Notes under the pieces: generated by a model
The model's database searches: none
Seen by the model: only the letters and a program-made list of their open reading frames with translations
What the model was told of the DNA's origin: nothing
Part shown: positions 1 to 64,000 of the stretch, piece after piece
Layout of the letters: the number at the start of each line of letters is the position of its first letter
Numbering within the stretch: position 1 is the stretch's first letter
Assembly: GCF_013166655.1 (NCBI RefSeq)
Contig: NZ_JABKCA010000022.1
Span: 1-64,000 of the forward strand
DNA length: 64,000 nucleotides
Direction: 5' to 3'
Source of the DNA: Lentimicrobium sp. L6
GTDB taxonomy: Bacteria > Bacteroidota > Bacteroidia > Bacteroidales > UBA12170
Position numbers and translations under genes: made by a program

Positions 1-357
1 TGACAAATATTTTTGCGTAAAAATCAATTCCCCCAGAATTTCAACTTGACCCGATATTATTTCTCTGTGAAACCCTTATCTCATTGCGAAATTACCACCT
101 CTCATTATTCATCCTAAAGCTCTATTAAATAAGGACAGCAAAACCTAAGTGAGTGGATTACCCTAACAACATAATCTATAAACACATACTAACAATCTTT
201 AGCCAAATAGACCTTAAACTATTCACAATAGTCTAAGTCATTAACCCTTAAACATCAAACCATAAGGCATCATTTCTCTATCACAATATTAAAATCGGTT
301 AAGAACAAAAAAAGGGATGCGAATTGCATCCCTTTTTTCTATTGATATAAATCAATA
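1..357. other. Gene-free left edge of the window
   Basis: AT-rich sequence with no convincing open reading frame on either strand. The only recognisable element is the hairpin near 307-339, which terminates the minus-strand gene beginning at 2676. No tRNA, palindrome cluster or strong TAnnTTTG promoter box was seen elsewhere in it. Confidence 0.6.
307..339 (-). terminator. Intrinsic terminator of the T9SS cargo gene
   Basis: The arms GGGATGC (314-320) and GCATCCC (326-332) enclose a 5-base loop, and both sides are flanked by A/T runs that extend the stem. Read on the minus strand, the stem is followed by a U tract. It lies about 20 bp past the stop codon of the minus-strand gene at 358. The symmetric A and T runs could make it work in both directions. 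Confidence 0.85.
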
Positions 358-2676
358 CTATTTTTTAATCACCTTAATTGTATGCTTAGCAAGATCAGTA
401 GTTACTTCTAAGAAATAAACACCATTGTCTAACTGAGAAACATTAATTTGACCTTCAGTTCCTAAAGTTGTATAAACATCAACTACTTGACCTAAATAAT
501 TACTTACAATAACTTGCTCAATTTGAGCATCAGCTTTAACAAAAACAACATCATTAGTTGGGTTAGGATAAACCATAACAGCATCTGTTGCATTTAAATC
601 ATTAGTCGCAGTAATAATATCAAGAGTAACATCAATTTCTGTATAATTAGTAACAGGATCATTAGCAGCAACTACTAAAGAACCAGTATACTGTCCATTT
701 GGCAAGCCATCAGGGCTCATAAATACACCAACAGTTTCGCTTCCGCCACCAGGAATCATACCAAAATCAACAGGAACATCCATCCAATTTGGGAAAGGAT
801 CACCAACTGTATTAGCTCTTACAGCCCAGTTATAATCTAAAGAGAATTCACTCCATCCAGGACCAGTAGAAGACCAGTTTACACCCGGAGTTTTTGGACC
901 AGCATCACATCCCATTGCGTAAACAGCAGCAGGTTGGAAATATTCTACACCAATATAAATTGGGTTACCATCTAATACGATTTCATCAGTAATCATTGCT
1001 TCACTCCACTCACCAATAGCAGCATTGAAAGAAGCTGAATAAATAACTTCACCAGGACCTGGAACAGTAGTTTCACCAGCAGCCCAAACTTTCACAAACA
1101 TATCTAAAGCTTGATCAGCCATAAAAACCTCAATAGATTCCAAAGTAGTACCAATATAATCCTCTTGTAAAGAAGGCTCTAATAAAACAGCAATTTTACG
1201 AGATACAGCTCCGTCAGAACCAATATTTTGAGTAACATCATCGGCACAATAACCAACATTATGCATTGCAGAACCTGCAGATGCTTCTACATCGTAAGTA
1301 GGATAAACATCATACTCTAAATTTTCTTGTCCAACATTTGCTATGCTAAAAGTTTCAGTTACAGCAGTTCCATCAGCGATTTCAACAATAATCTCATCAG
1401 TATCAACCTCTACAGTAGCAGGTGTTAATGCATTTGATAAAGAAATAAAAGTAAAGTTATCAAAATAATACATTGGAGTTTCACCATTCTCAGCACCGGC
1501 ATACATATTAGCACAACCTAATTGGTTTTCACCAGCTGTACCATCAGTTGCAAGACTCCACTGCCACTCAATAATATCTGTATCATCCCAAGACATTACA
1601 GCAACATCTTCATTTAAGTCAATATAAAAGAATACATTGAACCAAGTATCTTGAGCATAAGTAACATTAGTTAATTCTTGACCACCAGCAGTAATTTTTG
1701 AAGAACCATCAGCATACAAGAAAACCTCAACAGCCCACTCAGAAGCAAATACATGCTGTAGGTTATAATAACCAGCCATACCAGCAGGTACATAAAAATC
1801 ATAACTTACACCATAAACACCAGATGTTTTATCACCGAAAGGGAAAACAGCATCATTAGTTCCACTTACCATAACAGAGTTAGGAGCAGTTTCAAATTGA
1901 GCATCAGAAATAACAGCATCTTCCGCTGTACCAGGTGCATTAGTCCAAGTTGTCCATTCTTCATCAACAACAGCTAAATAATCACCAGAAGTATGCATGT
2001 CAAAACCTGATTCATAAACTACTTCAACAGCTTCATTAAACATGAAGTTATCAAAATAATACTCAGGATCTTCCGTATAACCTGTAAGAACACCAGCATA
2101 CATATTAGCACAACCTAATTGGTTTTCACCAGCTGTACCATCAGTAGCTAAGCTCCACTGCCATGTAATAATTTCTTCATCATCCCAATACATAGTTGCC
2201 AAATCTTCATTTAAGTTAATATCAAATGAAACATTGAACCATGTATTAGCTTCGTAAGTCAAATTAGTTAATTCTTGACCACCTGCAGAAATCTGACTAC
2301 TTAAATCTCCATTTAAGTATACCTCAACAGCCCACTCAGAAGCAAAAACATGCTGCAAATTATAATAACCAGCTTTTCCAGCAGGTACATACATATCAAA
2401 ACTAACTTCATAAGCACCAGATGTTTTATCACCAAATGGATAAACAGCATCTGTAGTACCCATAACAACAACTGAATTAGGTGCAGTTACAGAAAAAGCA
2501 TCAGATATCATAGCATCTTCTGCTGTACCTGGAGCATTTGTCCAAGTTGTCCAATCTGTATCCACCTCAGCTAAATAATCTCCAGAAGTGAATCCATCAA
2601 AGTCTTGTTCGTAGCCTTGAGCGAATAAGCCAAACCCTACAAACATTGATAAAATTAAAAGTAAATTTTTTCTCAT
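358..2676 (-). CDS. Secreted T9SS cargo protein with two tandem sandwich-like modules
   Basis: A 772-residue protein with an N-terminal signal peptide (hydrophobic residues 5-19, then AQG). Two modules of about 195 residues follow (roughly 20-215 and 220-412). They share long identical stretches, including 'TDGTAGENQLGCANMYAG', by eye about three quarters identical, so they arose by recent internal duplication. Their likely fold is a LamG/concanavalin-like beta sandwich (inference). Residues about 420-690 look like Ig/ASH-type beta domains. The last 75 residues form a type A T9SS sorting domain: 'VYPNPTNDVVFV' near the start, 'LDNGVYFLEV' and a basic end. The protein should cross the outer membrane by type IX secretion and be anchored or released. 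No catalytic motif was seen; adhesion or glycan binding is possible. It is transcribed alone, with its own promoter and terminator. Confidence 0.85.
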   Translation of the reverse strand: MRKNLLLILSMFVGFGLFAQGYEQDFDGFTSGDYLAEVDTDWTTWTNAPGTAEDAMISDAFSVTAPNSVVVMGTTDAVYPFGDKTSGAYEVSFDMYVPAGKAGYYNLQHVFASEWAVEVYLNGDLSSQISAGGQELTNLTYEANTWFNVSFDINLNEDLATMYWDDEEIITWQWSLATDGTAGENQLGCANMYAGVLTGYTEDPEYYFDNFMFNEAVEVVYESGFDMHTSGDYLAVVDEEWTTWTNAPGTAEDAVISDAQFETAPNSVMVSGTNDAVFPFGDKTSGVYGVSYDFYVPAGMAGYYNLQHVFASEWAVEVFLYADGSSKITAGGQELTNVTYAQDTWFNVFFYIDLNEDVAVMSWDDTDIIEWQWSLATDGTAGENQLGCANMYAGAENGETPMYYFDNFTFISLSNALTPATVEVDTDEIIVEIADGTAVTETFSIANVGQENLEYDVYPTYDVEASAGSAMHNVGYCADDVTQNIGSDGAVSRKIAVLLEPSLQEDYIGTTLESIEVFMADQALDMFVKVWAAGETTVPGPGEVIYSASFNAAIGEWSEAMITDEIVLDGNPIYIGVEYFQPAAVYAMGCDAGPKTPGVNWSSTGPGWSEFSLDYNWAVRANTVGDPFPNWMDVPVDFGMIPGGGSETVGVFMSPDGLPNGQYTGSLVVAANDPVTNYTEIDVTLDIITATNDLNATDAVMVYPNPTNDVVFVKADAQIEQVIVSNYLGQVVDVYTTLGTEGQINVSQLDNGVYFLEVTTDLAKHTIKVIKK

Positions 2677-2711
2677 AATTGATTGTTTTTAAAAAAATGA
2701 TTAGGTAAACA

Positions 2712-2742
2712 CAAATGTATAAATTCTATATGGAAAATCAAA
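2712..2742 (-). promoter_or_regulatory. Bacteroidota-type promoter of the T9SS cargo gene
   Basis: Read on the minus strand, TTTG (2742-2739) is followed after 19 bases by TACATTTG (2719-2712). This fits the Bacteroidota primary sigma consensus, TTG-N17-23-TAnnTTTG. The start codon at 2676 lies about 35 bp downstream, leaving a short leader. It is the clearest full promoter in the window. Confidence 0.75.
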
Positions 2743-2896
2743 TATTTTACACTGCAATTCAAGCTTAGTCAAGCGCCATCCTAAAAGCCACATAACACAC
2801 TGATAACATACAAGATATGACAGATACTTTCTTATACAAAAAGAATAATAACAAATTATTTAAGCTTTTCTTTAGCGTTTCCTAAGTAAATATACC

Positions 2897-3502
2897 CTAA
2901 TCTACGTGAAACAACGTATTGATGGATTCAATATCTTTCAGAATTAAATCAGCACCTAGGCCAGATTCAGATGAGGTGAGAAACATGGGAGGCAAAACTT
3001 CCCAAGCTTCAGAAAGTTTAGATTTATATTTGGCAATATTATCTTCTAGCTTTCTTTTCTTTGACTTATCAGCCTTAGTAAATATGATAGAAAAAGCGAG
3101 CTGGTTTTCGGCCAATTGCTCCATAAACTCCATATCGATTGCCAATGGCTGATGGCGAGAATCAATTAAAACATAAATATTCATTAGATTCTTACGCCCA
3201 AGTAAATACTCGCTAATCATGGCTTCCATTTTCTTCCTAACGGCTATAGGCATTTTAGCAAATCCATAACCAGGCAAATCCACTAAATACCAATTCTCAT
3301 TAACTAGAAAATGATTAATTAGCTGAGTCTTTCCAGGCGTGGAAGATGTTTTGGCTAGCTTTGACTTATTACAAAGCTTATTAATTAATGAGGATTTCCC
3401 CACATTTGATCTTCCAATAAAAGCATATTCTGGTTTTTGGTCAGGAGGGCAATGTGACACTCCTGTACTACTTTTTAAAAACTCAGCGCTATTAACGATC
3501 AT
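2897..3502 (-). CDS. engB: Ribosome biogenesis GTPase EngB (YsxC/YihA family)
   Basis: A 201-residue GTPase of the TrmE-Era-EngA-EngB group that assists assembly of the large ribosomal subunit. G1 is GRSNVGKSS (30-38), G3 is DLPG (75-78), G4 is TKAD (142-145), and the 'TSSESG' segment supplies G5. Length and motif spacing are normal for the family, and the enzyme is cytosolic. The start codon overlaps the stop of the upstream acyltransferase gene by four bases (ATGA at 3502-3499), so it is translated as the last gene of a glsA-glsB-engB operon. No function in lipid synthesis is implied by that linkage. Confidence 0.95.
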   Translation of the reverse strand: MIVNSAEFLKSSTGVSHCPPDQKPEYAFIGRSNVGKSSLINKLCNKSKLAKTSSTPGKTQLINHFLVNENWYLVDLPGYGFAKMPIAVRKKMEAMISEYLLGRKNLMNIYVLIDSRHQPLAIDMEFMEQLAENQLAFSIIFTKADKSKKRKLEDNIAKYKSKLSEAWEVLPPMFLTSSESGLGADLILKDIESINTLFHVD

Positions 3503-4464
3503 ATTCGATTTCTCCTCATTGCTTTTATATTATGTGAAATTTTTGCAATATAACTTTGCAAGTAACGCTTCTTCTTCTTTTCATACAAATCATCCACTGT
3601 TATCATCATCCCTGTTTCTTCAACATACCCGAACTCATCATTCACTGCAGTACCAAAAGTTCTCATGGTTGGAGATAAATTTAAATAGGCATTAAATAGT
3701 GGCGGAATATTTTCTTTTCTACTCCTAAGATTCTTAACTAATATTTTATAGTTTTCTTCAAAAGTATTACCAATAAATATAGCCTCCAATTCCTCTTCAC
3801 TGGCCTCTAAAGCTAATGGCGCATGAGCCACTAAAAGTTTGTCTTTATCTGGAAAGAAATTATAGAAGAAATACAAAAGAATATCTCTGGCTTCCTTATC
3901 ATAATCTGTATACATGGTCATTTTTCCGAACAGATACTTTACACCTGGAGTACCAACAACCATGGCTCCTATCCCATCCCAAAGATTATCCAAAGAGTAT
4001 AATCCCTTTTTAAGATTAAATGTTGGTTGATAATTAGGCTGAACAAAAGAACGCCCGAGTTCTATACTATGAGGCAAAAAATCATCAATAAATTGCTGTG
4101 AGAACCTGTATAAATGAGAAGTTGCGCTTTTTACATCGGTGCCATTCACCTCGATATCTCTTCCATGGATAAAACGATATCCACCAACAATTTCTTTGTC
4201 TTCAGGATTCCAAACTATCAATTGCTGGAAAGGTTTTTCTAATGTATCATACTCGTCAACATCTAATTCACAACCCGTTCCCCCACCAGCATCTCTAAAA
4301 GTAATCTCTCTTAACCTACCTACCTCACGCATTAAGTGTGGAGAATCATGGGCAGTAAATACATAAATTTGATTCCCTCCATTATTCGTATCTGCTAGAT
4401 ATTTATCCGCAGTTAATTCAGCATCAATTAAGGCTCTATCAACCTTAGGTATTATGGTTTTCAT
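3499..4464 (-). CDS. glsB: GNAT-type N-acyltransferase, GlsB/OlsB-like (glycine lipid synthesis)
   Basis: A 321-residue protein resembling the acyl-ACP-dependent N-acyltransferases of the OlsB/hemolysin group. The segment 'GRLREITFRDAGGGTG' (about 48-63) followed by 'LDVDEYDTLEKPFQQLIVW' is typical of this group. In Bacteroides, GlsB attaches a 3-hydroxy fatty acid to glycine, and GlsA then adds a second chain by O-acylation, giving glycine lipids of the envelope. The gene lies 2 bp after the GlsA-like gene, in the same pairing as in Bacteroides, which is the main support for the specific role. Glycine as the amino acid is inferred; ornithine or another amino acid cannot be excluded. Confidence 0.75.
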   Translation of the reverse strand: MKTIIPKVDRALIDAELTADKYLADTNNGGNQIYVFTAHDSPHLMREVGRLREITFRDAGGGTGCELDVDEYDTLEKPFQQLIVWNPEDKEIVGGYRFIHGRDIEVNGTDVKSATSHLYRFSQQFIDDFLPHSIELGRSFVQPNYQPTFNLKKGLYSLDNLWDGIGAMVVGTPGVKYLFGKMTMYTDYDKEARDILLYFFYNFFPDKDKLLVAHAPLALEASEEELEAIFIGNTFEENYKILVKNLRSRKENIPPLFNAYLNLSPTMRTFGTAVNDEFGYVEETGMMITVDDLYEKKKKRYLQSYIAKISHNIKAMRRNRI

Positions 4465-4466
4465 TT

Positions 4467-5303
4467 TTATCTTTTTTTATTTTGCATGCTATAAACCACC
4501 TCTTTTACTTCTTTTGCCCATTCAATATCGGACTTAGATCTATCAAATTTTTGATAAGAAATTGCGGAGCCAAAATTAATATTTATTTCTTTCCCTCTCT
4601 GCTTGACCATTTCATCTACCAAATACAACATTTCGATATTGATTTTAATCCCTAACCTCGTTCTCCACTTGGCTAAGCCATAAAACCAGTTACTGTTTCT
4701 ACCTGAAATAAATGTAGGAATAATATCTCTTTTATAGGATCTAGCTTTACGAATAAATGTCTTTTTCCATTCTAAATCCACAATACCTCCACTCTGCTTC
4801 CGGCTAACTAATCCAGCTGGAAAAAACAAAGTAATCACATCACTTTCGAAAGCATGGTCAATGATACGGGCATTCTCCATATTACTCCCATGTTTATTAA
4901 TGGGAACAAATAGCTCCTTCAAATTTGGAAGATTCATTAAGATATCATTGACAGGAAACTGTATATCCTGACGTAATTGTCCAATCACATACATCAATGC
5001 AATACCATCCATCCCTCCCAAAGGATGATTCGATGCTATAATCACTCTATCTTCTTTGCCAATATTTTCTAGACCTTGCCAAGTTACCGTTATCCCAAAA
5101 TCATCAAGAATAGCTTTTACAAAATCTAAACCATACAGCTCTTTATTTCTATGTAGAAAACTATTAATAAAGTCTTGATGAATAATCCTTTTCAAATAAG
5201 ATATGACAAAAGAAGGTAACCATTTTAACAATTTCTCATTCTTACTGGCCATCACTTTCTCCACATCAATCACCTTATCTATTTTACTAGACTCTTCTAT
5301 CAT
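4467..5303 (-). CDS. glsA: Lysophospholipid-type O-acyltransferase, GlsA-like
   Basis: A 278-residue PlsC-superfamily acyltransferase. The acyltransferase motif is NHPLGGMD (His93, Asp99), with five residues between His and Asp instead of the usual four. This variant is typical of the hemolysin/OlsA-like branch found in Bacteroidota. A second block, 'LFFPAGLVSRKQ', corresponds to the acceptor/phosphate-binding motif. Together with the adjacent GlsB-like gene it probably completes a diacylated amino-acid lipid. It acts at the inner face of the cytoplasmic membrane and is the first gene of the glsA-glsB-engB operon. The ATG at 5303 was chosen; ATGs further in would remove conserved sequence. 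Confidence 0.75.
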   Translation of the reverse strand: MIEESSKIDKVIDVEKVMASKNEKLLKWLPSFVISYLKRIIHQDFINSFLHRNKELYGLDFVKAILDDFGITVTWQGLENIGKEDRVIIASNHPLGGMDGIALMYVIGQLRQDIQFPVNDILMNLPNLKELFVPINKHGSNMENARIIDHAFESDVITLFFPAGLVSRKQSGGIVDLEWKKTFIRKARSYKRDIIPTFISGRNSNWFYGLAKWRTRLGIKINIEMLYLVDEMVKQRGKEININFGSAISYQKFDRSKSDIEWAKEVKEVVYSMQNKKR

Positions 5304-5343
5304 CCTATACGAATTTATGGATTTCTTATATACCTGAATTCTG

Positions 5344-5351
5344 CAAATTTA
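5344..5351 (-). promoter_or_regulatory. Possible -7 box for the glsA operon
   Basis: TAAATTTG on the minus strand fits TAnnTTTG and lies about 40 bp upstream of the glsA start. No TTG was found at the expected -33 distance, so this is only half a promoter match. Confidence 0.35.
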
Positions 5352-5614
5352 CTCATTTCTTAGAATCTAATCTAATTTATATTATTCCAACAAAATTCCA
5401 CTTTTCTCACCCTCCATATTTTCGATCACTCATCAGGACAAGTGGGAAGGATTTCATTTTCCAAAAAAAAAGTAATTTCACATCTAACCATTCATCCACC
5501 TCACCTTCCTATAAAGCTGAATACATATAACTTACACACAATAACAACCATATAAATACTTTCATAAATAAAAACACTACCAATAATTAACAATTCGAAA
5601 AAGTTATAAACACA

Positions 5615-5628
5615 CCCACTTTTTACCA
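5615..5628 (-). promoter_or_regulatory. Inverted MraZ-box-like pair
   Basis: On the minus strand TGGT (5628-5625) and TGGG (5618-5615) are 10 bp apart, the spacing of MraZ operator repeats. The pair faces the opposite way from the one next to mraZ and lies about 170 bp upstream of the mraZ start. It might help an MraZ ring bridge two sites, or it might be chance in this AT-rich gap. Confidence 0.35.
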
Positions 5629-5730
5629 CCACAGCTAAAACACCCTATCTTATTGATATTTAGGTTTTTATATCACTTTGAAAAATATATTAGAAATTTT
5701 ACCGTAACATTTTATCAACAAGAACGTAAA

Positions 5731-5750
5731 ATGTGGGATAATGTGGTAAA
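5731..5750 (+). promoter_or_regulatory. MraZ-box-like tandem repeat upstream of mraZ
   Basis: Two 10-base units, ATGTGGGATA and ATGTGGTAAA, lie head to tail about 37 bp before the mraZ start codon. In Escherichia coli and Mycoplasma, MraZ binds direct repeats of a TGGGN core at 10-bp spacing and controls its own dcw operon. Position, spacing and core fit autoregulation here. Confidence 0.55.
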
Positions 5751-5787
5751 ATAACTGTATTTTTACACTCAATTTTAGCAAGTAATA

Positions 5788-6252
5788 ATGATAAATCTGA
5801 TAGGGTCATACGAGGTTAAAGCAGACACAAAAGGTCGTGTGATGATTCCTGCAGGTTTAAAAAAACAAGTTCAACCTATTCTGAATGAAGGTTTTATTTT
5901 AAAAAGAAGCATATTTCAAAACTGCCTGGAGCTTTACCCCATGAGTGAATGGAATAAAGAAGCAGAAGGCCTATCAAAATTGAATCGCTTTGTAAAAGAA
6001 AATAATGATTTCATCAGGGCTTTTATGGCTGGCGTTCGTTCGGTAGAAGTAGATTCTACTGGGAGAATTCAAATCCCTAAGGATTTGGTTAAATATGCCA
6101 ACATCAAAAAGAACCTGGTTATCTCTTCTTCTGTGAACAGAATGGAAATCTGGGACAAAGACACTTACGAAGGTGTTTTAAGCAGCCCAGACATGGACTT
6201 TGGTTCGCTTGCTGAAAAGGTGATGGGGAATATTCCTCATGACAATGAGTAA
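5788..6252 (+). CDS. mraZ: Transcriptional regulator MraZ
   Basis: A 154-residue protein with two SpoVT/AbrB-like halves, each marked by a D-x-x-G-R motif: DTKGR (13-17) and DSTGR (89-93), each followed by a hydrophobic-Pro pair. MraZ forms a multimeric ring that binds spaced TGGG repeats upstream of dcw operons. It is the first gene of the cluster, 10 bp ahead of rsmH, and candidate operator repeats lie just upstream. Its length is normal for the family, and the ATG at 5788 gives the usual compact N-terminus. Confidence 0.96.
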   Translation: MINLIGSYEVKADTKGRVMIPAGLKKQVQPILNEGFILKRSIFQNCLELYPMSEWNKEAEGLSKLNRFVKENNDFIRAFMAGVRSVEVDSTGRIQIPKDLVKYANIKKNLVISSSVNRMEIWDKDTYEGVLSSPDMDFGSLAEKVMGNIPHDNE

Positions 6253-6262
6253 GTAAAAAATT

Positions 6263-7162
6263 ATGTACCATTTGCCCGTTTTATTGAATGAATGTATTGA
6301 AGGACTAAACATTAACCCCAATGGGATTTATGTGGACGTAACTTTTGGTGGCGGTGGTCACAGTAAAAAGATTTTAGAACATTTAGAGGACGGCCACTTA
6401 TATGCATTCGACCAAGATGAAGATGCAAAAAGAAACATCCCAAACGATTCTAGGTTCACCCTTATTCATGAAAACTTCCGCTTTTTAAAGAACTTCCTTC
6501 GCCTTCACCGAGTAAAAAAAATTGATGGATTATTAGCTGACCTAGGCGTTTCTAGCCATCAGTTCGATACTCCTGAGAGAGGTTTTAGCACTCGCTTCGA
6601 TGGTCCTATCGACGGCCGAATGGACCAAAGGGGCAGCATTACTGGAAGTCATATCCTAAACACTTACGAATTACACGACCTCACCAATATGTTCCGCCTT
6701 TATGGGGAATTAAAGAATGCCTATAAAATCAGCCATCACATTATTGCCGTAAGAGAAACCAATCCTTTCGAAAGCATTCAGGGTTTAAAAGACAGTCTAC
6801 TGCCTCTCGCACCGAAATTTCGTGAAAACAAATTCTATGCACAAGTATTCCAAGCCTTAAGAATAGAAGTCAACCAAGAATTGGAAGCTTTTAAAGACAT
6901 GCTTAATCAATGCACTCAGATAATGAACCCAGACGGAAGACTAGTCATCCTCAGCTATCACTCTTTAGAGGATCGTATCGCGAAGAACTTCATTAAAACA
7001 GGAAATGTACAGGGCGATTTAGAAAAAGACTTCTATGGAAAAATTCTTAACGAATGGACCGCAGTAAACAGAAAACCCATCATGGCTGATGAAGAAGAAA
7101 TTGAAATTAACTCCAGGGCTAGAAGCGCCAGACTGAGAGTTGCTAAAAAGATAGACAAGTAG
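6263..7162 (+). CDS. rsmH: 16S rRNA (cytosine(1402)-N(4))-methyltransferase RsmH (MraW)
   Basis: A 299-residue SAM-dependent methyltransferase that N4-methylates C1402 in the decoding centre of 16S rRNA. The N-terminal 'HLPVLLNE' and the SAM-binding GGGGHS (29-34) are diagnostic. 'LADLGVSSHQFDTPERGFS' and the C-terminal 'LSYHSLEDR' block are also conserved. It is cytosolic, of family-typical length, and the second gene of the dcw cluster, as in most bacteria. It lies 5 bp ahead of the FtsL-like gene. Confidence 0.97.
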   Translation: MYHLPVLLNECIEGLNINPNGIYVDVTFGGGGHSKKILEHLEDGHLYAFDQDEDAKRNIPNDSRFTLIHENFRFLKNFLRLHRVKKIDGLLADLGVSSHQFDTPERGFSTRFDGPIDGRMDQRGSITGSHILNTYELHDLTNMFRLYGELKNAYKISHHIIAVRETNPFESIQGLKDSLLPLAPKFRENKFYAQVFQALRIEVNQELEAFKDMLNQCTQIMNPDGRLVILSYHSLEDRIAKNFIKTGNVQGDLEKDFYGKILNEWTAVNRKPIMADEEEIEINSRARSARLRVAKKIDK

Positions 7163-7167
7163 AATAA

Positions 7168-7542
7168 ATGAATAAGATAAAAGAAAACATAAAAGAGGTC
7201 AATCCTAAGGTGGAGAAAAAGAATAATTTCTTCTTCCGTTATGTACGTCCATTGCTTGATGGAAGCATTTTTTCCCGCGAAAAAGCAGAGAAGAATTTCC
7301 CATTCATCTTTTATGTCATCCTACTCATCATTCTATTTATCAGCAATACATTCAGAGCACAAGATACTCAGAGGCACATAAATCACACAAAAGAAGAAGT
7401 AAAAGCCATGCGTATAAAATCCATCTACATGAAATCACTATTGATGGAAAGCACCCGACCTACAAAAATGGCGGAACTAGTTAAGGGAATGGGCTTGGAA
7501 GAATCTGAAGTACCCCCACGCAAAATAATAATTGAAGATTAA
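7168..7542 (+). CDS. ftsL: FtsL-like cell division protein
   Basis: A 124-residue bitopic membrane protein. A basic cytoplasmic N-terminus is followed by one transmembrane helix (about 46-62) and a short extracytoplasmic helical region, the FtsL/DivIC layout. Sequence similarity across FtsL proteins is low, so the call rests on this topology and on its position between rsmH and ftsI, where Bacteroidota carry their FtsL-like gene. It should bridge FtsQ and the FtsWI synthase in the divisome. Confidence 0.82.
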   Translation: MNKIKENIKEVNPKVEKKNNFFFRYVRPLLDGSIFSREKAEKNFPFIFYVILLIILFISNTFRAQDTQRHINHTKEEVKAMRIKSIYMKSLLMESTRPTKMAELVKGMGLEESEVPPRKIIIED

Positions 7543-7544
7543 TA

Positions 7545-9659
7545 ATGACAACAGAGAAGGCCATAAAATCAATTCACTTGAAGAGTATTATCACATACCT
7601 CTTTATGGTTTTATTTGCCCTTGCGATCATGGCTAAAATTCTTTACATCCAATTCAAAGAAGGTGATGAACTAAGGAAAATGGGAGTCAACAGAAGTATT
7701 GAAGAAAGAGAAATCAGTGCACTTAGAGGTAATATTTATAGCACCAATCAAAGCCTTCTAGCGGTTACCATACCAAAATACGAGATCAGGGTGGATTTAA
7801 TTTCCAATAAGAGCGACCACTTTTTCAATGCCAATATAGATTCTCTAGCTTACGGATTTAGCAAAATCTTTAAGGACAGAACCAAAACCCAATACAAGAA
7901 ACTTTTTACTCGAGCTCGAGCTCAGAAGAACTACTATCTGCGTGTTAAAAGAAACGTTACTTACAAACAATTACTCGAAATTCAAAAACTGCCCATCCTC
8001 CGATTAGGAAGAAACAAAGGTGGCTTAATCATTATCAAATCCAACAAACGCGAGCTGCCCTATAACGAGTTAGCCAAACGAACTATTGGTATTTATAATT
8101 ATGAAGCAGGTAAATACGAGGTAGGATTAGAAGGTGCTTTTAATGAAACACTAGAAGGAACCCATGGCAAAAGATTAATGCAAAAAATTGCCGGTGGAAC
8201 TTGGATGCCTATTGATCCTGCTAACGAAATCAAGCCCAAAAACGGAAACGATCTTTACACCACTATCGATATTGACATTCAAGATGTTACTGAAGACGCC
8301 TTAAGAAAGCAACTCATCCTTCACAAAGCAGAGCACGGTTGCGCCATAGTAATGGAAGTGGAAACTGGTGAAATCAGAGCCATTGCAAACTTAGGAAAAG
8401 ATAAGAACGGGCATTATACTGAAGACTATAATTATGCTATTGGAGAAGCAGAAGAGCCAGGTTCTACATTCAAATTAGCATCTATTTTAGTGGCTTTGGA
8501 AGATGGCGTTATCAACCTCAACGACAGTGTAGAAACAGGAAACGGGAGCACTACTTTTTATGGCAAAACCATACGCGATGCTCATAAAATTGGCAACGGT
8601 ACTATTTCGGTAAGAGATGTAATTGAACAGTCTTCTAATGTTGGAATCGCCAAAATTATTTGGGAACACTATTCTACAGATCCACAAAAATTTATCGACG
8701 GGCTTTACAAAACTGGAATCCACCAAAAATTAGGATTGCCAATCAAAGGGGAAGCAAGTCCTTATATAAAGAATACAGAGGATAAATCATGGTCCGGAAT
8801 CTCATTACCTTGGATTGCCTACGGGTATGAGCTCAACATTACACCTCTTCAAACCCTAACCTTTTATAATGCCATAGCAAATGATGGAAAAATGGTTAAG
8901 CCCTTATTTATAAAGGAAATCAGAAACACTAACGAAGTCATTGAAACCTATGAACCTATTGTTCTGAATGAAAAAATTGCTTCTGAGGCTACCATAGAGA
9001 AATTACAGGACATGCTTGAAGGCGTGGTCTTAAGAGGAACAGCTAAAAACATCAAAAGCAAACACTATAGCATTGCCGGCAAAACAGGAACAGCTCAATT
9101 AGCTCAAAATAATAAGGGCTATAATAGAACAAACTATAAAGCTTCTTTCGCTGGCTATTTCCCCACAGAAAACCCCAAATACTCATGTATCATTGTCATC
9201 AATAATCCAAGTAATGGCTTTTATTATGGTAGCTCAGTAGCTGCACCTGTATTTAAAAATATTGCAGATAGAATCTATTCTAGTCATGTAGAAATAGCCT
9301 TTTCCGAAGAAGAGAAATCAAGTAAAATCAACCCAGCAAATTACTATAAAGCCGGTGCTACCGAAGACATTCAAATGATTCTGAAAGAAATGAATGCCGC
9401 AGCTAAAATTGATGAAGCCAGTAAAATAGTTATAGGATTACCTGCTGCTGATTCTGCATACTATGCCACTCGGACAATTTCTGACCACAAAATTCCAAAA
9501 CTTATTGGAATGACAGCAAGAGACGCTGTTTACCTCTGCGAAGACTTGGGCTTAAAAGTAAAGATTGTAGGAAGCGGGTTTGTGAAAACACAATCGATTA
9601 TAGCGGGAACACCAGCAACAAAAGGAAGAACCATCACTTTAAATCTCTCAAACAGCTAA
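7545..9659 (+). CDS. ftsI: Division transpeptidase FtsI (PBP3) with C-terminal PASTA domain
   Basis: A 704-residue class B penicillin-binding protein that crosslinks septal peptidoglycan. One N-terminal membrane anchor (about 15-33) precedes the dimerisation domain with 'ALRGNIYS' and the transpeptidase domain. Catalytic motifs are STFK (Ser307), SSN (363-365) and KTGT (513-516). Residues from about 648 onward form a single PASTA domain, absent from the E. coli enzyme but usual in Bacteroidota. It works in the periplasm with FtsW. It starts 2 bp after ftsL, and its stop codon overlaps the murE start by one base (TAATG), so translation is coupled. Confidence 0.96.
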   Translation: MTTEKAIKSIHLKSIITYLFMVLFALAIMAKILYIQFKEGDELRKMGVNRSIEEREISALRGNIYSTNQSLLAVTIPKYEIRVDLISNKSDHFFNANIDSLAYGFSKIFKDRTKTQYKKLFTRARAQKNYYLRVKRNVTYKQLLEIQKLPILRLGRNKGGLIIIKSNKRELPYNELAKRTIGIYNYEAGKYEVGLEGAFNETLEGTHGKRLMQKIAGGTWMPIDPANEIKPKNGNDLYTTIDIDIQDVTEDALRKQLILHKAEHGCAIVMEVETGEIRAIANLGKDKNGHYTEDYNYAIGEAEEPGSTFKLASILVALEDGVINLNDSVETGNGSTTFYGKTIRDAHKIGNGTISVRDVIEQSSNVGIAKIIWEHYSTDPQKFIDGLYKTGIHQKLGLPIKGEASPYIKNTEDKSWSGISLPWIAYGYELNITPLQTLTFYNAIANDGKMVKPLFIKEIRNTNEVIETYEPIVLNEKIASEATIEKLQDMLEGVVLRGTAKNIKSKHYSIAGKTGTAQLAQNNKGYNRTNYKASFAGYFPTENPKYSCIIVINNPSNGFYYGSSVAAPVFKNIADRIYSSHVEIAFSEEEKSSKINPANYYKAGATEDIQMILKEMNAAAKIDEASKIVIGLPAADSAYYATRTISDHKIPKLIGMTARDAVYLCEDLGLKVKIVGSGFVKTQSIIAGTPATKGRTITLNLSNS

Positions 9660-11116
9660 TGAAAAGAATAATAGACATATTAAAGAATGTAGACCTTATT
9701 GAATCTATTGGAGACTTGGAAACGAGAGTTTCTTCACTTGAGTTCGATTCTAGAAAAGTCATAACAGACAGTCTTTTTATTGCTACTAAAGGAACTCAGG
9801 TAGATGGCCACAACTATATTTTTAAAGCTATCGAACTAGGCGCCATTGCGATAGTATGTGAAGAAATTCCAGAAGAGAAATCTGAGGATGTTATTTATAT
9901 AAAGGTTGAGAATAGCCAAAAAGCATTAGGATTACTGGCTTCTAAATGGTTCAACGAGCCATCGAGTCAGTTGAAGTTGATTGGAGTTACTGGTACAAAC
10001 GGCAAAACAACCATCGCCACCCTCCTCCATAAATTATTTAGCCAATTGGGATATTACTGTGGCTTGCTATCCACTATTGAAAACAAAATTGGTGAACAAA
10101 TCATTCCTTCCACCCACACCACTCCAGATGCCATTGCCTTAAATGCACTTTTAGCAGAAATGGTAGAAAAAGGATGTGGATACTGCTTCATGGAAGTCAG
10201 TAGTCATGCATTAGACCAAGGAAGAACAGCAGGTTTAGATTTTGATGGCGCTATCTTCACCAATTTGAGTCACGACCATTTAGATTACCACATTGACTTT
10301 GCTTCTTATATAAAAGCCAAGAAATCATTCTTCGACCATCTTAAAAAATCTGCTTTTGCCATTACGAATGAAGACGATAGAAACGGGATGGTGATACTTC
10401 AGAATTGTAAAGCAATAAAAAAAACATATAGCCTTAGAACCCTAGGTGATTTTAATGCCAGAATCATAGAAAATCAAATTAATGGTCTAAATCTAATCAT
10501 AGACGGACAAGATGTTTGGTTTAGATTAACAGGTGAATTCAATGCTTATAACCTATTGGCCATTTATGGAACAGCCATAATGTTAGACCAAGATAAAGAT
10601 GAAGTTCTAAGCCAAATGAGCACTATTTCTTCTGCCAATGGCCGCTTCGATTTGATGATTTCTCCAAGCGGGATTACTGCAATCGTTGATTACGCGCATA
10701 CTCCCGATGCTTTAGAAAATGTTTTAAAAACCATCCAAGATATCAATACTGACAATGGAAAAGTATTCACAGTAGTTGGAGCAGGTGGAAACAGAGACAA
10801 GACAAAAAGACCAGAAATGGCCAAAATAGGTGCTCAATACAGCCAACAACTCATTCTCACTTCTGACAATCCAAGATTTGAAAATCCAGAGGACATCATC
10901 ATGGATATGAAAGCCGGCTTAAATCCATCAGAATTAAGAAAAACCCTAGCCATCACCAATCGCGAAGAAGCCATTAAAACCGCTTTTGCCATGGCACAAA
11001 CAAAAGACATCATCCTGATTGCTGGGAAAGGTCATGAGACCTATCAGGAAACCAATGGAAAACGCCAGCATTTTGACGATAAAGAAGTGATTAACAATCT
11101 ATTTAAGCAAGCATAA
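9659..11116 (+). CDS. murE: UDP-MurNAc-L-Ala-D-Glu:meso-diaminopimelate ligase MurE
   Basis: A 485-residue cytosolic Mur ligase that adds the third residue of the stem peptide. The ATP loop is TGTNGKTT (111-118). The DNPR motif (403-406) is the hallmark of enzymes that accept meso-diaminopimelate; lysine-specific enzymes differ there. The window therefore predicts DAP-type peptidoglycan, as expected for Bacteroidota. '[10 protein letters not shown]' carries conserved catalytic residues. The gene overlaps ftsI by one base and is followed at once by mraY. Confidence 0.97.
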
Positions 11117-11117
11117 C

Positions 11118-12374
11118 ATGTTATATTATTTATTTGAATACCTAAGAGAAGAGTTTAATATGCCGGGAGCAAATTTGTTCCAGTATATTTCTTTCCGTGC
11201 TGCTATGGCAGTGATTACTTCTCTTTTAATTTCTATGGTATTCGGGAAAAGTCTCATCGAATTACTCCGTAAAAAACAAGTAGGAGAAAGCATCCGTGAT
11301 TTAGGTTTAGAAGGACAAAATGAGAAAAAAGGAACACCAACCATGGGAGGGTTAATCATCATTGGTTCTATTCTTATTCCAGTTTTGCTTTTTACAAAAA
11401 TTAATAATATTTATATCATTCTATTAATCTTCACCACCGTATGGATGGGAATGATAGGATTCTTAGATGATTATATCAAAGTTTTCAGAAAGAACAAGAA
11501 GGGATTACGCGGAATCTTCAAGGTTATTGGTCAAGTTACTCTAGGAATCGTAGTTGGAGCTACCATGTATTTCCATCCTGGTATCACCATCAAGGAAAAA
11601 GCATTAGAACTACAAAATAACAGTGCAACTCAAACTGAATTAACCACTGACAAAACCAGCAATACACAAGTTACTTTCAATAACGAACCTGTTCGTTCTA
11701 CACAAACTACCATTCCATTTTTTAAGAATAATACTTTCGATTACGCCTCTTTGGTTACTTGGATTAGCCCAAGCTTAGACAAATGGTCGTGGATAGTATA
11801 TATCGCATTAGTAGTTCTCATTATTACTGCTGTTAGTAATGGAGCCAATTTAACAGATGGAATTGATGGTTTAGCCACTGGAACCTCAGCAATTATTGGC
11901 GCCACATTAGGAGCATTTGCGTGGCTGAGTGGTAATATCATTTTCGCCAATTACCTGAACATTATGTTTATTCCTGGTATTGGTGAACTCACCATTTTTA
12001 TGAGTGCATTTGTAGGTGCTACCATTGGTTTCTTATGGTATAACTCCTATCCTGCACAAGTATTTATGGGCGATACCGGAAGCCTCACCTTAGGAGCTAT
12101 TATCGCTGTATTCGCCATCCTTATTCGTAAAGAATTACTCATCCCCATTCTCTGTGGAATCTTCTTGATGGAAAGCCTATCAGTGATTATGCAGGTGACA
12201 TGGTTTAAACATACTAAAAGAAAATATGGTGAAGGCCGACGCATCTTCAAGATGTCTCCTATTCACCACCATTACCAGGTTCTAGGATATTCAGAACCAA
12301 AAATCGTATTGCGCTTTTTCATCATTGGGATTATGCTGGCCATCATCACCATTATCACTCTAAAATTGAGATAA
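11118..12374 (+). CDS. mraY: Phospho-N-acetylmuramoyl-pentapeptide transferase MraY
   Basis: A 418-residue polytopic membrane enzyme that transfers phospho-MurNAc-pentapeptide to undecaprenyl phosphate, giving lipid I. Key motifs are DDY (117-119), '[10 protein letters not shown]' and 'MGDTGSL', followed by a histidine-rich 'SPIHHHYQ'. It is about 55 residues longer than the E. coli enzyme. The extra sequence is a hydrophilic, Thr/Asn-rich stretch at about 153-205, predicted outside the membrane, as in other Bacteroidota. The murD start directly abuts its stop codon. Confidence 0.97.
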
Positions 12375-13709
12375 ATGAAAAAGCTAGTTGTTCTAGGTGG
12401 AGGCGAAAGCGGAACTGGAGCGGCTATCCTCGGTTTGCAAAAAGGCTATCAAGTATGGCTGAGTGACAAAGGCAAAATTGAAGAGAAATACAAAAAAGTT
12501 CTTATAGATAATGAAATTGAGATTGAAGAGGGTCAACATTCAGAAAACATCATTCTACAAGCAGATGTAGTGGTAAAAAGTCCCGGAATTCCAGATTCGA
12601 TAAAGCTTATTGAGAAAATTAAATCGAAAGGAATTCCAGTGATATCTGAAATTGAATTTGCAGCCCAATATACCGATGCCAAATTAATTTGCATCACTGG
12701 TAGTAATGGAAAAACTACCACGACAAGCCTTCTATACTTCATCCTGAAAAATGCAGGATTGAATGTAGGACTTGGAGGCAATATTGGGAAAAGCTTTGCC
12801 TGGTCAGTGGCTGAAGATGATTTCGATACTTATGTGTTAGAAATCAGCAGTTTTCAACTGGATGGCATGTTCGAATTCAAAGCCGACATCGCCATCATCA
12901 CCAATATCACACCAGATCATTTGGACAGATATGACGATTGCTTTCAAAACTATGTGGATTCAAAAATGCGCATCATTCAAAACATGGACTCCTCAGACTA
13001 TCTCATTTATAATGCTGATGACGCTGTAATTACAGCCGAATTAAACAAAAAGAAATCAAACATTCAGCTCCTTCCCTTTTCTCTTTACGAGAAATTTGAA
13101 AACGGTGCTTGGATGTCGGGAGATAACGTAATAATTAAAAATCAAAAGGACGAACTAATCATGACACTAAGAAGTTTAGCACTACAGGGTAAGCATAACA
13201 CTTACAATTCAATGGCAGCCGGAATCGCTTCCAAATTAATGAACATTAGAAATAAAAATCTAAAAGAATCTTTAGAGGAGTTCCAAACTCTTCCACATCG
13301 CATGGAAAGCGTAGCAACTATAGGCGGAGTTCAGTATATCAACGATTCCAAATCGACCAATGTTAACTCTACCTATTTTGCCTTAGATAGCGTAAACAGA
13401 CCTATCATTTGGATTGCAGGTGGAAAGGACAAAGGAAACGACTATGAATCTATCAAAAACCTAGTGAATTCAAAGGTTAAAGCTATTGTTTGCCTAGGCT
13501 TAGACAATATCAGTATTCATGAGAATTTCGGAAAATTCACTTCTACTATCATCGATACCTATTCTGCACAAGAGGCTGTTGAAACAGCACAAAGATTAGC
13601 AGAAGCAGGTGATGCTGTTTTATTATCTCCAGCTTGCGCAAGTTTCGATCTTTTCGAAAACTTCGAAGACAGAGGTGATAAATTTAAGAAAGCTGTTAAC
13701 GAATTATAA
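12375..13709 (+). CDS. murD: UDP-N-acetylmuramoyl-L-alanine:D-glutamate ligase MurD
   Basis: A 444-residue cytosolic Mur ligase that adds D-glutamate to UDP-MurNAc-L-Ala. It has an N-terminal Rossmann-like domain with GGGESG (8-13), the ATP loop TGSNGKTT (108-115), 'TPDHLDRY' and a C-terminal 'LLSPACASFDLF'. This last block distinguishes MurD from MurC, MurE and MurF. It starts directly after the mraY stop and is followed by ftsW after 12 bp. Confidence 0.97.
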   Translation: MKKLVVLGGGESGTGAAILGLQKGYQVWLSDKGKIEEKYKKVLIDNEIEIEEGQHSENIILQADVVVKSPGIPDSIKLIEKIKSKGIPVISEIEFAAQYTDAKLICITGSNGKTTTTSLLYFILKNAGLNVGLGGNIGKSFAWSVAEDDFDTYVLEISSFQLDGMFEFKADIAIITNITPDHLDRYDDCFQNYVDSKMRIIQNMDSSDYLIYNADDAVITAELNKKKSNIQLLPFSLYEKFENGAWMSGDNVIIKNQKDELIMTLRSLALQGKHNTYNSMAAGIASKLMNIRNKNLKESLEEFQTLPHRMESVATIGGVQYINDSKSTNVNSTYFALDSVNRPIIWIAGGKDKGNDYESIKNLVNSKVKAIVCLGLDNISIHENFGKFTSTIIDTYSAQEAVETAQRLAEAGDAVLLSPACASFDLFENFEDRGDKFKKAVNEL

Positions 13710-13721
13710 AACTCAAATCCA

Positions 13722-14879
13722 TTGAGAAAGTTTTTTACACATAAAGGAGACAAAACCATTTGGGTGATATACCTGATACTATCTTTAGCATCGATAGTAC
13801 TCATCTATAGTGCCTCGAGCTATATTGCGGTAAAAATGCGGGATGGGAACTTCTTGTATTTCCTATTCAAGCAAATAGCAATAATTGGTGCCGGATATAT
13901 CACCATGCTACTCTTCTCCAAAATCAGGTATCAAAACTTTCAGTGGCTGAGCAAACTTTTCATATTTGTTGTCATACCCATACTTTTATTTACTGCTATT
14001 TTGGGAACCAATATTAATAATGCGAGCCGATGGCTTACAATACCGATCATAGGTATCAGCTTCCAGAGCTCCGACTTTGCTAAAATCGTCCTTTTGGCTT
14101 TTCTAGCCCGAAATATCAGTAAACTCAATGGTCAACAAAATAACGGAACCAGTATTTACTATACCGCTGGAGCTATCTTCCTGCCAGCATTAGTCGTTAC
14201 TGTGCTCATATTGAAGTCCAACCTAAGTACCGCTCTTTTGGTTTTTACTTCCGCCTTTTTCATGATGTGGTTAGGACAAGTAAAAACCAGATATCTGGTA
14301 GGCTTAGCTGGCATAGGAATACTATTTGTAATGCTGGCCTTTGTGGTAGCAAAAACAAATCCTAATCTACTTCCTCGTTTTGATACCTGGGTGAGTAGGA
14401 TAGAGAATTTTGGCGGCGATGATAAAGATGCCAACTACCAAGTATTACAAGCAAAAATCGCCATCGCTTCTAATCCAATCATTGGCAAATTACCCGGTAA
14501 AAGTAGCCAAAGAGCATTTCTCCCATCCGCTCATGCCGATTTTATCTATGCCATAATCATAGAAGAATACGGAACCATTATTGGTTTTATTGGCATCTTA
14601 ATATACCTAGCATTGCTTTGGCGCGCTATGGTTATCGCTAAAAATAGTGAAACGAAATTTGGAGCCCTCTTGGCCATGGGGCTCATGTTTAGTATCGTTT
14701 TTCAAGCCTTAATAAATATAGGTGTGGCCACCAACCTACTACCCGTTACAGGACAACCTCTTCCTCTGATTAGTTCAGGAGGAACCAGTTTTGTGTTTAC
14801 GAGCATGGCTTTGGGAATTATTCAAAGCATAAGTGTTGGTTTAAAGAAAGAAAAAGAACCCATTGAAGTCGTACAATAA
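13722..14879 (+). CDS. ftsW: Septal peptidoglycan polymerase FtsW
   Basis: A 385-residue SEDS-family membrane protein with about ten helices, which polymerises lipid II at the septum together with FtsI. The long loop with 'SQRAFLPSAHADFIYAIIIEE' features and the conserved 'TGQPLPLISSGGTS' near the C-terminus are diagnostic. The start is a TTG at 13722. It directly precedes the basic N-terminal segment before the first helix and sits 12 bp after murD. The next in-frame ATG, about 38 codons later, would cut into the first helix. Confidence 0.94.
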   Translation: MRKFFTHKGDKTIWVIYLILSLASIVLIYSASSYIAVKMRDGNFLYFLFKQIAIIGAGYITMLLFSKIRYQNFQWLSKLFIFVVIPILLFTAILGTNINNASRWLTIPIIGISFQSSDFAKIVLLAFLARNISKLNGQQNNGTSIYYTAGAIFLPALVVTVLILKSNLSTALLVFTSAFFMMWLGQVKTRYLVGLAGIGILFVMLAFVVAKTNPNLLPRFDTWVSRIENFGGDDKDANYQVLQAKIAIASNPIIGKLPGKSSQRAFLPSAHADFIYAIIIEEYGTIIGFIGILIYLALLWRAMVIAKNSETKFGALLAMGLMFSIVFQALINIGVATNLLPVTGQPLPLISSGGTSFVFTSMALGIIQSISVGLKKEKEPIEVVQ

Positions 14880-14880
14880 T

Positions 14881-15984
14881 ATGAGTAGCAACGAAAACAT
14901 AAGAGTCATGATTAGTGGCGGTGGTACTGGAGGCCATATCTTCCCAGCTATTGCTATTGCGAAGGCTATTCAAAGAAAGATGCCCTTGGCCGAGTTTCTA
15001 TTTGTAGGGGCACAAGGAAAGATGGAAATGGAAAAAATTCCAGAGGCGGGTTTTAAGATTGAAGGTCTTTGGATAAGTGGATTTCAGAGGAGTCTTAGTT
15101 TGAAGAATTTGAGTTTCCCTTTTAAACTTGTCAGCAGTTTAATGAAAGCCAAAACCATTATCAAGAATTTCAAACCACAAGTAGTTATTGGTGTGGGAGG
15201 GTTTGCCAGCGGGCCCACGTTAAGGGTAGCATCAAATATGGGAATTCCTTGCCTCATTCAAGAACAAAATTCCTACCCTGGTGTTACAAATAAACTACTG
15301 GCCAATAAAGTAAAAAGTATCTGTGTGGCTTATGAAGGAATGGATAAATTCTTCCCTAAGGAAAAGATTAAACTCACAGGAAACCCCATTAGAAAACAAG
15401 TAACAGAAGGCAATAAGAATGAAGCTTTAGAATTTTTCAAGCTTGACAAAGCAAAGAAAACCATTTTGGTAGTTGGAGGAAGTCTAGGTGCACAATCTGT
15501 AAATTTAGCCATAGCTGGTGAAATAGAAAACTGGGCAAAACTAGATGCACAAGTCATTTGGCAAACGGGCAAAACCACCTTTGAAGAATCAAAAACTGCT
15601 TTAGAGAATTCAGCTGCAAAGAATATACATATCTATGACTTCATTAGAAGAATGGATTTAGCTTATGCTGCAGCTGATTTAATTATCTCCAGAGCTGGAG
15701 CCATTGCAATATCAGAAATTTCCGCTGTTGGAAAACCTGTCATATTCGTGCCTTTTCCTTTTGCTGCCGAGAATCACCAAACGAAGAACGCACAAAAACT
15801 CGTCGACCATCAAGCTGCTAAACTGATAGCAGATAACAAAGTATCGGAGGAATTATTCCAAACTACAGCAGATTGCTTAGCAAACGAAGGCCTCCTCAAG
15901 AGCATGGAAAAAGAAATTAAAAAATTAGGCGTTTTAAATGCTGACGACATCATTGCTGATGAAGTCATTAAATTGATATCATGA
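14881..15984 (+). CDS. murG: UDP-N-acetylglucosamine:lipid I transferase MurG
   Basis: A 367-residue GT28 glycosyltransferase that converts lipid I to lipid II on the cytoplasmic face. The N-terminal GGGTGGH motif binds the membrane/diphosphate side, and the C-terminal 'RAGAIAISE' and 'ENHQTKNA' blocks bind the UDP-GlcNAc donor. The ATG at 14881, one base after the ftsW stop, was chosen. A TTG at 14863 would extend the protein by six residues inside ftsW and lacks support. Its stop overlaps the murC start (ATGA). Confidence 0.97.
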   Translation: MSSNENIRVMISGGGTGGHIFPAIAIAKAIQRKMPLAEFLFVGAQGKMEMEKIPEAGFKIEGLWISGFQRSLSLKNLSFPFKLVSSLMKAKTIIKNFKPQVVIGVGGFASGPTLRVASNMGIPCLIQEQNSYPGVTNKLLANKVKSICVAYEGMDKFFPKEKIKLTGNPIRKQVTEGNKNEALEFFKLDKAKKTILVVGGSLGAQSVNLAIAGEIENWAKLDAQVIWQTGKTTFEESKTALENSAAKNIHIYDFIRRMDLAYAAADLIISRAGAIAISEISAVGKPVIFVPFPFAAENHQTKNAQKLVDHQAAKLIADNKVSEELFQTTADCLANEGLLKSMEKEIKKLGVLNADDIIADEVIKLIS

Positions 15985-17348
15985 ATTTAGAAAAAGTAAA
16001 TAAGGTATATTTTTTAGGCATTGGCGGCATAGGCATGAGCGCTATAGCCCGCTATTTCATGCAAAAGAATATTCCTGTTTATGGATATGATAAAACAGCC
16101 TCTCCACTCACCCAAAAACTTGTAGAGGAGGGTGCAGAAATTATATATCAAGATGATATTGAGTTACTGCCTATTGGATTAACCAAGGAGAATGACATTC
16201 TTTATATATTCACTCCAGCCATTCCCCAAAACAATGTCATCTTTCAATATTTCAAGAAAGAAAACATCAGACTGTATAAAAGGTCAGAAATTTTAGGTTT
16301 ACTCAGTCAACAATACAAATGCATTGGCATTGCAGGGACACATGGAAAGACAACCGTATCCAGTATGACGGCACATCTGTTACATTCCAGTAGCATAGGT
16401 TGTCAAGCCTTCTTAGGTGGCATACTTAAAGACCATGAAAGTAATTTATTAACTCATGAGACAAGTCAATGGATGGTAGTTGAAGCCGACGAATACGATC
16501 GTTCTTTCCTGCAACTACATCCACATATTGGCCTGATTACCGCTATGGATGCCGACCATTTAGATATTTATAGTAACCATAGCCAATTACAGAATACATT
16601 CAAAGAATACGCAAAGCAGGTAGATAACGACGGACAAGTCATTATTCACTATCAGCTTAAAGAACATTTTTCAGATTTTACAAATACAAAAACCTACTCT
16701 TTGGATAATCCATCCTCAGATATTTACGCATCCAACATTCAATTAAAACAAGGCTTATATCATTTTGATCTCGTCCATCCTGAAGGAAGAATAGAGGATT
16801 TAAGATTAAATATGCCTGGAATGATTAATCTAGAAAATGCTATAGCCGCCTCTGCCTTAGCCATTGAGTCTGGAGTTAAAGGAGAAGAAATCAGAAAAGC
16901 ATTAGCCAATTTCGGAGGAGTCAAACGTAGAATGGAATTGGTGATTAAAAACGAAAAGCTGAGCTATTATGATGATTATGCCCATCATCCAGAAGAAATA
17001 AAAGCTGCTCTTAGTTCTTTGAAAAAATTATATCCTGAAAAGAAAATGACTGTGGTCTTTCAACCTCACCTTTTCTCACGTACACAAGATTTCCAAGATG
17101 GATTTGCCCAAAGCCTATCCATAGCCGATGAAATTATTCTTTTAGATATTTATCCAGCAAGAGAAGAGCCCATTCCTGGAGTTACTAGCCAAATCATTCT
17201 AGATAAAATATCGAAGCAGCATAAACAGCTTTTAAGGAAAGAGAAATTAATCTCTACTCTAAAAAACATGGACCTAGAATTATTAGTCACATTGGGAGCT
17301 GGTGATATTGACAGATTTGTTGAACCTATAAAAAACGAACTGTCATGA
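15981..17348 (+). CDS. murC: UDP-N-acetylmuramate:L-alanine ligase MurC
   Basis: A 455-residue cytosolic Mur ligase that adds the first stem-peptide residue. The N-terminal GIGGIGMSA (13-21) is the UDP-binding loop, GTHGKTT (119-125) is the ATP loop, and 'YDDYAHHPEEI' is a MurC signature. Four-base overlaps with murG upstream and ftsQ downstream show a translationally coupled operon. No ddl, murB or murF gene is in this cluster; those steps must be encoded elsewhere. Confidence 0.97.
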   Translation: MNLEKVNKVYFLGIGGIGMSAIARYFMQKNIPVYGYDKTASPLTQKLVEEGAEIIYQDDIELLPIGLTKENDILYIFTPAIPQNNVIFQYFKKENIRLYKRSEILGLLSQQYKCIGIAGTHGKTTVSSMTAHLLHSSSIGCQAFLGGILKDHESNLLTHETSQWMVVEADEYDRSFLQLHPHIGLITAMDADHLDIYSNHSQLQNTFKEYAKQVDNDGQVIIHYQLKEHFSDFTNTKTYSLDNPSSDIYASNIQLKQGLYHFDLVHPEGRIEDLRLNMPGMINLENAIAASALAIESGVKGEEIRKALANFGGVKRRMELVIKNEKLSYYDDYAHHPEEIKAALSSLKKLYPEKKMTVVFQPHLFSRTQDFQDGFAQSLSIADEIILLDIYPAREEPIPGVTSQIILDKISKQHKQLLRKEKLISTLKNMDLELLVTLGAGDIDRFVEPIKNELS

Positions 17349-18127
17349 TTATAAAAATAATCAATAAAACATTGTGGATAGCGTCGTTTTTGGCCGCAAT
17401 AGTGATATTGGTATGGGCCAATATAGAGCGAGCCAATTCTTTTAGCAGCGATATTCAAGTAAAAATGCTAAAAACCGATTATCCGAGCTTAATTTCACAA
17501 GAGAGCATACAAACTCATATTTTGGAAACCATGCCTACCATGCTGGGACAATCGGTGAGAAATATTAATCTTTCTAAAATAGAGAATGAAATTTGCCAGA
17601 ATGCACAATTAATTGATGTTAGAACCTTTGTTGGAATTGATGGATTAATACATATTAAAGTAAAACCAAGGAAAGCCTCTTTAAGAATTTTTGATATTAA
17701 AGGTAAAAACCTATACCTCGCCGATGGTTTAGTATTAATGGATAATAGCTTGGACTATACTCAGAGAATTATGGTAGCCAGTGGAGACATTCCGCATCTG
17801 AACAAGGAAGAAAAGTTACAAGTCCTCAAAGGAGAAAGAGAATTACCCCAAATATATAAATCACTTTACGAACTTGCTGAAGCCATTCATAAAGATGCCT
17901 TTTTAGAAGCTTTAATAGATCAGATTTACGTGAATAAAAATGGACAAGTGGAACTGACTCCAAAATTAGGAGTTAAAAACATTGAGTTTGGGGACATCAA
18001 TGATATAGATAAAAAGCTAAAAAATCTGAAGGCTTTTTATGTTAATGGAAAAGACAGAATTGATTGGCAAAAGTATAAGTCCATCAATATTAAATATGAT
18101 AATCAAATAGTGTGTAGTAAAAAATAA
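17345..18127 (+). CDS. ftsQ: Cell division protein FtsQ
   Basis: A 260-residue bitopic membrane protein. A short cytoplasmic N-terminus and one helix (about 8-26) lead to an extracytoplasmic POTRA/FtsQ domain of beta-rich character. Sequence identity to proteobacterial FtsQ is low, so identification rests mainly on topology and on its place between murC and ftsA. It should join FtsL and a DivIC/FtsB-type partner and recruit FtsWI. It overlaps murC by four bases and ends 5 bp before ftsA. Confidence 0.88.
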   Translation: MIIKIINKTLWIASFLAAIVILVWANIERANSFSSDIQVKMLKTDYPSLISQESIQTHILETMPTMLGQSVRNINLSKIENEICQNAQLIDVRTFVGIDGLIHIKVKPRKASLRIFDIKGKNLYLADGLVLMDNSLDYTQRIMVASGDIPHLNKEEKLQVLKGERELPQIYKSLYELAEAIHKDAFLEALIDQIYVNKNGQVELTPKLGVKNIEFGDINDIDKKLKNLKAFYVNGKDRIDWQKYKSINIKYDNQIVCSKK

Positions 18128-18132
18128 TAGTC

Positions 18133-19425
18133 ATGGAATCAAAAGATGTAATCATTGTAGGATTAGACATTGGTACCACCAAAATTGCGGCCATAGTCGG
18201 GAGAAGAAACGAGCATGGAAAGATTGAAATTCTAAGCTCAGGAAAATCCGAATCAATTGGCGTAAAAAGAGGAGTGGTTTCCAATATTGAAAACACCGTT
18301 CAAAGCATTCAAAAAGCAGTGGTAGAAGCCGAAGCAAAATCGAATGTACAAATTGAATATGTAAATGTAGGTATAGCAGGACAGCATATCAAGAGTCTTC
18401 AGCACCGTGGAAATATCATCAGAAAGAATATTGACGATGAAATTAGCCAAGAAGATGTAGATCAACTAATGGATAATATGCGTAATCTGAACATGAGTCC
18501 AGGTGAAGAAATTATCGATGTCATTCCTCAGGAATATATTATCGATAACGAAGCAGGCATTAAAGAACCTGTGGGCATGTTGGGAAACTCATTAGAAGCC
18601 AATTTCCATATCATCATTGGACAAACCACCGCTGCTAAGAACATATACAAATGTGTAAAGAAAAGCAATTTAGACATTGTAGATCTAATATTAGAGCCTA
18701 TCGCCAGTGCCAGAGCAGTATTGAGTGATGAGGAAACAGAAGCCGGAGTTGCCTTAGTAGATATTGGAGGTGGAACGACCGACATTGCCATTTTCCACGA
18801 TGGAATCATTCGTCATACAGCCGTTATCCCTTTTGGAGGCGATGTAATTACGGAGGATGTTAAAGAAGGATGTTCTATCATTAAGAAACATGCTGAGGAA
18901 TTAAAAGTAAAATTTGGTTCTGCTTTGTCGGACGAGAACAAAGAGAATGAAATCGTAGCCATCCCAGGCCTCAGAGGAAGACCTCCTAAAGAGATTACCT
19001 TAAAAAACCTAGCCAATATTATTCAGGCTCGTGTGGAAGAAATCATAGAACATGTGTATTGGGAAATCAAAAACTCAGGATACGAGAATAAGCTGATCGC
19101 TGGTATCGTATTAACCGGTGGAGGATCCCAACTCAAACATCTGGTCCAACTCACCGAGTTTATAACCGGCATGGACACCAGAATTGGTTATCCAAACGAG
19201 CATTTGGCCGATGGTTCTCCAGAGGAATTATCAAGTCCAACCTATGCTACTGGTATTGGATTAGTTATTGAAGGATTTCAACGCTACGATGTAGAAAGTA
19301 GAAAAGAAAATTTCAAGATGAAAAACGATAAAGGAAAAGAAGAAGTTCCTGTGTCTTCCCCAAAAAGAAGATTTTTAGACAAAATCACCGACTTCTTCGA
19401 TCAGGATAATAACGAAATCGTGTAA
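18133..19425 (+). CDS. ftsA: Cell division protein FtsA
   Basis: A 430-residue actin-like ATPase that tethers FtsZ filaments to the membrane. The phosphate-1 loop 'GLDIGTTKIAA', phosphate-2 loop 'DIGGGTTDIA' and adenosine motif 'VLTGGGSQLKHL' are present. The C-terminal segment 'RRFLDKITDFFDQ' is a predicted amphipathic membrane-targeting helix. It is separated from ftsZ by 138 bp containing two inverted repeats, the largest gap inside the dcw cluster. Confidence 0.97.
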   Translation: MESKDVIIVGLDIGTTKIAAIVGRRNEHGKIEILSSGKSESIGVKRGVVSNIENTVQSIQKAVVEAEAKSNVQIEYVNVGIAGQHIKSLQHRGNIIRKNIDDEISQEDVDQLMDNMRNLNMSPGEEIIDVIPQEYIIDNEAGIKEPVGMLGNSLEANFHIIIGQTTAAKNIYKCVKKSNLDIVDLILEPIASARAVLSDEETEAGVALVDIGGGTTDIAIFHDGIIRHTAVIPFGGDVITEDVKEGCSIIKKHAEELKVKFGSALSDENKENEIVAIPGLRGRPPKEITLKNLANIIQARVEEIIEHVYWEIKNSGYENKLIAGIVLTGGGSQLKHLVQLTEFITGMDTRIGYPNEHLADGSPEELSSPTYATGIGLVIEGFQRYDVESRKENFKMKNDKGKEEVPVSSPKRRFLDKITDFFDQDNNEIV

Positions 19426-19563
19426 ATCTTTTTAGACTATCGAAATACTACACACGCATTGATAGTCGAGGATTATCAACATAGATTTTGTTAATAAAAG
19501 TTATTAATTTCCACTAATGAAGGAATTAGCGTTTATACATTAGTAAAATAAAATGAGAGGATT
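19426..19563 (+). promoter_or_regulatory. ftsZ leader with two inverted repeats
   Basis: Two perfect 7-bp inverted repeats lie in tandem: GACTATC (19435-19441) with GATAGTC (19461-19467), and ACTAATG (19513-19519) with CATTAGT (19538-19544). A purine run GAGAGG ends just before the ATG at 19564. They could be mRNA hairpins tuning ftsZ expression or protein-binding sites. No complete TTG/TAnnTTTG promoter was seen. Confidence 0.4.
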
Positions 19564-21102
19564 ATGTTAGCATTTGATTCACCAAAAGATCAGTCATCCA
19601 TAATAAAAGTATTAGGGGTAGGCGGAGGCGGCGGAAACGCTGTAAACCATATGTTTAGTCAAGGAATTCAAGGTGTAGATTTCATCTTGTGCAATACCGA
19701 TGCACAAGCTTTGGAATGCAGCCCAATTCCAACAAAAATACAGCTGGGTACCAGCTTAACAGAAGGTCGAGGCGCCGGCTCAAAACCAGAAGTTGGTCGC
19801 AATGCTGCCATCGAAGATATCGAAAAGATTAAAGAGGTACTGGAGGTTAACACCAAAATGTTGTTTATAACAGCTGGAATGGGTGGTGGCACGGGTACTG
19901 GAGCAGCTCCCGTTATTGCACAGGCCGCCGCAGAATTAGACATACTCACCGTGGGTATTGTTACTATTCCTTTTGGTTTCGAAGGCAGAAAGCGTAAGCA
20001 ACTGGCAGAAGCAGGTATCACTGAAATGAAAAAATACGTGGATACCATTCTTATTATCAGCAACGATAAATTAAGAGAGCTCCATGGCAATTTAAAACTA
20101 TCTGAAGCATTCAGCCGTGCTGACAACATTCTTGCAACTGCCGCAAAAGGTATTGCAGAAATTATCACTGTCACTGGATACATCAACGTGGATTTTGAAG
20201 ATGTGAAAACAGTAATGAAAGACAGCGGTGTTGCTATCATGGGTGCTGGAGTAGCCGAAGGCGAGAACAGAGCTATGGAAGCAGCTGAAATGGCATTGAA
20301 TTCACCATTATTGAATGATAATGATATTCATGGCGCCAACAATATGCTTCTTTACATTGCTACTGGTACAGATAGCGAAATTTCAATGGATGAAGTATCT
20401 GAAATCACAGATTATATCATAGATCAAACTGGTGAGCAATGTGAGGTGATTTGGGGTAGTGGTACAGACAAAAATTTAGGTAATTCTATTTCTATCACAT
20501 TAATTGCAACAGGTTTTGATAGAGAAGGAATGGCGACTAAGGAAGAGTCAACAGCAAAAACTGTTACACCTTTAAACGCAGAAGTTCCGGTAACAAAGCC
20601 ACAAGAAGTCCAAGCCACAGCAACTTCTCAAACTATTGATGCACCAACATTAATGTTAAAGAAAGAAGAAGAGCCCAAGATCGAACATCAGCTTTTTCAA
20701 GACTCTCAACCAAAAATGAGCACTCCTGAAACCAAGCAAAAAGAAGAAAAACAAGAAGAACCAAATATCATCATCAAAACACTAGGCGAAGATGCTCCAG
20801 AAGTTTCAGAAGTAAGCAATGAAAATGATATCAAAAATCCTGAGCCATCTAAAATTTCAGAAGAAAGTGAAAGAAAACTATCTGAAAGAGCTAAAAAACT
20901 CAGACAGCTATCCTATATCAATAAAAGCGGTAAAAATATTGATGAAATGGAGAACGTTCCTGCTTATAAAAGAAAAAATATACACATCTCACATACTGTT
21001 AGTTCACAAGAATCAGAAGTGGCTCGTTACTCCCTCTCAGATAACGAAGGCAACACTGAAATCAAAACTAATAACAGTTTTTTACATGATAATGTAGATT
21101 AA
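19564..21102 (+). CDS. ftsZ: Cell division GTPase FtsZ
   Basis: A 512-residue tubulin-like GTPase forming the division ring. The tubulin signature GGGTGTG is at 107-113. The core ends near residue 320, followed by a long acidic, low-complexity linker rich in Glu, Lys and Pro. Two conserved tail blocks follow: 'NVPAYKRKNI', the equivalent of the FtsA-binding C-terminal peptide, and an extreme C-terminus NNSFLHDNVD of the type seen in Bacteroidota. The functional peptide is therefore not at the very end. A good intrinsic terminator follows, closing the dcw cluster. Confidence 0.98.
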   Translation: MLAFDSPKDQSSIIKVLGVGGGGGNAVNHMFSQGIQGVDFILCNTDAQALECSPIPTKIQLGTSLTEGRGAGSKPEVGRNAAIEDIEKIKEVLEVNTKMLFITAGMGGGTGTGAAPVIAQAAAELDILTVGIVTIPFGFEGRKRKQLAEAGITEMKKYVDTILIISNDKLRELHGNLKLSEAFSRADNILATAAKGIAEIITVTGYINVDFEDVKTVMKDSGVAIMGAGVAEGENRAMEAAEMALNSPLLNDNDIHGANNMLLYIATGTDSEISMDEVSEITDYIIDQTGEQCEVIWGSGTDKNLGNSISITLIATGFDREGMATKEESTAKTVTPLNAEVPVTKPQEVQATATSQTIDAPTLMLKKEEEPKIEHQLFQDSQPKMSTPETKQKEEKQEEPNIIIKTLGEDAPEVSEVSNENDIKNPEPSKISEESERKLSERAKKLRQLSYINKSGKNIDEMENVPAYKRKNIHISHTVSSQESEVARYSLSDNEGNTEIKTNNSFLHDNVD

Positions 21103-21129
21103 TATTATAACATATAATCCTACCAACGA

Positions 21130-21163
21130 CCCCTTATCAAAATATGATAAGGGGTTTTGTTTT
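21130..21163 (+). terminator. Terminator of the dcw cluster
   Basis: A perfect 10-bp stem, CCCCTTATCA (21130-21139) with TGATAAGGGG (21145-21154), has a 5-base loop and is followed by TTTTGTTTT. It lies 28 bp after the ftsZ stop codon. Confidence 0.92.
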
Positions 21164-21239
21164 GGCTTTTCTTTTGATCAAAACGTCTTTAAAAATATCA
21201 TATTTGCTAAAATCAGACTAAGCCTATTCCTTAGATCAT

Positions 21240-21500
21240 TAATCGCCGGTTGCATTTCTTTTTTATTCCTGAGACCTAGGGACGGCTATTTTGACATCTC
21301 TACTCATTTACCTTGGGCGCAGCCCAAGGTTGAAATAATTGACCCTTTCAGGGTCTTATGATTCTGAACAACTTTACAATCATGCTTTCACTAAAAGGCA
21401 GCTTTTATTTAATTGTAAAAAAAAGGCTGAAAGTCTTTGTTAAAAATAGCCATGGGCAGCGCCCATGGTTAAGAACAATAGTTATATTTAGGTCGTCCAG
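21240..21500. repeat. Palindrome-rich intergenic element between ftsZ and yqeY
   Basis: Three perfect short palindromes lie within 160 bp: CCTTGGGC/GCCCAAGG (21311-21329), GACCCT/AGGGTC (21341-21355) and CCATGGGC/GCCCATGG (21450-21468), each with a 3-base loop. No reading frame was recognised. The composition is unlike the flanking AT-rich gaps. It resembles a REP- or MITE-like nonautonomous element, but no target duplication or transposase was found. Confidence 0.5.
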
Positions 21501-21661
21501 AAATTCAATTTAAAAAATTAATAACTCTGCCGACCACCTTCATGATTCAAGAAAGAACAATAATTAGATCATTTTTAAGTATTAAATAGATGTCATTTAT
21601 TGATTACAAACATCGTTTTACGAAAACACACAAACAACATACCAATAAACGCCTCTTTTAT

Positions 21662-21669
21662 TATCTTTG
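21662..21669 (+). promoter_or_regulatory. -7 promoter box for yqeY
   Basis: TATCTTTG fits TAnnTTTG and ends 14 bp before the ATG at 21684. No TTG is at the usual -33 distance. Its position also supports the shorter reading of the gene, because a start at 21600 would place the box inside the coding sequence. Confidence 0.45.
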
Positions 21670-21683
21670 CAAAAAATAATAAT

Positions 21684-22139
21684 ATGAGCTTAGAAATTTT
21701 AATCAATAACGATATTAAAGCTGCCATGATCAGCAAGGACAAGAAGAAATTAGGTGCATTAAGAGCTATAAAAGCCGCTCTTCTTCTTGAGAAAACCGGA
21801 AAAGACACCAATAGTGGCGAAATCCCTGAAACAGTGGAGCTTAAAATTTTACAAAAGTTGGTTAAGCAAAGAAGAGAATCTGCTGATATTTTTACCAAAC
21901 AAAACAGACCTGAACTAGCAGAAGATGAAGTTTACGAAGCCGATATCATTCAAGCTTACCTTCCTCAACAAATGGATGAAGCTTCACTCAGAAAAGAGAT
22001 AGCAGAAATCATTGAAATCACAGGTGCTTCTAGCATGAAAGACATGGGGAAATTGATGGGAATGGCCAGTAAAAAGTTTGCAGGAAAAGCCGATAGCAAA
22101 ACCATAAGTAGCTTAGTAAAAGAGCTTTTATTGGGCTAA
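21684..22139 (+). CDS. GatB/YqeY-like protein
   Basis: A 151-residue helical protein of the YqeY family, related to the tail domain of the amidotransferase subunit GatB. Features are 'LGALRAIKAALL', 'LQKLVKQRRESADIF' and the C-terminal 'KDMGKLMGMASKKFAGKAD' type block that resembles the GatB tRNA-binding tail. A role in tRNA-related metabolism is suspected for the family but not proven. The ATG at 21684 fits the family N-terminus and a -7 box just upstream. A longer frame from 21600 adds an unconserved tail. Genomes of Bacteroidota commonly place this gene after ftsZ. Confidence 0.88.
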   Translation: MSLEILINNDIKAAMISKDKKKLGALRAIKAALLLEKTGKDTNSGEIPETVELKILQKLVKQRRESADIFTKQNRPELAEDEVYEADIIQAYLPQQMDEASLRKEIAEIIEITGASSMKDMGKLMGMASKKFAGKADSKTISSLVKELLLG

Positions 22140-22180
22140 TATTTTTTGGCTAAAAAAGCTTAGTCCATTTAATAATTCCA

Positions 22181-22188
22181 TATATTTG
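22181..22188 (+). promoter_or_regulatory. Possible -7 box for the tRNA-Pro transcript
   Basis: TATATTTG matches TAnnTTTG and lies 97 bp before the mature tRNA 5' end. The leader between them contains an imperfect inverted repeat (22203-22212 with 22251-22261) that could fold in the precursor. No -33 TTG was found. Confidence 0.4.
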
Positions 22189-22285
22189 CAGCCGCAATTC
22201 GAGGTTTATCTTACTATTTGGCTTTTGCATATTTTTCAAGAGTAGAAACCAAGATAAATCCCCCCTAAAATTGCAGCACAGAAAT

Positions 22286-22358
<73 letters not shown>

Positions 22359-22368
22359 CATAAATTCA

Positions 22369-22403
22369 AAAAGAGTTATAGATTTATTCTATAGCTCTTT
22401 TTC
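22369..22403 (+). terminator. Terminator after tRNA-Pro
   Basis: AAAGAGTTATAGA and TCTATAGCTCTTT pair with one mismatch around a 5-base loop, followed by a T-rich tract. It begins about 10 bp after the tRNA 3' end. Confidence 0.8.
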
Positions 22404-22697
22404 TTTTTCACTCTATTTTGATAAAAAACTATTAGGGCGGAATAAGTGAGATTTATTTTGTTTTCCCAGTAACAACAACTTATAAACAAGGCGATTTTTT
22501 CTAAACCTATCTATCAAACAATCAGACCTTCATACCCAATAATTTCTTATATTTACAAGGAAGTATCTATTACCAATTACAAAGCAAGCCTGCTTGTATT
22601 TTGAATGAATGAAATATTCTATAAGTATTCGTACTTATTCACCATATTCATTTTCAAAATCCATGGTAGATACTAAAAACATTTTAATTCTAGTTAT

Positions 22698-23885
22698 ATG
22701 CAAAACACAATAGAACAAATAAAATCCTTATCAGAGAAATATCGAGATTATACCGCAGAGAATCTTTCTAAGCTGGTTAAAATAAAGTCTTTAAGCACGC
22801 AGGAAAAAGAAGTTCAGCTCGAACTCAAACGACAAATGGAGGAGGCTGGGTTTGATGAAGTGAGGATAGATGGCCTAGGCAATGTGATAGGAAGAATTGG
22901 TAATGGAAGCACAATATTAGCTATCGATGGTCACATGGACACAGTGGATAATGGAAATCTGAGTAACTGGGATTTCGATCCTCTCGGCGGGGAGATAAAA
23001 GATGGATATGTTCATGGCCGAGGCACCGTTGATCAAGAAGGAGGCCCTGCGGCTTTTGTTACTTCTGGAAGGATTTTAAAAGAACTTGGCTTCGATAAAG
23101 ATTTGACTATATACTTTGTAGGAAGCGTAATGGAGGAAGATTGCGATGGACTATGCTGGAAATATTTGGTAGAAGAGGAAAAAATAAAACCCGACTTCGC
23201 CATCAGCACTGAACCTACCAATCTAAATATTTATCGTGGACATAGAGGAAGAATGGAAATGCATGTGAGTTTCTATGGAGTTTCTTCCCACGGCTCGGCT
23301 CCCGAAAGAGGCAAAAACGCCATTTATTTGGCTTCAAAAGTGGCTCTTGAAATTGAAAAGCTCAATGAACGATTGGCCTACGATGAGTTTTTAGGGAAAG
23401 GAAGCGTGACCATCTCTGAATTTGTTTCTGAAAGTCCATCACTATGCGCAGTTTCTGATTTTGCCAGATTACATTTAGATCGCCGCCTCACTTGGGGAGA
23501 AACTAAAGAATCTGCTGTAAAAGAAATTGAAGACCTTCTAGAAGGATTAAATGCCAAAGTTGAAGTATTAGACTATTCGGAGGAGGCCTATACTGGATTA
23601 ACCTACGGCATGGAGAAATATTATCCAACCTGGAAAATCCCAGAAGACCATCAAGTGGTTCAAACGGGTGTACAAGCTTATGAGGCACTTTATGCCAAAA
23701 AACCAAAAGTCGACAAGTGGACCTTCTCAACCAATGGAGTAGTTATCAATGGCATATACAAAATTCCAATGATAGGTTTTGGTCCTGGAAACGAAGTTCT
23801 GGCTCATGCACCAAATGAAAAAGTGGCCATCAACGATTTAGTGATAGCCTCTGCATTTTACGCCGCATTTGCTTATAAGCTTTAA
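22698..23885 (+). CDS. ygeY: YgeY-family M20 metallohydrolase (purine/selenium-linked cluster)
   Basis: A 395-residue M20 peptidase-like hydrolase. The two-zinc site is visible as 'DGHMDT' (His79, Asp81), 'GRGTVDQEGG' (Asp112) and 'MEEDCDG' (Glu146/147), with a dimerisation lid in the middle. YgeY proteins occur in clusters with molybdenum hydroxylases, and in gut bacteria these clusters are tied to anaerobic uric acid breakdown. The natural substrate is not settled; hydrolysis of an N-carbamoyl or amide intermediate is plausible. It is the first of two plus-strand genes that converge on the rest of the cluster. The 294 bp in front shows only a weak TATATTTA box (22548-22555). Confidence 0.88.
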   Translation: MQNTIEQIKSLSEKYRDYTAENLSKLVKIKSLSTQEKEVQLELKRQMEEAGFDEVRIDGLGNVIGRIGNGSTILAIDGHMDTVDNGNLSNWDFDPLGGEIKDGYVHGRGTVDQEGGPAAFVTSGRILKELGFDKDLTIYFVGSVMEEDCDGLCWKYLVEEEKIKPDFAISTEPTNLNIYRGHRGRMEMHVSFYGVSSHGSAPERGKNAIYLASKVALEIEKLNERLAYDEFLGKGSVTISEFVSESPSLCAVSDFARLHLDRRLTWGETKESAVKEIEDLLEGLNAKVEVLDYSEEAYTGLTYGMEKYYPTWKIPEDHQVVQTGVQAYEALYAKKPKVDKWTFSTNGVVINGIYKIPMIGFGPGNEVLAHAPNEKVAINDLVIASAFYAAFAYKL

Positions 23886-24059
23886 ATCTTGAACAAAAAC
23901 AGATTCCACTCAAAGAAATCGCAAAGAACTTTCGCAAAGAACGCATAAGAAAAAAAAGAGAAATGATTAGTCAGAATTGAATTTTTAAAAATTAAACATC
24001 AAACCTCTTAACCTTTATCAACTGATATCTATTCACTGTTAACTATTAACTTTTAAAAT
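23886..24059. repeat. Short gap with CGCAAAGA-type repeats
   Basis: The gap between ygeY and ygeW contains repeated units close to CGCAAAGAAC (about 23919-23945). The same family occurs near 31815, 37685 and 39125. No terminator or promoter was recognised, so ygeY and ygeW may be co-transcribed. Confidence 0.45.
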
Positions 24060-25247
24060 ATGAACATACAAGACAAAATTAAAACCCTAGCTCAATTAGA
24101 CACCGATCTATTCGGAAAAGACTTCTTATTAACCTGGGAAAAAAGCGACGATGAATTAAAAGCTATATTAGAAATTGCTGCCATTTTAAAACAAATGCGT
24201 GATGAGAATATCTCTCCAAAAGTATTCGACTCTGGTTTAGCCGTTTCCATATTTAGAGACAATTCCACCCGAACTCGTTTTTCTTTTGCCTCCGCTGCTA
24301 ACCTCCTCGGAATGGCCGTGCAAGATATGGATGAAACCAAATCACAAATCGCCCACGGAGAGACCGTGAGAGAAACCGCGAACATGATCTCATTTCTTAC
24401 AGATGCCATTGGAATCCGTGATGATATGTACCTTGGGGAAGGCCATAAATACATGCGTGAAGTAGCCGAAGCTTTAGATGAAGGTTATGAAAAGAAAGTA
24501 CTTCCAAACCGCCCAGGAATTGTAAACTTACAATGTGATATGGATCACCCTACTCAATCCATGGCCGATTTATTACATCTTAAAAATGAGTTTGGTTCCT
24601 TAGAGAATTTAAAAGGAAAGAAAATAGTCATGAGCTGGGCTTACTCTCCTAGCTATGGAAAACCCATGTCGGTGCCACAAGGAATTATTGCATTGATGAC
24701 TCGCTATGGAATGGATGTGGAATTGACCTATCCTGAAGGCTATGATTTAATTCCTGAAATCGTGGATATTGCGAAGGACAATGCGGAGAAAAGTGGTGGT
24801 TCTTTTAAAGTAAGTCATGATATGTCCAAAGCCATGAAAGATGCAGATATTGTATATCCTAAAAGTTGGGCACCTTTCCATATTATGCAAGAGCGTACAG
24901 AGTTATTGAAAAACAAAGACGTTGAAGGCTTAGAGAAATTGGAGCAGAAAGCTCTAGAAAATAATGCCAAGTTCAAAGACTGGGAGTACTCTGAGGAAAT
25001 GCGCAAAACCACAAAAGATGGGGATGCTTTATATATGCATTGTCTGCCAGCAGATATTTCTGATGTTTCTTGTAAAGATGGAGAAGTAGAAGCAGAAGTA
25101 TTTGAGAAATATAGAATCAAAACCTATCACGAAGCGGGTTTTAAACCTTATATTATTGCTGCTATGATGTTTGCCAATAAATTTAAAAATCCTGTCGCTG
25201 TATTGCAAGGAATTTTAGATTCTGGTGCCAAGCGGGTTCGCTTTTAG
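24060..25247 (+). CDS. ygeW: Knotted carbamoyltransferase YgeW
   Basis: A 395-residue member of the aspartate/ornithine carbamoyltransferase superfamily. The carbamoyl phosphate loop is STRTR (69-73), with 'MDHPTQSMADLL' in the middle and 'MHCLPADI' in the second domain. Length and motifs match the YgeW branch, whose members have a trefoil-knotted second domain and an uncertain carbamoyl acceptor. In purine catabolic clusters such an enzyme may run backwards, releasing carbamoyl phosphate for ATP formation (inference; no carbamate kinase gene is in the window). The stop codon at 25245 is only 4 bp from a large palindrome, and its 3' end is overlapped by the reading frame of the convergent hyuA. 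Confidence 0.9.
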   Translation: MNIQDKIKTLAQLDTDLFGKDFLLTWEKSDDELKAILEIAAILKQMRDENISPKVFDSGLAVSIFRDNSTRTRFSFASAANLLGMAVQDMDETKSQIAHGETVRETANMISFLTDAIGIRDDMYLGEGHKYMREVAEALDEGYEKKVLPNRPGIVNLQCDMDHPTQSMADLLHLKNEFGSLENLKGKKIVMSWAYSPSYGKPMSVPQGIIALMTRYGMDVELTYPEGYDLIPEIVDIAKDNAEKSGGSFKVSHDMSKAMKDADIVYPKSWAPFHIMQERTELLKNKDVEGLEKLEQKALENNAKFKDWEYSEEMRKTTKDGDALYMHCLPADISDVSCKDGEVEAEVFEKYRIKTYHEAGFKPYIIAAMMFANKFKNPVAVLQGILDSGAKRVRF

Positions 25248-26462
25248 AGTTAGGGTCGTCGACCCGCTTTGCGGGTTGACGACCCTAATATCAGCATCGG
25301 AGCCAATAGCTATTTGGCCTTTTTGAGGAAATAGGCCAAAGGTTTTGGCTGCATTGGTGGATGTGATAGCTACGTATTCTTGTAGTGTGATTCTATTTTC
25401 TAAGACTCCATGTTTATAGATAAGGTTTAATCTTTGCTCCACTCCTCTTGTGCCATTGGGAATTTTTCTGAAATCGTCTTTTCCCAATGCTTTTTGTTCT
25501 TTGGTAAATGGACAGTGATCTGTTCCTATGGTGGAGACCACTCCAGATTTTATGGCTGCCCATAAGGCTTCTTGATCTTCTTTTTTTCTTGGAGGAGGGC
25601 TCATGATAAAATTAGCTGCTGTTTCAAAATCTTCTTCATAAATAGAGTCATCATAGAGCAAATATTGTGGACAAGTTTCAGCTATCACTTGCTGACCTTT
25701 ATCCTGTGCTGCAGCTATATAAACCAGTGATTCTTTGGCCGAAACGTGAACTATGTAAATAGGACAATCGGCTTGTGTTGCTAATTCTATAGCTCTTTTT
25801 ACGGCTTGTGCTTCCCATTTTGCTGGACGAGAAATGGCATGATACTTCGGACTTCTTTTATTTTCTGCATAAAGTCGATTTCTAGCCTCCTCTATTTTAT
25901 CTCCCATTTCGCAATGTAGCGTTACCATTCCGCCATGTTTTGCTACTGCTTTCATTACTTTTAATAGCACATCATCGTCTAAGCCAATACTGTCTTTATA
26001 GGCCATATAGACTTTGAAACTTTTGTATCCATCTTTAATGCATTGCGCTATTTCTTGCTCCATGGAATCGCGCCATTCTATGGGACTCACATGAAAATAA
26101 CAATCAATAAGGCTATTTCTTGCTTCCTCTTGACGTTCTTTTATGGCATCTTGAAGGCTTTGTCCTTTTTGGGGTGTTACAAAATCTATGATAGTGGTGG
26201 TTCCACCTTTGAATGCTGCTTTGCTTCCTGATTCAAAATCGTCGGCAGAGAAACCTGCTGGTGTTGGAAGATGCATGTGTACGTGAGGGTCTATTCCTCC
26301 TGGAAATACATATTTGCCTTCTGCGTCTATGATTTTAGCTTTTTTAGATTGGACCTTTAGTTCTTTTCCTATTTCTAAGATTTTTCCATTCTTGCAGAGG
26401 ATGTCGGCGGAGTTTGTGGAATCTGCGTTTATGATATTTGCGTTTTTTATTAGTATTTCCAT
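25215..26462 (-). CDS. hyuA: HyuA-like dihydropyrimidinase/hydantoinase, C-terminally truncated
   Basis: A 415-residue cyclic amidohydrolase. The binuclear metal site is complete: His60 and His62 (HVH), the carbamylated Lys150 (SFKVY), His183, His239 and Asp315 (GTDH). Homologues run to about 460 residues. Here recognisable sequence stops at Ile392, and residues 393-415 are translated from a palindrome (25252-25286) and then from the antisense of the ygeW 3' end. About 50 C-terminal residues, which in this family help build the beta-sandwich and subunit contacts, are missing. The enzyme may be active with altered oligomerisation, or be a decaying gene. Its role in the cluster would be opening a cyclic amide formed during purine breakdown. 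Confidence 0.82.
   Translation of the reverse strand: MEILIKNANIINADSTNSADILCKNGKILEIGKELKVQSKKAKIIDAEGKYVFPGGIDPHVHMHLPTPAGFSADDFESGSKAAFKGGTTTIIDFVTPQKGQSLQDAIKERQEEARNSLIDCYFHVSPIEWRDSMEQEIAQCIKDGYKSFKVYMAYKDSIGLDDDVLLKVMKAVAKHGGMVTLHCEMGDKIEEARNRLYAENKRSPKYHAISRPAKWEAQAVKRAIELATQADCPIYIVHVSAKESLVYIAAAQDKGQQVIAETCPQYLLYDDSIYEEDFETAANFIMSPPPRKKEDQEALWAAIKSGVVSTIGTDHCPFTKEQKALGKDDFRKIPNGTRGVEQRLNLIYKHGVLENRITLQEYVAITSTNAAKTFGLFPQKGQIAIGSDADIRVVNPQSGSTTLTLKANPLGTRI
25252..25286. repeat. 35-bp palindrome at the hyuA/ygeW junction
   Basis: Two 16-base arms (AGGGTCGTCGACCCGC and its near-perfect reverse complement, one mismatch that would be G-U in RNA) flank a TTT loop. It sits exactly between the last conserved hyuA codon (25287) and 4 bp past the ygeW stop. 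No T tract follows, so it is not a classical terminator, although it could pause transcription between convergent genes. Confidence 0.85.
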
Positions 26463-26659
26463 TTTAAATTTGCTTTGACAAAGCCTTTTTTAAATTATTC
26501 TTTCATTTTAATTTCATACATCGCAGATGAGGAGATGACTCTTTCCTGAATACTTTGGGCTGCTTTGAAAACCTTTTTTTACTTATCACCCAGCACTTTG
26601 TGCTGAGCTATAAATATTGCGCTGCTCTGCAGCTTTGATATTTCACAATGAAAAAAGCA
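26463..26659. repeat. hyuA-ssnA gap with two small hairpins
   Basis: CAGCAC/GTGCTG (26591-26605) and GCTGC/GCAGC (26621-26633), each with a 3-base loop, lie 15 bp apart just past the ssnA stop codon. They do not match the other palindromes in sequence. No U tract follows on the minus strand, so they are more likely REP-like elements or mRNA stabilisers than terminators. Confidence 0.45.
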
Positions 26660-27931
26660 CTATAGCTTTTTCCAAAGTCTGTTGGCTTGTTCTTTTGTGA
26701 ATTTCCAAACTTCTTCTTCATTTATGGTTTGGAGGATTCTATCTTTTATGATTAGTTTTCCATTTGAGATAACATCGGTAACCATGTTTGAGGACCAACC
26801 AAATATAAAATGCCCCAAGAAATTATTTTGATTAAAGTCTGTTGGGCTTGGATAATCAAGAATGACCAAGTTGTTTTCTCCATCTCCTTTGAAACCATTG
26901 ATAGCTAAATAATGATGAACTTTTCTAAAACGCTCATAAGCAGAAACGAAATCGATATTGTCTTTTGCTTGCCCTGAGAAGAAAGCTGTTTGTGCAGAAC
27001 GAATCATATCACTATGCATTCCATCAGTTCCCAGCATAATTCTATCTCCCAAGTTTTTTCCATTGAAAAGCCCCACATTATTATTCAAATTGCTTTCCAT
27101 GTTCTGCACTACAAATGCTTTTCCGTCTCTAATCAAGTCCCGTTCCTTATTATCAATATGCAGACAATGACCTAAAATAGATTTTGAGGATTCTAAAACA
27201 CCAAACTCGTTTAGTCTTTCCACCACTCGTTTGCCATGTTTCTGCAAACACTGCTCTTGGTCATAGAAATCTTCAGCTGTGTGGATATGAATGCCGGAAT
27301 CTTTCTTCCTCATTAAATCTACAGCTCGTTTCATGGTTTCATCACCTACCGTAAAAGAAGCATGCAAGCCCACCAAAGCCTGATGATGATTCAGATATTC
27401 TTCACTTTCTTCTAAGCCCTCCTCAGCAATAGCAATGCCATCTCTGTCGGATATTTCATAACAAAGCAAATGGTCAACTCCTACTTTGTCAAAAGCTTTA
27501 GCCATGATTTCCAAGGAACCCTTCACATGATTTGGTGAGGCATGATGATCAATAACAAAAGTAGAACCAGATTTAGCACAGGCAATGGCCGTAGCCAAAG
27601 CACTGGCTTCAATCATCTCTTTATCCAATGATTTATCTAAATTCCACCAGATATACTGTAAAATCTCTAAAAAGTTATGCGGTGAATTCTTTGGAGCTGG
27701 CATTCCTCGACTTAAGGCAGAATAAGCATGGTGGTGGCCAACAGCGAAGGATTTGGTCACAAATCTCCCTTGACAATCGATAATCTGATCATCTTCAGAG
27801 ATTGATATTTTATCAAAACCATCGAAAAACGCTAAGCTTTCATCGATTCCTTCATTTACTTTTATATTGGTGTCTGAGAATTCTAATGTTTCCCAGTTGA
27901 TGTATTTTGTGTTTTTTAGGATTAGTGACAT
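26660..27931 (-). CDS. ssnA: SsnA-family aminohydrolase (guanine deaminase-like)
   Basis: A 423-residue amidohydrolase-superfamily enzyme of the SsnA branch, related to guanine and chlorohydrolase-type deaminases. Metal and substrate residues are visible in 'GHHHAYSALSRG', 'GLHASFTV', 'IHIHTAED', 'LGHCLHID' and 'LGTDGMHSD'. The ATG at 27931 gives the usual SsnA start (MSLILKN). An in-frame codon at 27964 would start inside a hairpin and add 11 unconserved residues. SsnA proteins occur with xdhD, ygfK and hyuA and probably remove an amino group from a purine or its ring-opened product. The exact substrate is unknown. Confidence 0.9.
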   Translation of the reverse strand: MSLILKNTKYINWETLEFSDTNIKVNEGIDESLAFFDGFDKISISEDDQIIDCQGRFVTKSFAVGHHHAYSALSRGMPAPKNSPHNFLEILQYIWWNLDKSLDKEMIEASALATAIACAKSGSTFVIDHHASPNHVKGSLEIMAKAFDKVGVDHLLCYEISDRDGIAIAEEGLEESEEYLNHHQALVGLHASFTVGDETMKRAVDLMRKKDSGIHIHTAEDFYDQEQCLQKHGKRVVERLNEFGVLESSKSILGHCLHIDNKERDLIRDGKAFVVQNMESNLNNNVGLFNGKNLGDRIMLGTDGMHSDMIRSAQTAFFSGQAKDNIDFVSAYERFRKVHHYLAINGFKGDGENNLVILDYPSPTDFNQNNFLGHFIFGWSSNMVTDVISNGKLIIKDRILQTINEEEVWKFTKEQANRLWKKL

Positions 27932-27959
27932 ATTCTTAATCTTCAAATCGTTTAAAAGC

Positions 27960-27979
27960 CACAACTCGGGAGAGTTGTG
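27960..27979. repeat. Hairpin between xdhD and ssnA
   Basis: CACAACTC (27960-27967) and GAGTTGTG (27972-27979) form a perfect 8-bp stem with a GGGA loop. It lies in the 60-bp gap between the xdhD stop and the chosen ssnA start, so it would sit in the intergenic part of a shared mRNA. Confidence 0.65.
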
Positions 27980-27991
27980 CTACTTGTATTC

Positions 27992-30538
27992 TTATTTACT
28001 TAGTGGTAGTTTATATCTTCGTACTCCATCAAAGCTATAAAAAGCATTGGCCACAGCGGCAGCGGTTGGAACCAGTCCGATTTCTCCAATTCCCTTGGCT
28101 CCGTATGGACCCACAGGGTCTTTTACCTCTACTCCTTTCACTATGATTTCTGGAGTTTCATGAGCTCGTAGCACTCCCAATTGCCGCATTTTATCTGATA
28201 CCAGAAATCCATCTTTCATGGGCAAATCTTCCGTTAAGGCATATCCCAAACCCATGTGAACTCCGCCTTCTATCTGACCTTCGAATAACATGGGATTCAT
28301 GATTTTTCCGGCATCATGTGCCGCAACCATTTTTTCAATATTACCCTCCTCATTCAATACACAAAGTTGGGCAGCATATCCATAGGAATAGTGAATGATA
28401 GGATTTTCGACATCAGCTCCGGGCTTAGTGGTCCAGTCGCAAACAAAAGCACCTCTATAGGTTTTTCCTACCAATTGGAGGAGGGTATTTGTAGTTAAAT
28501 CCTTCTTCAAATTTTGAGCCGCATTTATAACTGCCAATCCCACCAAAGCGGTGGCACGAGAAGAGGTAGTCATACCAGTTTTAATCTGAGCTTCGGTATC
28601 TACTTTTACTTCTATAATTGAAGGCGAAATCCCAGTTTCTTCACATAAGGTTTGGAGTGCCATATTATGAACACCCTGTCCCATCTCTGTCCAACCATGT
28701 TGTAATAAAACTTTATCTTCTGAGATGATTTCAATAATCACTTTAGATTCATCTTGCATTCCATTTCCAACACCTGAGTTTTTAATGGCACATGCTAAGC
28801 CCACAAATTTGTTTTCATAAAAATCCTCTTTCAGTGCATCTAGACATTGTCTTAATCCAACACCCTGTAATTGTTGCCCGGTGGAAGTTGTTAAACCATC
28901 CATCAATGCATTATCATAACGAAATTTCCATCGGTCAAAATTCCCTTGCTCACAAATATCATCTATACAACTTTCTAAAGCAAAAGCCACCTGATTGGCA
29001 CCAAAACCACGCATGGCACCACAGGGAATATTATTGGTATAGACGGTCTTGGCTTCAATATCTATTTGCGGAATAAAATAACCACCAGAAGCATGACCAG
29101 CTACTCTTTCCATCACCTTCATTCCTACAGAAGCATAGGCTCCAGTATCTCCAACTGCTTTTAACTTTAAGGCGGTGAGCTTTCCTTCTTTATTAGCAGC
29201 CACAGAAATATCCATAAAAACAGGATGTCGTTTGGGGTGCAATATGATGGATTCTTCTCTCCTTAAGGTAATCTTTACCGGACGATTCATTAGAAACGAA
29301 AACAATGCAGTATGACCTTGGATGCTCAAATCTTCCTTACCACCAAAACCTCCACCATTTGGAACCAGAACCACTCTTACTTGTTCTTCTTGTAATCCTA
29401 AAATCATGGCCACTTGTCTACGGTCCTCATAAACACCTTGACTTTGACTAAACAATTCCATCCCTCCTTTTCCATCGGGACGAGCCACGGCAGCTTCTTT
29501 TTCTAGAAATGCATGCTCTATTCTTTGGGTTTCATAATTCCCAGAACTTACAAAGGCAGATTCCTCAATGGCTTTGTCAGCATCACCAATGGTAAACTGA
29601 CAAGTATCGAAATGATTGGGTCTTTCTTGATGTACAGCTGCTCCATCAATGGCTTTAAAAACATCGGTTTCTGGTTCAAGCACCTCATAATCTACTTCAA
29701 TAAGTGCAATAGCTTCTCTGGCAATTTGATCGGAATCGGCAATCACACCAACAATAACATCCCCAATGAAATGCGTAGTCTTGCCCTCCTCTATCATCAC
29801 CGACCAATCCTGTAAAATCAACCCCACAACCTTCTCACCTGGTATGTCTTTAGCTAATACCACACGATGGACACCGGGATATCTTTCTGCCTCAGCAGTG
29901 TTTATTTTCAGCACCTTAGCCTTGGGATAATCGGAAAATTTTAATGCGGCAAATAACATATCATCAAAGAAGATATCATCCACAAAATCTCGTTGACCGA
30001 TAGCTGTTTCATAAGCTTGATATTTAGGCTCAGCTACACCAATCTTACCTGAAGTCTGAGTTACTTCTAAGGACTTATTTTCACAAATATGCGCACCTGC
30101 ATATTGAATGGCCTCCTCAATTTTTTTATATCCCGTACAACGGCAAAGATGAGGCTTTATAGCTTTTTGAATTTCTTCGATACTAGGATTGGGATTATTC
30201 TGTAATAAGACTTTGGTTCTACTTATAAATCCTGGAGAACAAAAACCACATTGCACTGCACCTTTATTTACAAATGCCTTAGCGATGGTATCTAAAACAT
30301 ATTTCGGAAATCCTTCAGGAGTGAATATCTCAGCCCCATCGAGTCTTTGCATTTTGGTCACGCAAGATAAAACTGCTTTACCATTGACTTCCACTGTACA
30401 AGCCCCACAGGCCGCTTGCCCTGAACAGCCATCTTTAACCGCTGTTAGATGTTGGTCTAGACGTAAATACGACAATAAGGATTGATTCAAATCTCCATCG
30501 TAATGATGTTTTTCTCCGTTTAATGTGAAATTAATCAT
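27992..30538 (-). CDS. xdhD: XdhD-like molybdenum hydroxylase (2Fe-2S plus Mo domains)
   Basis: An 848-residue xanthine-dehydrogenase-family protein. The N-terminal plant-type ferredoxin domain has Cys38, 44, 47 and 59. A second 2Fe-2S helical domain has Cys97, 100, 132 and 134. A long molybdopterin-binding part follows with 'GGGFGGKED', 'GAMRGFGANQ', 'MGQGVHN' and the active-site Glu in 'GAKGIGEIG'. No FAD domain is present, so electrons must leave through another protein. It is closest in layout to E. coli XdhD, a family linked to a labile selenium cofactor. Hydroxylation or reductive dehydroxylation of a purine is the expected reaction. Its start overlaps the stop of the upstream PLP enzyme (ATGA), indicating tight coupling. 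Confidence 0.9.
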   Translation of the reverse strand: MINFTLNGEKHHYDGDLNQSLLSYLRLDQHLTAVKDGCSGQAACGACTVEVNGKAVLSCVTKMQRLDGAEIFTPEGFPKYVLDTIAKAFVNKGAVQCGFCSPGFISRTKVLLQNNPNPSIEEIQKAIKPHLCRCTGYKKIEEAIQYAGAHICENKSLEVTQTSGKIGVAEPKYQAYETAIGQRDFVDDIFFDDMLFAALKFSDYPKAKVLKINTAEAERYPGVHRVVLAKDIPGEKVVGLILQDWSVMIEEGKTTHFIGDVIVGVIADSDQIAREAIALIEVDYEVLEPETDVFKAIDGAAVHQERPNHFDTCQFTIGDADKAIEESAFVSSGNYETQRIEHAFLEKEAAVARPDGKGGMELFSQSQGVYEDRRQVAMILGLQEEQVRVVLVPNGGGFGGKEDLSIQGHTALFSFLMNRPVKITLRREESIILHPKRHPVFMDISVAANKEGKLTALKLKAVGDTGAYASVGMKVMERVAGHASGGYFIPQIDIEAKTVYTNNIPCGAMRGFGANQVAFALESCIDDICEQGNFDRWKFRYDNALMDGLTTSTGQQLQGVGLRQCLDALKEDFYENKFVGLACAIKNSGVGNGMQDESKVIIEIISEDKVLLQHGWTEMGQGVHNMALQTLCEETGISPSIIEVKVDTEAQIKTGMTTSSRATALVGLAVINAAQNLKKDLTTNTLLQLVGKTYRGAFVCDWTTKPGADVENPIIHYSYGYAAQLCVLNEEGNIEKMVAAHDAGKIMNPMLFEGQIEGGVHMGLGYALTEDLPMKDGFLVSDKMRQLGVLRAHETPEIIVKGVEVKDPVGPYGAKGIGEIGLVPTAAAVANAFYSFDGVRRYKLPLSK

Positions 30539-31773
30539 GACATTAAGTTTTTAAGTTCATCTAAGGATGGTTTTATAGATTTTGGCATATTGATGATTTG
30601 GCTGATGGCTTTTAAATCTTTAAGTCCGCTACCCGTCAGCAAGACTATGACTGAGGAGTCTTTTGGAATTAGATTTTGAGATTTCCATTTTTCAAATCCA
30701 GCAAAAGCAGCAGAAGCAGCAGGCTCAGCAAACAAGCCTGTTTCTTTAGACAAAATAGAGGATGCTTTTAAAATTTCTTGATCGCTAACAGTCAACCATT
30801 TTCCAATATAATTTTGAATAAATTGTTGAGCCATATTAAAGTTTCGAGGAATATCCACAGAAATGGAATCCGCCACGGTATGGCTTTCCTCTACATGAAA
30901 AGTTTTACAACCAATATTTCGGACTAGATTATCACTATTCTCAGCTTGAACTGCTATTATGGTGGGTAATTTATTGATGATTCCCAATTTCAACAAATCT
31001 TCGAAGCCTTTATATACTCCACTGATAATAACCCCATCACCCACAGGAACGAAGATGAAATCAGGAATCTCCTCTCCCATTTGTTCAAATAACTCATAGG
31101 AAACGGTTTTCTTTCCTTCAATAGTCAAGGGATTAAAGGCAGTATTTCGATTATACCACCCAAACTCTTCTGTGGCTTTTATACTGAAATCGAATGCATC
31201 ATCATAAGTTCCTTTTACTGGAACTATCTGCGCACCATACATTAAAATCTGACTCAATTTTGCTATTGGAGCTGCTTCTGGAACCATAATAATGGCCTTT
31301 TGATTTTGGGCAGCGCAAATTCCGGCTAAGGAAGAACCCGCATTTCCTGTTGAAGCAGCAACAATAGTTTCAAAACCCTGTTCCTTTGCATAAGCAGAAA
31401 CTACTGCCGAAGCTCTATCTTTAAAGGAATAAGTAGGATTCTGGGAATCGTCTTTTAGGAAAAGTCTGAAATTGAGTATTTCATTCTCAAACTTCTTGAT
31501 ACAGTATAATGGAGTTTGTCCTACTCTAAGATTGGGTAGGCTTTCTAGGTTTTGAATGGGTAATAAATCTAGGAATTGATTTTGTTTAAGGGTTTTAAAA
31601 TCCACTCCTTTGTCCTGCATCTTCTTGTAATTATAAATTGCTTTAAGAACTCCCTTTGGAGGTTGATCTGTTGGGGCATCTTTACTACATATTGGACAGA
31701 GATATTTTGTTTCGGATTCCTTGTGTGTTTTTCCGCAGTCGGTACATTGGTAGTGGAACTTTGAGTTAACCAT
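30535..31773 (-). CDS. Threonine-synthase-like PLP enzyme with N-terminal zinc ribbon
   Basis: A 412-residue fold-type II PLP enzyme. A zinc ribbon comes first (Cys10, Cys13, Cys26, Cys29), then the catalytic domain with the Schiff-base lysine in 'SFKDR' (Lys118), the phosphate loop 'STGNAGSS' and a C-terminal 'LLTGSG'. By motif it is nearest to threonine synthase. However, it overlaps xdhD by four bases and sits where E. coli carries ygeX, a diaminopropionate ammonia-lyase of the same fold. A role in eliminating ammonia from an amino acid released during purine breakdown is therefore plausible (inference). Ordinary threonine synthesis remains possible. Confidence 0.7.
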   Translation of the reverse strand: MVNSKFHYQCTDCGKTHKESETKYLCPICSKDAPTDQPPKGVLKAIYNYKKMQDKGVDFKTLKQNQFLDLLPIQNLESLPNLRVGQTPLYCIKKFENEILNFRLFLKDDSQNPTYSFKDRASAVVSAYAKEQGFETIVAASTGNAGSSLAGICAAQNQKAIIMVPEAAPIAKLSQILMYGAQIVPVKGTYDDAFDFSIKATEEFGWYNRNTAFNPLTIEGKKTVSYELFEQMGEEIPDFIFVPVGDGVIISGVYKGFEDLLKLGIINKLPTIIAVQAENSDNLVRNIGCKTFHVEESHTVADSISVDIPRNFNMAQQFIQNYIGKWLTVSDQEILKASSILSKETGLFAEPAASAAFAGFEKWKSQNLIPKDSSVIVLLTGSGLKDLKAISQIINMPKSIKPSLDELKNLMS

Positions 31774-32122
31774 TTAATTTCGTTTTTTATTACTTCTATT
31801 CTCATACAAAGCCGCAGAGACGCAAAGAGTAATCTAATATACTAACAAATCTGCAATTTATTTACAAAACATAAGCTCTAGCGGATTTTCAATTTGCTAC
31901 TAACAAAACACATCGGATTACAAATCCGATGGAGCGCAATGCCCGAGTTAATAGTTTAAACAAGAAAGCTTGAATTACTCACAAATAGTACAGCTTGTTT
32001 TGTGTTCGTGAGCTCCTTTCAGTCGGTTCGAGACTTGTACAGCCTTCTATATGTGAGTTTACTTTCCTTAAACGACCATTTAGAAGGCGAGCCTAATGAT
32101 TAAGTCAAGCTTTATTGGAAAA
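31774..32122. repeat. 349-bp gap between the two PLP genes, with a palindrome
   Basis: It contains CGCAGAGACGCAAAGA-type repeat sequence (31808-31824) and a perfect palindrome, CATCGGATT/AATCCGATG with a 3-base loop (31911-31931). A further stretch (31978-32100) has a CTCACAAATAGTACAG segment and a later TGTACAG...TGTGAG that partly mirrors it. No reading frame and no full promoter were seen. It divides the minus-strand genes into two likely transcription units. Confidence 0.5.
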
Positions 32123-33595
32123 CTAATTATACTCTTTTGCTACTCCTGTCCTCTCGTTAAACGCTTCTATCTTTTCATCCCATTCGTCTACTTTGGCGTA
32201 TCGTGATTTCCAATAATTCTCATCATACCATTGGGCATTGAGTTCTTCTACTGTTTTTCCTTGCTGTTCTATCCATGTGAAATATTTAAGATTGTGCATT
32301 CGCTTCTTCTCGTAATAATTCATTTCAATCATGTGATCGATATTTAAGCCTAACATATCTGCTTCAAAACTAACGGCTGCATCTCTATTGGTAAACTCAC
32401 CATGAAGTTCTTTCTCTTCAGTTAAGCGTGATTGATACATTTCCATGGAATCTGTAGCAACAGAGAATACCACATCGTTCTCTGTCATCTCATAATACTT
32501 AGCCAACTTAATAGAACCCATCAAATTAGCAATGGAAGAAATTCCTAAATGATGAAGATGATCAACTACTGTTGGATCTATTTTCAATTCATTCTTTAAA
32601 TAATCGTGGCCTGCTTTCTCATTAAACAAGCGCATCAATCGGATGTTAGGATTATCATCGATTCCAGCTACCATATCCATATTTCTGATATTATGTATCC
32701 ATGGAACATGCTTATCACCTATACCTTCGATACGGTGCTCTCCATATCCATTTTCCAATAAAGTAGGACATTGCAAAGCTTCTCCAGCACAGACTTTAAG
32801 GTTTGGATATACCTCTCTTAAATAATCGGCACTACCCAAAGTACCAGCAGAACCTTGAGTGAGGAACATTCCAGCAAAGCGATCTCCATCATTTTTTACT
32901 TGATTAAAAACCTCCTCCATGGCATGACCAGTTACCGCATAATGCCATAATGGATTTCCTATTTCTTCAAACTGATTGAGATTAACAATACTATCTCCTC
33001 TTTCGGCTTGTAATTCTTTTACTTTATCGTAAATCTCCTTCACATTACTTTCGGTTCCAGGAGTCGCAAAAACCTCAGCTCCTACTTTGTGTAACCAATC
33101 GAAACGCTCTTTGGACATTCCTTCTGGTAAAACAGCAATGGATTCACAACCTAAAAGGTAGGAATCGTATGCTCCTCCTCTACAGTAATTTCCGGTAGAT
33201 GGCCAAAGTGCTTTTTGTCGAGTGGGATCGAAACGCCCATCGATTAGCTTCTCTACCAAAGGTCCAAATGTAGCACCTACTTTATGTGCTCCAGTTGGAA
33301 AATATTTTCCAATTAATAAGATAACCCTTGCTTTTGTTCCTGTGAGTTCAGAAGGCAGTTCCAAAAAATTCACATCTCCAAAACCTCCACCCGATTTCAC
33401 CGGTTCATTCTTCCAGTTGATACGAAATAAATTCAGAGAGTTTAAATCCCACAATCCTATATTTTTTAGTTTATCCTTGATCTTTTCTGGTATCAGATCC
33501 GGATTTCTCATTTGTTTATAAGTTGGTAATATAATATGTCTTTCACGACATCTCTGAATAGTGTTTTTTAATACAGATTCGTTAGTGCTCATCAT
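32123..33595 (-). CDS. Fold-type II PLP-dependent enzyme of unknown substrate
   Basis: A 490-residue cysteine-synthase/tryptophan-synthase-beta superfamily protein. The lysine in 'TGAHKVGATFG' (Lys105) is the expected PLP Schiff base. 'STGNYCRGGAYDSYLLG' is the phosphate-loop region, and a glycine-rich 'LTQGSAGTLGSADYL' lies further on. The N-terminal 85 residues and the long C-terminal helical extension are not typical of cysteine synthase. It begins 23 bp after ygfK and should be co-transcribed with it. A lyase or ammonia-eliminating role in the purine pathway is inferred from context only. Either of two consecutive ATGs (33595 or 33592) may be used. Confidence 0.7.
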   Translation of the reverse strand: MMSTNESVLKNTIQRCRERHIILPTYKQMRNPDLIPEKIKDKLKNIGLWDLNSLNLFRINWKNEPVKSGGGFGDVNFLELPSELTGTKARVILLIGKYFPTGAHKVGATFGPLVEKLIDGRFDPTRQKALWPSTGNYCRGGAYDSYLLGCESIAVLPEGMSKERFDWLHKVGAEVFATPGTESNVKEIYDKVKELQAERGDSIVNLNQFEEIGNPLWHYAVTGHAMEEVFNQVKNDGDRFAGMFLTQGSAGTLGSADYLREVYPNLKVCAGEALQCPTLLENGYGEHRIEGIGDKHVPWIHNIRNMDMVAGIDDNPNIRLMRLFNEKAGHDYLKNELKIDPTVVDHLHHLGISSIANLMGSIKLAKYYEMTENDVVFSVATDSMEMYQSRLTEEKELHGEFTNRDAAVSFEADMLGLNIDHMIEMNYYEKKRMHNLKYFTWIEQQGKTVEELNAQWYDENYWKSRYAKVDEWDEKIEAFNERTGVAKEYN

Positions 33596-33618
33596 TTTCG
33601 TATTTATATGTTCTCTAT

Positions 33619-36600
33619 TTATTTTCTTAAAAAATCTTTGGCTCCTTGCAGTAGCAAACTCATTTGAGCGGCTATGGATAAGTCAATTTCGAAGTTTGTT
33701 TTTTCTTTTATTTTTATTTCAATAGGCTGAATGTTTTTATCTAGTGTTAAACGATAGTTTTGTGTTTCAAATTCTAAGGACCCCTCCTTATATCTTAAGT
33801 TATATTTATTTTGTTCTTTATAAAACAGGAGTTCTGTTATTCCTCCTTCTGTATTCAAATAACAACCCTCTTTTTCTTTCTCAAATTCCTCGATTGTTAA
33901 GTATAAATGTGGTTTTTCTTGATATGGAGCTCCTGAAGAAGGACAGAAAGTATTACAGTTTCCGCATTGATTACACCAATCGGCTATATGAAGAATTTGC
34001 TGTGATTGACTTATATTAAAAGGATACGCTTCTTCTTTCTCCATTTCCCCTTGTCTAACTTTAATATTTTGAAGCTGGAGATTTTGAGGAGTCACTGCAT
34101 AGGCATGGAAAGCTAAATTTGGACAAACCGTGGTGCAAATATTACAAACTTCATCGCATAATAGGCAACGAGAAGCCTCTTCCATGGCTTGTTCCTTAGT
34201 CAAGGTAGTTGAAACGAGTTTAAAATTCTTCCTGTCATTGAGATTTGTTTCAATGGGTGTTTGAGCCGCTATTCTCTTGGATTTCTTTAGCATCAATTCC
34301 TTGACAGACTTGGCTTCTCTTTTCTCTTGATGTACAGAAACATATTCCAAACCTAGATTTTCTAGAATTTCCTGAGCTGCTTTTCTTCCATCTCCAATGG
34401 CATTGATGGCTGTTGAGGCGCCACGCAAAGCATCACCTCCAATATACACTTGAGGAAGCTTGGTTTGATATTTTCCTTTTTGAATTTTTAATTCATCAGC
34501 TGTAGCAAAATCTATATCTAAATCTTGGCCAATAGCAGGAATGATGGTATCAGCTAAGATTTCAAAATCAGAACCTGTTATCTCTGTGATAGAAGCTCTT
34601 CCCGACTCGTCTTTCTTCCCCAAACTCATTTTACAACAAAGTAAGGATTGTACCTTGCCATTCTCAGTCTTGATTTCTAATGGAGCAGCGAGTTGAACGA
34701 TTTCAACACCCTCCTCTAAAACGGCTTTTATTTCGCCCAAATCAGCTGGCATTTGCTTGATGGTTCTTCTGTAAACGATAGTTACTTTTCCATTCTTGCC
34801 AACCATTCTATAAGCTGTTCTGGCAGCATCCATAGCTGTATTCCCCCCACCGATGATGATGACGTTCTTTGCTATTCCACTAGGTTTATTATCTTTTACT
34901 TTGAAGAGAAAATCTAAGGGATCTAAAACACCCTCCGCTTTTATTCCATCAATATTTAAAGCTTTTGAGACCTGAGCTCCAGCACCAATAAAGATGGCCT
35001 GATTCTCCTTTTGAAGCTTTTGAAATTCTTGCTTCTTAATTAGATGATTATAATGAACCTTTACACCTGCATCTATAATTTTTTGCATATCGAAACCGAT
35101 GGCCTCATCGGTCAATCGGAAGGAAGGGATAGCACCAGATGCCATTCCACCACCTTGCTCTTTTGACTCGTAAACATTTACTTCTACACCAGCAATGGCT
35201 AAATAATAAGCACAAGATAAGCCTGCGGGTCCAGCTCCAATAATGGCTGCTTTTTTATCTCCAATTTTTTCTTGATGCCCTCCTCCGTTCTTCTTAGCCT
35301 CTTCTGCTATAAATCTTTTTATTTCTCTTATGAGTAAAGGGCTGTCATAATTGATTCTGGTACATTTCGTTTGACAAAGGTGATCACAAACCATTCCTGT
35401 TGTTAATGGAAAAGGATTGGTTTCCTTAATGACTTGTGCTGCTTTTTCAAAATCGCCTTTTGCAGTATAATGCATATAATCAGGGATGCCTTGATTGGTT
35501 GGACAAGTATCCACACATGGCGCATGAGCACAATCGAAATATCCGAGTTCTCTATCGGTTTTGATACTTGGATCGTTAAATCCATTCTTCTTATAGGCCT
35601 TATTATTCTTTAATTCTTCTATATATTTTTCCAAATAATCGAAAGAGGATTCTGCTTTCTCAATTTTTTCTAGAGCTTGAATATACTGTTGCAATCTGGT
35701 ATATCCACCAGGTTTCAAGAGGTCACTACAAACGGTAACTGGTGACAATCCGCAATTTATTATATCTTGAATATTAAAAGCATCAGCACCACCAGAAAAG
35801 GAAATATCCAATTCATTATTGAATTCTTTTTGGAGTTTATAGGCCACATTCATGGATATCACATGCAAAGCCTTTCCACTCATATACATCATTTCCTCAT
35901 TTGAAGGAAATACTTCTTTATGATTGGCACTCTCCAAAGTATTGGTGAGCTTTAAACTGAAACAAACATCTTGTTCTTTTGCCTTAGTACTAAGGTTTTT
36001 GATGATTCCGAGCGCATCTTTATATTTTAAATCGTGCTCAAAAGCAATATCTGGAACCTGAGTTTCAAATCCCGATGCTTTCATTATTTCATGCAGCTTT
36101 TCCTTTCCTAAAAGTGTAGGATTTAGTTTAATGGCAGTGTGAATCTTCTTTTCCGTGATCAGATACGCTCCAATTTTTTCAATTTCATCAGAAGGACAAC
36201 CATGCATAGTGGATAGCGTGATATTATTAGAAAGTTGAGGATTAATTGACAAATTCAAAACATTGGGATAAATATGTTTAATGCTTTCTATCTTTTCAAC
36301 TAATTCGTCAGAAGCATCATCCATCTTCTCGAAAAACCACTGCACATTATCTTTGAGGATGCCTTCGTAATTATAACCTATACTCATATTGAAAATAAGT
36401 CCAGGTTCTATGGAATCCATCCAGCCGAATTTGTCTCTTAAGATATGAATGATAATCCAAGCATTTAAATACTGCTTAAAGGATTGATGTATTTTCAATT
36501 CCTGAGACCACTCGCAATTATAACCTTCGTCTTGCATGTCGATACAAGGTTTAGAAACCTCAAGTTCATCGAGTGTTTGAATGGTTTTGAGCTCAATAAA

Positions 36601-36840
36601 ACGAGCGCCAGTTAACCAAGCTGCAATAATATTTTGTGCCATTTGAGAGTGAGGCCCTGCAGCTACGCCAATTGGCGTTTCTAATAAATCACCAAACCTT
36701 TCACCATGAATTTCTTTATGGTTTAAAGGATTAAAAAACTGTTCCTCTTGGATTCCGAAAATAGATTTGTTGCTGTCATATTGCTTCAAAATGATTTCTA
36801 ATAATGAAGCCAATGATATAGTGGAAAAATAATCTGTCAT
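33619..36840 (-). CDS. ygfK: YgfK-type iron-sulfur flavoprotein oxidoreductase
   Basis: A 1073-residue multidomain redox protein, close in length to E. coli YgfK (about 1030). Residues 1-430 resemble a dihydroorotate/dihydropyrimidine dehydrogenase TIM barrel, with 'TPIGVAAGPHSQMAQN'. Residues 435-500 hold the GltD-like 4Fe-4S cysteines (Cys437, 442, 446, 485, 489, 493). FAD binding is at GAGPAG (535-540) and NAD(P) binding at GGGNTAMDAA (664-673). The C-terminal part has ferredoxin-like cysteine groups 'CLLCDEVCNICTTVC' and 'CNQCGNCNTFC'. The name selenate reductase is historical. In this locus it more likely reduces a purine or pyrimidine-like intermediate, or accepts electrons from the FAD-less XdhD. 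Confidence 0.9.
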   Translation of the reverse strand: MTDYFSTISLASLLEIILKQYDSNKSIFGIQEEQFFNPLNHKEIHGERFGDLLETPIGVAAGPHSQMAQNIIAAWLTGARFIELKTIQTLDELEVSKPCIDMQDEGYNCEWSQELKIHQSFKQYLNAWIIIHILRDKFGWMDSIEPGLIFNMSIGYNYEGILKDNVQWFFEKMDDASDELVEKIESIKHIYPNVLNLSINPQLSNNITLSTMHGCPSDEIEKIGAYLITEKKIHTAIKLNPTLLGKEKLHEIMKASGFETQVPDIAFEHDLKYKDALGIIKNLSTKAKEQDVCFSLKLTNTLESANHKEVFPSNEEMMYMSGKALHVISMNVAYKLQKEFNNELDISFSGGADAFNIQDIINCGLSPVTVCSDLLKPGGYTRLQQYIQALEKIEKAESSFDYLEKYIEELKNNKAYKKNGFNDPSIKTDRELGYFDCAHAPCVDTCPTNQGIPDYMHYTAKGDFEKAAQVIKETNPFPLTTGMVCDHLCQTKCTRINYDSPLLIREIKRFIAEEAKKNGGGHQEKIGDKKAAIIGAGPAGLSCAYYLAIAGVEVNVYESKEQGGGMASGAIPSFRLTDEAIGFDMQKIIDAGVKVHYNHLIKKQEFQKLQKENQAIFIGAGAQVSKALNIDGIKAEGVLDPLDFLFKVKDNKPSGIAKNVIIIGGGNTAMDAARTAYRMVGKNGKVTIVYRRTIKQMPADLGEIKAVLEEGVEIVQLAAPLEIKTENGKVQSLLCCKMSLGKKDESGRASITEITGSDFEILADTIIPAIGQDLDIDFATADELKIQKGKYQTKLPQVYIGGDALRGASTAINAIGDGRKAAQEILENLGLEYVSVHQEKREAKSVKELMLKKSKRIAAQTPIETNLNDRKNFKLVSTTLTKEQAMEEASRCLLCDEVCNICTTVCPNLAFHAYAVTPQNLQLQNIKVRQGEMEKEEAYPFNISQSQQILHIADWCNQCGNCNTFCPSSGAPYQEKPHLYLTIEEFEKEKEGCYLNTEGGITELLFYKEQNKYNLRYKEGSLEFETQNYRLTLDKNIQPIEIKIKEKTNFEIDLSIAAQMSLLLQGAKDFLRK

Positions 36841-36939
36841 ATGCTATAAATATTGACCTGTAAATTTAATAAAAAGTCTTGAATATGCTTTATTTACACT
36901 ATTTTTGAAATCTTATTTAGATTTTGTCTAGAAAGAATT

Positions 36940-37581
36940 ATGGATTATAATATGCAAATCGACTGTTCAGTCATTATTTTAGCTGCAGGATATTCATCGA
37001 GGATGGGTAGTCCTAAATTTGCGCTGGCGATTAACTCGCAAAGCAACTTTCTCGAAAACATCATTCATCAGTATTTAAATATTGGAATTCGAAACATTAT
37101 TGTGGTTCTAAACTCCGAAGGGGAAAAATATATTGAGCAACATCCTCTAAGAATTTCTAATCCTATTCAGTTAATCATCAATGAACATCCTGAATATGAA
37201 AAGTTTTATTCTTTGAAACTTGGGCTTTCTGCTCTTGAAAATAATGGTTATTCTTTCATTCATCCTAGTGATTTGCCTGTAGTTGAGGAAAGTACATTGA
37301 AAGAGATTTATGGTAAAAGAGAAGAGGCCGATTTTGTAAAACCTGTCTTCAATAAAAAAGGTGGCCATCCTATTTTATTGTCTCCTAGGCTAATAAAAGA
37401 ATTGGTGAATGAGAAGAAGGGGGATTGGAAGCTGAACGAGTTTCTTGGGGAATATTCAAGCTGTTCGGTTGAGGTGGATGATGTGGGGATTCTTGATAAT
37501 ATTAATAGTCGGGAGGAATATTTGGTGTTTTTGGAGAAGATAAAAAAGGAGAACACAGATGACACTGATTTTGCGGATTAG
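36940..37581 (+). CDS. mocA: MocA/YgfJ-like molybdenum cofactor nucleotidyltransferase
   Basis: A 213-residue MobA/MocA-family nucleotidyltransferase. The nucleotide-binding loop 'LAAGYSSRMGSPK' and the metal-binding 'HPSDLPVV' are clear. Enzymes of this group convert Mo-molybdopterin to the cytosine dinucleotide form used by xanthine-dehydrogenase-type hydroxylases, which fits the XdhD-like gene in the same locus. It is transcribed divergently from ygfK across a 99-bp gap. The last ten or so residues (rich in Asp and Thr) are encoded by an intergenic-type repeat, so the native C-terminus may have been altered. Starts at 36940 or 36952 are both possible. Confidence 0.83.
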   Translation: MDYNMQIDCSVIILAAGYSSRMGSPKFALAINSQSNFLENIIHQYLNIGIRNIIVVLNSEGEKYIEQHPLRISNPIQLIINEHPEYEKFYSLKLGLSALENNGYSFIHPSDLPVVEESTLKEIYGKREEADFVKPVFNKKGGHPILLSPRLIKELVNEKKGDWKLNEFLGEYSSCSVEVDDVGILDNINSREEYLVFLEKIKKENTDDTDFAD

Positions 37582-37755
37582 CACAGAAAAACTCAGATAA
37601 TATTTATTGACATACCCCCCTCATGTTTTCATACAAGGTAGCTTAACCAAAATAAATCATTGGTTTATATCTGAATATTTTATTTCACGCAAAGAAAACG
37701 CAAAGGAATTCGCAAAGTTCGCTAAAGGATTAATCCTTCGGAATACAGCTTAAAC
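37582..37755. repeat. Gap with ACGCAAAG-type repeats
   Basis: It carries TTTCACGCAAAGAAAACGCA and further AAGG/CGCAAAG units (37683-37725), nearly identical to the units at 39125-39175. The end of mocA (37553-37590) also lies in a repeat-like segment, ACACAGATGACACTGATTTTG. These look like dispersed intergenic repeats. No terminator was recognised. Confidence 0.5.
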
Positions 37756-38121
37756 TCAGTTATCATTTAAATGATCTAAAATCAAGGACTGGTTAAGCTT
37801 CAATAAATCTAAAATCATCTCCTTCATCACTTCTGGATATTGTTCTTCTCTGGTTTCTGTATTACAAAAACAGGAATAGACAGCGGATTCTTCTACATAA
37901 TTATTAAGAGATAAATCTATATCATTGATTTGAATCTCTAAATACTCTTCAAACAAACCTAAATCTTCTGAGATTATCACTCCTGCTGCCAGAATTTTGA
38001 AGGTTTTGATTTGGATTCCCAGCTTTTGAGCCAAAGGAATGAAAAGAGCATTATTGAGCTGCTGTTCAAATTCTTTATTTATAGAAATGCCTTTAAGCTT
38101 AGTTGTGATTTTAGTTTTCAT
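37756..38121 (-). CDS. Small protein of unknown function
   Basis: A 121-residue, probably cytosolic protein without recognisable domain, signal peptide or membrane helix. It is acidic overall, with a short Cys-x-Cys near its C-terminal third ('YSCFCNTETRE'). The ATG at 38121 was chosen. A GTG at 38139 would add six residues and collide with a TAAATTTG promoter box on the minus strand (38146-38139). It is divergent from the EamA transporter. The gene call rests on a clean frame and a well-placed promoter box. Confidence 0.6.
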   Translation of the reverse strand: MKTKITTKLKGISINKEFEQQLNNALFIPLAQKLGIQIKTFKILAAGVIISEDLGLFEEYLEIQINDIDLSLNNYVEESAVYSCFCNTETREEQYPEVMKEMILDLLKLNQSLILDHLNDN

Positions 38122-38138
38122 GGGGAAATATTGGGTCA

Positions 38139-38167
38139 CAAATTTAATGATAAAAGATTTACATTTG
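38139..38167. promoter_or_regulatory. Divergent -7 boxes for the 37756 gene and the EamA gene
   Basis: TAAATTTG on the minus strand (38146-38139) and TACATTTG on the plus strand (38160-38167) lie back to back, 13 bp apart. Both fit TAnnTTTG. The plus-strand box ends 5 bp before the EamA ATG, which implies a leaderless or nearly leaderless mRNA. No TTG is at the ideal -33 spacing for either. Confidence 0.5.
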
Positions 38168-38172
38168 CGCCC

Positions 38173-39039
38173 ATGATATATCTACTGCTTAGCATACTTT
38201 CATCAACTACTATTGCCATTATTTTTAAATTAATGGACAATAAAAACGTGGCTTTATTACCTGTGATTGTATTGAATTATTTTTCGGCTCTCACTGCTGG
38301 CTTATTGCTATTCGATGGCGAATTGAGTTTATCATACATCCTCAATAGCCCATGGATTTATATTTCTTTTGTCATTGGTAGTTTATTGATCATTGGCTTT
38401 TATTTGATTGGATATACCACCCAAAAAGCAGGAATTGCTGTTGCGACTATTGCCAATAAGATGTCGGTGATTATTCCCATACTATTTTCTATTTTATACT
38501 TTTCGGAGGAGTCTAGTATTTTAAAAACTCTTGGGATTATTCTAGCAGTAGTATCTGTGGTATTGGCGGTGTTAAAGAAGAACGAGTCTGGCGAGCAAAA
38601 GAAGTTTTCACTTCTCCCCTTATTGATGTTTTTGGTGATTGGAGTGATTGATTCTGCCGTGAAGCTAGCACAACATAGTTATGTGAGTGATGGAGATGTG
38701 AGCCTTTTTACTTCTTTTAGTTTTGGATTGGCGGGAATTATTGGCATCATCATTTTGAGTTTTAATCCTAAAGAATGGAAGAGTTTTGGGAACCCACTGG
38801 TTTGGATTTTTGGGGTTTTAATTGGTCTTGCTAATTTTGGAAGTATGTACTTTTTAATTTTAGCACTCAATCATAGTGGTTTTGATAGTTCTATTGTTTA
38901 TGGCTTGAATAATATGGGAATTATTATGGCTTCTATTGCCATTGCTATGATGTTCTTTAGAGAGAAGCTGAGCCGTGTGAATATTATTGGAGTGGTATTG
39001 GCTTTGGTTTCTGTGGCTATACTTACTTTGTTGGTTTAG
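38173..39039 (+). CDS. EamA-family (drug/metabolite transporter superfamily) permease
   Basis: A 288-residue membrane protein with about ten hydrophobic helices in two homologous EamA halves. Each half ends in a family-typical segment: 'FSEESSILKTLGIILAVVS' in the first, 'FFREKLSRVNIIGVVLALVS' in the second. Members export or import small metabolites; the substrate cannot be read from sequence. The ATG at 38173 starts directly at the first helix. A longer frame from 38011 would run through the divergent neighbour and its promoter. Confidence 0.88.
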   Translation: MIYLLLSILSSTTIAIIFKLMDNKNVALLPVIVLNYFSALTAGLLLFDGELSLSYILNSPWIYISFVIGSLLIIGFYLIGYTTQKAGIAVATIANKMSVIIPILFSILYFSEESSILKTLGIILAVVSVVLAVLKKNESGEQKKFSLLPLLMFLVIGVIDSAVKLAQHSYVSDGDVSLFTSFSFGLAGIIGIIILSFNPKEWKSFGNPLVWIFGVLIGLANFGSMYFLILALNHSGFDSSIVYGLNNMGIIMASIAIAMMFFREKLSRVNIIGVVLALVSVAILTLLV

Positions 39040-39254
39040 ATTATAGTCCGCTAATTTTCGCTGATTTGGCTAATTTTCACGAATTATCAAAATTGGAAGG
39101 GTGTTATGATTACATGAATTTAAGATTTCACGCAAAGAAAACGCAAAGGGAAAAATACGCAAAATATCGCAAAGAGGAAATAGAGTGATTAATGTATTTG
39201 TGAAATTCAAATATCATTCCTAATCCAATAATATTCGTGCATTCGTGGCCAAAA
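39040..39254. repeat. Repeat-bearing gap between convergent genes
   Basis: The 215-bp gap contains CGCTGATTTGGCTAATTTTC-like sequence (39058-39080), TTTCACGCAAAGAAAACGCA and further CGCAAAG units (39125-39175), and ATTCGTGCATTCGTGGC (39232-39248). All three look like dispersed intergenic repeat families; two have relatives elsewhere in the window. No hairpin terminator was recognised. Confidence 0.45.
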
Positions 39255-40472
39255 TTATTCCCCAAGCCTCCCAGCAATAAAACCAGTGGTCCAAGCACCT
39301 TGGAAATTATAGCCTCCGGTGATGGCGTCTATATCTAGAACTTCGCCGGCAAAGTAGAGGTTTTTCACTACTTTACTTTGCATGGTTTTGAAATCGACAT
39401 CTTCTAGACTGACTCCTCCACAGGTCACAAACTCGTCGCGGAAGGTAGTTTTTCCTTGAACAGAATAGATATCGTTAGTGAGGATGTTTATCAACTTATT
39501 GACTCCTTTTTTGGAAAGGTCACCCCACTTTTTCTTCTCGTCCAACTCACATTTTTCTACTAAATACAACCACAGTCTTTCTGGCAAGAGATAGGGTCGA
39601 TAATTAGCTAAAATCTTCTTGGGATGCTCCTCTACTATCTTATCTAATTCTTGTTTTACTCTATCATTATTTATTTCGTGCACCCAATTAATCTGAACTT
39701 TAAAGTCATAATTCTGCTCGCTTAAATATCGAGCTCCAAAGGAAGACAGTACTAATATTGCGGGCCCACTCATTCCCCAATGCGTGATGAGAAGCGGCCC
39801 TTCAGCTTTCATCTTGGTTCCTTGAATATTAGTCATGGCATTTTCCACCACAATTCCCATCAACTTAGTAATGGATTCTTTGGGCATATTAAAAGTAAAT
39901 AATGACGGAATCGGACTTTCTATTTTATGACCTAAATTGGCAAGCCAATCTAGTCCTTTACGTTGGGGTGAACCACCAGTAGTCGCAATTACTTTATCAA
40001 AAACTTGTGAAGAATGTCTATCATCAGCAAAATAGATTTTTATTTTCTCGTCAACTTGCTTAATGGACTCAACAGCTGCACCAAACTTTATGGTCACTCC
40101 TAATCTTTTGGCTTCATTGAGGAAACAATCAATAATGACTTGAGAATCTTGTGCCACAGGGAAAACACACCTATCTTCTTGGATAAGCGTTTCTACTCCT
40201 CTGTCTAACAACCATTTTTGCATGGTTTTATTATTAAATATAGGAAAGAGTTTTTTTAGTTTTTTCCCTCCTCTAGGATAAGCCTTTACCAATTCGGCAA
40301 TGGAATCTACGCCATTGGTGACATTACAACGCCCTCCTCCAGAAATCTTTAATTTGGATAAGACCTTTTGCGATTTCTCAAAAACAATAACCTCTGCATT
40401 GGGATGATTTACTTTGACCTGAATGGCCGAAAACATTCCCGCTGCTCCTCCTCCAATAATGGCAACTTTCAT
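39255..40472 (-). CDS. BaiN/HI0933-family flavoprotein
   Basis: A 405-residue FAD-dependent oxidoreductase of the HI0933/YhiN/BaiN family. The N-terminal dinucleotide loop is GGGAAGM (8-14), followed by the family signature 'LKISGGGRCNVTNG'. A second FAD-contact block, 'FAGEVLDIDAITGGYNFQ', lies near the C-terminus. Reactions are mostly unknown for the family; some homologues reduce bile-acid intermediates. It is cytosolic and probably monocistronic. Nothing in its surroundings points to a specific substrate. Confidence 0.9.
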   Translation of the reverse strand: MKVAIIGGGAAGMFSAIQVKVNHPNAEVIVFEKSQKVLSKLKISGGGRCNVTNGVDSIAELVKAYPRGGKKLKKLFPIFNNKTMQKWLLDRGVETLIQEDRCVFPVAQDSQVIIDCFLNEAKRLGVTIKFGAAVESIKQVDEKIKIYFADDRHSSQVFDKVIATTGGSPQRKGLDWLANLGHKIESPIPSLFTFNMPKESITKLMGIVVENAMTNIQGTKMKAEGPLLITHWGMSGPAILVLSSFGARYLSEQNYDFKVQINWVHEINNDRVKQELDKIVEEHPKKILANYRPYLLPERLWLYLVEKCELDEKKKWGDLSKKGVNKLINILTNDIYSVQGKTTFRDEFVTCGGVSLEDVDFKTMQSKVVKNLYFAGEVLDIDAITGGYNFQGAWTTGFIAGRLGE

Positions 40473-40509
40473 ATTCTTCCTGCTATTTTTCTATGCAAAG
40501 ATCGTTAAA

Positions 40510-41433
40510 TTACCTTTTAGACCAAATGCGCATGTTTAAATCTAAATCCTTCACAATATCGGTAAACAATAGCACTGGCGCTATTGATTTTGAAACAAAA
40601 GATAAATCAATGGGTTTAAAGATAGAAGGTTCGAACAAATCTTTTATCATGGGAATGGTGCAGTATAAACGATTCTTCACAAAAGAAATAGACAAATTCT
40701 TACCCACCTTTTCCCCATAATCAATAATACGTTCCATCATAACAGGGGTCAAAATATACCTTGCCTCAGTTTGGTTATTGGACAAGGTCTGGAATTTATC
40801 ATCAAATTCCAAGTTCTCAAGCTTAACTTCAGATAAATCATCTGTCATTAGTTTGCGAATTCGCTTGAGTAAAGTAGAAGATTTTCTTTCAATCACAAAG
40901 GTTTCAGATTTAAAGTATTTATTAAACGAGGATGTGATAAATACTCCATTAAAAACAAGACTGTCTCGATTTTTATAGACAGAAGTTTCGCAAAACATCA
41001 TCTTCACTTTACCTAGAGTAAAGCGCATAAAATCTTCCCCATAAATATTATCTATATGATTCGGGAACAGCTTACTTTCCATCAAAACAGGCTTTGCTAT
41101 TTTCTGCTTGGCAATGTATTCAAAATCTTCAAAATAGAAAGCTATTGCCTTTTTTAGAAGGTGTTTTTTATATCGAAATTTCAAATACCTATGAGTCGCT
41201 AAATACTTTTGAAAAGCAGACCCTAAAAACAATACACTTGGCAAGGCCGCAAAAAATATAATAGGACCATATTTAGTAATTGTTGATAAAAAGAATAATG
41301 GAAGTAAAGCCAAAGACAATAACAACCTTCGTCTAATTATTTTTCTGCCTTTAAGCCTATAATCCTCCAGAAAAGTAGCTGCTTTGTTTAGTTCTGAATG
41401 ATAAAATTTATGAAAGTCTTCTTTTGATTCCAT
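40510..41433 (-). CDS. DUF3137-domain membrane protein
   Basis: A 307-residue protein with two adjacent membrane helices (about 35-53 and 55-72) after a helical N-terminus. A large C-terminal domain follows, with 'FNGVFITSSFNKYFKSETFVI', which I recognise as the DUF3137 signature. Function is unknown. DUF3137 proteins are common in Gram-negative bacteria and are sometimes linked to envelope integrity. It is transcribed alone on the minus strand. Confidence 0.75.
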   Translation of the reverse strand: MESKEDFHKFYHSELNKAATFLEDYRLKGRKIIRRRLLLSLALLPLFFLSTITKYGPIIFFAALPSVLFLGSAFQKYLATHRYLKFRYKKHLLKKAIAFYFEDFEYIAKQKIAKPVLMESKLFPNHIDNIYGEDFMRFTLGKVKMMFCETSVYKNRDSLVFNGVFITSSFNKYFKSETFVIERKSSTLLKRIRKLMTDDLSEVKLENLEFDDKFQTLSNNQTEARYILTPVMMERIIDYGEKVGKNLSISFVKNRLYCTIPMIKDLFEPSIFKPIDLSFVSKSIAPVLLFTDIVKDLDLNMRIWSKR

Positions 41434-41655
41434 TATAAAAGATTATTTGAGGTGTTTTGATAAGTACTTATTCTAAACTAGAAAACAAATACCTAAGATC
41501 ATGATATGTAATCTTTTTCCGTTTTCCCCAGCCCCAAGGGGAGCGAAAAAAGCATGCTTAAAAACAATTAGCTCAACAGTTTATTAGAAAACAAACTTAT
41601 AGCGTAATGAACTAGATACCATTAAGCTAAATAAATAATTGAACACATCTAGAGA
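41434..41655. other. Gene-free gap with a GC-rich palindromic patch
   Basis: Most of this 222-bp gap is AT-rich. At 41520-41555 a patch with CCCC/GGGG arms (GCCCCAAGGGG at 41530-41540) stands out against its surroundings and resembles a REP-like element. No gene or promoter was recognised. Confidence 0.4.
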
Positions 41656-42396
41656 TTATTTCTTTTTACATACATGAATCTGGTAGGTATGCAAACCAGT
41701 AAAAACCTTTCTCAAAAGATTAAACGGACGCCAAAAACCATGCAATGGTGTATAGGATTTCCTCAAGACCTCGATACTTTGGTAATCTGTATTATCAAGA
41801 AACTCTAATACTTGCTTCACAGAATATTCTCGGACATGGCCCATGTGCCCAAGAGTTTCAAGTTTTAGAAATTGCTCATAGGGATTATCAAATCCTTCTC
41901 CTCTTAGGAAATTTACAATATTTCTAACTGAGTAGAGATTTGGTGTGGTTAATAAAAGAATACCATCTTTATGCAAAACCCTATTGATTTCACGAAGTGT
42001 TCTGATTGGATTGATTCGTAAATGCTCAAATATTTCGTTGAAGATAATAAACTGAAATTCTCCATCCTTAAATGGAAGCTTTTCATCTTCTACATTACAT
42101 TTTACAATATCTAAATTTTGATCAGATATAAATTTAGCTTGACGACTTGGATCAATATCAGCACCTATTATGGAATATCCTTTTTGCTTTAAGACATGTG
42201 TTAAATGATAAGGAGAGGATCCTAGTTCAAGAATTTGTCCAGACTTATAATATTTTGATATTAACTGAATATCAAATAGATATCTTTTCCTATTTGACTT
42301 CAAATAATTCTTACTCCACTTATCTAAAGCTCCATCATAATGCTCTAGCTTTTCTTCTAAGTCTTTTAATAATTCTTGATCTGTCATTGAAAGCAT
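41656..42396 (-). CDS. Class I SAM-dependent methyltransferase
   Basis: A 246-residue methyltransferase with a standard seven-strand core. Motif I is 'ILELGSSPYHLTHVL', the acidic end of strand 2 is 'GADIDPSRQ', and motif II/III are 'FQFIIFNEIFEHLRINP' and 'LLLTTPN'. The type is common in polysaccharide, lipid or quinone modification, and the substrate cannot be read. It lies 227 bp downstream of the ArnT-like glycosyltransferase gene on the same strand, so an envelope glycoconjugate role is possible. ATGs at 42396 and 42387 are both plausible. Confidence 0.82.
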   Translation of the reverse strand: MLSMTDQELLKDLEEKLEHYDGALDKWSKNYLKSNRKRYLFDIQLISKYYKSGQILELGSSPYHLTHVLKQKGYSIIGADIDPSRQAKFISDQNLDIVKCNVEDEKLPFKDGEFQFIIFNEIFEHLRINPIRTLREINRVLHKDGILLLTTPNLYSVRNIVNFLRGEGFDNPYEQFLKLETLGHMGHVREYSVKQVLEFLDNTDYQSIEVLRKSYTPLHGFWRPFNLLRKVFTGLHTYQIHVCKKK

Positions 42397-42623
42397 TCTT
42401 TCTTATTGTTGAAAAACATTTTAGATTTCAAATATCCTACTGATTAACAATACCGTATGCATTTTTAAAAAGTTTTGGGAATTCATCAATAAACAATCTT
42501 AATAAATCCGATCAAAATTAGCAAAATTATCAATGGTTCCTAGATAGCTTTCAACCTATGAATTGAATTAAAAATTCAAAGAGACAAATAGAATTTTCAT
42601 CACAAAAAAAATCTTCATTTGTA

Positions 42624-44123
42624 TTAATTCAAATTCACTTCCAAATTTATAATTTTAATATTTTTATCACACAATAAATTTTCAGGAATAGCGCCATTAT
42701 TATTGATCAGGATTCGAAACCCTTGCTTAGTTAAACCTTCAATAGTTTCCTGATTTGGAATATGAGGATACACTATTAAATCCGTATAAAACATGGCCTC
42801 AATTGGCTTGTTATAGTTAAAAAGGACTCCATCGCTAATATTCTTTTCATTCAACGATTTAAGATCTAAAACCCATTGAGGATTTCTATCTCTGTTTTCA
42901 AAAGGCTTAATACGCTCTAAACTGTATCTAATAGGAATCAGTATAAAAAGAGATAAAACAATATTAAACAACCATTTTAATCGATGATTATTCTTGTATT
43001 CTTTCAACATGAAATAGAACTCAGCTGTTATAAAAAACAAAACTGGAGAAGTGAATAGCAGATAGGCCTGCATTTTAGTTTTCGCAATAGAAAAGAACAA
43101 AAATGGTATGATGAACCAAATAGCAGCAGCCCATCTTTTTTTGTTTTCGGCATCTTTTACCATCATCCAGAAAAACCAAAGCAAAGGCAAATAGATATAC
43201 TCACCATAATTTATTCGAATCTGATTTAGAAAGTAAAACACTGAACCAGATTGTCCCTCAACAGCTTCGAATAGGTGTTTGAAATTATAATTAGATTCCC
43301 ATAAAGCCTCTTTTGGAAAAGCTGTAGAAATATAAACCTGCCAAGGAAGGAAAACAGCAACGGCAATTGCAATAATAATACTCAAGTGTAAAGCCATCCC
43401 TTTTAGGCTTAAAGTCTTAGAATCCCATAATAACAGGATCCAAACCGGCAATACAATAAGTCCTGGTAACCACTTAGTGAGCACCGCAGAACCTATACTA
43501 AGTCCAACTAATACGGTATAAATAAATTTCTCTGTTTTTATAAATCGAATAGTTAAATAGATAGCTAACAAAATAAAAAAGGTGAAAAATACATCAACAT
43601 GATCAGTTGAAACTCTACCTCCCATCAGTTCCACCATCAAGCCATTTATGGAAAATAAAAATGCAGAGAAATATGCAATTTTCTGATTGAAAAAATACTT
43701 TCCAATGGAGAACACCAAATAAATACCTATTACACAGACAATAATAGAAGGCAGTCTCAATGCGATTTCATTTACTCCAAAAACCCAAAAACTAGCCGCT
43801 ATAGTCCATAGAGCCAAGGGTTGTTTATGAACCCATATGTGATTTACGGTCCAATTGGTATAATCATATGGAAGAATAGGATTCTCGTAAAGAGTGGGAA
43901 TAAGCGGATGTTTCATCATGTTTTTAGCTACCAAAGCATGATATCGCTCATCCCAATGGTGCAAAAAGAAATCGGTAGCTACAAAAAAATATAAAACTAA
44001 AGCAGCACTCATCATGATAAACAAGGCCATTTTAAAATTCTCTTGTTTAAAATTCTTCCACGAATAAAAATAAGCAATAACAACTAATAGTATAATAGAA
44101 ATCGAAAATATGATATTATCCAT
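42624..44123 (-). CDS. ArnT-like integral membrane glycosyltransferase
   Basis: A 499-residue polytopic membrane protein of the GT-C fold (ArnT/PMT-like). The first periplasmic loop contains the acidic pair in 'HHWDERYHALVAKNMM' (Asp58, Glu59), typical of catalytic residues in this family. About 11 helices follow, then a short soluble C-terminal part. It should transfer a sugar from a polyprenyl-phosphate donor to a lipid or protein outside the cytoplasm. Donor and acceptor are unknown. It begins 20 bp after mtnP and may share its transcript. Confidence 0.85.
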   Translation of the reverse strand: MDNIIFSISIILLVVIAYFYSWKNFKQENFKMALFIMMSAALVLYFFVATDFFLHHWDERYHALVAKNMMKHPLIPTLYENPILPYDYTNWTVNHIWVHKQPLALWTIAASFWVFGVNEIALRLPSIIVCVIGIYLVFSIGKYFFNQKIAYFSAFLFSINGLMVELMGGRVSTDHVDVFFTFFILLAIYLTIRFIKTEKFIYTVLVGLSIGSAVLTKWLPGLIVLPVWILLLWDSKTLSLKGMALHLSIIIAIAVAVFLPWQVYISTAFPKEALWESNYNFKHLFEAVEGQSGSVFYFLNQIRINYGEYIYLPLLWFFWMMVKDAENKKRWAAAIWFIIPFLFFSIAKTKMQAYLLFTSPVLFFITAEFYFMLKEYKNNHRLKWLFNIVLSLFILIPIRYSLERIKPFENRDRNPQWVLDLKSLNEKNISDGVLFNYNKPIEAMFYTDLIVYPHIPNQETIEGLTKQGFRILINNNGAIPENLLCDKNIKIINLEVNLN

Positions 44124-44143
44124 TTTATAAAATCAACATTAAA

Positions 44144-44893
44144 TTATTGTAACAAAACCGCTTTTAATAAACCAGTTACATTATGTGCATTTTTATGGAA
44201 TACATCGAGAACAGATTGTGCATCCACAGGAGCTTCATCGGTTTTCCAGCAATCGTAATCGGTGCTCATGGCAATGGCTGTATAAGGAATTTGTAACTCG
44301 TTGGCTAAAATCACTTCTGGGGCTGTACTCATATTGATTAAATCGGCTCCCCATGCTCTGAACATGTGACTCTCCGCACGACTTGAAAACCTTGGTCCCT
44401 CGATAGTGATAATGGTTTTATTGAGATGATATTTTAACTGAGCCGCCTCCGCTAATTTGACCAATTGCTGATTCAATTCATCATTGAAAGGATCGGCAAA
44501 TGGGGTATGATGAAACCCACCATCATTAAAATCATCGAAGAAAGTATTGGCTCTAAATCTGGTAAAATCGATAACTTGATTAGGAAAAACCAAATCACCA
44601 GGCTCTATTTCTTGTCTTAAGCTACCACATGCTGTAGCTGCAATAATAGCTTCACAACCAAAATCCTTTATGGCTTTTATATGTGCTCTGTTGTTCACAT
44701 GTGTTGGGGTTATTTGATGTTTAAAACCATGACGTGAGAATATAAAAACTTCTTTTTCACCCATTTGTCCATGAATAACTGGTGCAGAACATTCCCCATA
44801 AGGAGTTTTAGGATGCAGCATTTCAGAATGATCAAAAAGATCAAGTTTTTCCAATCCGGAACCACCTATAATAGCTATTTTATTAAGATTCAT
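44144..44893 (-). CDS. mtnP: S-methyl-5'-thioadenosine phosphorylase (MTAP/PNP family 2)
   Basis: A 249-residue purine nucleoside phosphorylase of the trimeric family. The phosphate-binding 'IGGSGLEKL' (9-17), 'SRHG', 'ACGSLRQEI' and 'GPRFSSRAES' and the base-binding 'INMSTAPE' with 'STDYDCW' fit MTA phosphorylase better than inosine/guanosine phosphorylase. It releases adenine and 5-methylthioribose-1-phosphate. A full Bacteroidota promoter lies just upstream. A thioinosine-specific variant cannot be excluded by eye. Confidence 0.87.
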   Translation of the reverse strand: MNLNKIAIIGGSGLEKLDLFDHSEMLHPKTPYGECSAPVIHGQMGEKEVFIFSRHGFKHQITPTHVNNRAHIKAIKDFGCEAIIAATACGSLRQEIEPGDLVFPNQVIDFTRFRANTFFDDFNDGGFHHTPFADPFNDELNQQLVKLAEAAQLKYHLNKTIITIEGPRFSSRAESHMFRAWGADLINMSTAPEVILANELQIPYTAIAMSTDYDCWKTDEAPVDAQSVLDVFHKNAHNVTGLLKAVLLQ

Positions 44894-44913
44894 ATTTTTT
44901 CAATTTTGGCTCT

Positions 44914-44944
44914 CAAAAGTACTAGATTTCTTGCTAAATGCCAA
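44914..44944 (-). promoter_or_regulatory. Promoter of mtnP
   Basis: On the minus strand TTG (44944-44942) is followed after 20 bases by TACTTTTG (44921-44914), matching TTG-N17-23-TAnnTTTG. The start codon is about 20 bp downstream. Confidence 0.6.
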
Positions 44945-44988
44945 CGGCTAAAAGCTAAAAGCAGTCTATGATAATTCTTAATAAATAA

Positions 44989-45021
44989 TTGAAAAGGATT
45001 TTTAAAAATCAATTACTTTTG
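44989..45021 (+). promoter_or_regulatory. Promoter of the DUF2520-kdsC-lpxB gene run
   Basis: TTG (44989-44991), then 22 bases, then TACTTTTG (45014-45021). The box ends only 4 bp before the ATG at 45026, so transcription would begin at or just past the start codon, giving a leaderless message. Confidence 0.5.
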
Positions 45022-45025
45022 TCTG

Positions 45026-45805
45026 ATGTCAGAAATAAAAAAAATAGCATTTATTGGAAGCGGAAATGTGGCTTCTCATATGGCAAAATCATTCACAGAC
45101 AAAGGCTTTACTATCACTGGCATTTATGGTAGAAATTTAATTACAGCGCAAGCTTTGGCAGCATTTACAAACTCAAAATGGGGAGCCATCTCAGATATCA
45201 ATTTTGAGGAACACGATCTTGTTATTATTTCAGTTCCTGATAATGCCATAGCCGAAATCATTAATATTTTACCTCACTCAAATACGCTAATAGCTCACAC
45301 TTCGGGGAGTATGGAGATGGAGGTTTTAAACAAATTTGGAAAACGTATTGGAGTCTTCTACCCATTACAAACCTTTAGCAAGGAAAAAGAAGTGGATTTC
45401 TCTAAAATTCCAATGATGGTGGAAGCAAAGACTGATGAAGACCTGGTAATATTAGAAAAACTGGCCCAAAACCTCAGCCTAAAAGTTTTTCGTATCACCT
45501 CGGCTCAAAGAAAAAAAATTCACATTGCAGCGGTATTTTCCTCGAATTTCACTAATTATTTGTACCATATTGCTGAGGATTTATTGACACAAGACAATAT
45601 TCCTTTCGAAGTGATTCAGCCATTGATAGAAGAAACCACTGATAAAATACAGCATCTAAAACCCTATCATGCACAAACAGGACCTGCTGTTCGTAACGAT
45701 TTAGAAACTATTTCTTCTCATCTACAGGATTTAGAATCTATTCCTGAATATCATGAAATATATAAATTATTAAGTCACCATATCATCAAATCAAGAAAAC
45801 AATAA
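45026..45805 (+). CDS. DUF2520/Rossmann-like protein (pyrroline-5-carboxylate reductase fold)
   Basis: A 259-residue NAD(P)-binding protein. The N-terminal Rossmann loop 'FIGSGNVASHMAKSF' is followed by 'SVPDNAIAEI' and a C-terminal helical DUF2520 domain with 'AAVFSSNFTNYLYHIAEDLL'. The layout resembles P5C or 2-dehydropantoate reductases, but the reaction is unknown. It is the first gene of a packed plus-strand run, 2 bp before kdsC, and has a nearly leaderless promoter. Confidence 0.82.
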   Translation: MSEIKKIAFIGSGNVASHMAKSFTDKGFTITGIYGRNLITAQALAAFTNSKWGAISDINFEEHDLVIISVPDNAIAEIINILPHSNTLIAHTSGSMEMEVLNKFGKRIGVFYPLQTFSKEKEVDFSKIPMMVEAKTDEDLVILEKLAQNLSLKVFRITSAQRKKIHIAAVFSSNFTNYLYHIAEDLLTQDNIPFEVIQPLIEETTDKIQHLKPYHAQTGPAVRNDLETISSHLQDLESIPEYHEIYKLLSHHIIKSRKQ

Positions 45806-45807
45806 TT

Positions 45808-46332
45808 ATGGCAACAAATTATAAAGACAAACTACACACAATCACTACCTTTATATTCGACTACGATGGCGTTCTAACAGATGGCACCGTTTATCCTTCT
45901 GCCGATGGCGAAATGATGCGTGCTGCCAATGTAAAAGATGGCTATGCCCTTCAACATGCAGTAAAAAAAGGATATCGTATTGCTATCATCTCCGGTGGAC
46001 AGTCAAAAACCATGGAGCAAAGAATGGCAGCTTTAAAAATAGAGGATGTTTTTCTAGGAGTGAGTAATAAGAAAGTTGTTTTTGAGGAATATGTAAAAAA
46101 GCATTCCTTAGAGATGAATGAGATTTTATATATGGGCGACGATATCCCTGATTATCAACTGCTAAAAACCGTCGGCGTGGCCACCTGCCCTAGCGATGCA
46201 GCCGAAGAAATTCTAGAGATTGCAGATTATATCAGCCATAAACCTGGTGGAAAAGGAGCCGTACGAGATATTCTTCGTCAAGTGATGAAACTACAGGGTA
46301 AATGGTTTGATGAGGAGGCTTTTCATTGGTAA
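45808..46332 (+). CDS. kdsC: 3-deoxy-D-manno-octulosonate 8-phosphate phosphatase KdsC
   Basis: A 174-residue HAD phosphatase of the small C0 type. The nucleophile motif is 'FDYDGVLTDG' (Asp18, Asp20), with 'AIISGGQS' as motif II and 'YMGDDIPDY' as motif IV. The C-terminal 'KPGGKGAVRDI' is the substrate-binding tail of KdsC. It makes Kdo for the lipopolysaccharide inner core in the cytosol, consistent with lpxB at the end of the same run. Confidence 0.92.
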   Translation: MATNYKDKLHTITTFIFDYDGVLTDGTVYPSADGEMMRAANVKDGYALQHAVKKGYRIAIISGGQSKTMEQRMAALKIEDVFLGVSNKKVVFEEYVKKHSLEMNEILYMGDDIPDYQLLKTVGVATCPSDAAEEILEIADYISHKPGGKGAVRDILRQVMKLQGKWFDEEAFHW

Positions 46333-46391
46333 TTGAAAAATGTTCAATGTTCAATGTTTAAAGTTTTCTTTCAAATCAATTTCATTTCAAT

Positions 46392-47348
46392 ATGCATAAA
46401 ATAAAAGCATTTTTCAAACTCATCCGCTGGCCAAATCTCTTAATGATTATGGTGGCACAATCCCTATTAAATTATATGGTGATTGGCCGGGTATTGAATT
46501 TGATTCATGTGGATTTACCTCTCTATCATTTTCAATTCATGCTATTGATGATGAGTACCGTATTTATGGCGGCATGGGGCTATGCTTATAATGATGTGGA
46601 GGATGAAAAAGTAGATGCCATTAATAAAGAAGAAAAACGAATCATTGGAAAAACCTTCTCCAAAAAAACAGGATTAAGTATTGCCTATTCTTTTTTGGCA
46701 TTATCATTAATCCCGGCTTTTTATCTTTCTATCCAATTAGAAATGATTCAATTGGTATTTCTACATATCTTAATAGGAGTCGGCCTCTGGTATTATTCTA
46801 AGCAATTAAAAAAGACGGTTTTATTAGGTAATATCGCCATTAGCTTATTCACCGCTTTCAGTATTTTTATCGTTTGGCTTTATCATCTGGTGGTTCTTAA
46901 AATGGATTCAACAATGATGGTGAATAGCCAAAAACTGATTCCGTTTATCAACCAATTGGTTTTGTATTATTCAGCTTTTGCCTTTGTAATAAGCCTGATT
47001 AGGGAAATCACCAAAGATATTGAAGATAAAACTGGAGATGCCCAATATCAAATGAAAACTTTTGTGGTGGAATTTGGATTATCTAAAACCAAAATCTTAC
47101 TCTATTCACTCGGAATACTCATGCTACTCATGCTGGGCTCAGCCATCTATTTTTCTTATTATTATCAATGGACTCAATTATCCATATATTTGGGCGTTGC
47201 TATAGGCATTCCCCTCCTCTATTTTCTTAAAACCCTAAAAAACAGCCAAAGTACTGAAGACTTTTCAAACTTAAGTATTTTAGCCAAAGTGATCATGCTA
47301 GCAGGAATTCTCAGCATGCAACTATTTTATATAAGCTACGGACTATGA
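46392..47348 (+). CDS. UbiA-family prenyltransferase
   Basis: A 318-residue membrane protein with about eight or nine helices. Both Asp-rich motifs are present: 'YNDVEDEKVDAIN' near residue 60 and 'REITKDIEDKTGD' near residue 200, which bind the prenyl diphosphate through magnesium. The acceptor is unclear; quinone, heme and geranylgeranylglycerol-phosphate branches all share these motifs. The four-base overlap with maf shows coupling. A short tandem ATGTTCA-type repeat lies in the gap before it (46340-46365). Confidence 0.85.
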   Translation: MHKIKAFFKLIRWPNLLMIMVAQSLLNYMVIGRVLNLIHVDLPLYHFQFMLLMMSTVFMAAWGYAYNDVEDEKVDAINKEEKRIIGKTFSKKTGLSIAYSFLALSLIPAFYLSIQLEMIQLVFLHILIGVGLWYYSKQLKKTVLLGNIAISLFTAFSIFIVWLYHLVVLKMDSTMMVNSQKLIPFINQLVLYYSAFAFVISLIREITKDIEDKTGDAQYQMKTFVVEFGLSKTKILLYSLGILMLLMLGSAIYFSYYYQWTQLSIYLGVAIGIPLLYFLKTLKNSQSTEDFSNLSILAKVIMLAGILSMQLFYISYGL

Positions 47349-47947
47349 CCCAACTCAACAAAAGATTCGATCATTTAGATATTATCATGGCCTCTCGTTC
47401 TTCGCGTCGTCATGCTTTATTACGTCAATTGGATATCAAATTCAGAATCACCCCTTTAGATTTTGACGAAAGCTTTTCGGATAATTTAAAAGTTGAGGAT
47501 GTAGCTCAATATATCAGTCATAATAAAGCCACCTCTTTTCCGCTGGACAGAATGAAAAAGAATACCTTGGTCATTACTGCCGATACCATTGTTGCTGTGG
47601 ATTCCATTATTCTCGGAAAACCATGTAATGAGGCTGAAGCCAAGGATATGCTCAGGCTTTTATCTAACAGAACTCATCAGGTAATCACAGGGGTGAGTCT
47701 TAGATCTTTAGAAGCCACCAATTCATTTTCCGCCATTACCAAAGTAAAATTCAAGGAATTAAGCGAAGATGAAATTGAATATTATGTGGAAGAATACCAA
47801 CCTTACGATAAAGCAGGAGGTTATGGAATACAGGAATGGATAGGAAAAATAGGGGTGGAATGGATAGAAGGTTCCTTTTACAATGTGATGGGATTACCCA
47901 TTCAAAAGCTTTATCAAGAAATGTGTAATTTTACACCTAAATATTAA
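47345..47947 (+). CDS. maf: Maf-family nucleotide pyrophosphatase
   Basis: A 200-residue Maf protein. The N-terminal 'MASRSSRRHALLRQL' corresponds to the S-x-S-x-R-R motif, 'ITADTIVAVD' carries the metal-binding aspartate, and 'DKAGGYGIQEWIG' is the third signature. Members hydrolyse noncanonical or modified nucleoside triphosphates such as dTTP/UTP or m7GTP. It overlaps the UbiA gene by four bases and is followed 3 bp later by the DUF502 gene. Confidence 0.93.
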   Translation: MTQLNKRFDHLDIIMASRSSRRHALLRQLDIKFRITPLDFDESFSDNLKVEDVAQYISHNKATSFPLDRMKKNTLVITADTIVAVDSIILGKPCNEAEAKDMLRLLSNRTHQVITGVSLRSLEATNSFSAITKVKFKELSEDEIEYYVEEYQPYDKAGGYGIQEWIGKIGVEWIEGSFYNVMGLPIQKLYQEMCNFTPKY

Positions 47948-47950
47948 AGA

Positions 47951-48550
47951 ATGAAATTCTGGAAAGCATTAATCAAATACTTTATGCAGGGACTGCTTTA
48001 CTTAGTTCCTATCAGCGTGACCCTCTGGGTAATTATCTATGCTTTCAATTATTTAGACAGCTTAGTCAAACCCTATGAGCTCCAATATCTAGGATTTCAA
48101 ATTCCTGGTCTTGGATTAGTAATATTGGCTCTACTTATTGTTTTCATTGGTTTTTTAGGTTCTTCCATCATATTTAAACCTTTGATTTCCCTTTTAGAAA
48201 ACATCATCAATAGAGCGCCCTTAATTAAAGATATTTACTCTGCGATTAAAGATTTGCTAGGTGCTTTCGTGGGTAGTAAAAAGAAGTTTAACGCCCCTGT
48301 TTTGGTCACTATGAATGAAACGGGATTAAAAAGAATTGGTTTTGTGACTAGAGAAAAGATGGATAATATGAACATTCCCGAAGGTTATATGGTAGTTTAT
48401 CTTCCCTATAGCTATGGAGTAATGGGAACCGTTATTGTAGTAAAAAACGAAATGGTAGAAACCATCAATCAATCCTCAACCGATATCATGAAATTTATAG
48501 TGAGTGGAGGAGTTACCGAAGTGGATCAAGAGAAAAAGCAAGTCAAGTAA
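47951..48550 (+). CDS. DUF502-family membrane protein
   Basis: A 199-residue protein with two N-terminal membrane helices (about 10-32 and 50-73), then a conserved cytoplasmic domain with 'PLIKDIYSAIKDLLGAF' and 'MVVYLPYSYGVMGTVIVV'. The layout matches the DUF502 family. Function is unknown in bacteria; plant homologues are membrane-trafficking (COV1-like) proteins. It sits between maf and surE in the plus-strand run. Confidence 0.88.
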   Translation: MKFWKALIKYFMQGLLYLVPISVTLWVIIYAFNYLDSLVKPYELQYLGFQIPGLGLVILALLIVFIGFLGSSIIFKPLISLLENIINRAPLIKDIYSAIKDLLGAFVGSKKKFNAPVLVTMNETGLKRIGFVTREKMDNMNIPEGYMVVYLPYSYGVMGTVIVVKNEMVETINQSSTDIMKFIVSGGVTEVDQEKKQVK

Positions 48551-48574
48551 AATTACAATCTGAACATAGCAGAA

Positions 48575-49339
48575 ATGAAAAAATATAAAATATTAGTCAC
48601 CAACGACGATGGCATAAATGCCCCTGGTATTCGTTTTCTTATTGATATTGCAAAAGAATTTGGCGAAGTTAATGTGATGGCTCCTGACAAAGGACAATCA
48701 GCTACAAGTCACAGCATTACCTTCGCCGATCCTTTGAGAATCAAGACTATTGAAGAAACTGATTCGTACAAAGAATACTCTTGTAATGGAACTCCAGTTG
48801 ATTGTATTAAACTAGCCGAAAATGTGAAGTTGACTGAGCTTCCTGATTTGGTAGTTTCTGGAATCAATCATGGTAGCAATGCTTCTATTAATGTAATTTA
48901 TAGCGGAACCATGGCAGCTGTTATTGAAGCTTGTATTGATGAAATTCCAGCCATCGGATTTTCCTACGATTCTTATTCTAGCCAATTAGATTTTGAACCA
49001 GCTAGGCCTTTCATGAAAACTATTATTAAAGGAATCCTTGAAAATGGAATGCCCAAAGATGTTTGCTTAAATGTAAATATTCCAAATACCAAAGAGTTGA
49101 AAGGAATAAAGATATGTAGACAAGCCAAAGCGAGTTGGAAAGAAGGCTTCGATACCAGAACCGATCCTAGAGGAGGAGACTACCATTGGCTTACTGGTCA
49201 TTTTGAAGTAGAAGACAATAGCGAAGGCACAGATTTACACGCCATAGAAAACGGATATCTTTCAGTAGTTCCCGTGCAAGTAGACCTCACCGCTCACAAA
49301 GCCATTAATGATTTAAAATTTCTGGAAACTGAACTTTAA
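48575..49339 (+). CDS. surE: 5'-nucleotidase/polyphosphatase SurE
   Basis: A 254-residue metal-dependent nucleoside monophosphatase. The diagnostic metal site 'NDDGINAPGI' (9-18), 'VSGINHGSNA' and 'YSGTMAAVIEA' are intact. It scavenges nucleotides in the cytosol and is associated with stress survival. Its stop codon (49337-49339) lies inside the first unit of a 9-bp tandem repeat that continues into the lpxB leader. Confidence 0.95.
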   Translation: MKKYKILVTNDDGINAPGIRFLIDIAKEFGEVNVMAPDKGQSATSHSITFADPLRIKTIEETDSYKEYSCNGTPVDCIKLAENVKLTELPDLVVSGINHGSNASINVIYSGTMAAVIEACIDEIPAIGFSYDSYSSQLDFEPARPFMKTIIKGILENGMPKDVCLNVNIPNTKELKGIKICRQAKASWKEGFDTRTDPRGGDYHWLTGHFEVEDNSEGTDLHAIENGYLSVVPVQVDLTAHKAINDLKFLETEL

Positions 49340-49369
49340 GTACTTTAAGTGCTCTAAGTATTCTAAGTA
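49334..49369. repeat. 9-bp tandem repeat between surE and lpxB
   Basis: Four consecutive units, CTTTAAGTA, CTTTAAGTG, CTCTAAGTA and TTCTAAGTA, with a decayed fifth (49370-49378). The first contains the surE stop codon and the array ends 9 bp before the lpxB ATG. Copy-number change would alter the distance between surE and lpxB without changing either protein. Confidence 0.85.
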
Positions 49370-49377
49370 CTTATTTT

Positions 49378-50481
49378 ATGAAATACTATATTATAGCAGG
49401 AGAAGCCTCAGGGGATTTACATGCCAGCAATCTCATTAAGCATTTAAAAAATAGGGATAAGCAAGCCAATATTCGTGCTTGGGGCGGTGAATTAATGGAA
49501 GCACAGGGTGCTAAAATTGTAAAACACTATCGCGATTTAGCCTTTATGGGTTTTGTGGAAGTCTTGTTCAACCTCAGAACCATACTTACTAATATTAGCT
49601 TTTGTAAAAAAGACATCCTAAAGTTTAAACCAAATGCTATTATTCTTGTGGATTATCCGGGCTTCAACCTTCGTATTGCAGAATGGGCTCATGAAGAAGG
49701 AATCAAGGTGATTTATTATATCTCTCCTCAAATTTGGGCTTGGAAGAAAAGCCGAGTATTCAAAATCAAGAAATATGTAGATGAGATGATGGTGATTTTG
49801 CCTTTTGAGGAAGATTTTTATGCCAAATATGATTATCCTGTTTCCTATGTGGGCCACCCCCTACTCGATGCACTACCAAAGCCTGTTAGTATTGAAGATC
49901 ACTTTCATAAAGAAAACCAATTAGATAAGAAACCAATTATAGCCTTACTTCCTGGAAGTCGTCAACAAGAAATTAAAAAGATGCTCAATATCATGTTGAG
50001 TCAAGTGCCTCATTTCCCCGATTATCAATTTGTAATTGCTGGTGCTCCCTCTTTAGAATTAAAATTCTATCAAGATATCATCGGAAACAATCCGGTTAAG
50101 ATTATACAGAACAAAACCCATCAGCTCTTGCAACATTCTCATGCGGCCTTGGTTACTTCTGGTACCGCTACTTTAGAAACCGCTCTTATCGGTATTCCTG
50201 AAGTAGTTTGTTATAAAGGAAGTAGAATTAGCTATGAGATAGCCAAACGAATAGTCGATATTAAGTATATCAGTCTGGTCAACCTTATCATGGATCAAGA
50301 AATAGTGAAGGAATTAATACAGCAAGAATTAACGGAGAAACACCTGAAAGTAGAATTAGAAAAGATTTTAGAGGGTAAAGGACGAAAGAAAATGCTACAA
50401 TCTTTTGAGAAACTGAAAGAGAAGCTAGGTTCAGGAGGCGCTTCGGAACGTGCTGCTGAAATAATTTCACAAAGCTTTTAG
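49378..50481 (+). CDS. lpxB: Lipid-A-disaccharide synthase LpxB
   Basis: A 367-residue GT19 glycosyltransferase that joins UDP-diacylglucosamine and lipid X to form the lipid A backbone. The N-terminal 'AGEASGDLHASNLI' is the family signature. 'YYISPQIWAWKKSR' and the C-terminal 'SGTATLETALIGIPEVV' are also conserved. It is peripheral on the cytoplasmic face of the inner membrane. It is the last gene of the plus-strand run that includes kdsC. A TACTTTTG box follows its stop, belonging to the next gene. Confidence 0.95.
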   Translation: MKYYIIAGEASGDLHASNLIKHLKNRDKQANIRAWGGELMEAQGAKIVKHYRDLAFMGFVEVLFNLRTILTNISFCKKDILKFKPNAIILVDYPGFNLRIAEWAHEEGIKVIYYISPQIWAWKKSRVFKIKKYVDEMMVILPFEEDFYAKYDYPVSYVGHPLLDALPKPVSIEDHFHKENQLDKKPIIALLPGSRQQEIKKMLNIMLSQVPHFPDYQFVIAGAPSLELKFYQDIIGNNPVKIIQNKTHQLLQHSHAALVTSGTATLETALIGIPEVVCYKGSRISYEIAKRIVDIKYISLVNLIMDQEIVKELIQQELTEKHLKVELEKILEGKGRKKMLQSFEKLKEKLGSGGASERAAEIISQSF

Positions 50482-50488
50482 AAATAAT

Positions 50489-50496
50489 TACTTTTG
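50489..50496 (+). promoter_or_regulatory. -7 box for the S9 peptidase gene
   Basis: TACTTTTG fits TAnnTTTG and lies 33 bp before the ATG at 50530. No TTG is at the expected upstream distance. Confidence 0.4.
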
Positions 50497-50529
50497 TAGA
50501 TTCAGAAAACAAATCAAACAATTACAATA

Positions 50530-52617
50530 ATGAGAAAAATAACACTCTTTGCTTTAATGTTGAGCTTTCTCAGCATTTCAGTGATGGCACAAAAGCCGTT
50601 AAAAAAGGAAGATCTAATTGGTAGACATGATATCAAATTAGAATCAGAAATTATGACTCCTGAAGTATTATGGTCTTTTGGCCGATTGGGCGATATTCAA
50701 GTTTCTCCTGATGGCAAACAGATCCTTTATGGGGTAAGCTATTATTCTAAGGATATGAATAGAAGCAACCGCGAGCTTTTTGTGATGGACATAGATGGAA
50801 AAAACCAAAAGCAAATCACTCATACAGGCTTTGGTGAGTATAATGCAGTTTGGCGTCCTGATGGAAAAAAGATTGGATTTATATGTGCTGCTGATGGCGA
50901 AATGCAAATTTGGGAAATGGATGCTGATGGTAAAAATCGTGAGCAAGTTTCTTATGTTAAAGGTGGTTTAGGTGGTTTTAAATACAGTCCCGATCAGAAT
51001 CAAATTCTTTTCATTAAAGAAGTAAAACTAGACGAAACAGTTGCTGATGTGTATCCAGACCTTCAAAAATCAAGCGGAAGAGTAAATAATGACTTAATGT
51101 ATCGCCATTGGGATCATTGGGTAGATTCTTACACACACATTTTTGTAGCTCCTTTTGTATTGAATAAAATGGGACTAGCAACAGACATTATGCCAGGCGA
51201 AAAATGGGAAACTCCAATGAAGCCTTTCGGTGGGATGGAACAAATCAACTGGACTCCAGATAGCAAAACCATCGCCTATACTTGTAGAAAAAAACAAGGT
51301 ATGGAATGCAGTATAAGCACCAATTCTGATATCTATTTCTACGATCTAGATACTAAGAAAACTACCAATATGACAGAAGGAATGATGGGCTACGATATGG
51401 CTCCTGTATTTTCTCCTGATGGTAAAATGATGGCTTGGGAAAGTATGGAAAGAGACGGCTATGAAGCGGACAAACAAAGACTATTTACCTTAAACCTAGA
51501 AACTGGTGAAAAGATATATCATACAGAAGATTTCGACCAAATGGCTCATGGCCTAAGCTTTTCTGAGGATGGTAAATCTATATATTTCATCTCCGATTGG
51601 CATGCCACTGATGAAATTTATCAGTTGACTTTGAAAGATAATAAAATCAGAAAAATTACTGAAGGTGTTCATAATTACCAAGCGGTTACACACGCTGGAA
51701 ATCAGTTGATAGCTCAACGAGTAAGTATGAGTAAACCTGCAGAAATATATGCGGTTGATCCTAAAACAGGAAAAGATACTGAATTAAGTTTCGAGAACAA
51801 ACACCTATTGAGCCAGCTTAAATTTGGTGAAGTCACCAAGCGTTGGGTAGAAACTACAGATAACAAGCAAATGTTGGTTTGGGTAATTCTTCCTCCAAAC
51901 TTCGATAAGAGCAAACAATACCCTGGTTTGCTATATTGCCAAGGTGGACCACAAGGAACAGTAAGTCAGTTTTGGTCTTACCGTTGGAATTTCCAAATGA
52001 TGGCTGCCAATGATTATGTGATCGTTGCACCAAACCGTAGAGGATTACCTGGTTTTGGCCAAGAATGGTTAGAGCAAATTAGTGGTGATTATGGTGGGCA
52101 AAATATGAAAGATTATTTAAGTGCTATTGATGCTGTTAAAGAAGAACCTTGGCTTGATGCAGACAGACTTGGTGCTGTTGGAGCTAGTTACGGTGGATTC
52201 TCTGTTTATTGGTTGGCTGGACATCACAATAAAAGATTTAAAGCTTTTATTGCTCATGATGGTATGTTTAACCTAGAGCAGCAATATTTAGAAACTGAAG
52301 AGATGTGGTTCGTGAACTGGGATTTAGGTGGTCCTTTCTGGGATAAACATAATCATACCGCTCAAAAATCATATGCCAACTCTCCTCATCATTTTGTTCA
52401 ATATTGGGATACACCATTAATGGTGATTCATGGCGAATTGGATTATAGAATTGTAGCTTCTCAGGGTATGGCCGCTTATAATGCAGCTGTATTAAGAGGT
52501 ATTCCAGCAGAATATTTATATTTCCCAGACGAAAACCATTGGGTATTACAACCTCAGAATGGGATTTTATGGCAACGAAGATTTTATAATTGGTTGGATA
52601 AATGGCTAAAGGAGTAA
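50530..52617 (+). CDS. Secreted S9-family (prolyl oligopeptidase-type) serine peptidase
   Basis: A 695-residue exported peptidase with a signal peptide ending 'SVMAQ' (about 1-21). Residues 50-420 form a beta-propeller with several WD40-like/TolB-type 'SPDGK' repeats. The C-terminal alpha/beta-hydrolase domain carries Ser553 (GASYGGF), Asp638 (GELDYR) and His670 (DENHW). It should cut short peptides in the periplasm, feeding amino acid or dipeptide uptake. It is of the dipeptidyl-peptidase/acylaminoacyl-peptidase type common in Bacteroidota. It is monocistronic, with a strong terminator downstream. Confidence 0.94.
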   Translation: MRKITLFALMLSFLSISVMAQKPLKKEDLIGRHDIKLESEIMTPEVLWSFGRLGDIQVSPDGKQILYGVSYYSKDMNRSNRELFVMDIDGKNQKQITHTGFGEYNAVWRPDGKKIGFICAADGEMQIWEMDADGKNREQVSYVKGGLGGFKYSPDQNQILFIKEVKLDETVADVYPDLQKSSGRVNNDLMYRHWDHWVDSYTHIFVAPFVLNKMGLATDIMPGEKWETPMKPFGGMEQINWTPDSKTIAYTCRKKQGMECSISTNSDIYFYDLDTKKTTNMTEGMMGYDMAPVFSPDGKMMAWESMERDGYEADKQRLFTLNLETGEKIYHTEDFDQMAHGLSFSEDGKSIYFISDWHATDEIYQLTLKDNKIRKITEGVHNYQAVTHAGNQLIAQRVSMSKPAEIYAVDPKTGKDTELSFENKHLLSQLKFGEVTKRWVETTDNKQMLVWVILPPNFDKSKQYPGLLYCQGGPQGTVSQFWSYRWNFQMMAANDYVIVAPNRRGLPGFGQEWLEQISGDYGGQNMKDYLSAIDAVKEEPWLDADRLGAVGASYGGFSVYWLAGHHNKRFKAFIAHDGMFNLEQQYLETEEMWFVNWDLGGPFWDKHNHTAQKSYANSPHHFVQYWDTPLMVIHGELDYRIVASQGMAAYNAAVLRGIPAEYLYFPDENHWVLQPQNGILWQRRFYNWLDKWLKE

Positions 52618-52694
52618 GTTAGCAGTTAATAACTAACAGATAATAGTTTTGCTACGACAAGATGGATTGGCTTAACTTAGTTTATACCAATATC

Positions 52695-52730
52695 AAAAAA
52701 TCCGCTTCAAAGATTTGAAGCGGATTTTTT
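52695..52730. terminator. Bidirectional terminator between the S9 peptidase and a kinase gene
   Basis: TCCGCTTCAA (52701-52710) and TTGAAGCGGA (52715-52724) form a perfect 10-bp stem with a 4-base loop, flanked by six A on the left and six T on the right. It serves the plus-strand peptidase gene and the minus-strand kinase gene ending at 52747. Confidence 0.94.
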
Positions 52731-52746
52731 ATTCTTTGTTTTAAAG

Positions 52747-54711
52747 CTATTTCTTTGGTATTTTGAAAACAACACTAGTTCCTTCTCCCAATTTAGAGTC
52801 CATATTTATTTCTCCTCCCATTAACTCAACACAAGCTTTACTTATAGCCAAACCCAATCCAGTTCCTGAATGTTTTACATTTTTTTCATCATCTTGACTC
52901 CTCGAAAAGCGATTAAAAAGCTGAGGAAGATCTTCTTGTGAAATTCCAATTCCAGTATCAATAACGGAGAATTGTATTCCATCGGCAAAAGAACTCACGG
53001 TCAAGGTCACATTTCCCTCTTTAGTATACTTCATACCATTGGTTACCAAATTAATAATTGTCTGTTTCAATCTAGTGGCATCAGTATATATGTATTCCAT
53101 TCCATTTTCCAACTCGTTCTTCAAACGGAAAACTACCTTAGGCTGCTTAGGGTGAATATATTGAGCATATATGGTTTCTATAGCCTCCTCTATCACTAAA
53201 TTTAGATTCTGATATTTTTTATGAATCTGCATCTGCCCTGCTTCAATCTTCGATAAATCAATCATATCGTTAATCAAAGCTAGTAGATAATTACTGCTAT
53301 TCTGTACTTCTACTGTATATTCTTTTACATCCTCATCCAAATCTGGAGTAGCCATCAATAGACTACTAAATCCCATAATGGCATTCATTGGTGTTCTTAT
53401 TTCGTGGCTCATATTAGCTAAAAAGGCTGATTTTAACCGATCAGATTCCTCCGCTCTCGCTATCAGTTCATCTCGTCGATCTAAAATACTTTTGAGGTCT
53501 TGCTGCACTAGATGAATAGCATTATGCAAATCGGCAAATGGATTTTCCGACTCATCAATATGAGCCCCACTAAACTCATATTCAGCATCCCAAGAAAGCC
53601 TACCCAACTTTCTGTATAAACTATCTATTTCATGCTGTTGTCGTTCTTGTACAAATTCTAAGCGATTTCTCAACTGCTTTTTTGACAAGCCTTTAATTCT
53701 ATCTTTGCCAATAAACTGGCTTTTCTGAACTTTAAGTTGCGACTCAATTTTATCGAACATATCACTTGCTGAATTCAATAAGTCTACCTTGAGACTTAAG
53801 TCGAAAATAGGTAAAATAGTTCTTGCTAATTTTGTAGTCATTTTTAAACCAGACGACATATGAAAAAAACCACCACTCAGTATATTTTTTTCATTTTTAG
53901 TATACCATTTTATAGCTTCTTTTCTGAATTTAGGGCTTAATCTTTTGGTATTTGAAAAATCGACATAAAGATGATATTTTCCATCTTTCAATTCCAACTC
54001 CTCCACAACACTTTCAAATGCCGCTTTACTTTCAGGTTGTATATCTACTGAAAATGTACCAGAGAAAATACGTAATAATATATTATCACCAATAAGTATA
54101 GTCTTGGATTCGGCAGCACCGGACTTAAAATCCCAGATCTTATTAACACTGTATTCCTGGCCCGAATTACTCAATATCGTTAATCCTTCCTTCCATTGAT
54201 GACTGAAAACATCCCCTTCTTTACGTAAGTTAAATACATCATTAGTAATCTTACACTTAAGAAAATTCTTTGAAGAGGCAATATCTTTTATAGCCTCATA
54301 ATAATCAGAAAATATTTTAGTATTTTGAAACCTATTGGATACTAATTTCCCTGCATTAATCATCACTTTAAGCAAAGAGGAAGTATTATAAAAATAAATA
54401 TTATGAATGTTTTCTATGTTGTCTTTCAACCATTGGATATAATCGTATCGTGTTCGAGCATTTACACCATTCAACTCAGCATAATTATGAACCAAAAAAT
54501 ACTTTCTTCCTTCAAACTTTTGCTTGATGATACCACTTATTTTTGGCCAAATATCTTTACGGCTATTTATGGTTGGAGTACCTTGAGCCTCGAGGTGAAC
54601 AATGTTTCCATCGATGATAGAAAGTTTGAGAGCATAATTATGATTAGGAGAGAAAAAAGACCATTCTGGTTTTTCTTCAATATGAAATCCTGTTAATCGA
54701 CATTTTCTCAT
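52747..54711 (-). CDS. Cytosolic sensor histidine kinase with duplicated N-terminal module (paralogue A)
   Basis: A 654-residue histidine kinase without signal peptide or transmembrane helix. Two related segments form the N-terminus: 'YFLVHNYAEL...YIQWLKDN' (about 71-98, module 20-150) and 'YHLYVDFSNT...AIKWYTKN' (about 246-273, module 180-300). Each predicts a strand-helix-strand-helix order resembling STAS folds (inference). A linker with '[13 protein letters not shown]' leads to the HisKA domain (His436 in '[11 protein letters not shown]') and a complete HATPase domain with 'DTGIGIS' and 'GTGLGLAIS'. There is no receiver or phosphotransfer domain and no adjacent response regulator. It lies 170 bp downstream of a paralogue with identical layout. 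Confidence 0.88.
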   Translation of the reverse strand: MRKCRLTGFHIEEKPEWSFFSPNHNYALKLSIIDGNIVHLEAQGTPTINSRKDIWPKISGIIKQKFEGRKYFLVHNYAELNGVNARTRYDYIQWLKDNIENIHNIYFYNTSSLLKVMINAGKLVSNRFQNTKIFSDYYEAIKDIASSKNFLKCKITNDVFNLRKEGDVFSHQWKEGLTILSNSGQEYSVNKIWDFKSGAAESKTILIGDNILLRIFSGTFSVDIQPESKAAFESVVEELELKDGKYHLYVDFSNTKRLSPKFRKEAIKWYTKNEKNILSGGFFHMSSGLKMTTKLARTILPIFDLSLKVDLLNSASDMFDKIESQLKVQKSQFIGKDRIKGLSKKQLRNRLEFVQERQQHEIDSLYRKLGRLSWDAEYEFSGAHIDESENPFADLHNAIHLVQQDLKSILDRRDELIARAEESDRLKSAFLANMSHEIRTPMNAIMGFSSLLMATPDLDEDVKEYTVEVQNSSNYLLALINDMIDLSKIEAGQMQIHKKYQNLNLVIEEAIETIYAQYIHPKQPKVVFRLKNELENGMEYIYTDATRLKQTIINLVTNGMKYTKEGNVTLTVSSFADGIQFSVIDTGIGISQEDLPQLFNRFSRSQDDEKNVKHSGTGLGLAISKACVELMGGEINMDSKLGEGTSVVFKIPKK

Positions 54712-54881
54712 TTCAAATTGGTTTGGTTGCGCTTATAAACTCTGACTCAATATATATAAACACCTCATTATATCCAGAGTACTGTATAAATAATAGTGCA
54801 AATATGTGCACTTCTACGCAAATAAACTGAAATAGTTCTGAAAACTCTTAATTTTATATGGAAGGGAAAGAAAAGGAAAAT

Positions 54882-56873
54882 CTATTCTAATGTTTTGGTT
54901 TGCAATGGTTCATCTATGGGTATTTCAAATGCAAATACAGAACCCTTTGATAATTCAGACTCAACAGAGAATGTACCTCCTAGCAAATCGATACAAGCTT
55001 TTGAAATAGCCAATCCTAAACCCGTTCCATTATAGGAAATGTTTTTCTGAGAATCTTGACTACGGCCAAACCTATTAAACAAATATGGGATATCCTCCTC
55101 CGAAATTCCAATACCTGTATCTTTAACCTGAAATAAGACATGGCCTCCAAGTCTAGATACCTTTAATTCTACGCCTCCTTGTTTAGTGAACTTGAAAGCA
55201 TTAGATAATAAGTTATTCAAGACCTGAGTGACTCTCGTTGAATCAGCATATATAGATATATTTTCTTTCTCCAACTGATTTATTACATTAAACCTCACTT
55301 TAGAATCATCAGTATTATTTACCTTATGACTAAAGTTTTCACAAACTTCTCTAATCACATTATTTAAAAGTACATCCTCATTATAAATGACTAATTGACC
55401 TGCTTCAATCTTTGAAATATCTATAATATCATTAATGAGTGTAAGGAGAAACTTACCATTTCGACCAATCACATCAACAAAAACTCGGGACTCCTCTTTT
55501 ATTTCTGGCATATCGAGCAAGAGATTAGCAAAGCCAATGATAGAGTTCATGGGAGTTCTTATTTCATGACTCATATTGGCCAAGAAAGCCGATTTCAACT
55601 TATCAGACTCCTCAGCTTGAGCTATTAAAACATCTCGTCTATCTAATATACCTTTTAAATCATCTTGGATCAAGCGGACTGCGTTATGTAAATCAGCAAA
55701 AGGATGATTAGATTCATCAATATCATATTTCTCAAATTTATATTCTTCATCCCAAGATAAGCGACCCAATTTATAAAACAACTGGTTTATATTATTATCT
55801 CGATCTACTCGTTCGTCTTTGATTAATTTAATCAATTGCTCTTTGCTTAGATTGCTTAAATCATCATGGCTCTTTGTTTTATTAACTTCATTGGTTTTAT
55901 AATCTTCAATCGCATTAAAAATATCAGATACATTTTTGATGATAAATAGCTTCTTTCTTAATTGACTTGAAGCAGTAAAAGAGATAGCCACGTTAATCGC
56001 GTTCTGTAAAATTGGTGATAAATGAAAAAAACCACTCGTTAATATCTTATCTGCATGCTTTAAATACCATTTTACAGAATCTTTTCTATACTTTAACGAA
56101 ATATTTGTTGTTTCTGAGAAATCAATATAAAAGTGAAAAGTTTGATTGCTTAGATTTAATTCATCTAAAATATCATCTAAGGTTTTCTCTGTATACATTA
56201 ATGTATCATCACTAAAGCTACCAAAGTAGAGCCTAACTAATATATTCCGTTGCACTTGATAGGTAATTGTATATCCTCCTTCAAAGTCATTCCGCCACTC
56301 TTTCAATACTGGATAATAAATCCCAGAAATGGATTTAAAAACAATACCCTTTTTCCAATCCTTCACCGAAATATCATTTCGTTTAGCTAAATCGATTATT
56401 CCAGTTGGCTCCAAGAACTGAGGCTCATCTCTTTGTTTTATATTTAGAATTGTACTCTGATAATCCTCAAATATTTTTACCTTATTTGGTGATTTAGAAA
56501 CCAAAGAGCCCGCTTTAATCATCACTTGGGATACTGAAGTAGTATTAAAGAAATAAACGCCATGAAAGCTATCCATATTTTTATTAATCCAGCTAATAAG
56601 ACTGTATCGAGACCTTGGACTTCCTCCATTAGTTTCAGATAAATCCATAACCAAAAAGTATTTATTATCGTCAAACCTTTCTTCTATTAGGGAGATAAGT
56701 TTAGGCCTGATATACTTCTTATCAAGATAGTGAGAATACCCCATAGGTTTAACCAGTAGAATACATTTATTGATTATTGAAACCTCAATACGATAGGAAT
56801 GGTCTAAGTTTTTAAATACCCAATAAGGATGTGATTCTATTTCATAGCCAGAGTATGGACAAATACTTATCAT
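54882..56873 (-). CDS. Cytosolic sensor histidine kinase with duplicated N-terminal module (paralogue B)
   Basis: A 663-residue paralogue of the neighbouring kinase. The motifs fall at nearly identical positions: module A '[11 protein letters not shown]...LISWINKN' (about 72-99), module B '[11 protein letters not shown]...SVKWYLKH' (about 246-273), and phosphoacceptor His436 in '[11 protein letters not shown]'. The kinase core is strongly similar between the two, while the sensory halves have diverged, suggesting duplication followed by change of signal. No membrane helix, receiver domain or dedicated regulator gene is seen. The N-terminal modules match no named domain I recognise. Confidence 0.88.
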
Positions 56874-56997
56874 ATTTTAGTATTGAGGAAATAGATGGTT
56901 GGCACTGTGTTTAATGCTCAAAATTAAGCATTATATTTTCATATTACAACAAAAGCCACCCTAAAGGATGACTTTTTATACCATTTATAGAAGTTTA

Positions 56998-58188
56998 TTA
57001 TTTCAAAACACCCAATTCTTTTCCAACCTTAGTAAAAGCAGCGATGGCTTTATCTAAATGTGCTATTTCGTGAGCAGCAGAAAGTTGAACACGAATACGA
57101 GCTTGCCCTTTAGGAACTACTGGATAGTAGAATCCAATTACATAAATACCTTCATCTAATAACTTAGCAGCAAAATCTTGTGAAAGCTTAGCATCGTAAA
57201 GCATCACGGCACAAATAGCTGATTTTGTTGGTTTAATATCGAAACCAGCAGCAGTCATTCTTGCCATGAAATAATCAGTATTAGAATGAAGTTTATCTTG
57301 AAGCTCATTAGTTTCATCCATCATCTCAAACATCTTGATACCAGCATTTACTACCACTGGAGGCAATGAGTTAGAGAATAAATATGGGCGAGAACGTTGA
57401 CGTAACATCTCAATGATTTCTTTTTTACCTGTAGTAAAACCACCAATAGCGCCACCAAAGGCCTTTCCTAATGTTCCTGTAATGATTTCCACTTCGCCAC
57501 GAATATCGAATAACTCGGTTACTCCTCTACCAGTTTTACCAACAACACCAGCAGAGTGGCATTCGTCAATCATCACCATAGCATCGTATTTATTTGCAAG
57601 CTCAACAATTTTATCCATCGGAGCTACATTTCCGTCCATAGAGAAAACACCATCTGTAACGATGATTCTATAACGTTGTTTTTGAGCCTCAATTAATTGT
57701 TTTTCTAGATCCTCCATATTAGCATTCTCATAACGATAACGAGCTGCTTTACACAAACGAACCCCATCAATAATAGAAGCATGATTTAAAGAATCAGAGA
57801 TGATAGCATCTTCAGAGCCTAATAAAGGTTCAAAAACACCACCATTGGCATCAAAAGCAGCAGCATAAAGGATAGTATCTTCAGTACCAAAATAATCAGC
57901 AATCTTTTTCTCCAAAGTCTTGTGATAATCTTGTGTTCCACAAATAAATCTAACTGATGACATACCGAATCCTCTATCATCAAGAGCTTCTTTTGCAGCC
58001 TGAACCAATTTCGGATTATTTGATAAACCTAAATAGTTGTTGGCACAAAAATTCATTACCTCTTGCCCAGTAGAAACGTTAATTACTGCACCTTGTGCAC
58101 TAGTAATTACTCTTTCATCTTTATATAATCCAGCCTCTCTGATATCGGCCATTTCTTTTTGCAAAAACTCTTGAAAACCTTTATACAT
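56998..58188 (-). CDS. kbl: Glycine C-acetyltransferase (2-amino-3-ketobutyrate CoA ligase) Kbl
   Basis: A 396-residue PLP enzyme of the alpha-oxoamine synthase family. The PLP lysine is Lys242 in 'GTLGKAFGG', and His136 lies in 'SLNHASIIDG'. The strong match over the whole length to Kbl, with 'NFCANNYLGLSNNPKL' and 'GMSSVRFICGTQDYHK', separates it from serine palmitoyltransferase and BioF. It cleaves 2-amino-3-ketobutyrate with CoA to glycine and acetyl-CoA in threonine breakdown. No threonine dehydrogenase gene is adjacent. A TAAATTTG box (minus strand, 58236-58229) lies 41 bp upstream. Confidence 0.93.
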   Translation of the reverse strand: MYKGFQEFLQKEMADIREAGLYKDERVITSAQGAVINVSTGQEVMNFCANNYLGLSNNPKLVQAAKEALDDRGFGMSSVRFICGTQDYHKTLEKKIADYFGTEDTILYAAAFDANGGVFEPLLGSEDAIISDSLNHASIIDGVRLCKAARYRYENANMEDLEKQLIEAQKQRYRIIVTDGVFSMDGNVAPMDKIVELANKYDAMVMIDECHSAGVVGKTGRGVTELFDIRGEVEIITGTLGKAFGGAIGGFTTGKKEIIEMLRQRSRPYLFSNSLPPVVVNAGIKMFEMMDETNELQDKLHSNTDYFMARMTAAGFDIKPTKSAICAVMLYDAKLSQDFAAKLLDEGIYVIGFYYPVVPKGQARIRVQLSAAHEIAHLDKAIAAFTKVGKELGVLK

Positions 58189-58470
58189 ATTATTTTCTTT
58201 TTAATCTGTTAATCATTTTTTCGAGCTGCAAATTTACAAAAAAAACCGGCTCCTTAAGAATGGATTTTCATGTGTAATTTACTGAATCTGACAACGCTCA
58301 TAAACAAAAGCCCTTCTTCTTTGTACTTTATTATTGTTCAATAGCGCACAAATTCCTATCATTACTTTTAACATCTCTGTATGAATCCTACAATTTCATT
58401 TTTATTATCTTTACCCGTGCATTATGAGCGTAACTTGTAAAACCATCACCTGTTCATTAAATATCGTATT
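58189..58470. other. Divergent gap between kbl and the lipoprotein gene
   Basis: This 282-bp AT-rich gap contains a TAAATTTG box for kbl (58236-58229, minus). A weaker TATCTTTA-type box lies on the plus strand near 58406, about 60 bp before the lipoprotein gene. No RNA gene or palindrome was seen. Confidence 0.4.
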
Positions 58471-59559
58471 ATGAGAAAAGTCATTATTTTATTGTCGATT
58501 GCACTATTTTTTACTTTTACCTCCTGTCAAACCTATACCTTAAAGACCGTTTACCCCACTCTTAATGATGGGAAATATGATACCGAATTCCCCTATAAAA
58601 CCTGTTCAAAGCAAATAGGTGAGGTGGCTCGAAGCATTAAAAAGATTCACTGTATTGCCGAATACAAAACCTATGTATTCCCACATGAGATGCAAGTGAC
58701 AGAAGATATGATTGATAAGAAATTCTTGCGTAATGATGATATCATCAAACAATTTGATTCAGAAAGTGTCATCGGAACAGCCACAGTGATATTTTATGAT
58801 GGCGAAAGAATAGGTTTATTAACTTCTGCTCATATTATCAATTATCCGGATACCATTATTGGGTATTATGAAGTATTCAAAAAAGGTGAAGTAAAAACCA
58901 TTCAAACTTTTTCAGTTAAGAGCCGTCAACTTAATTATGTGAGAGACCTTCCCATCAGTAAAAACCTCAAAATATTAGCGATGGATGAAGATCAAGACAT
59001 TGCAATATTGGGAGAAGAAGTGGATAAAGATAGAAAACGAGAAGTACATGTATTTAATTATCCTATGGGGAACTCTGACGAATTGGAATGGGGTAGTTTT
59101 GTATATATCATGGGCTATCCATCAGGTTACCAAATGATAACAAGAGGAATAGTAAGTACGCCTGGCGGAAAGCACAAGAAAAACTTCTTAATTGATGCTT
59201 TGTTTAATAAGGGGATTAGCGGAGGAATAGTTTTAGCCATCCGAGATGGAGTTCCCAATTTTGAAATGGTGGGTATGGCCAAATCAGTAGCTGCAAACTA
59301 TGAAAACATCCTGGTCCCAGAGGAGGAAAGCCATATTAGAAAGTATAATCCCAGCATGCCCTACAATGGAAACTCTTATGTAAAAGTAAAGAAAAACATC
59401 AATTACGGAATCACTTACTCAGTGGCCAGTAATAGTATTAGAGATTTTATCAATGAACACCAATTAGAATTGGCTGACCAAGGTTATTTATTCACCCAAT
59501 TCCTTAAGGGTCCAGATAAAAAAGAAATTAAAAATGTGGAGGATACTAATCCGAAGTGA
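58471..59559 (+). CDS. Trypsin-like serine protease lipoprotein
   Basis: A 362-residue exported protein. A signal sequence ends at Cys19 in 'FTFTSC', a Bacteroidota-type lipobox. A complete chymotrypsin-fold triad can be read: His121 (TSAH), Asp176 (DQDIAIL) and Ser250 (GISGG, the usual G-x-S-G-G). It is a likely envelope protease or quality-control factor. It is not a DegP homologue, since no PDZ domain follows. Its last 14 bp overlap the convergent response regulator gene. Confidence 0.82.
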   Translation: MRKVIILLSIALFFTFTSCQTYTLKTVYPTLNDGKYDTEFPYKTCSKQIGEVARSIKKIHCIAEYKTYVFPHEMQVTEDMIDKKFLRNDDIIKQFDSESVIGTATVIFYDGERIGLLTSAHIINYPDTIIGYYEVFKKGEVKTIQTFSVKSRQLNYVRDLPISKNLKILAMDEDQDIAILGEEVDKDRKREVHVFNYPMGNSDELEWGSFVYIMGYPSGYQMITRGIVSTPGGKHKKNFLIDALFNKGISGGIVLAIRDGVPNFEMVGMAKSVAANYENILVPEEESHIRKYNPSMPYNGNSYVKVKKNINYGITYSVASNSIRDFINEHQLELADQGYLFTQFLKGPDKKEIKNVEDTNPK

Positions 59560-60244
59560 TGAGCTTAAATCCTACACCATGTACATTTAAAATTTCGATA
59601 GTAGGGTCTCCTTTAAGATATTTACGCAATTTGGTAACGTATACATCCATGCTTCTTGCATTAAAATAACTATCGTCTAACCAAATCTTTTTTAATGCCT
59701 CACTTCTATCTAAAGTCTCATTCTTACTAGCGCATAAAAGCTCTAGCAAAGCAGCTTCCTTACTTGTTAACTTTTGGTCTACTCCACCAATGCTCAAAAT
59801 ATGTCTGATTACATCGAAAGAATAATTACCAATAGTGTATGAATCTACTTGCTTAGCTGTTTTTTTCGCCTGTGCCCTCCTCAAAATAGCTTCAATACGA
59901 GCCAATAACTCATCCATATGGAATGGCTTCGATAAATAATCATCGCCCCCTGCTTTAAATCCTTCCATTACATCTTCTTGGAGTGATTTGGCAGTTAAAA
60001 ACAGAATTGGTGTATTCTGGTCGGTTTCTCTTATTTCGCGAGCTAAAGTAAACCCATCCATTACTGGCATCATCACATCAAGAATTAAGAAATCGAATTC
60101 ATTTTCCTTATATTTCTCGAGTGCTTCTTTACCATTAACACAAAGGGTACACTGATAATTCTTAGCATCTAAATAAGCTTTCAATACTGTACCTAAATTT
60201 TTATCGTCCTCTGCAAGCAGAATATTCAAATTTTTATTTTCCAT
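59546..60244 (-). CDS. OmpR-family response regulator (RprY-like)
   Basis: A 232-residue regulator with an N-terminal receiver domain (acidic pocket Asp13/Asp14, phospho-acceptor Asp56, Lys106) and a C-terminal winged helix with 'LTSKEAALLELL' and 'VYVTKLRKYL'. It resembles Bacteroides RprY. The gene starts 3 bp after the kinase gene, forming a classic pair. Targets cannot be read from the window; the convergent serine protease lipoprotein is a possible one only by position. Confidence 0.92.
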   Translation of the reverse strand: MENKNLNILLAEDDKNLGTVLKAYLDAKNYQCTLCVNGKEALEKYKENEFDFLILDVMMPVMDGFTLAREIRETDQNTPILFLTAKSLQEDVMEGFKAGGDDYLSKPFHMDELLARIEAILRRAQAKKTAKQVDSYTIGNYSFDVIRHILSIGGVDQKLTSKEAALLELLCASKNETLDRSEALKKIWLDDSYFNARSMDVYVTKLRKYLKGDPTIEILNVHGVGFKLITSD

Positions 60245-60247
60245 ATC

Positions 60248-61678
60248 TTATTGTTTTAATGGTAAGTATACACTAAATGTACTACCTTTTTTAATTTCAC
60301 TATCCACTGTAATTTTTCCTTGGTGTTTTTCCACCACTGTTTTTACATAACTCAATCCCAAACCAAAACCTTTCACATTATGAACATTCCCAGTAGGTAC
60401 TCTAAATAATTTATCAAATACCTTTTTTTGGTTAGATTTACTAATTCCAATGCCATTGTCTTTTAAGCTAAAAATGATGCCTTCTCCTATATTCTTTGTC
60501 TTAATTAAAAGAATAGGAGCCCATGGTGTGTATTTATTCGCATTATCCAATAAATTAAATATGATATTGGTGATATGAATTCTATCAGCAAAAACCATTG
60601 GGTTTTCAGCCTCTAGTTCCATACTTATTTTACCACCTTTTTTCTCCACCTGAAGGTTTACCTTTTGTATGGCATCACTAATGACATCATGAATATTAAT
60701 ATCTTCAGGTTTTAAAACTACTTCTCCTTTTTGCAGACGAGCGCTTTGTAAAATTCTTTCGGCCATGCCTGCCAATCTATTATTTTCTTCTGTAATAATA
60801 TTGAGATAGGTTTCGTAGACCACTGGGTTTTTTGCCACATCGCTATCTGTTAATGCTTGACAAGATAAGGAAATAGTTGCAATAGGTGTTTTAAACTCAT
60901 GGGTCATATTATTAATAAAGTCATTCTTTATTTCTGATAATTTCTTCTGCCGAAAAACTGTGGTAATCACATAGGTAAATGAAATAATAATGGTCAATAT
61001 CAATACAACTGATAAAGCCAATAAAACCCAGATTCTAGTAATAAGGTAAGACCTTTCGTTGGGAAAATAAATCTTTAATAAATTTTGAGGACTAAATATT
61101 TCTCCTGGAAACAACAGGTATCGAAAACTCGAACCCATTAATTCTTCTGGGTACTGACCTGTTTTTTGATGAATCAATGCATTCCTCATGGGACTATAAA
61201 TACCAAACTCATATTTGGTATGTATTCCTGCTATCCTAAGTTCAATCTTCAATAAACTATCTACAAGACTCCTACTCACGCGATTCTCGATGAGACCACG
61301 GTCTTTAGTGACATTAGAGAACATACTTTCAATCAGCTTTCCAGTTTGGAAATTACTACCTATTGCTGGATTTGGTCCTATTATTTGAGAGCTCCCCCAT
61401 TGACTTAAGTCTTCTATCCTAAAAGTTTGAAGAGAATCTTGCTTAATCCATTTCATTCTAGCTCTATCCAGCTTTTCTTTTCTCAAAGAAATCATTTTTG
61501 TTCTGTCGATTCTATCGAGCTGAAATACCACATTTTCTACAGCCTTATTCACATCCCTGTTAAAGATGGCTTCTCGAACCATAATCGCATTCTTTATCCA
61601 GTACACCTGAATGACCACTAAAAGGATTAATGTCACAGACATAATGCTGATTATAAAGTATATGATTTTCTTATTCAA
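60248..61678 (-). CDS. Membrane sensor histidine kinase (RprX-like)
   Basis: A 476-residue kinase with two membrane helices (about 5-27 and 214-242) enclosing a periplasmic sensor region of about 185 residues. A short linker leads to HisKA with His260 in 'NMTHEFKTPIA' and an HATPase domain with 'DNGIGIS' and 'GFGLGLSYV'. It resembles Bacteroides RprX and pairs with the downstream regulator. A TATCTTTG box on the minus strand (61703-61696) lies about 20 bp upstream. Confidence 0.92.
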   Translation of the reverse strand: MNKKIIYFIISIMSVTLILLVVIQVYWIKNAIMVREAIFNRDVNKAVENVVFQLDRIDRTKMISLRKEKLDRARMKWIKQDSLQTFRIEDLSQWGSSQIIGPNPAIGSNFQTGKLIESMFSNVTKDRGLIENRVSRSLVDSLLKIELRIAGIHTKYEFGIYSPMRNALIHQKTGQYPEELMGSSFRYLLFPGEIFSPQNLLKIYFPNERSYLITRIWVLLALSVVLILTIIISFTYVITTVFRQKKLSEIKNDFINNMTHEFKTPIATISLSCQALTDSDVAKNPVVYETYLNIITEENNRLAGMAERILQSARLQKGEVVLKPEDINIHDVISDAIQKVNLQVEKKGGKISMELEAENPMVFADRIHITNIIFNLLDNANKYTPWAPILLIKTKNIGEGIIFSLKDNGIGISKSNQKKVFDKLFRVPTGNVHNVKGFGLGLSYVKTVVEKHQGKITVDSEIKKGSTFSVYLPLKQ

Positions 61679-61695
61679 ATGGTCTTTGTTTTTAG

Positions 61696-61703
61696 CAAAG
61701 ATA
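61696..61703 (-). promoter_or_regulatory. -7 box for the RprXY-like operon
   Basis: TATCTTTG on the minus strand fits TAnnTTTG and lies about 20 bp before the kinase start. No good -33 TTG was found. Confidence 0.4.
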
Positions 61704-61767
61704 AAAGCTTAAAATGTGGAAACTACTGGTTTAACACTCTTTAACGCTTGTTATAAGCGCTTAACAA

Positions 61768-61795
61768 TTGCAAGAAGCTAGAGGCTATATATTTG
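61768..61795 (+). promoter_or_regulatory. Promoter of a candidate small RNA
   Basis: TTG (61768-61770), then 17 bases, then TATATTTG (61788-61795), a full match to the Bacteroidota consensus. It points rightwards into a gap with no plus-strand gene and is followed 92 bp later by a strong terminator. Confidence 0.55.
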
Positions 61796-61800
61796 CATCA

Positions 61801-61921
61801 ATGATTAACACATAATTTTCTCATACAACAGCTAGTTGTGAAACTGGCCACATTGAATAAATGATTTGATTTTGATTTTTGGTTTATGCAGGCTTCCCCC
61901 AAGATAGCCTGCATTTTTTTT
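61801..61921 (+). ncRNA. Candidate intergenic small RNA
   Basis: A promoter-to-terminator unit of about 120 nt lies in the gap between two minus-strand genes. Inside it a small stem ACAAC/GTTGT (near 61826-61840) precedes an AT-rich stretch and a terminal hairpin. The first bases encode a possible four-codon leaderless frame (ATG at 61801), probably by chance. No match to a known RNA family was recognised. Evidence is the pairing of promoter and terminator only. Confidence 0.45.
61887..61921 (+). terminator. Plus-strand terminator in the rprX-cvpA gap
   Basis: TGCAGGCT (61887-61894) and AGCCTGCA (61906-61913) form a perfect 8-bp stem with an 11-base loop, followed by eight T. The U tract is on the plus strand, so it cannot serve the flanking minus-strand gene ending at 61949. 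Confidence 0.85.
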
Positions 61922-61948
61922 GCCTTTACTTTTCAAACATAATCAGCA

Positions 61949-62485
61949 CTATATATTTGGATGCAAGACTTTCTCTTTTAACTCATCTGCATCGAAATCA
62001 AATTCTATATCTCCATAAATATTGATTAAATGATCTGCTATGGGCTGAACATAGGGATAGAACAAGCTATTTTCGGATAAATCCTCACTGATAATAACTT
62101 TCTTTTTATCTGCTTTTTCGATAAAGAAAAGGACAAAACTAAGTAGAACTGCTGCTTTTAATACTCCAAAAGCTCCCCCAGCACTTTTATTTAAAAAGCC
62201 CAAAGCCACAATATCAACTAGTTTTTCAACTAACTTTCCTATTAGATTAACAGCAATCACCACCAAAATAAAGGTAACAATAAAACTGATTAAGGAGAGG
62301 TATTTTGTTTTTAGTTCAAATGTTTCTTTTAAAAACTCTGCTGTAACATCGGAGAAATAAAGGCTCACAAAAACCCCAAGTAATAAAGCAACTAAGGAAG
62401 ATAACTCTACCACTAATCCCTTTTTAAAACCCACATATGCCATCCAAACCACTGGAATTATAAAAACAATATCTAATATGCTCAT
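61949..62485 (-). CDS. CvpA-family membrane protein
   Basis: A 178-residue protein with four predicted membrane helices in the CvpA pattern, including 'IVFIIPVVWMAYVGFKKGLV' at the N-terminus, followed by a hydrophilic tail. CvpA is linked to colicin V export and envelope stress resistance, but its mechanism is not known. It starts directly after the stop of the MlaF-like ATPase gene, so it is the third gene of that operon. Confidence 0.85.
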   Translation of the reverse strand: MSILDIVFIIPVVWMAYVGFKKGLVVELSSLVALLLGVFVSLYFSDVTAEFLKETFELKTKYLSLISFIVTFILVVIAVNLIGKLVEKLVDIVALGFLNKSAGGAFGVLKAAVLLSFVLFFIEKADKKKVIISEDLSENSLFYPYVQPIADHLINIYGDIEFDFDADELKEKVLHPNI

Positions 62486-63244
62486 TTATCTATATTTTGA
62501 TTGTTTTAATCTTTTAGTTAATTCTGTAGAGAATACAAAATCATTTAATATTTCATTATCTGAATCTAGAATTTCATCTCGGTTTCCTTGCCAACAAATT
62601 TGGCCTTCATTTACAAATGAAATATGATCCCCTATCTTTAAAACAGAATTCATATCATGGGTATTCACAATGGTCACAATATCATATTCCTCAGTAATCT
62701 CGGCAATTAAGTCATCGATCACACCTGCTGTATTAGGATCAAGTCCACTATTGGGTTCATCACAAAACAGGTACTTTGGACTATTGGAGATGGCACGAGC
62801 TATGGCAACACGTTTAATCATTCCACCACTCAATTCTCCTGGCATTAATTTATTAGAATTAACCAATTTTACTCGTTCTAAAACTAGATTTACTCGTTCG
62901 AGCTTTTCTTCTTCGCTCATGGTGGTAAACATATTGAGAGGAAACATCACGTTATCTTCCACATTATAGCTATCGAATAAAGCTCCTCCTTGAAATAACA
63001 TTCCAATCTCTTTTCGAATCTGTTTGCGGTCTTTCATTTTCATTTCTGAAAAGTTTCGACCATCAAAATCGATATGACCATCGTCTACCTCATGTAATCC
63101 GACCAAACATTTCAATAGAACAGTTTTCCCTGCCCCACTCTTACCAATAATTAGGTTATTCTTTCCTTTCTCAAATTGAGCAGAAACAGATTTTAGAACT
63201 TGATGTTCTCCAAAGCTCTTCGATATATTTATGGCTTCAATCAT
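62486..63244 (-). CDS. ABC transporter ATPase, MlaF-like (phospholipid transport)
   Basis: A 252-residue ATPase. Walker A is GKSGAGKT (34-41), the Q-loop is 'LFQGGALFD', the signature is LSGGM and Walker B is 'YLFCDEPNSGLDP'. The Q-loop sequence and linkage to an MlaE-type permease place it in the MlaF/Ttg2A branch that maintains outer membrane lipid asymmetry. Its start overlaps the permease stop codon by four bases. Confidence 0.9.
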   Translation of the reverse strand: MIEAINISKSFGEHQVLKSVSAQFEKGKNNLIIGKSGAGKTVLLKCLVGLHEVDDGHIDFDGRNFSEMKMKDRKQIRKEIGMLFQGGALFDSYNVEDNVMFPLNMFTTMSEEEKLERVNLVLERVKLVNSNKLMPGELSGGMIKRVAIARAISNSPKYLFCDEPNSGLDPNTAGVIDDLIAEITEEYDIVTIVNTHDMNSVLKIGDHISFVNEGQICWQGNRDEILDSDNEILNDFVFSTELTKRLKQSKYR

Positions 63245-63981
63245 ATTAAAATAGTTTGTGTTAAAATTAGATTGAAAACAATTATTAAAATACTGGCATA
63301 AACTACAGCTTTAGTACTGGCACGCCCCACCTCAATAGAACCTCCTTTGATAATATACCCTTGAAACCCTGCAATGCTCACAATGATAATAGCAAACACC
63401 ACCGTTTTAATTAAAGCATAAAACACGGTGAAAGCATCGAACCAAGATCTCAAACCCTGTATATATTCATCAGGGGTGAAAAGATTAGTTAGAGAAGCTA
63501 CTATAAAACCACCAAAAATACTGACCACCATAGAGAACACAATTAATGCTGGATGAATTAGAATGGCTGCAATGAGCTTAGGGAATACCAAAAAGTTTGC
63601 TGGATTTATTCCCATGATTTCTAGGGCATCAATTTGTTCTGTCACTCTCATGGTTCCTACTTGTGAAGCAATACTAGAACCTACTTTTCCGGCCAGAATC
63701 AAACTAATCATGGTAGGACTAAATTCCAAAATGGCCATTTCCCTGGTGGAATAACCAATCATTTTCATAGGAATAAGAGGATTGTCAAGATTATAAGCTA
63801 CTAATATAGATACTACAGCTCCCATAAACACAGAGATGATAACTACTATGCCAAAAGAATCTACACCAATAGCATAAAACTCGGTCATCAATTGCTTATA
63901 AAACACTTTACGCTTCTCTGGCTTAGATAAAACTTGCCACATAAATAACAGATACCTACCTGTTTGTTGAAAAAAATTCAT
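63241..63981 (-). CDS. ABC transporter permease, MlaE-like
   Basis: A 246-residue permease with about six hydrophobic segments. The MlaE signature block is present: 'LEFSPTMISLILAGKVGSS' followed by 'GTMRVTEQIDALEIMGI'. The ATG at 63981 was chosen. A TTG two codons earlier (63987) adds only two residues. The MlaD-type substrate-binding gene is not in the window and, if linked, would not be upstream within the last 19 bp. It is translationally coupled to the ATPase. Confidence 0.9.
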   Translation of the reverse strand: MNFFQQTGRYLLFMWQVLSKPEKRKVFYKQLMTEFYAIGVDSFGIVVIISVFMGAVVSILVAYNLDNPLIPMKMIGYSTREMAILEFSPTMISLILAGKVGSSIASQVGTMRVTEQIDALEIMGINPANFLVFPKLIAAILIHPALIVFSMVVSIFGGFIVASLTNLFTPDEYIQGLRSWFDAFTVFYALIKTVVFAIIIVSIAGFQGYIIKGGSIEVGRASTKAVVYASILIIVFNLILTQTILI

Positions 63982-64000
63982 CTGCAATTTTTGTTTCTAT

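Follow-up and report, generated by a model that had tools for sequence, protein, structure and literature searches.

The question raised by the locus described here is how the anaerobic breakdown of uric acid may come to its end in a bacterium apparently devoid of the enzyme known to complete it. The reductive uric-acid pathway of Escherichia coli and Clostridioides difficile has recently been worked out and was completed in 2025 (PMC12507026), further biochemistry of individual steps being also available (PMC12990295); in the known pathway, 2,3-diaminopropionate is split to pyruvate by YgeX (PMC12507026). While the uric-acid pathway itself is known, the new element is a variant without YgeX but with two other PLP enzymes, hereafter PLP412 and PLP490. 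The window, i.e., the whole stretch of DNA analysed, comprises 64,000 nucleotides of Lentimicrobium sp. L6 (GCF_013166655.1, NZ_JABKCA010000022.1, positions 1-64,000), from a genome 96.5% complete (3.5% missing), and the cluster occupies positions 22,698-37,581. We consider it fairly probable that this locus encodes a modified form of the reductive breakdown of uric acid without oxygen, where PLP412 stands in for YgeX and PLP490 contributes to that step or to one close to it, a reading built upon the observed gene content, protein families, absence of YgeX, co-occurrence and swap pattern. The nine ORFs of the cluster were all confirmed at the coordinates given in Table 1.

Table 1. Genes of the cluster, with model scores followed by the model cut-off in brackets and identities to the E. 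coli K-12 proteins.
Gene or product	Position	Strand	Family evidence
ygeY, M20 hydrolase	22698..23885	+	TIGR03526, 504 (321.5); NF009555, 522 (321); 52% to E. coli YgeY
ygeW, knotted carbamoyltransferase	24060..25247	+	TIGR03316, 650 (500); 67% to E. coli YgeW
hyuA, hydantoinase	25215..26462	-	D-hydantoinase TIGR02033, 496 (393); 39% to E. coli HyuA
ssnA-like aminohydrolase	26660..27964	-	SsnA models are best matches, below cut-off; 33% to E. coli SsnA
xdhD-like fused 2Fe-2S/molybdenum hydroxylase	27992..30538	-	TIGR03311 Se_dep_XDH, 849 (830); 24% to E. coli XdhD
PLP412, fold-type II PLP enzyme	30535..31773	-	TIGR00260, 191.1 (167.1); Pfam PALP
PLP490, CysK/CBS-like PLP enzyme extended at both termini	32123..33595	-	Pfam PALP; no NCBIfam model over cut-off
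ygfK, Fe-S/flavin reductase	33619..36840	-	TIGR03315, 889 (835); 36% to E. coli YgfK
mocA-like cytidylyltransferase, divergent from ygfK	36940..37581	+	PF12804, 79.8 (27); MocA model, 101 (186)

The first-pass annotation had recognised an anaerobic cluster of the yge/ygf type, which the family models bear out, such clusters being tied since 2025 to reductive uric-acid degradation (PMC12507026). The families it had named hold for YgeY, YgeW, HyuA, YgfK and a selenium-type XdhD, all over curated cut-offs, whereas the SsnA and MocA candidates remain below theirs; as for the anaerobic use of purines, the anaerobic uricolytic cluster stands but the likely substrate is not purines at large; more precisely, it is uric acid, degraded by way of 2,8-dioxopurine. 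Both PLP enzymes it had listed are present, but it had overlooked that neither belongs to the YgeX family and that YgeX is missing. Regarding individual proteins, the ygeW product also exceeds a second YgeW model of NCBIfam (695 bits, cut-off 453), and the SsnA-like protein, which retains the metal motifs, scores 372 against 444 and 337 against 455.5 with the SsnA models of NCBIfam; since the first 13 residues of the ORF, as read from its TTG, lie outside the profile match, which starts at residue 14, translation of ssnA probably starts at the ATG at 27,931. The 3' end of hyuA overlaps ygeW by 33 bp, the HyuA profile match ending at position 400 of 454, and the PLP412 ORF overlaps the start of xdhD by 4 bp. 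In the seven non-PLP proteins, 13 of 14 motif patterns regarded as catalytic or metal-binding were matched, including STRTR, HPTQ and HCLP in YgeW and GEIG in XdhD; the one miss was C-x4-C-x2-C in XdhD, the window having C-x5-C-x2-C at this place, as do all five close relatives examined.

The layout, first described as unrecognised, recurs in fact elsewhere: skipping unlabelled genes, ygfK-PLP490-PLP412-xdhD was found in the same order and on the same strand in 7 of 100 loci, and in L092, for instance, the genes from ygfK to hyuA lie on one strand with ygeW convergent on that block, as in the window. Because this gene order recurs, a chance grouping is excluded. A tRNA-Pro gene lies 340 bp upstream of ygeY; a genomic island was considered and rejected, as no copy of the tRNA-Pro 3' end (14-30 bases, 1-2 mismatches) occurred elsewhere in the window, leaving no attachment-site evidence. 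The GC content is 0.378 in the cluster and 0.354 in the rest, a difference too small to argue from.

From these families a course of reactions can be proposed for Lentimicrobium sp. L6, each of them being a prediction: (i) XdhD would reduce urate to 2,8-dioxopurine, (ii) YgfK would carry out the reductive dearomatisation of 2,8-dioxopurine, SsnA then opening the ring, (iii) HyuA would open the ring of ureidomethyl-hydantoin, (iv) YgeW would phosphorolyse a ureido group to yield carbamoyl phosphate, (v) YgeY would remove the second ureido group to give 2,3-diaminopropionate, and (vi) the latter would be cleaved by the threonine-synthase-like PLP412 instead of YgeX, PLP490 with its cysteine-synthase fold presumably belonging to the pathway at or near this step. 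The MocA-like protein could serve molybdenum-cofactor maturation for XdhD, and a carbamate kinase encoded outside the cluster would turn carbamoyl phosphate into ATP. Of the transporter and carbamate kinase noted at first pass as absent from the window, the former indeed could not be found genome-wide, at least as an NCS2-type purine permease (PF00860), but one carbamate kinase is encoded elsewhere in the genome (C8:72619-73539, 393 against a cut-off of 358).

The substrate deserves separate consideration, as the cluster might serve another ureido or hydantoin compound, or purines might be oxidised to xanthine with XdhD acting as a selenium xanthine dehydrogenase. Such an alternative would fit the identity of only 24% between this XdhD and that of E. 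coli, which is of another type, the lack of any aligned counterpart to E. coli Glu606 (proposed to orient urate), the lack of the permease, as well as some Chloroflexota loci, e.g., L133, where the PLP pair and the transferase accompany a carbamate kinase, a gene resembling hydantoinases and an ABC transporter of the Bmp type while ssnA and ygfK are absent within the stretch. Nevertheless, YgfK and SsnA jointly process 2,8-dioxopurine in vitro, and C. difficile degrades urate with an XdhD 25.6% identical to that of E. coli (PMC12507026). Moreover, a separate conventional xanthine dehydrogenase is apparently encoded elsewhere in the genome, with a small subunit on C10 and a second molybdenum-binding ORF on C13, and we deem this alternative quite improbable. 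In keeping with a selenium-dependent molybdenum hydroxylase, the same genome contains two selD over the cut-off (413 and 369 against 125), one of them adjoined by YedF (203 against 110); no dedicated YgfM subunit was found in it, FAD_binding_5 occurring only in the 478-aa xanthine dehydrogenase small subunit on C10.

No YgeX was found in the cluster or in the rest of the 96.5%-complete genome, where the best match to TIGR03528 reached 37.8 bits against a cut-off of 532 and was PLP412 itself. This cut-off was reached in none of 35 genomes encoding PLP490, and 28 of them had no match above 54.2 bits; a lyase-like gene outside the cluster, present in 7 of the 35, counts against the reading favoured here. 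With YgeX, both enzymes have in common the PLP fold type II and the PALP domain but they fall below its family models, NF006058 being not among the 25 best model matches of PLP412, and PLP490 scoring 20.7 against 276 with NF006058 and leaving TIGR03528 unmatched at E 0.001. Aligned to E. coli YgeX, PLP412 lacks Asp120 as well as the Asp189 segment; we take both residues to have active-site roles in YgeX, Asp120 being presumably needed for the D-isomer, and the mechanism of PLP412 therefore cannot be exactly that of YgeX.

To our knowledge, no enzymatic activity has been reported for PLP412 or PLP490, and the two are probably misnamed. PLP412 carries the NCBIfam label threonine synthase, is the sole protein of the genome over the TIGR00260 cut-off, and its structure model (pLDDT 89.9) is closest to threonine synthases among solved structures. 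It could accordingly be an ordinary threonine synthase (ThrC) present here by chance, leaving PLP490 alone to replace YgeX. Yet, no homoserine kinase ThrB over the cut-off occurs in the genome (TIGR00191, best 36.7 against 168), such a protein being present in 11 of 14 control genomes, and without a recognisable ThrB in the genome a threonine synthase function of PLP412 is improbable. Furthermore, the NPxR arginine, which we assume to contact the substrate phosphate, is present in four aligned solved ThrC, whereas all 25 PLP412 sequences compared, including that of the window, have T, L or M instead.

PLP490 remains below all NCBIfam cut-offs (cysKM, 94 against 344; cysK, 93.5 against 351; CBS, 64 against 510). 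Comparison of its model (pLDDT 91.0) with the PDB returned cysteine synthases, cyanoalanine synthases and CBS, with Z of 32-36 among the 50 matches listed, the part beyond about residue 411 being barely covered; as the fold is shared, this likeness is no proof of function. The presumed PLP lysine, Lys105, and the S133-T134-G135-N136 stretch are invariant in 42 of 42 PLP490.

Among 395 sampled Bacteroidota genomes, PLP490 was present in 35, and its distribution closely follows that of the cluster-type carbamoyltransferase, defined by a score of more than 160 bits with the YgeW model, both being found in 34 genomes, PLP490 alone in 1 and the transferase alone in none. Both lie on one contig in 26 of these 34 genomes, with starts 1.2-19.5 kb apart. 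PLP412 occurs in 34 of the 35 PLP490 genomes. In 25 of these 34 it has the transferase or PLP490 no more than 20 kb away; in the other 9 no such proximity is seen in the draft assemblies, a point against the reading favoured here, although in one of the 9 (G014) PLP412 sits on another contig (L195) together with ssnA, ygeY, hyuA and an xdh gene. Both PLP enzymes also occur in other phyla, usually adjacent. That every genome with the transferase contains PLP490 would suit a replacement of YgeX by PLP490 alone, with PLP412 as a bystander, but of the 50 loci that contain the two, 43 have them on the same strand with no other labelled gene in between.

The relation with the genuine lyase is best seen in the 100 loci, PLP490 being labelled in 92: these contain PLP412 in 50 cases (leaving out a 22% identical match in L138), a diaminopropionate ammonia-lyase in 2 (L136 and L165), both in none and neither in 40. 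The two lyases are well over NF006058 (422 and 425 against 276), in the orders ygeW-ygeY-lyase-PLP490 and ygfK-PLP490-lyase, and no PLP412 was found within the 17-19 kb stretches seen, the swap pattern resting upon these two loci. In the PLP490 tree, both belong to a supported clade of five rows (100/96) together with L117 and L168, which bear PLP412. Since PLP490 there adjoins a genuine lyase, it is no substitute for one, and the view of PLP412 as a stray threonine synthase appears distinctly unlikely. Counting against the swap, 16 of the 44 loci where two or more uricolytic genes are present have neither PLP412 nor a lyase within the stretch. A racemase role of PLP490 is a possibility that gained no support, the lyases of L136 and L165 retaining Asp120 and Asp189 where loss of Asp120 was expected.

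Threonine synthase proceeds by elimination followed by water addition. The resemblance of PLP412 to this enzyme and of PLP490 to beta-replacing enzymes, their co-occurrence across phyla and the retention of PLP490 even beside a diaminopropionate ammonia-lyase would also agree with a joint action leading to another end, e.g., the conversion of diaminopropionate into serine or a different amino acid, rather than to pyruvate in one step. We hold this unlikely, as the arrangement in L136 and L165 suggests that PLP412 can take the place of the lyase and vice versa, an exchange more easily understood if both yield the same product.

Regarding known systems, homologues of ygeW, ygeY, hyuA, ssnA, ygfK, xdhD and mocA from the yge/ygf cluster of E. 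coli K-12 (NC_000913.3) are all found in the window; the 36-kb E. coli region additionally comprises ygeX, ygfM, yqeA, yqeB, yqeC and uacT, with no further PLP enzyme gene annotated. The closest gene content is that of the selenium-linked cluster EF_2563-EF_2582 of Enterococcus faecalis, with homologues of ygeW, ygeY, ygeZ, ygfK and ssnA, selD nearby and a single locus, EF_2570, given for both xdhA and xdhC; unlike the window, it includes ygeX (EF_2579) and yqeA (EF_2575) (PMC2276186, in the sections covered). The C. difficile cluster provides a precedent for enzyme swaps, with UacX for YgfK, UacY for YgeW and, as far as described in the sections covered, XdhD without YgfM, but it retains YgeX, whereas the window retains YgfK and YgeW and swaps YgeX (PMC12507026).

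Returning to PLP412 in place of YgeX, a more specific proposal can tentatively be put forward, as possible rather than probable: PLP412 may represent a second, independently evolved class of 2,3-diaminopropionate ammonia-lyase under the name of threonine synthase, and PLP490 a new and conserved enzyme that takes part in this catabolic step, e.g., by acting on the D-isomer or on aminoacrylate once released. Together they would mark an alternative end of anaerobic uricolysis in Bacteroidota, Cloacimonadota, Chloroflexota, Synergistota and other phyla. No link of a threonine-synthase-like or cysteine-synthase-like enzyme to a uricolytic cluster was found in the CC-licensed PMC literature, as covered by listings and abstract openings. 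A survey of SsnA clusters, the main text of which does not contain "bacteroid", used, in the part covered, the PALP domain (PF00291) as YgeX marker; this domain is common to all these PLP enzymes and an alternative end would, if true, have been invisible to that survey. Should the swap be true, many anaerobes would finish the pathway with enzymes that at present bear the names of threonine synthase or of cysteine-synthase-like proteins, and these organisms would be overlooked by searches for urate degraders with YgeX itself as marker, two conserved PLP enzymes would receive a testable substrate, namely 2,3-diaminopropionate, and the question of pathway stereochemistry (PMC12990295) would be supplied with a candidate enzyme.

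PLP490 may also have another use, because uricolytic genes are often lacking around it: among the 92 loci, 24 have fewer than two such genes and neither PLP412 nor a lyase, several of them being on short contigs. In 14 loci without uricolytic genes, inspected by eye, neighbours included glycine cleavage genes, selA/selB and an amidinotransferase (the PLP490 ORF being unpicked in one), and no clear second function emerged from this varied company. In Chloroflexota, a glycosyltransferase gene lies between PLP412 and PLP490.

In the known pathway of reductive uric-acid degradation, as reconstituted in PMC12507026, XdhD-YgfM reduces urate to 2,8-dioxopurine, YgfK and SsnA lead to ureidomethyl-hydantoin, HyuA yields 2,3-diureidopropionate, YgeW and YgeY take off the ureido groups, and YgeX converts 2,3-diaminopropionate into pyruvate and ammonia. 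The order of ureido cleavage and the stereochemistry of the pathway are described as open in a commentary (PMC12990295). Enzyme swaps in this pathway are already known, since YgfK and YgeW are replaced by other enzymes in C. difficile (PMC12507026). The cluster of Lentimicrobium sp. L6 is real, coherent and of this known kind. The nine ORFs named in the first-pass annotation are all present in the window, and the YgeY, YgeW, D-hydantoinase (HyuA) and YgfK calls each score above the curated NCBIfam cut-off. The XdhD-like protein exceeds the cut-off of the selenium-type xanthine dehydrogenase model TIGR03311 but has no residue corresponding to E. coli XdhD Glu606, which weakens the assignment without refuting it; SsnA models are the top matches for SsnA, albeit below their curated cut-off, and MocA did not reach its own. 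Among 14 motif patterns considered for the seven non-PLP proteins, 13 were matched, the single mismatch being one cysteine spacing in XdhD that is shared by its close relatives. The two predicted PLP enzymes, named PLP412 and PLP490 from their protein lengths, were both confirmed as Pfam PALP; this domain (PF00291) is the YgeX marker of the PMC12507026 survey, in the main text of which Bacteroidota are not among the phyla named.

The gap in the cluster is YgeX, a gap that was tested and for which a candidate replacement is supported yet unproven. Neither PLP protein is named YgeX by any model: PLP490 scores 20.7 against NF006058 (cut-off 276) and PLP412 37.8 against TIGR03528 (cut-off 532). 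No protein exceeds the TIGR03528 cut-off in the 35 PLP490-bearing Bacteroidota genomes; the best score is at most 54.2 bits in 28 of them, the window's included, and seven encode a protein resembling diaminopropionate ammonia-lyase (hereafter lyase) at 300-511 bits. The eight lyase-like genes concerned lie more than 100 kb from PLP490 or on different contigs, with no other uricolytic gene found in their neighbourhoods. One neighbour resembles YgfT (35%).

Elsewhere, two loci associate PLP490 with a lyase above the NF006058 cut-off, namely L136 from SAR324 (carbamate kinase, ygeW, ygeY, lyase, PLP490) and L165 from Bacteroidota (ygfK, PLP490, lyase). The window reads ygfK, PLP490, PLP412, as do loci L117 and L168, which share with L136 and L165 a supported clade of the PLP490 tree (100/96). 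From these gene orders and this shared clade, PLP412 and the lyase occupy the same place. That PLP412 does the job of YgeX is a supported but unproven reading of the sequences, its main argument being this same place in two loci of 17-19 kb. In the alignment, PLP412 is without YgeX Asp120 and the segment holding Asp189, so its chemistry would differ in detail from that of YgeX.

Alternatively, PLP412 would be a threonine synthase and PLP490 alone would replace YgeX, which appears improbable. Model TIGR00260 does name PLP412 threonine synthase, and ThrC ranks first in structure comparison (PLP412 model pLDDT 89.9), but the NPxR arginine of the four solved ThrC aligned is T, L or M in 25/25 PLP412 sequences, and the window genome has no ThrB above cut-off, whereas 11 of 14 control genomes have one. 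As for PLP490, L136 and L165 retain it next to a true lyase, so it is not the lyase's substitute there. No thrC besides PLP412 is above cut-off in the window genome, the two further TIGR00260 matches, both below it, being a cysteate synthase (TIGR03844, 486 for a cut-off of 325) and a 311-aa PALP-like protein looking by eye like a threonine/serine dehydratase. With neither thrB nor another thrC above cut-off, threonine auxotrophy or an unrecognised route is possible.

The candidate lyase replacement, PLP412, is present in 34 of the 35 genomes (27/171 genera) with PLP490 among 395 Bacteroidota genomes sampled, the window genome being the sole PLP490-positive member of its class in this sample. 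YgeW is above cut-off in 6/395 and a shorter carbamoyltransferase, at 168-244 bits on the YgeW model, occurs in 28 further genomes; PLP490 accompanies one or the other in 34 genomes (Fisher p = 2e-48, genomes not being independent), G326 being the only genome with PLP490 and neither. The short form measures 332-344 aa in 13 fetched regions, and the two scanned match both ornithine and YgeW models below both cut-offs. It holds the YgeW position in 28/34 cluster-bearing Bacteroidota genomes, for instance in loci L072-L084. The clustering first noticed in the window recurs when gene order is compared across Bacteroidota, ygeY, the transferase, PLP490, ssnA, xdh genes and ygfK being grouped in the fetched regions, often joined by PLP412 and mocA, with a completeness that varies on these draft contigs.

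At least 593 relatives of PLP490 emerged when genome contigs were scanned with its alignment; the best 80 were retained and include Bacteroidota, Cloacimonadota, a spirochaete, Chloroflexota, Bacillota, Synergistota, Actinomycetota, Burkholderiaceae, SAR324, Heimdallarchaeota and others. Together with 20 fetched regions, 100 loci were examined, 92 with PLP490 labelled: 50 have PLP412 (excluding a PLP412-like match in L138, 22% identical), 2 the lyase, none both and 40 neither. Where at least two uricolytic genes accompany PLP490 (44 loci), the figures are 27 with PLP412, 1 with the lyase and 16 with neither. PLP412 adjoins PLP490 on one strand in 43/50 loci, only labelled genes being counted, and a carbamate kinase family member occurs in 23 loci. 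Some Chloroflexota loci add ABC permeases (11-12 loci), a hydantoinase-like gene and, in 6 loci, a Bmp-type binding protein. In loci of this kind, L133, L137, L142 and L159 among them, the PLP pair comes with differing selections of these genes and a carbamoyltransferase, and a family-2 glycosyltransferase gene lies between the two PLP genes.

Among the PLP490 relatives used (53-88% identity to the window protein), the TGxHK motif (residues 101-105) and the STGN loop (42/42) are invariant, and the core resembles cysteine synthases, cyanoalanine synthases, O-ureidoserine synthase and CBS (Z 32-36 among the matches listed; a Foldseek comparison was also made and agrees). In the tree, the window PLP490 groups with L092 (98/90), then L094 (100/99), both from Bacteroidales MAGs, and next with Cloacimonadota, a spirochaete, Neomarinimicrobiota and one Bacteroidetes MAG (100/96), apart from most other Bacteroidota in it, a grouping which suggests movement of the gene between phyla. 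Neither an integration mark nor a second copy of the tRNA-Pro 3' end was found within the window.

Features located in the window and in other examined loci
Feature	Location	Remark
tRNA-Pro (GGG)	window 22286-22359	340 bp upstream of ygeY
Hydrophobic ORF, 342 aa	window 38011-39039	0.4 kb past mocA; EamA/DMT-type transporter look by eye
Short YgeW-like carbamoyltransferase	L072:15749-16780	
Short YgeW-like carbamoyltransferase	L073:7175-8173	
Xanthine dehydrogenase small subunit	L176:6167-7600	with XdhC-like gene; no large subunit adjoining
ORF, 733 aa	L001:322-2523	window genome; cysteine desulfurase-like domain (by eye) fused to SelD

At the genome scale, the first-pass remark that the window holds no purine transporter or carbamate kinase needs qualifying for the kinase, which occurs elsewhere, one above cut-off. 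No NCS2 permease match was found genome-wide. Residues 42-342 of the hydrophobic ORF have no NCBIfam match at 1e-20. FAD_binding_5 was found in the window genome only in the xanthine dehydrogenase small subunit, on another contig. Two selD genes are present, one adjoined by yedF, and contig C13 carries a second ORF of the molybdenum-binding type, in an open frame of 766 aa.
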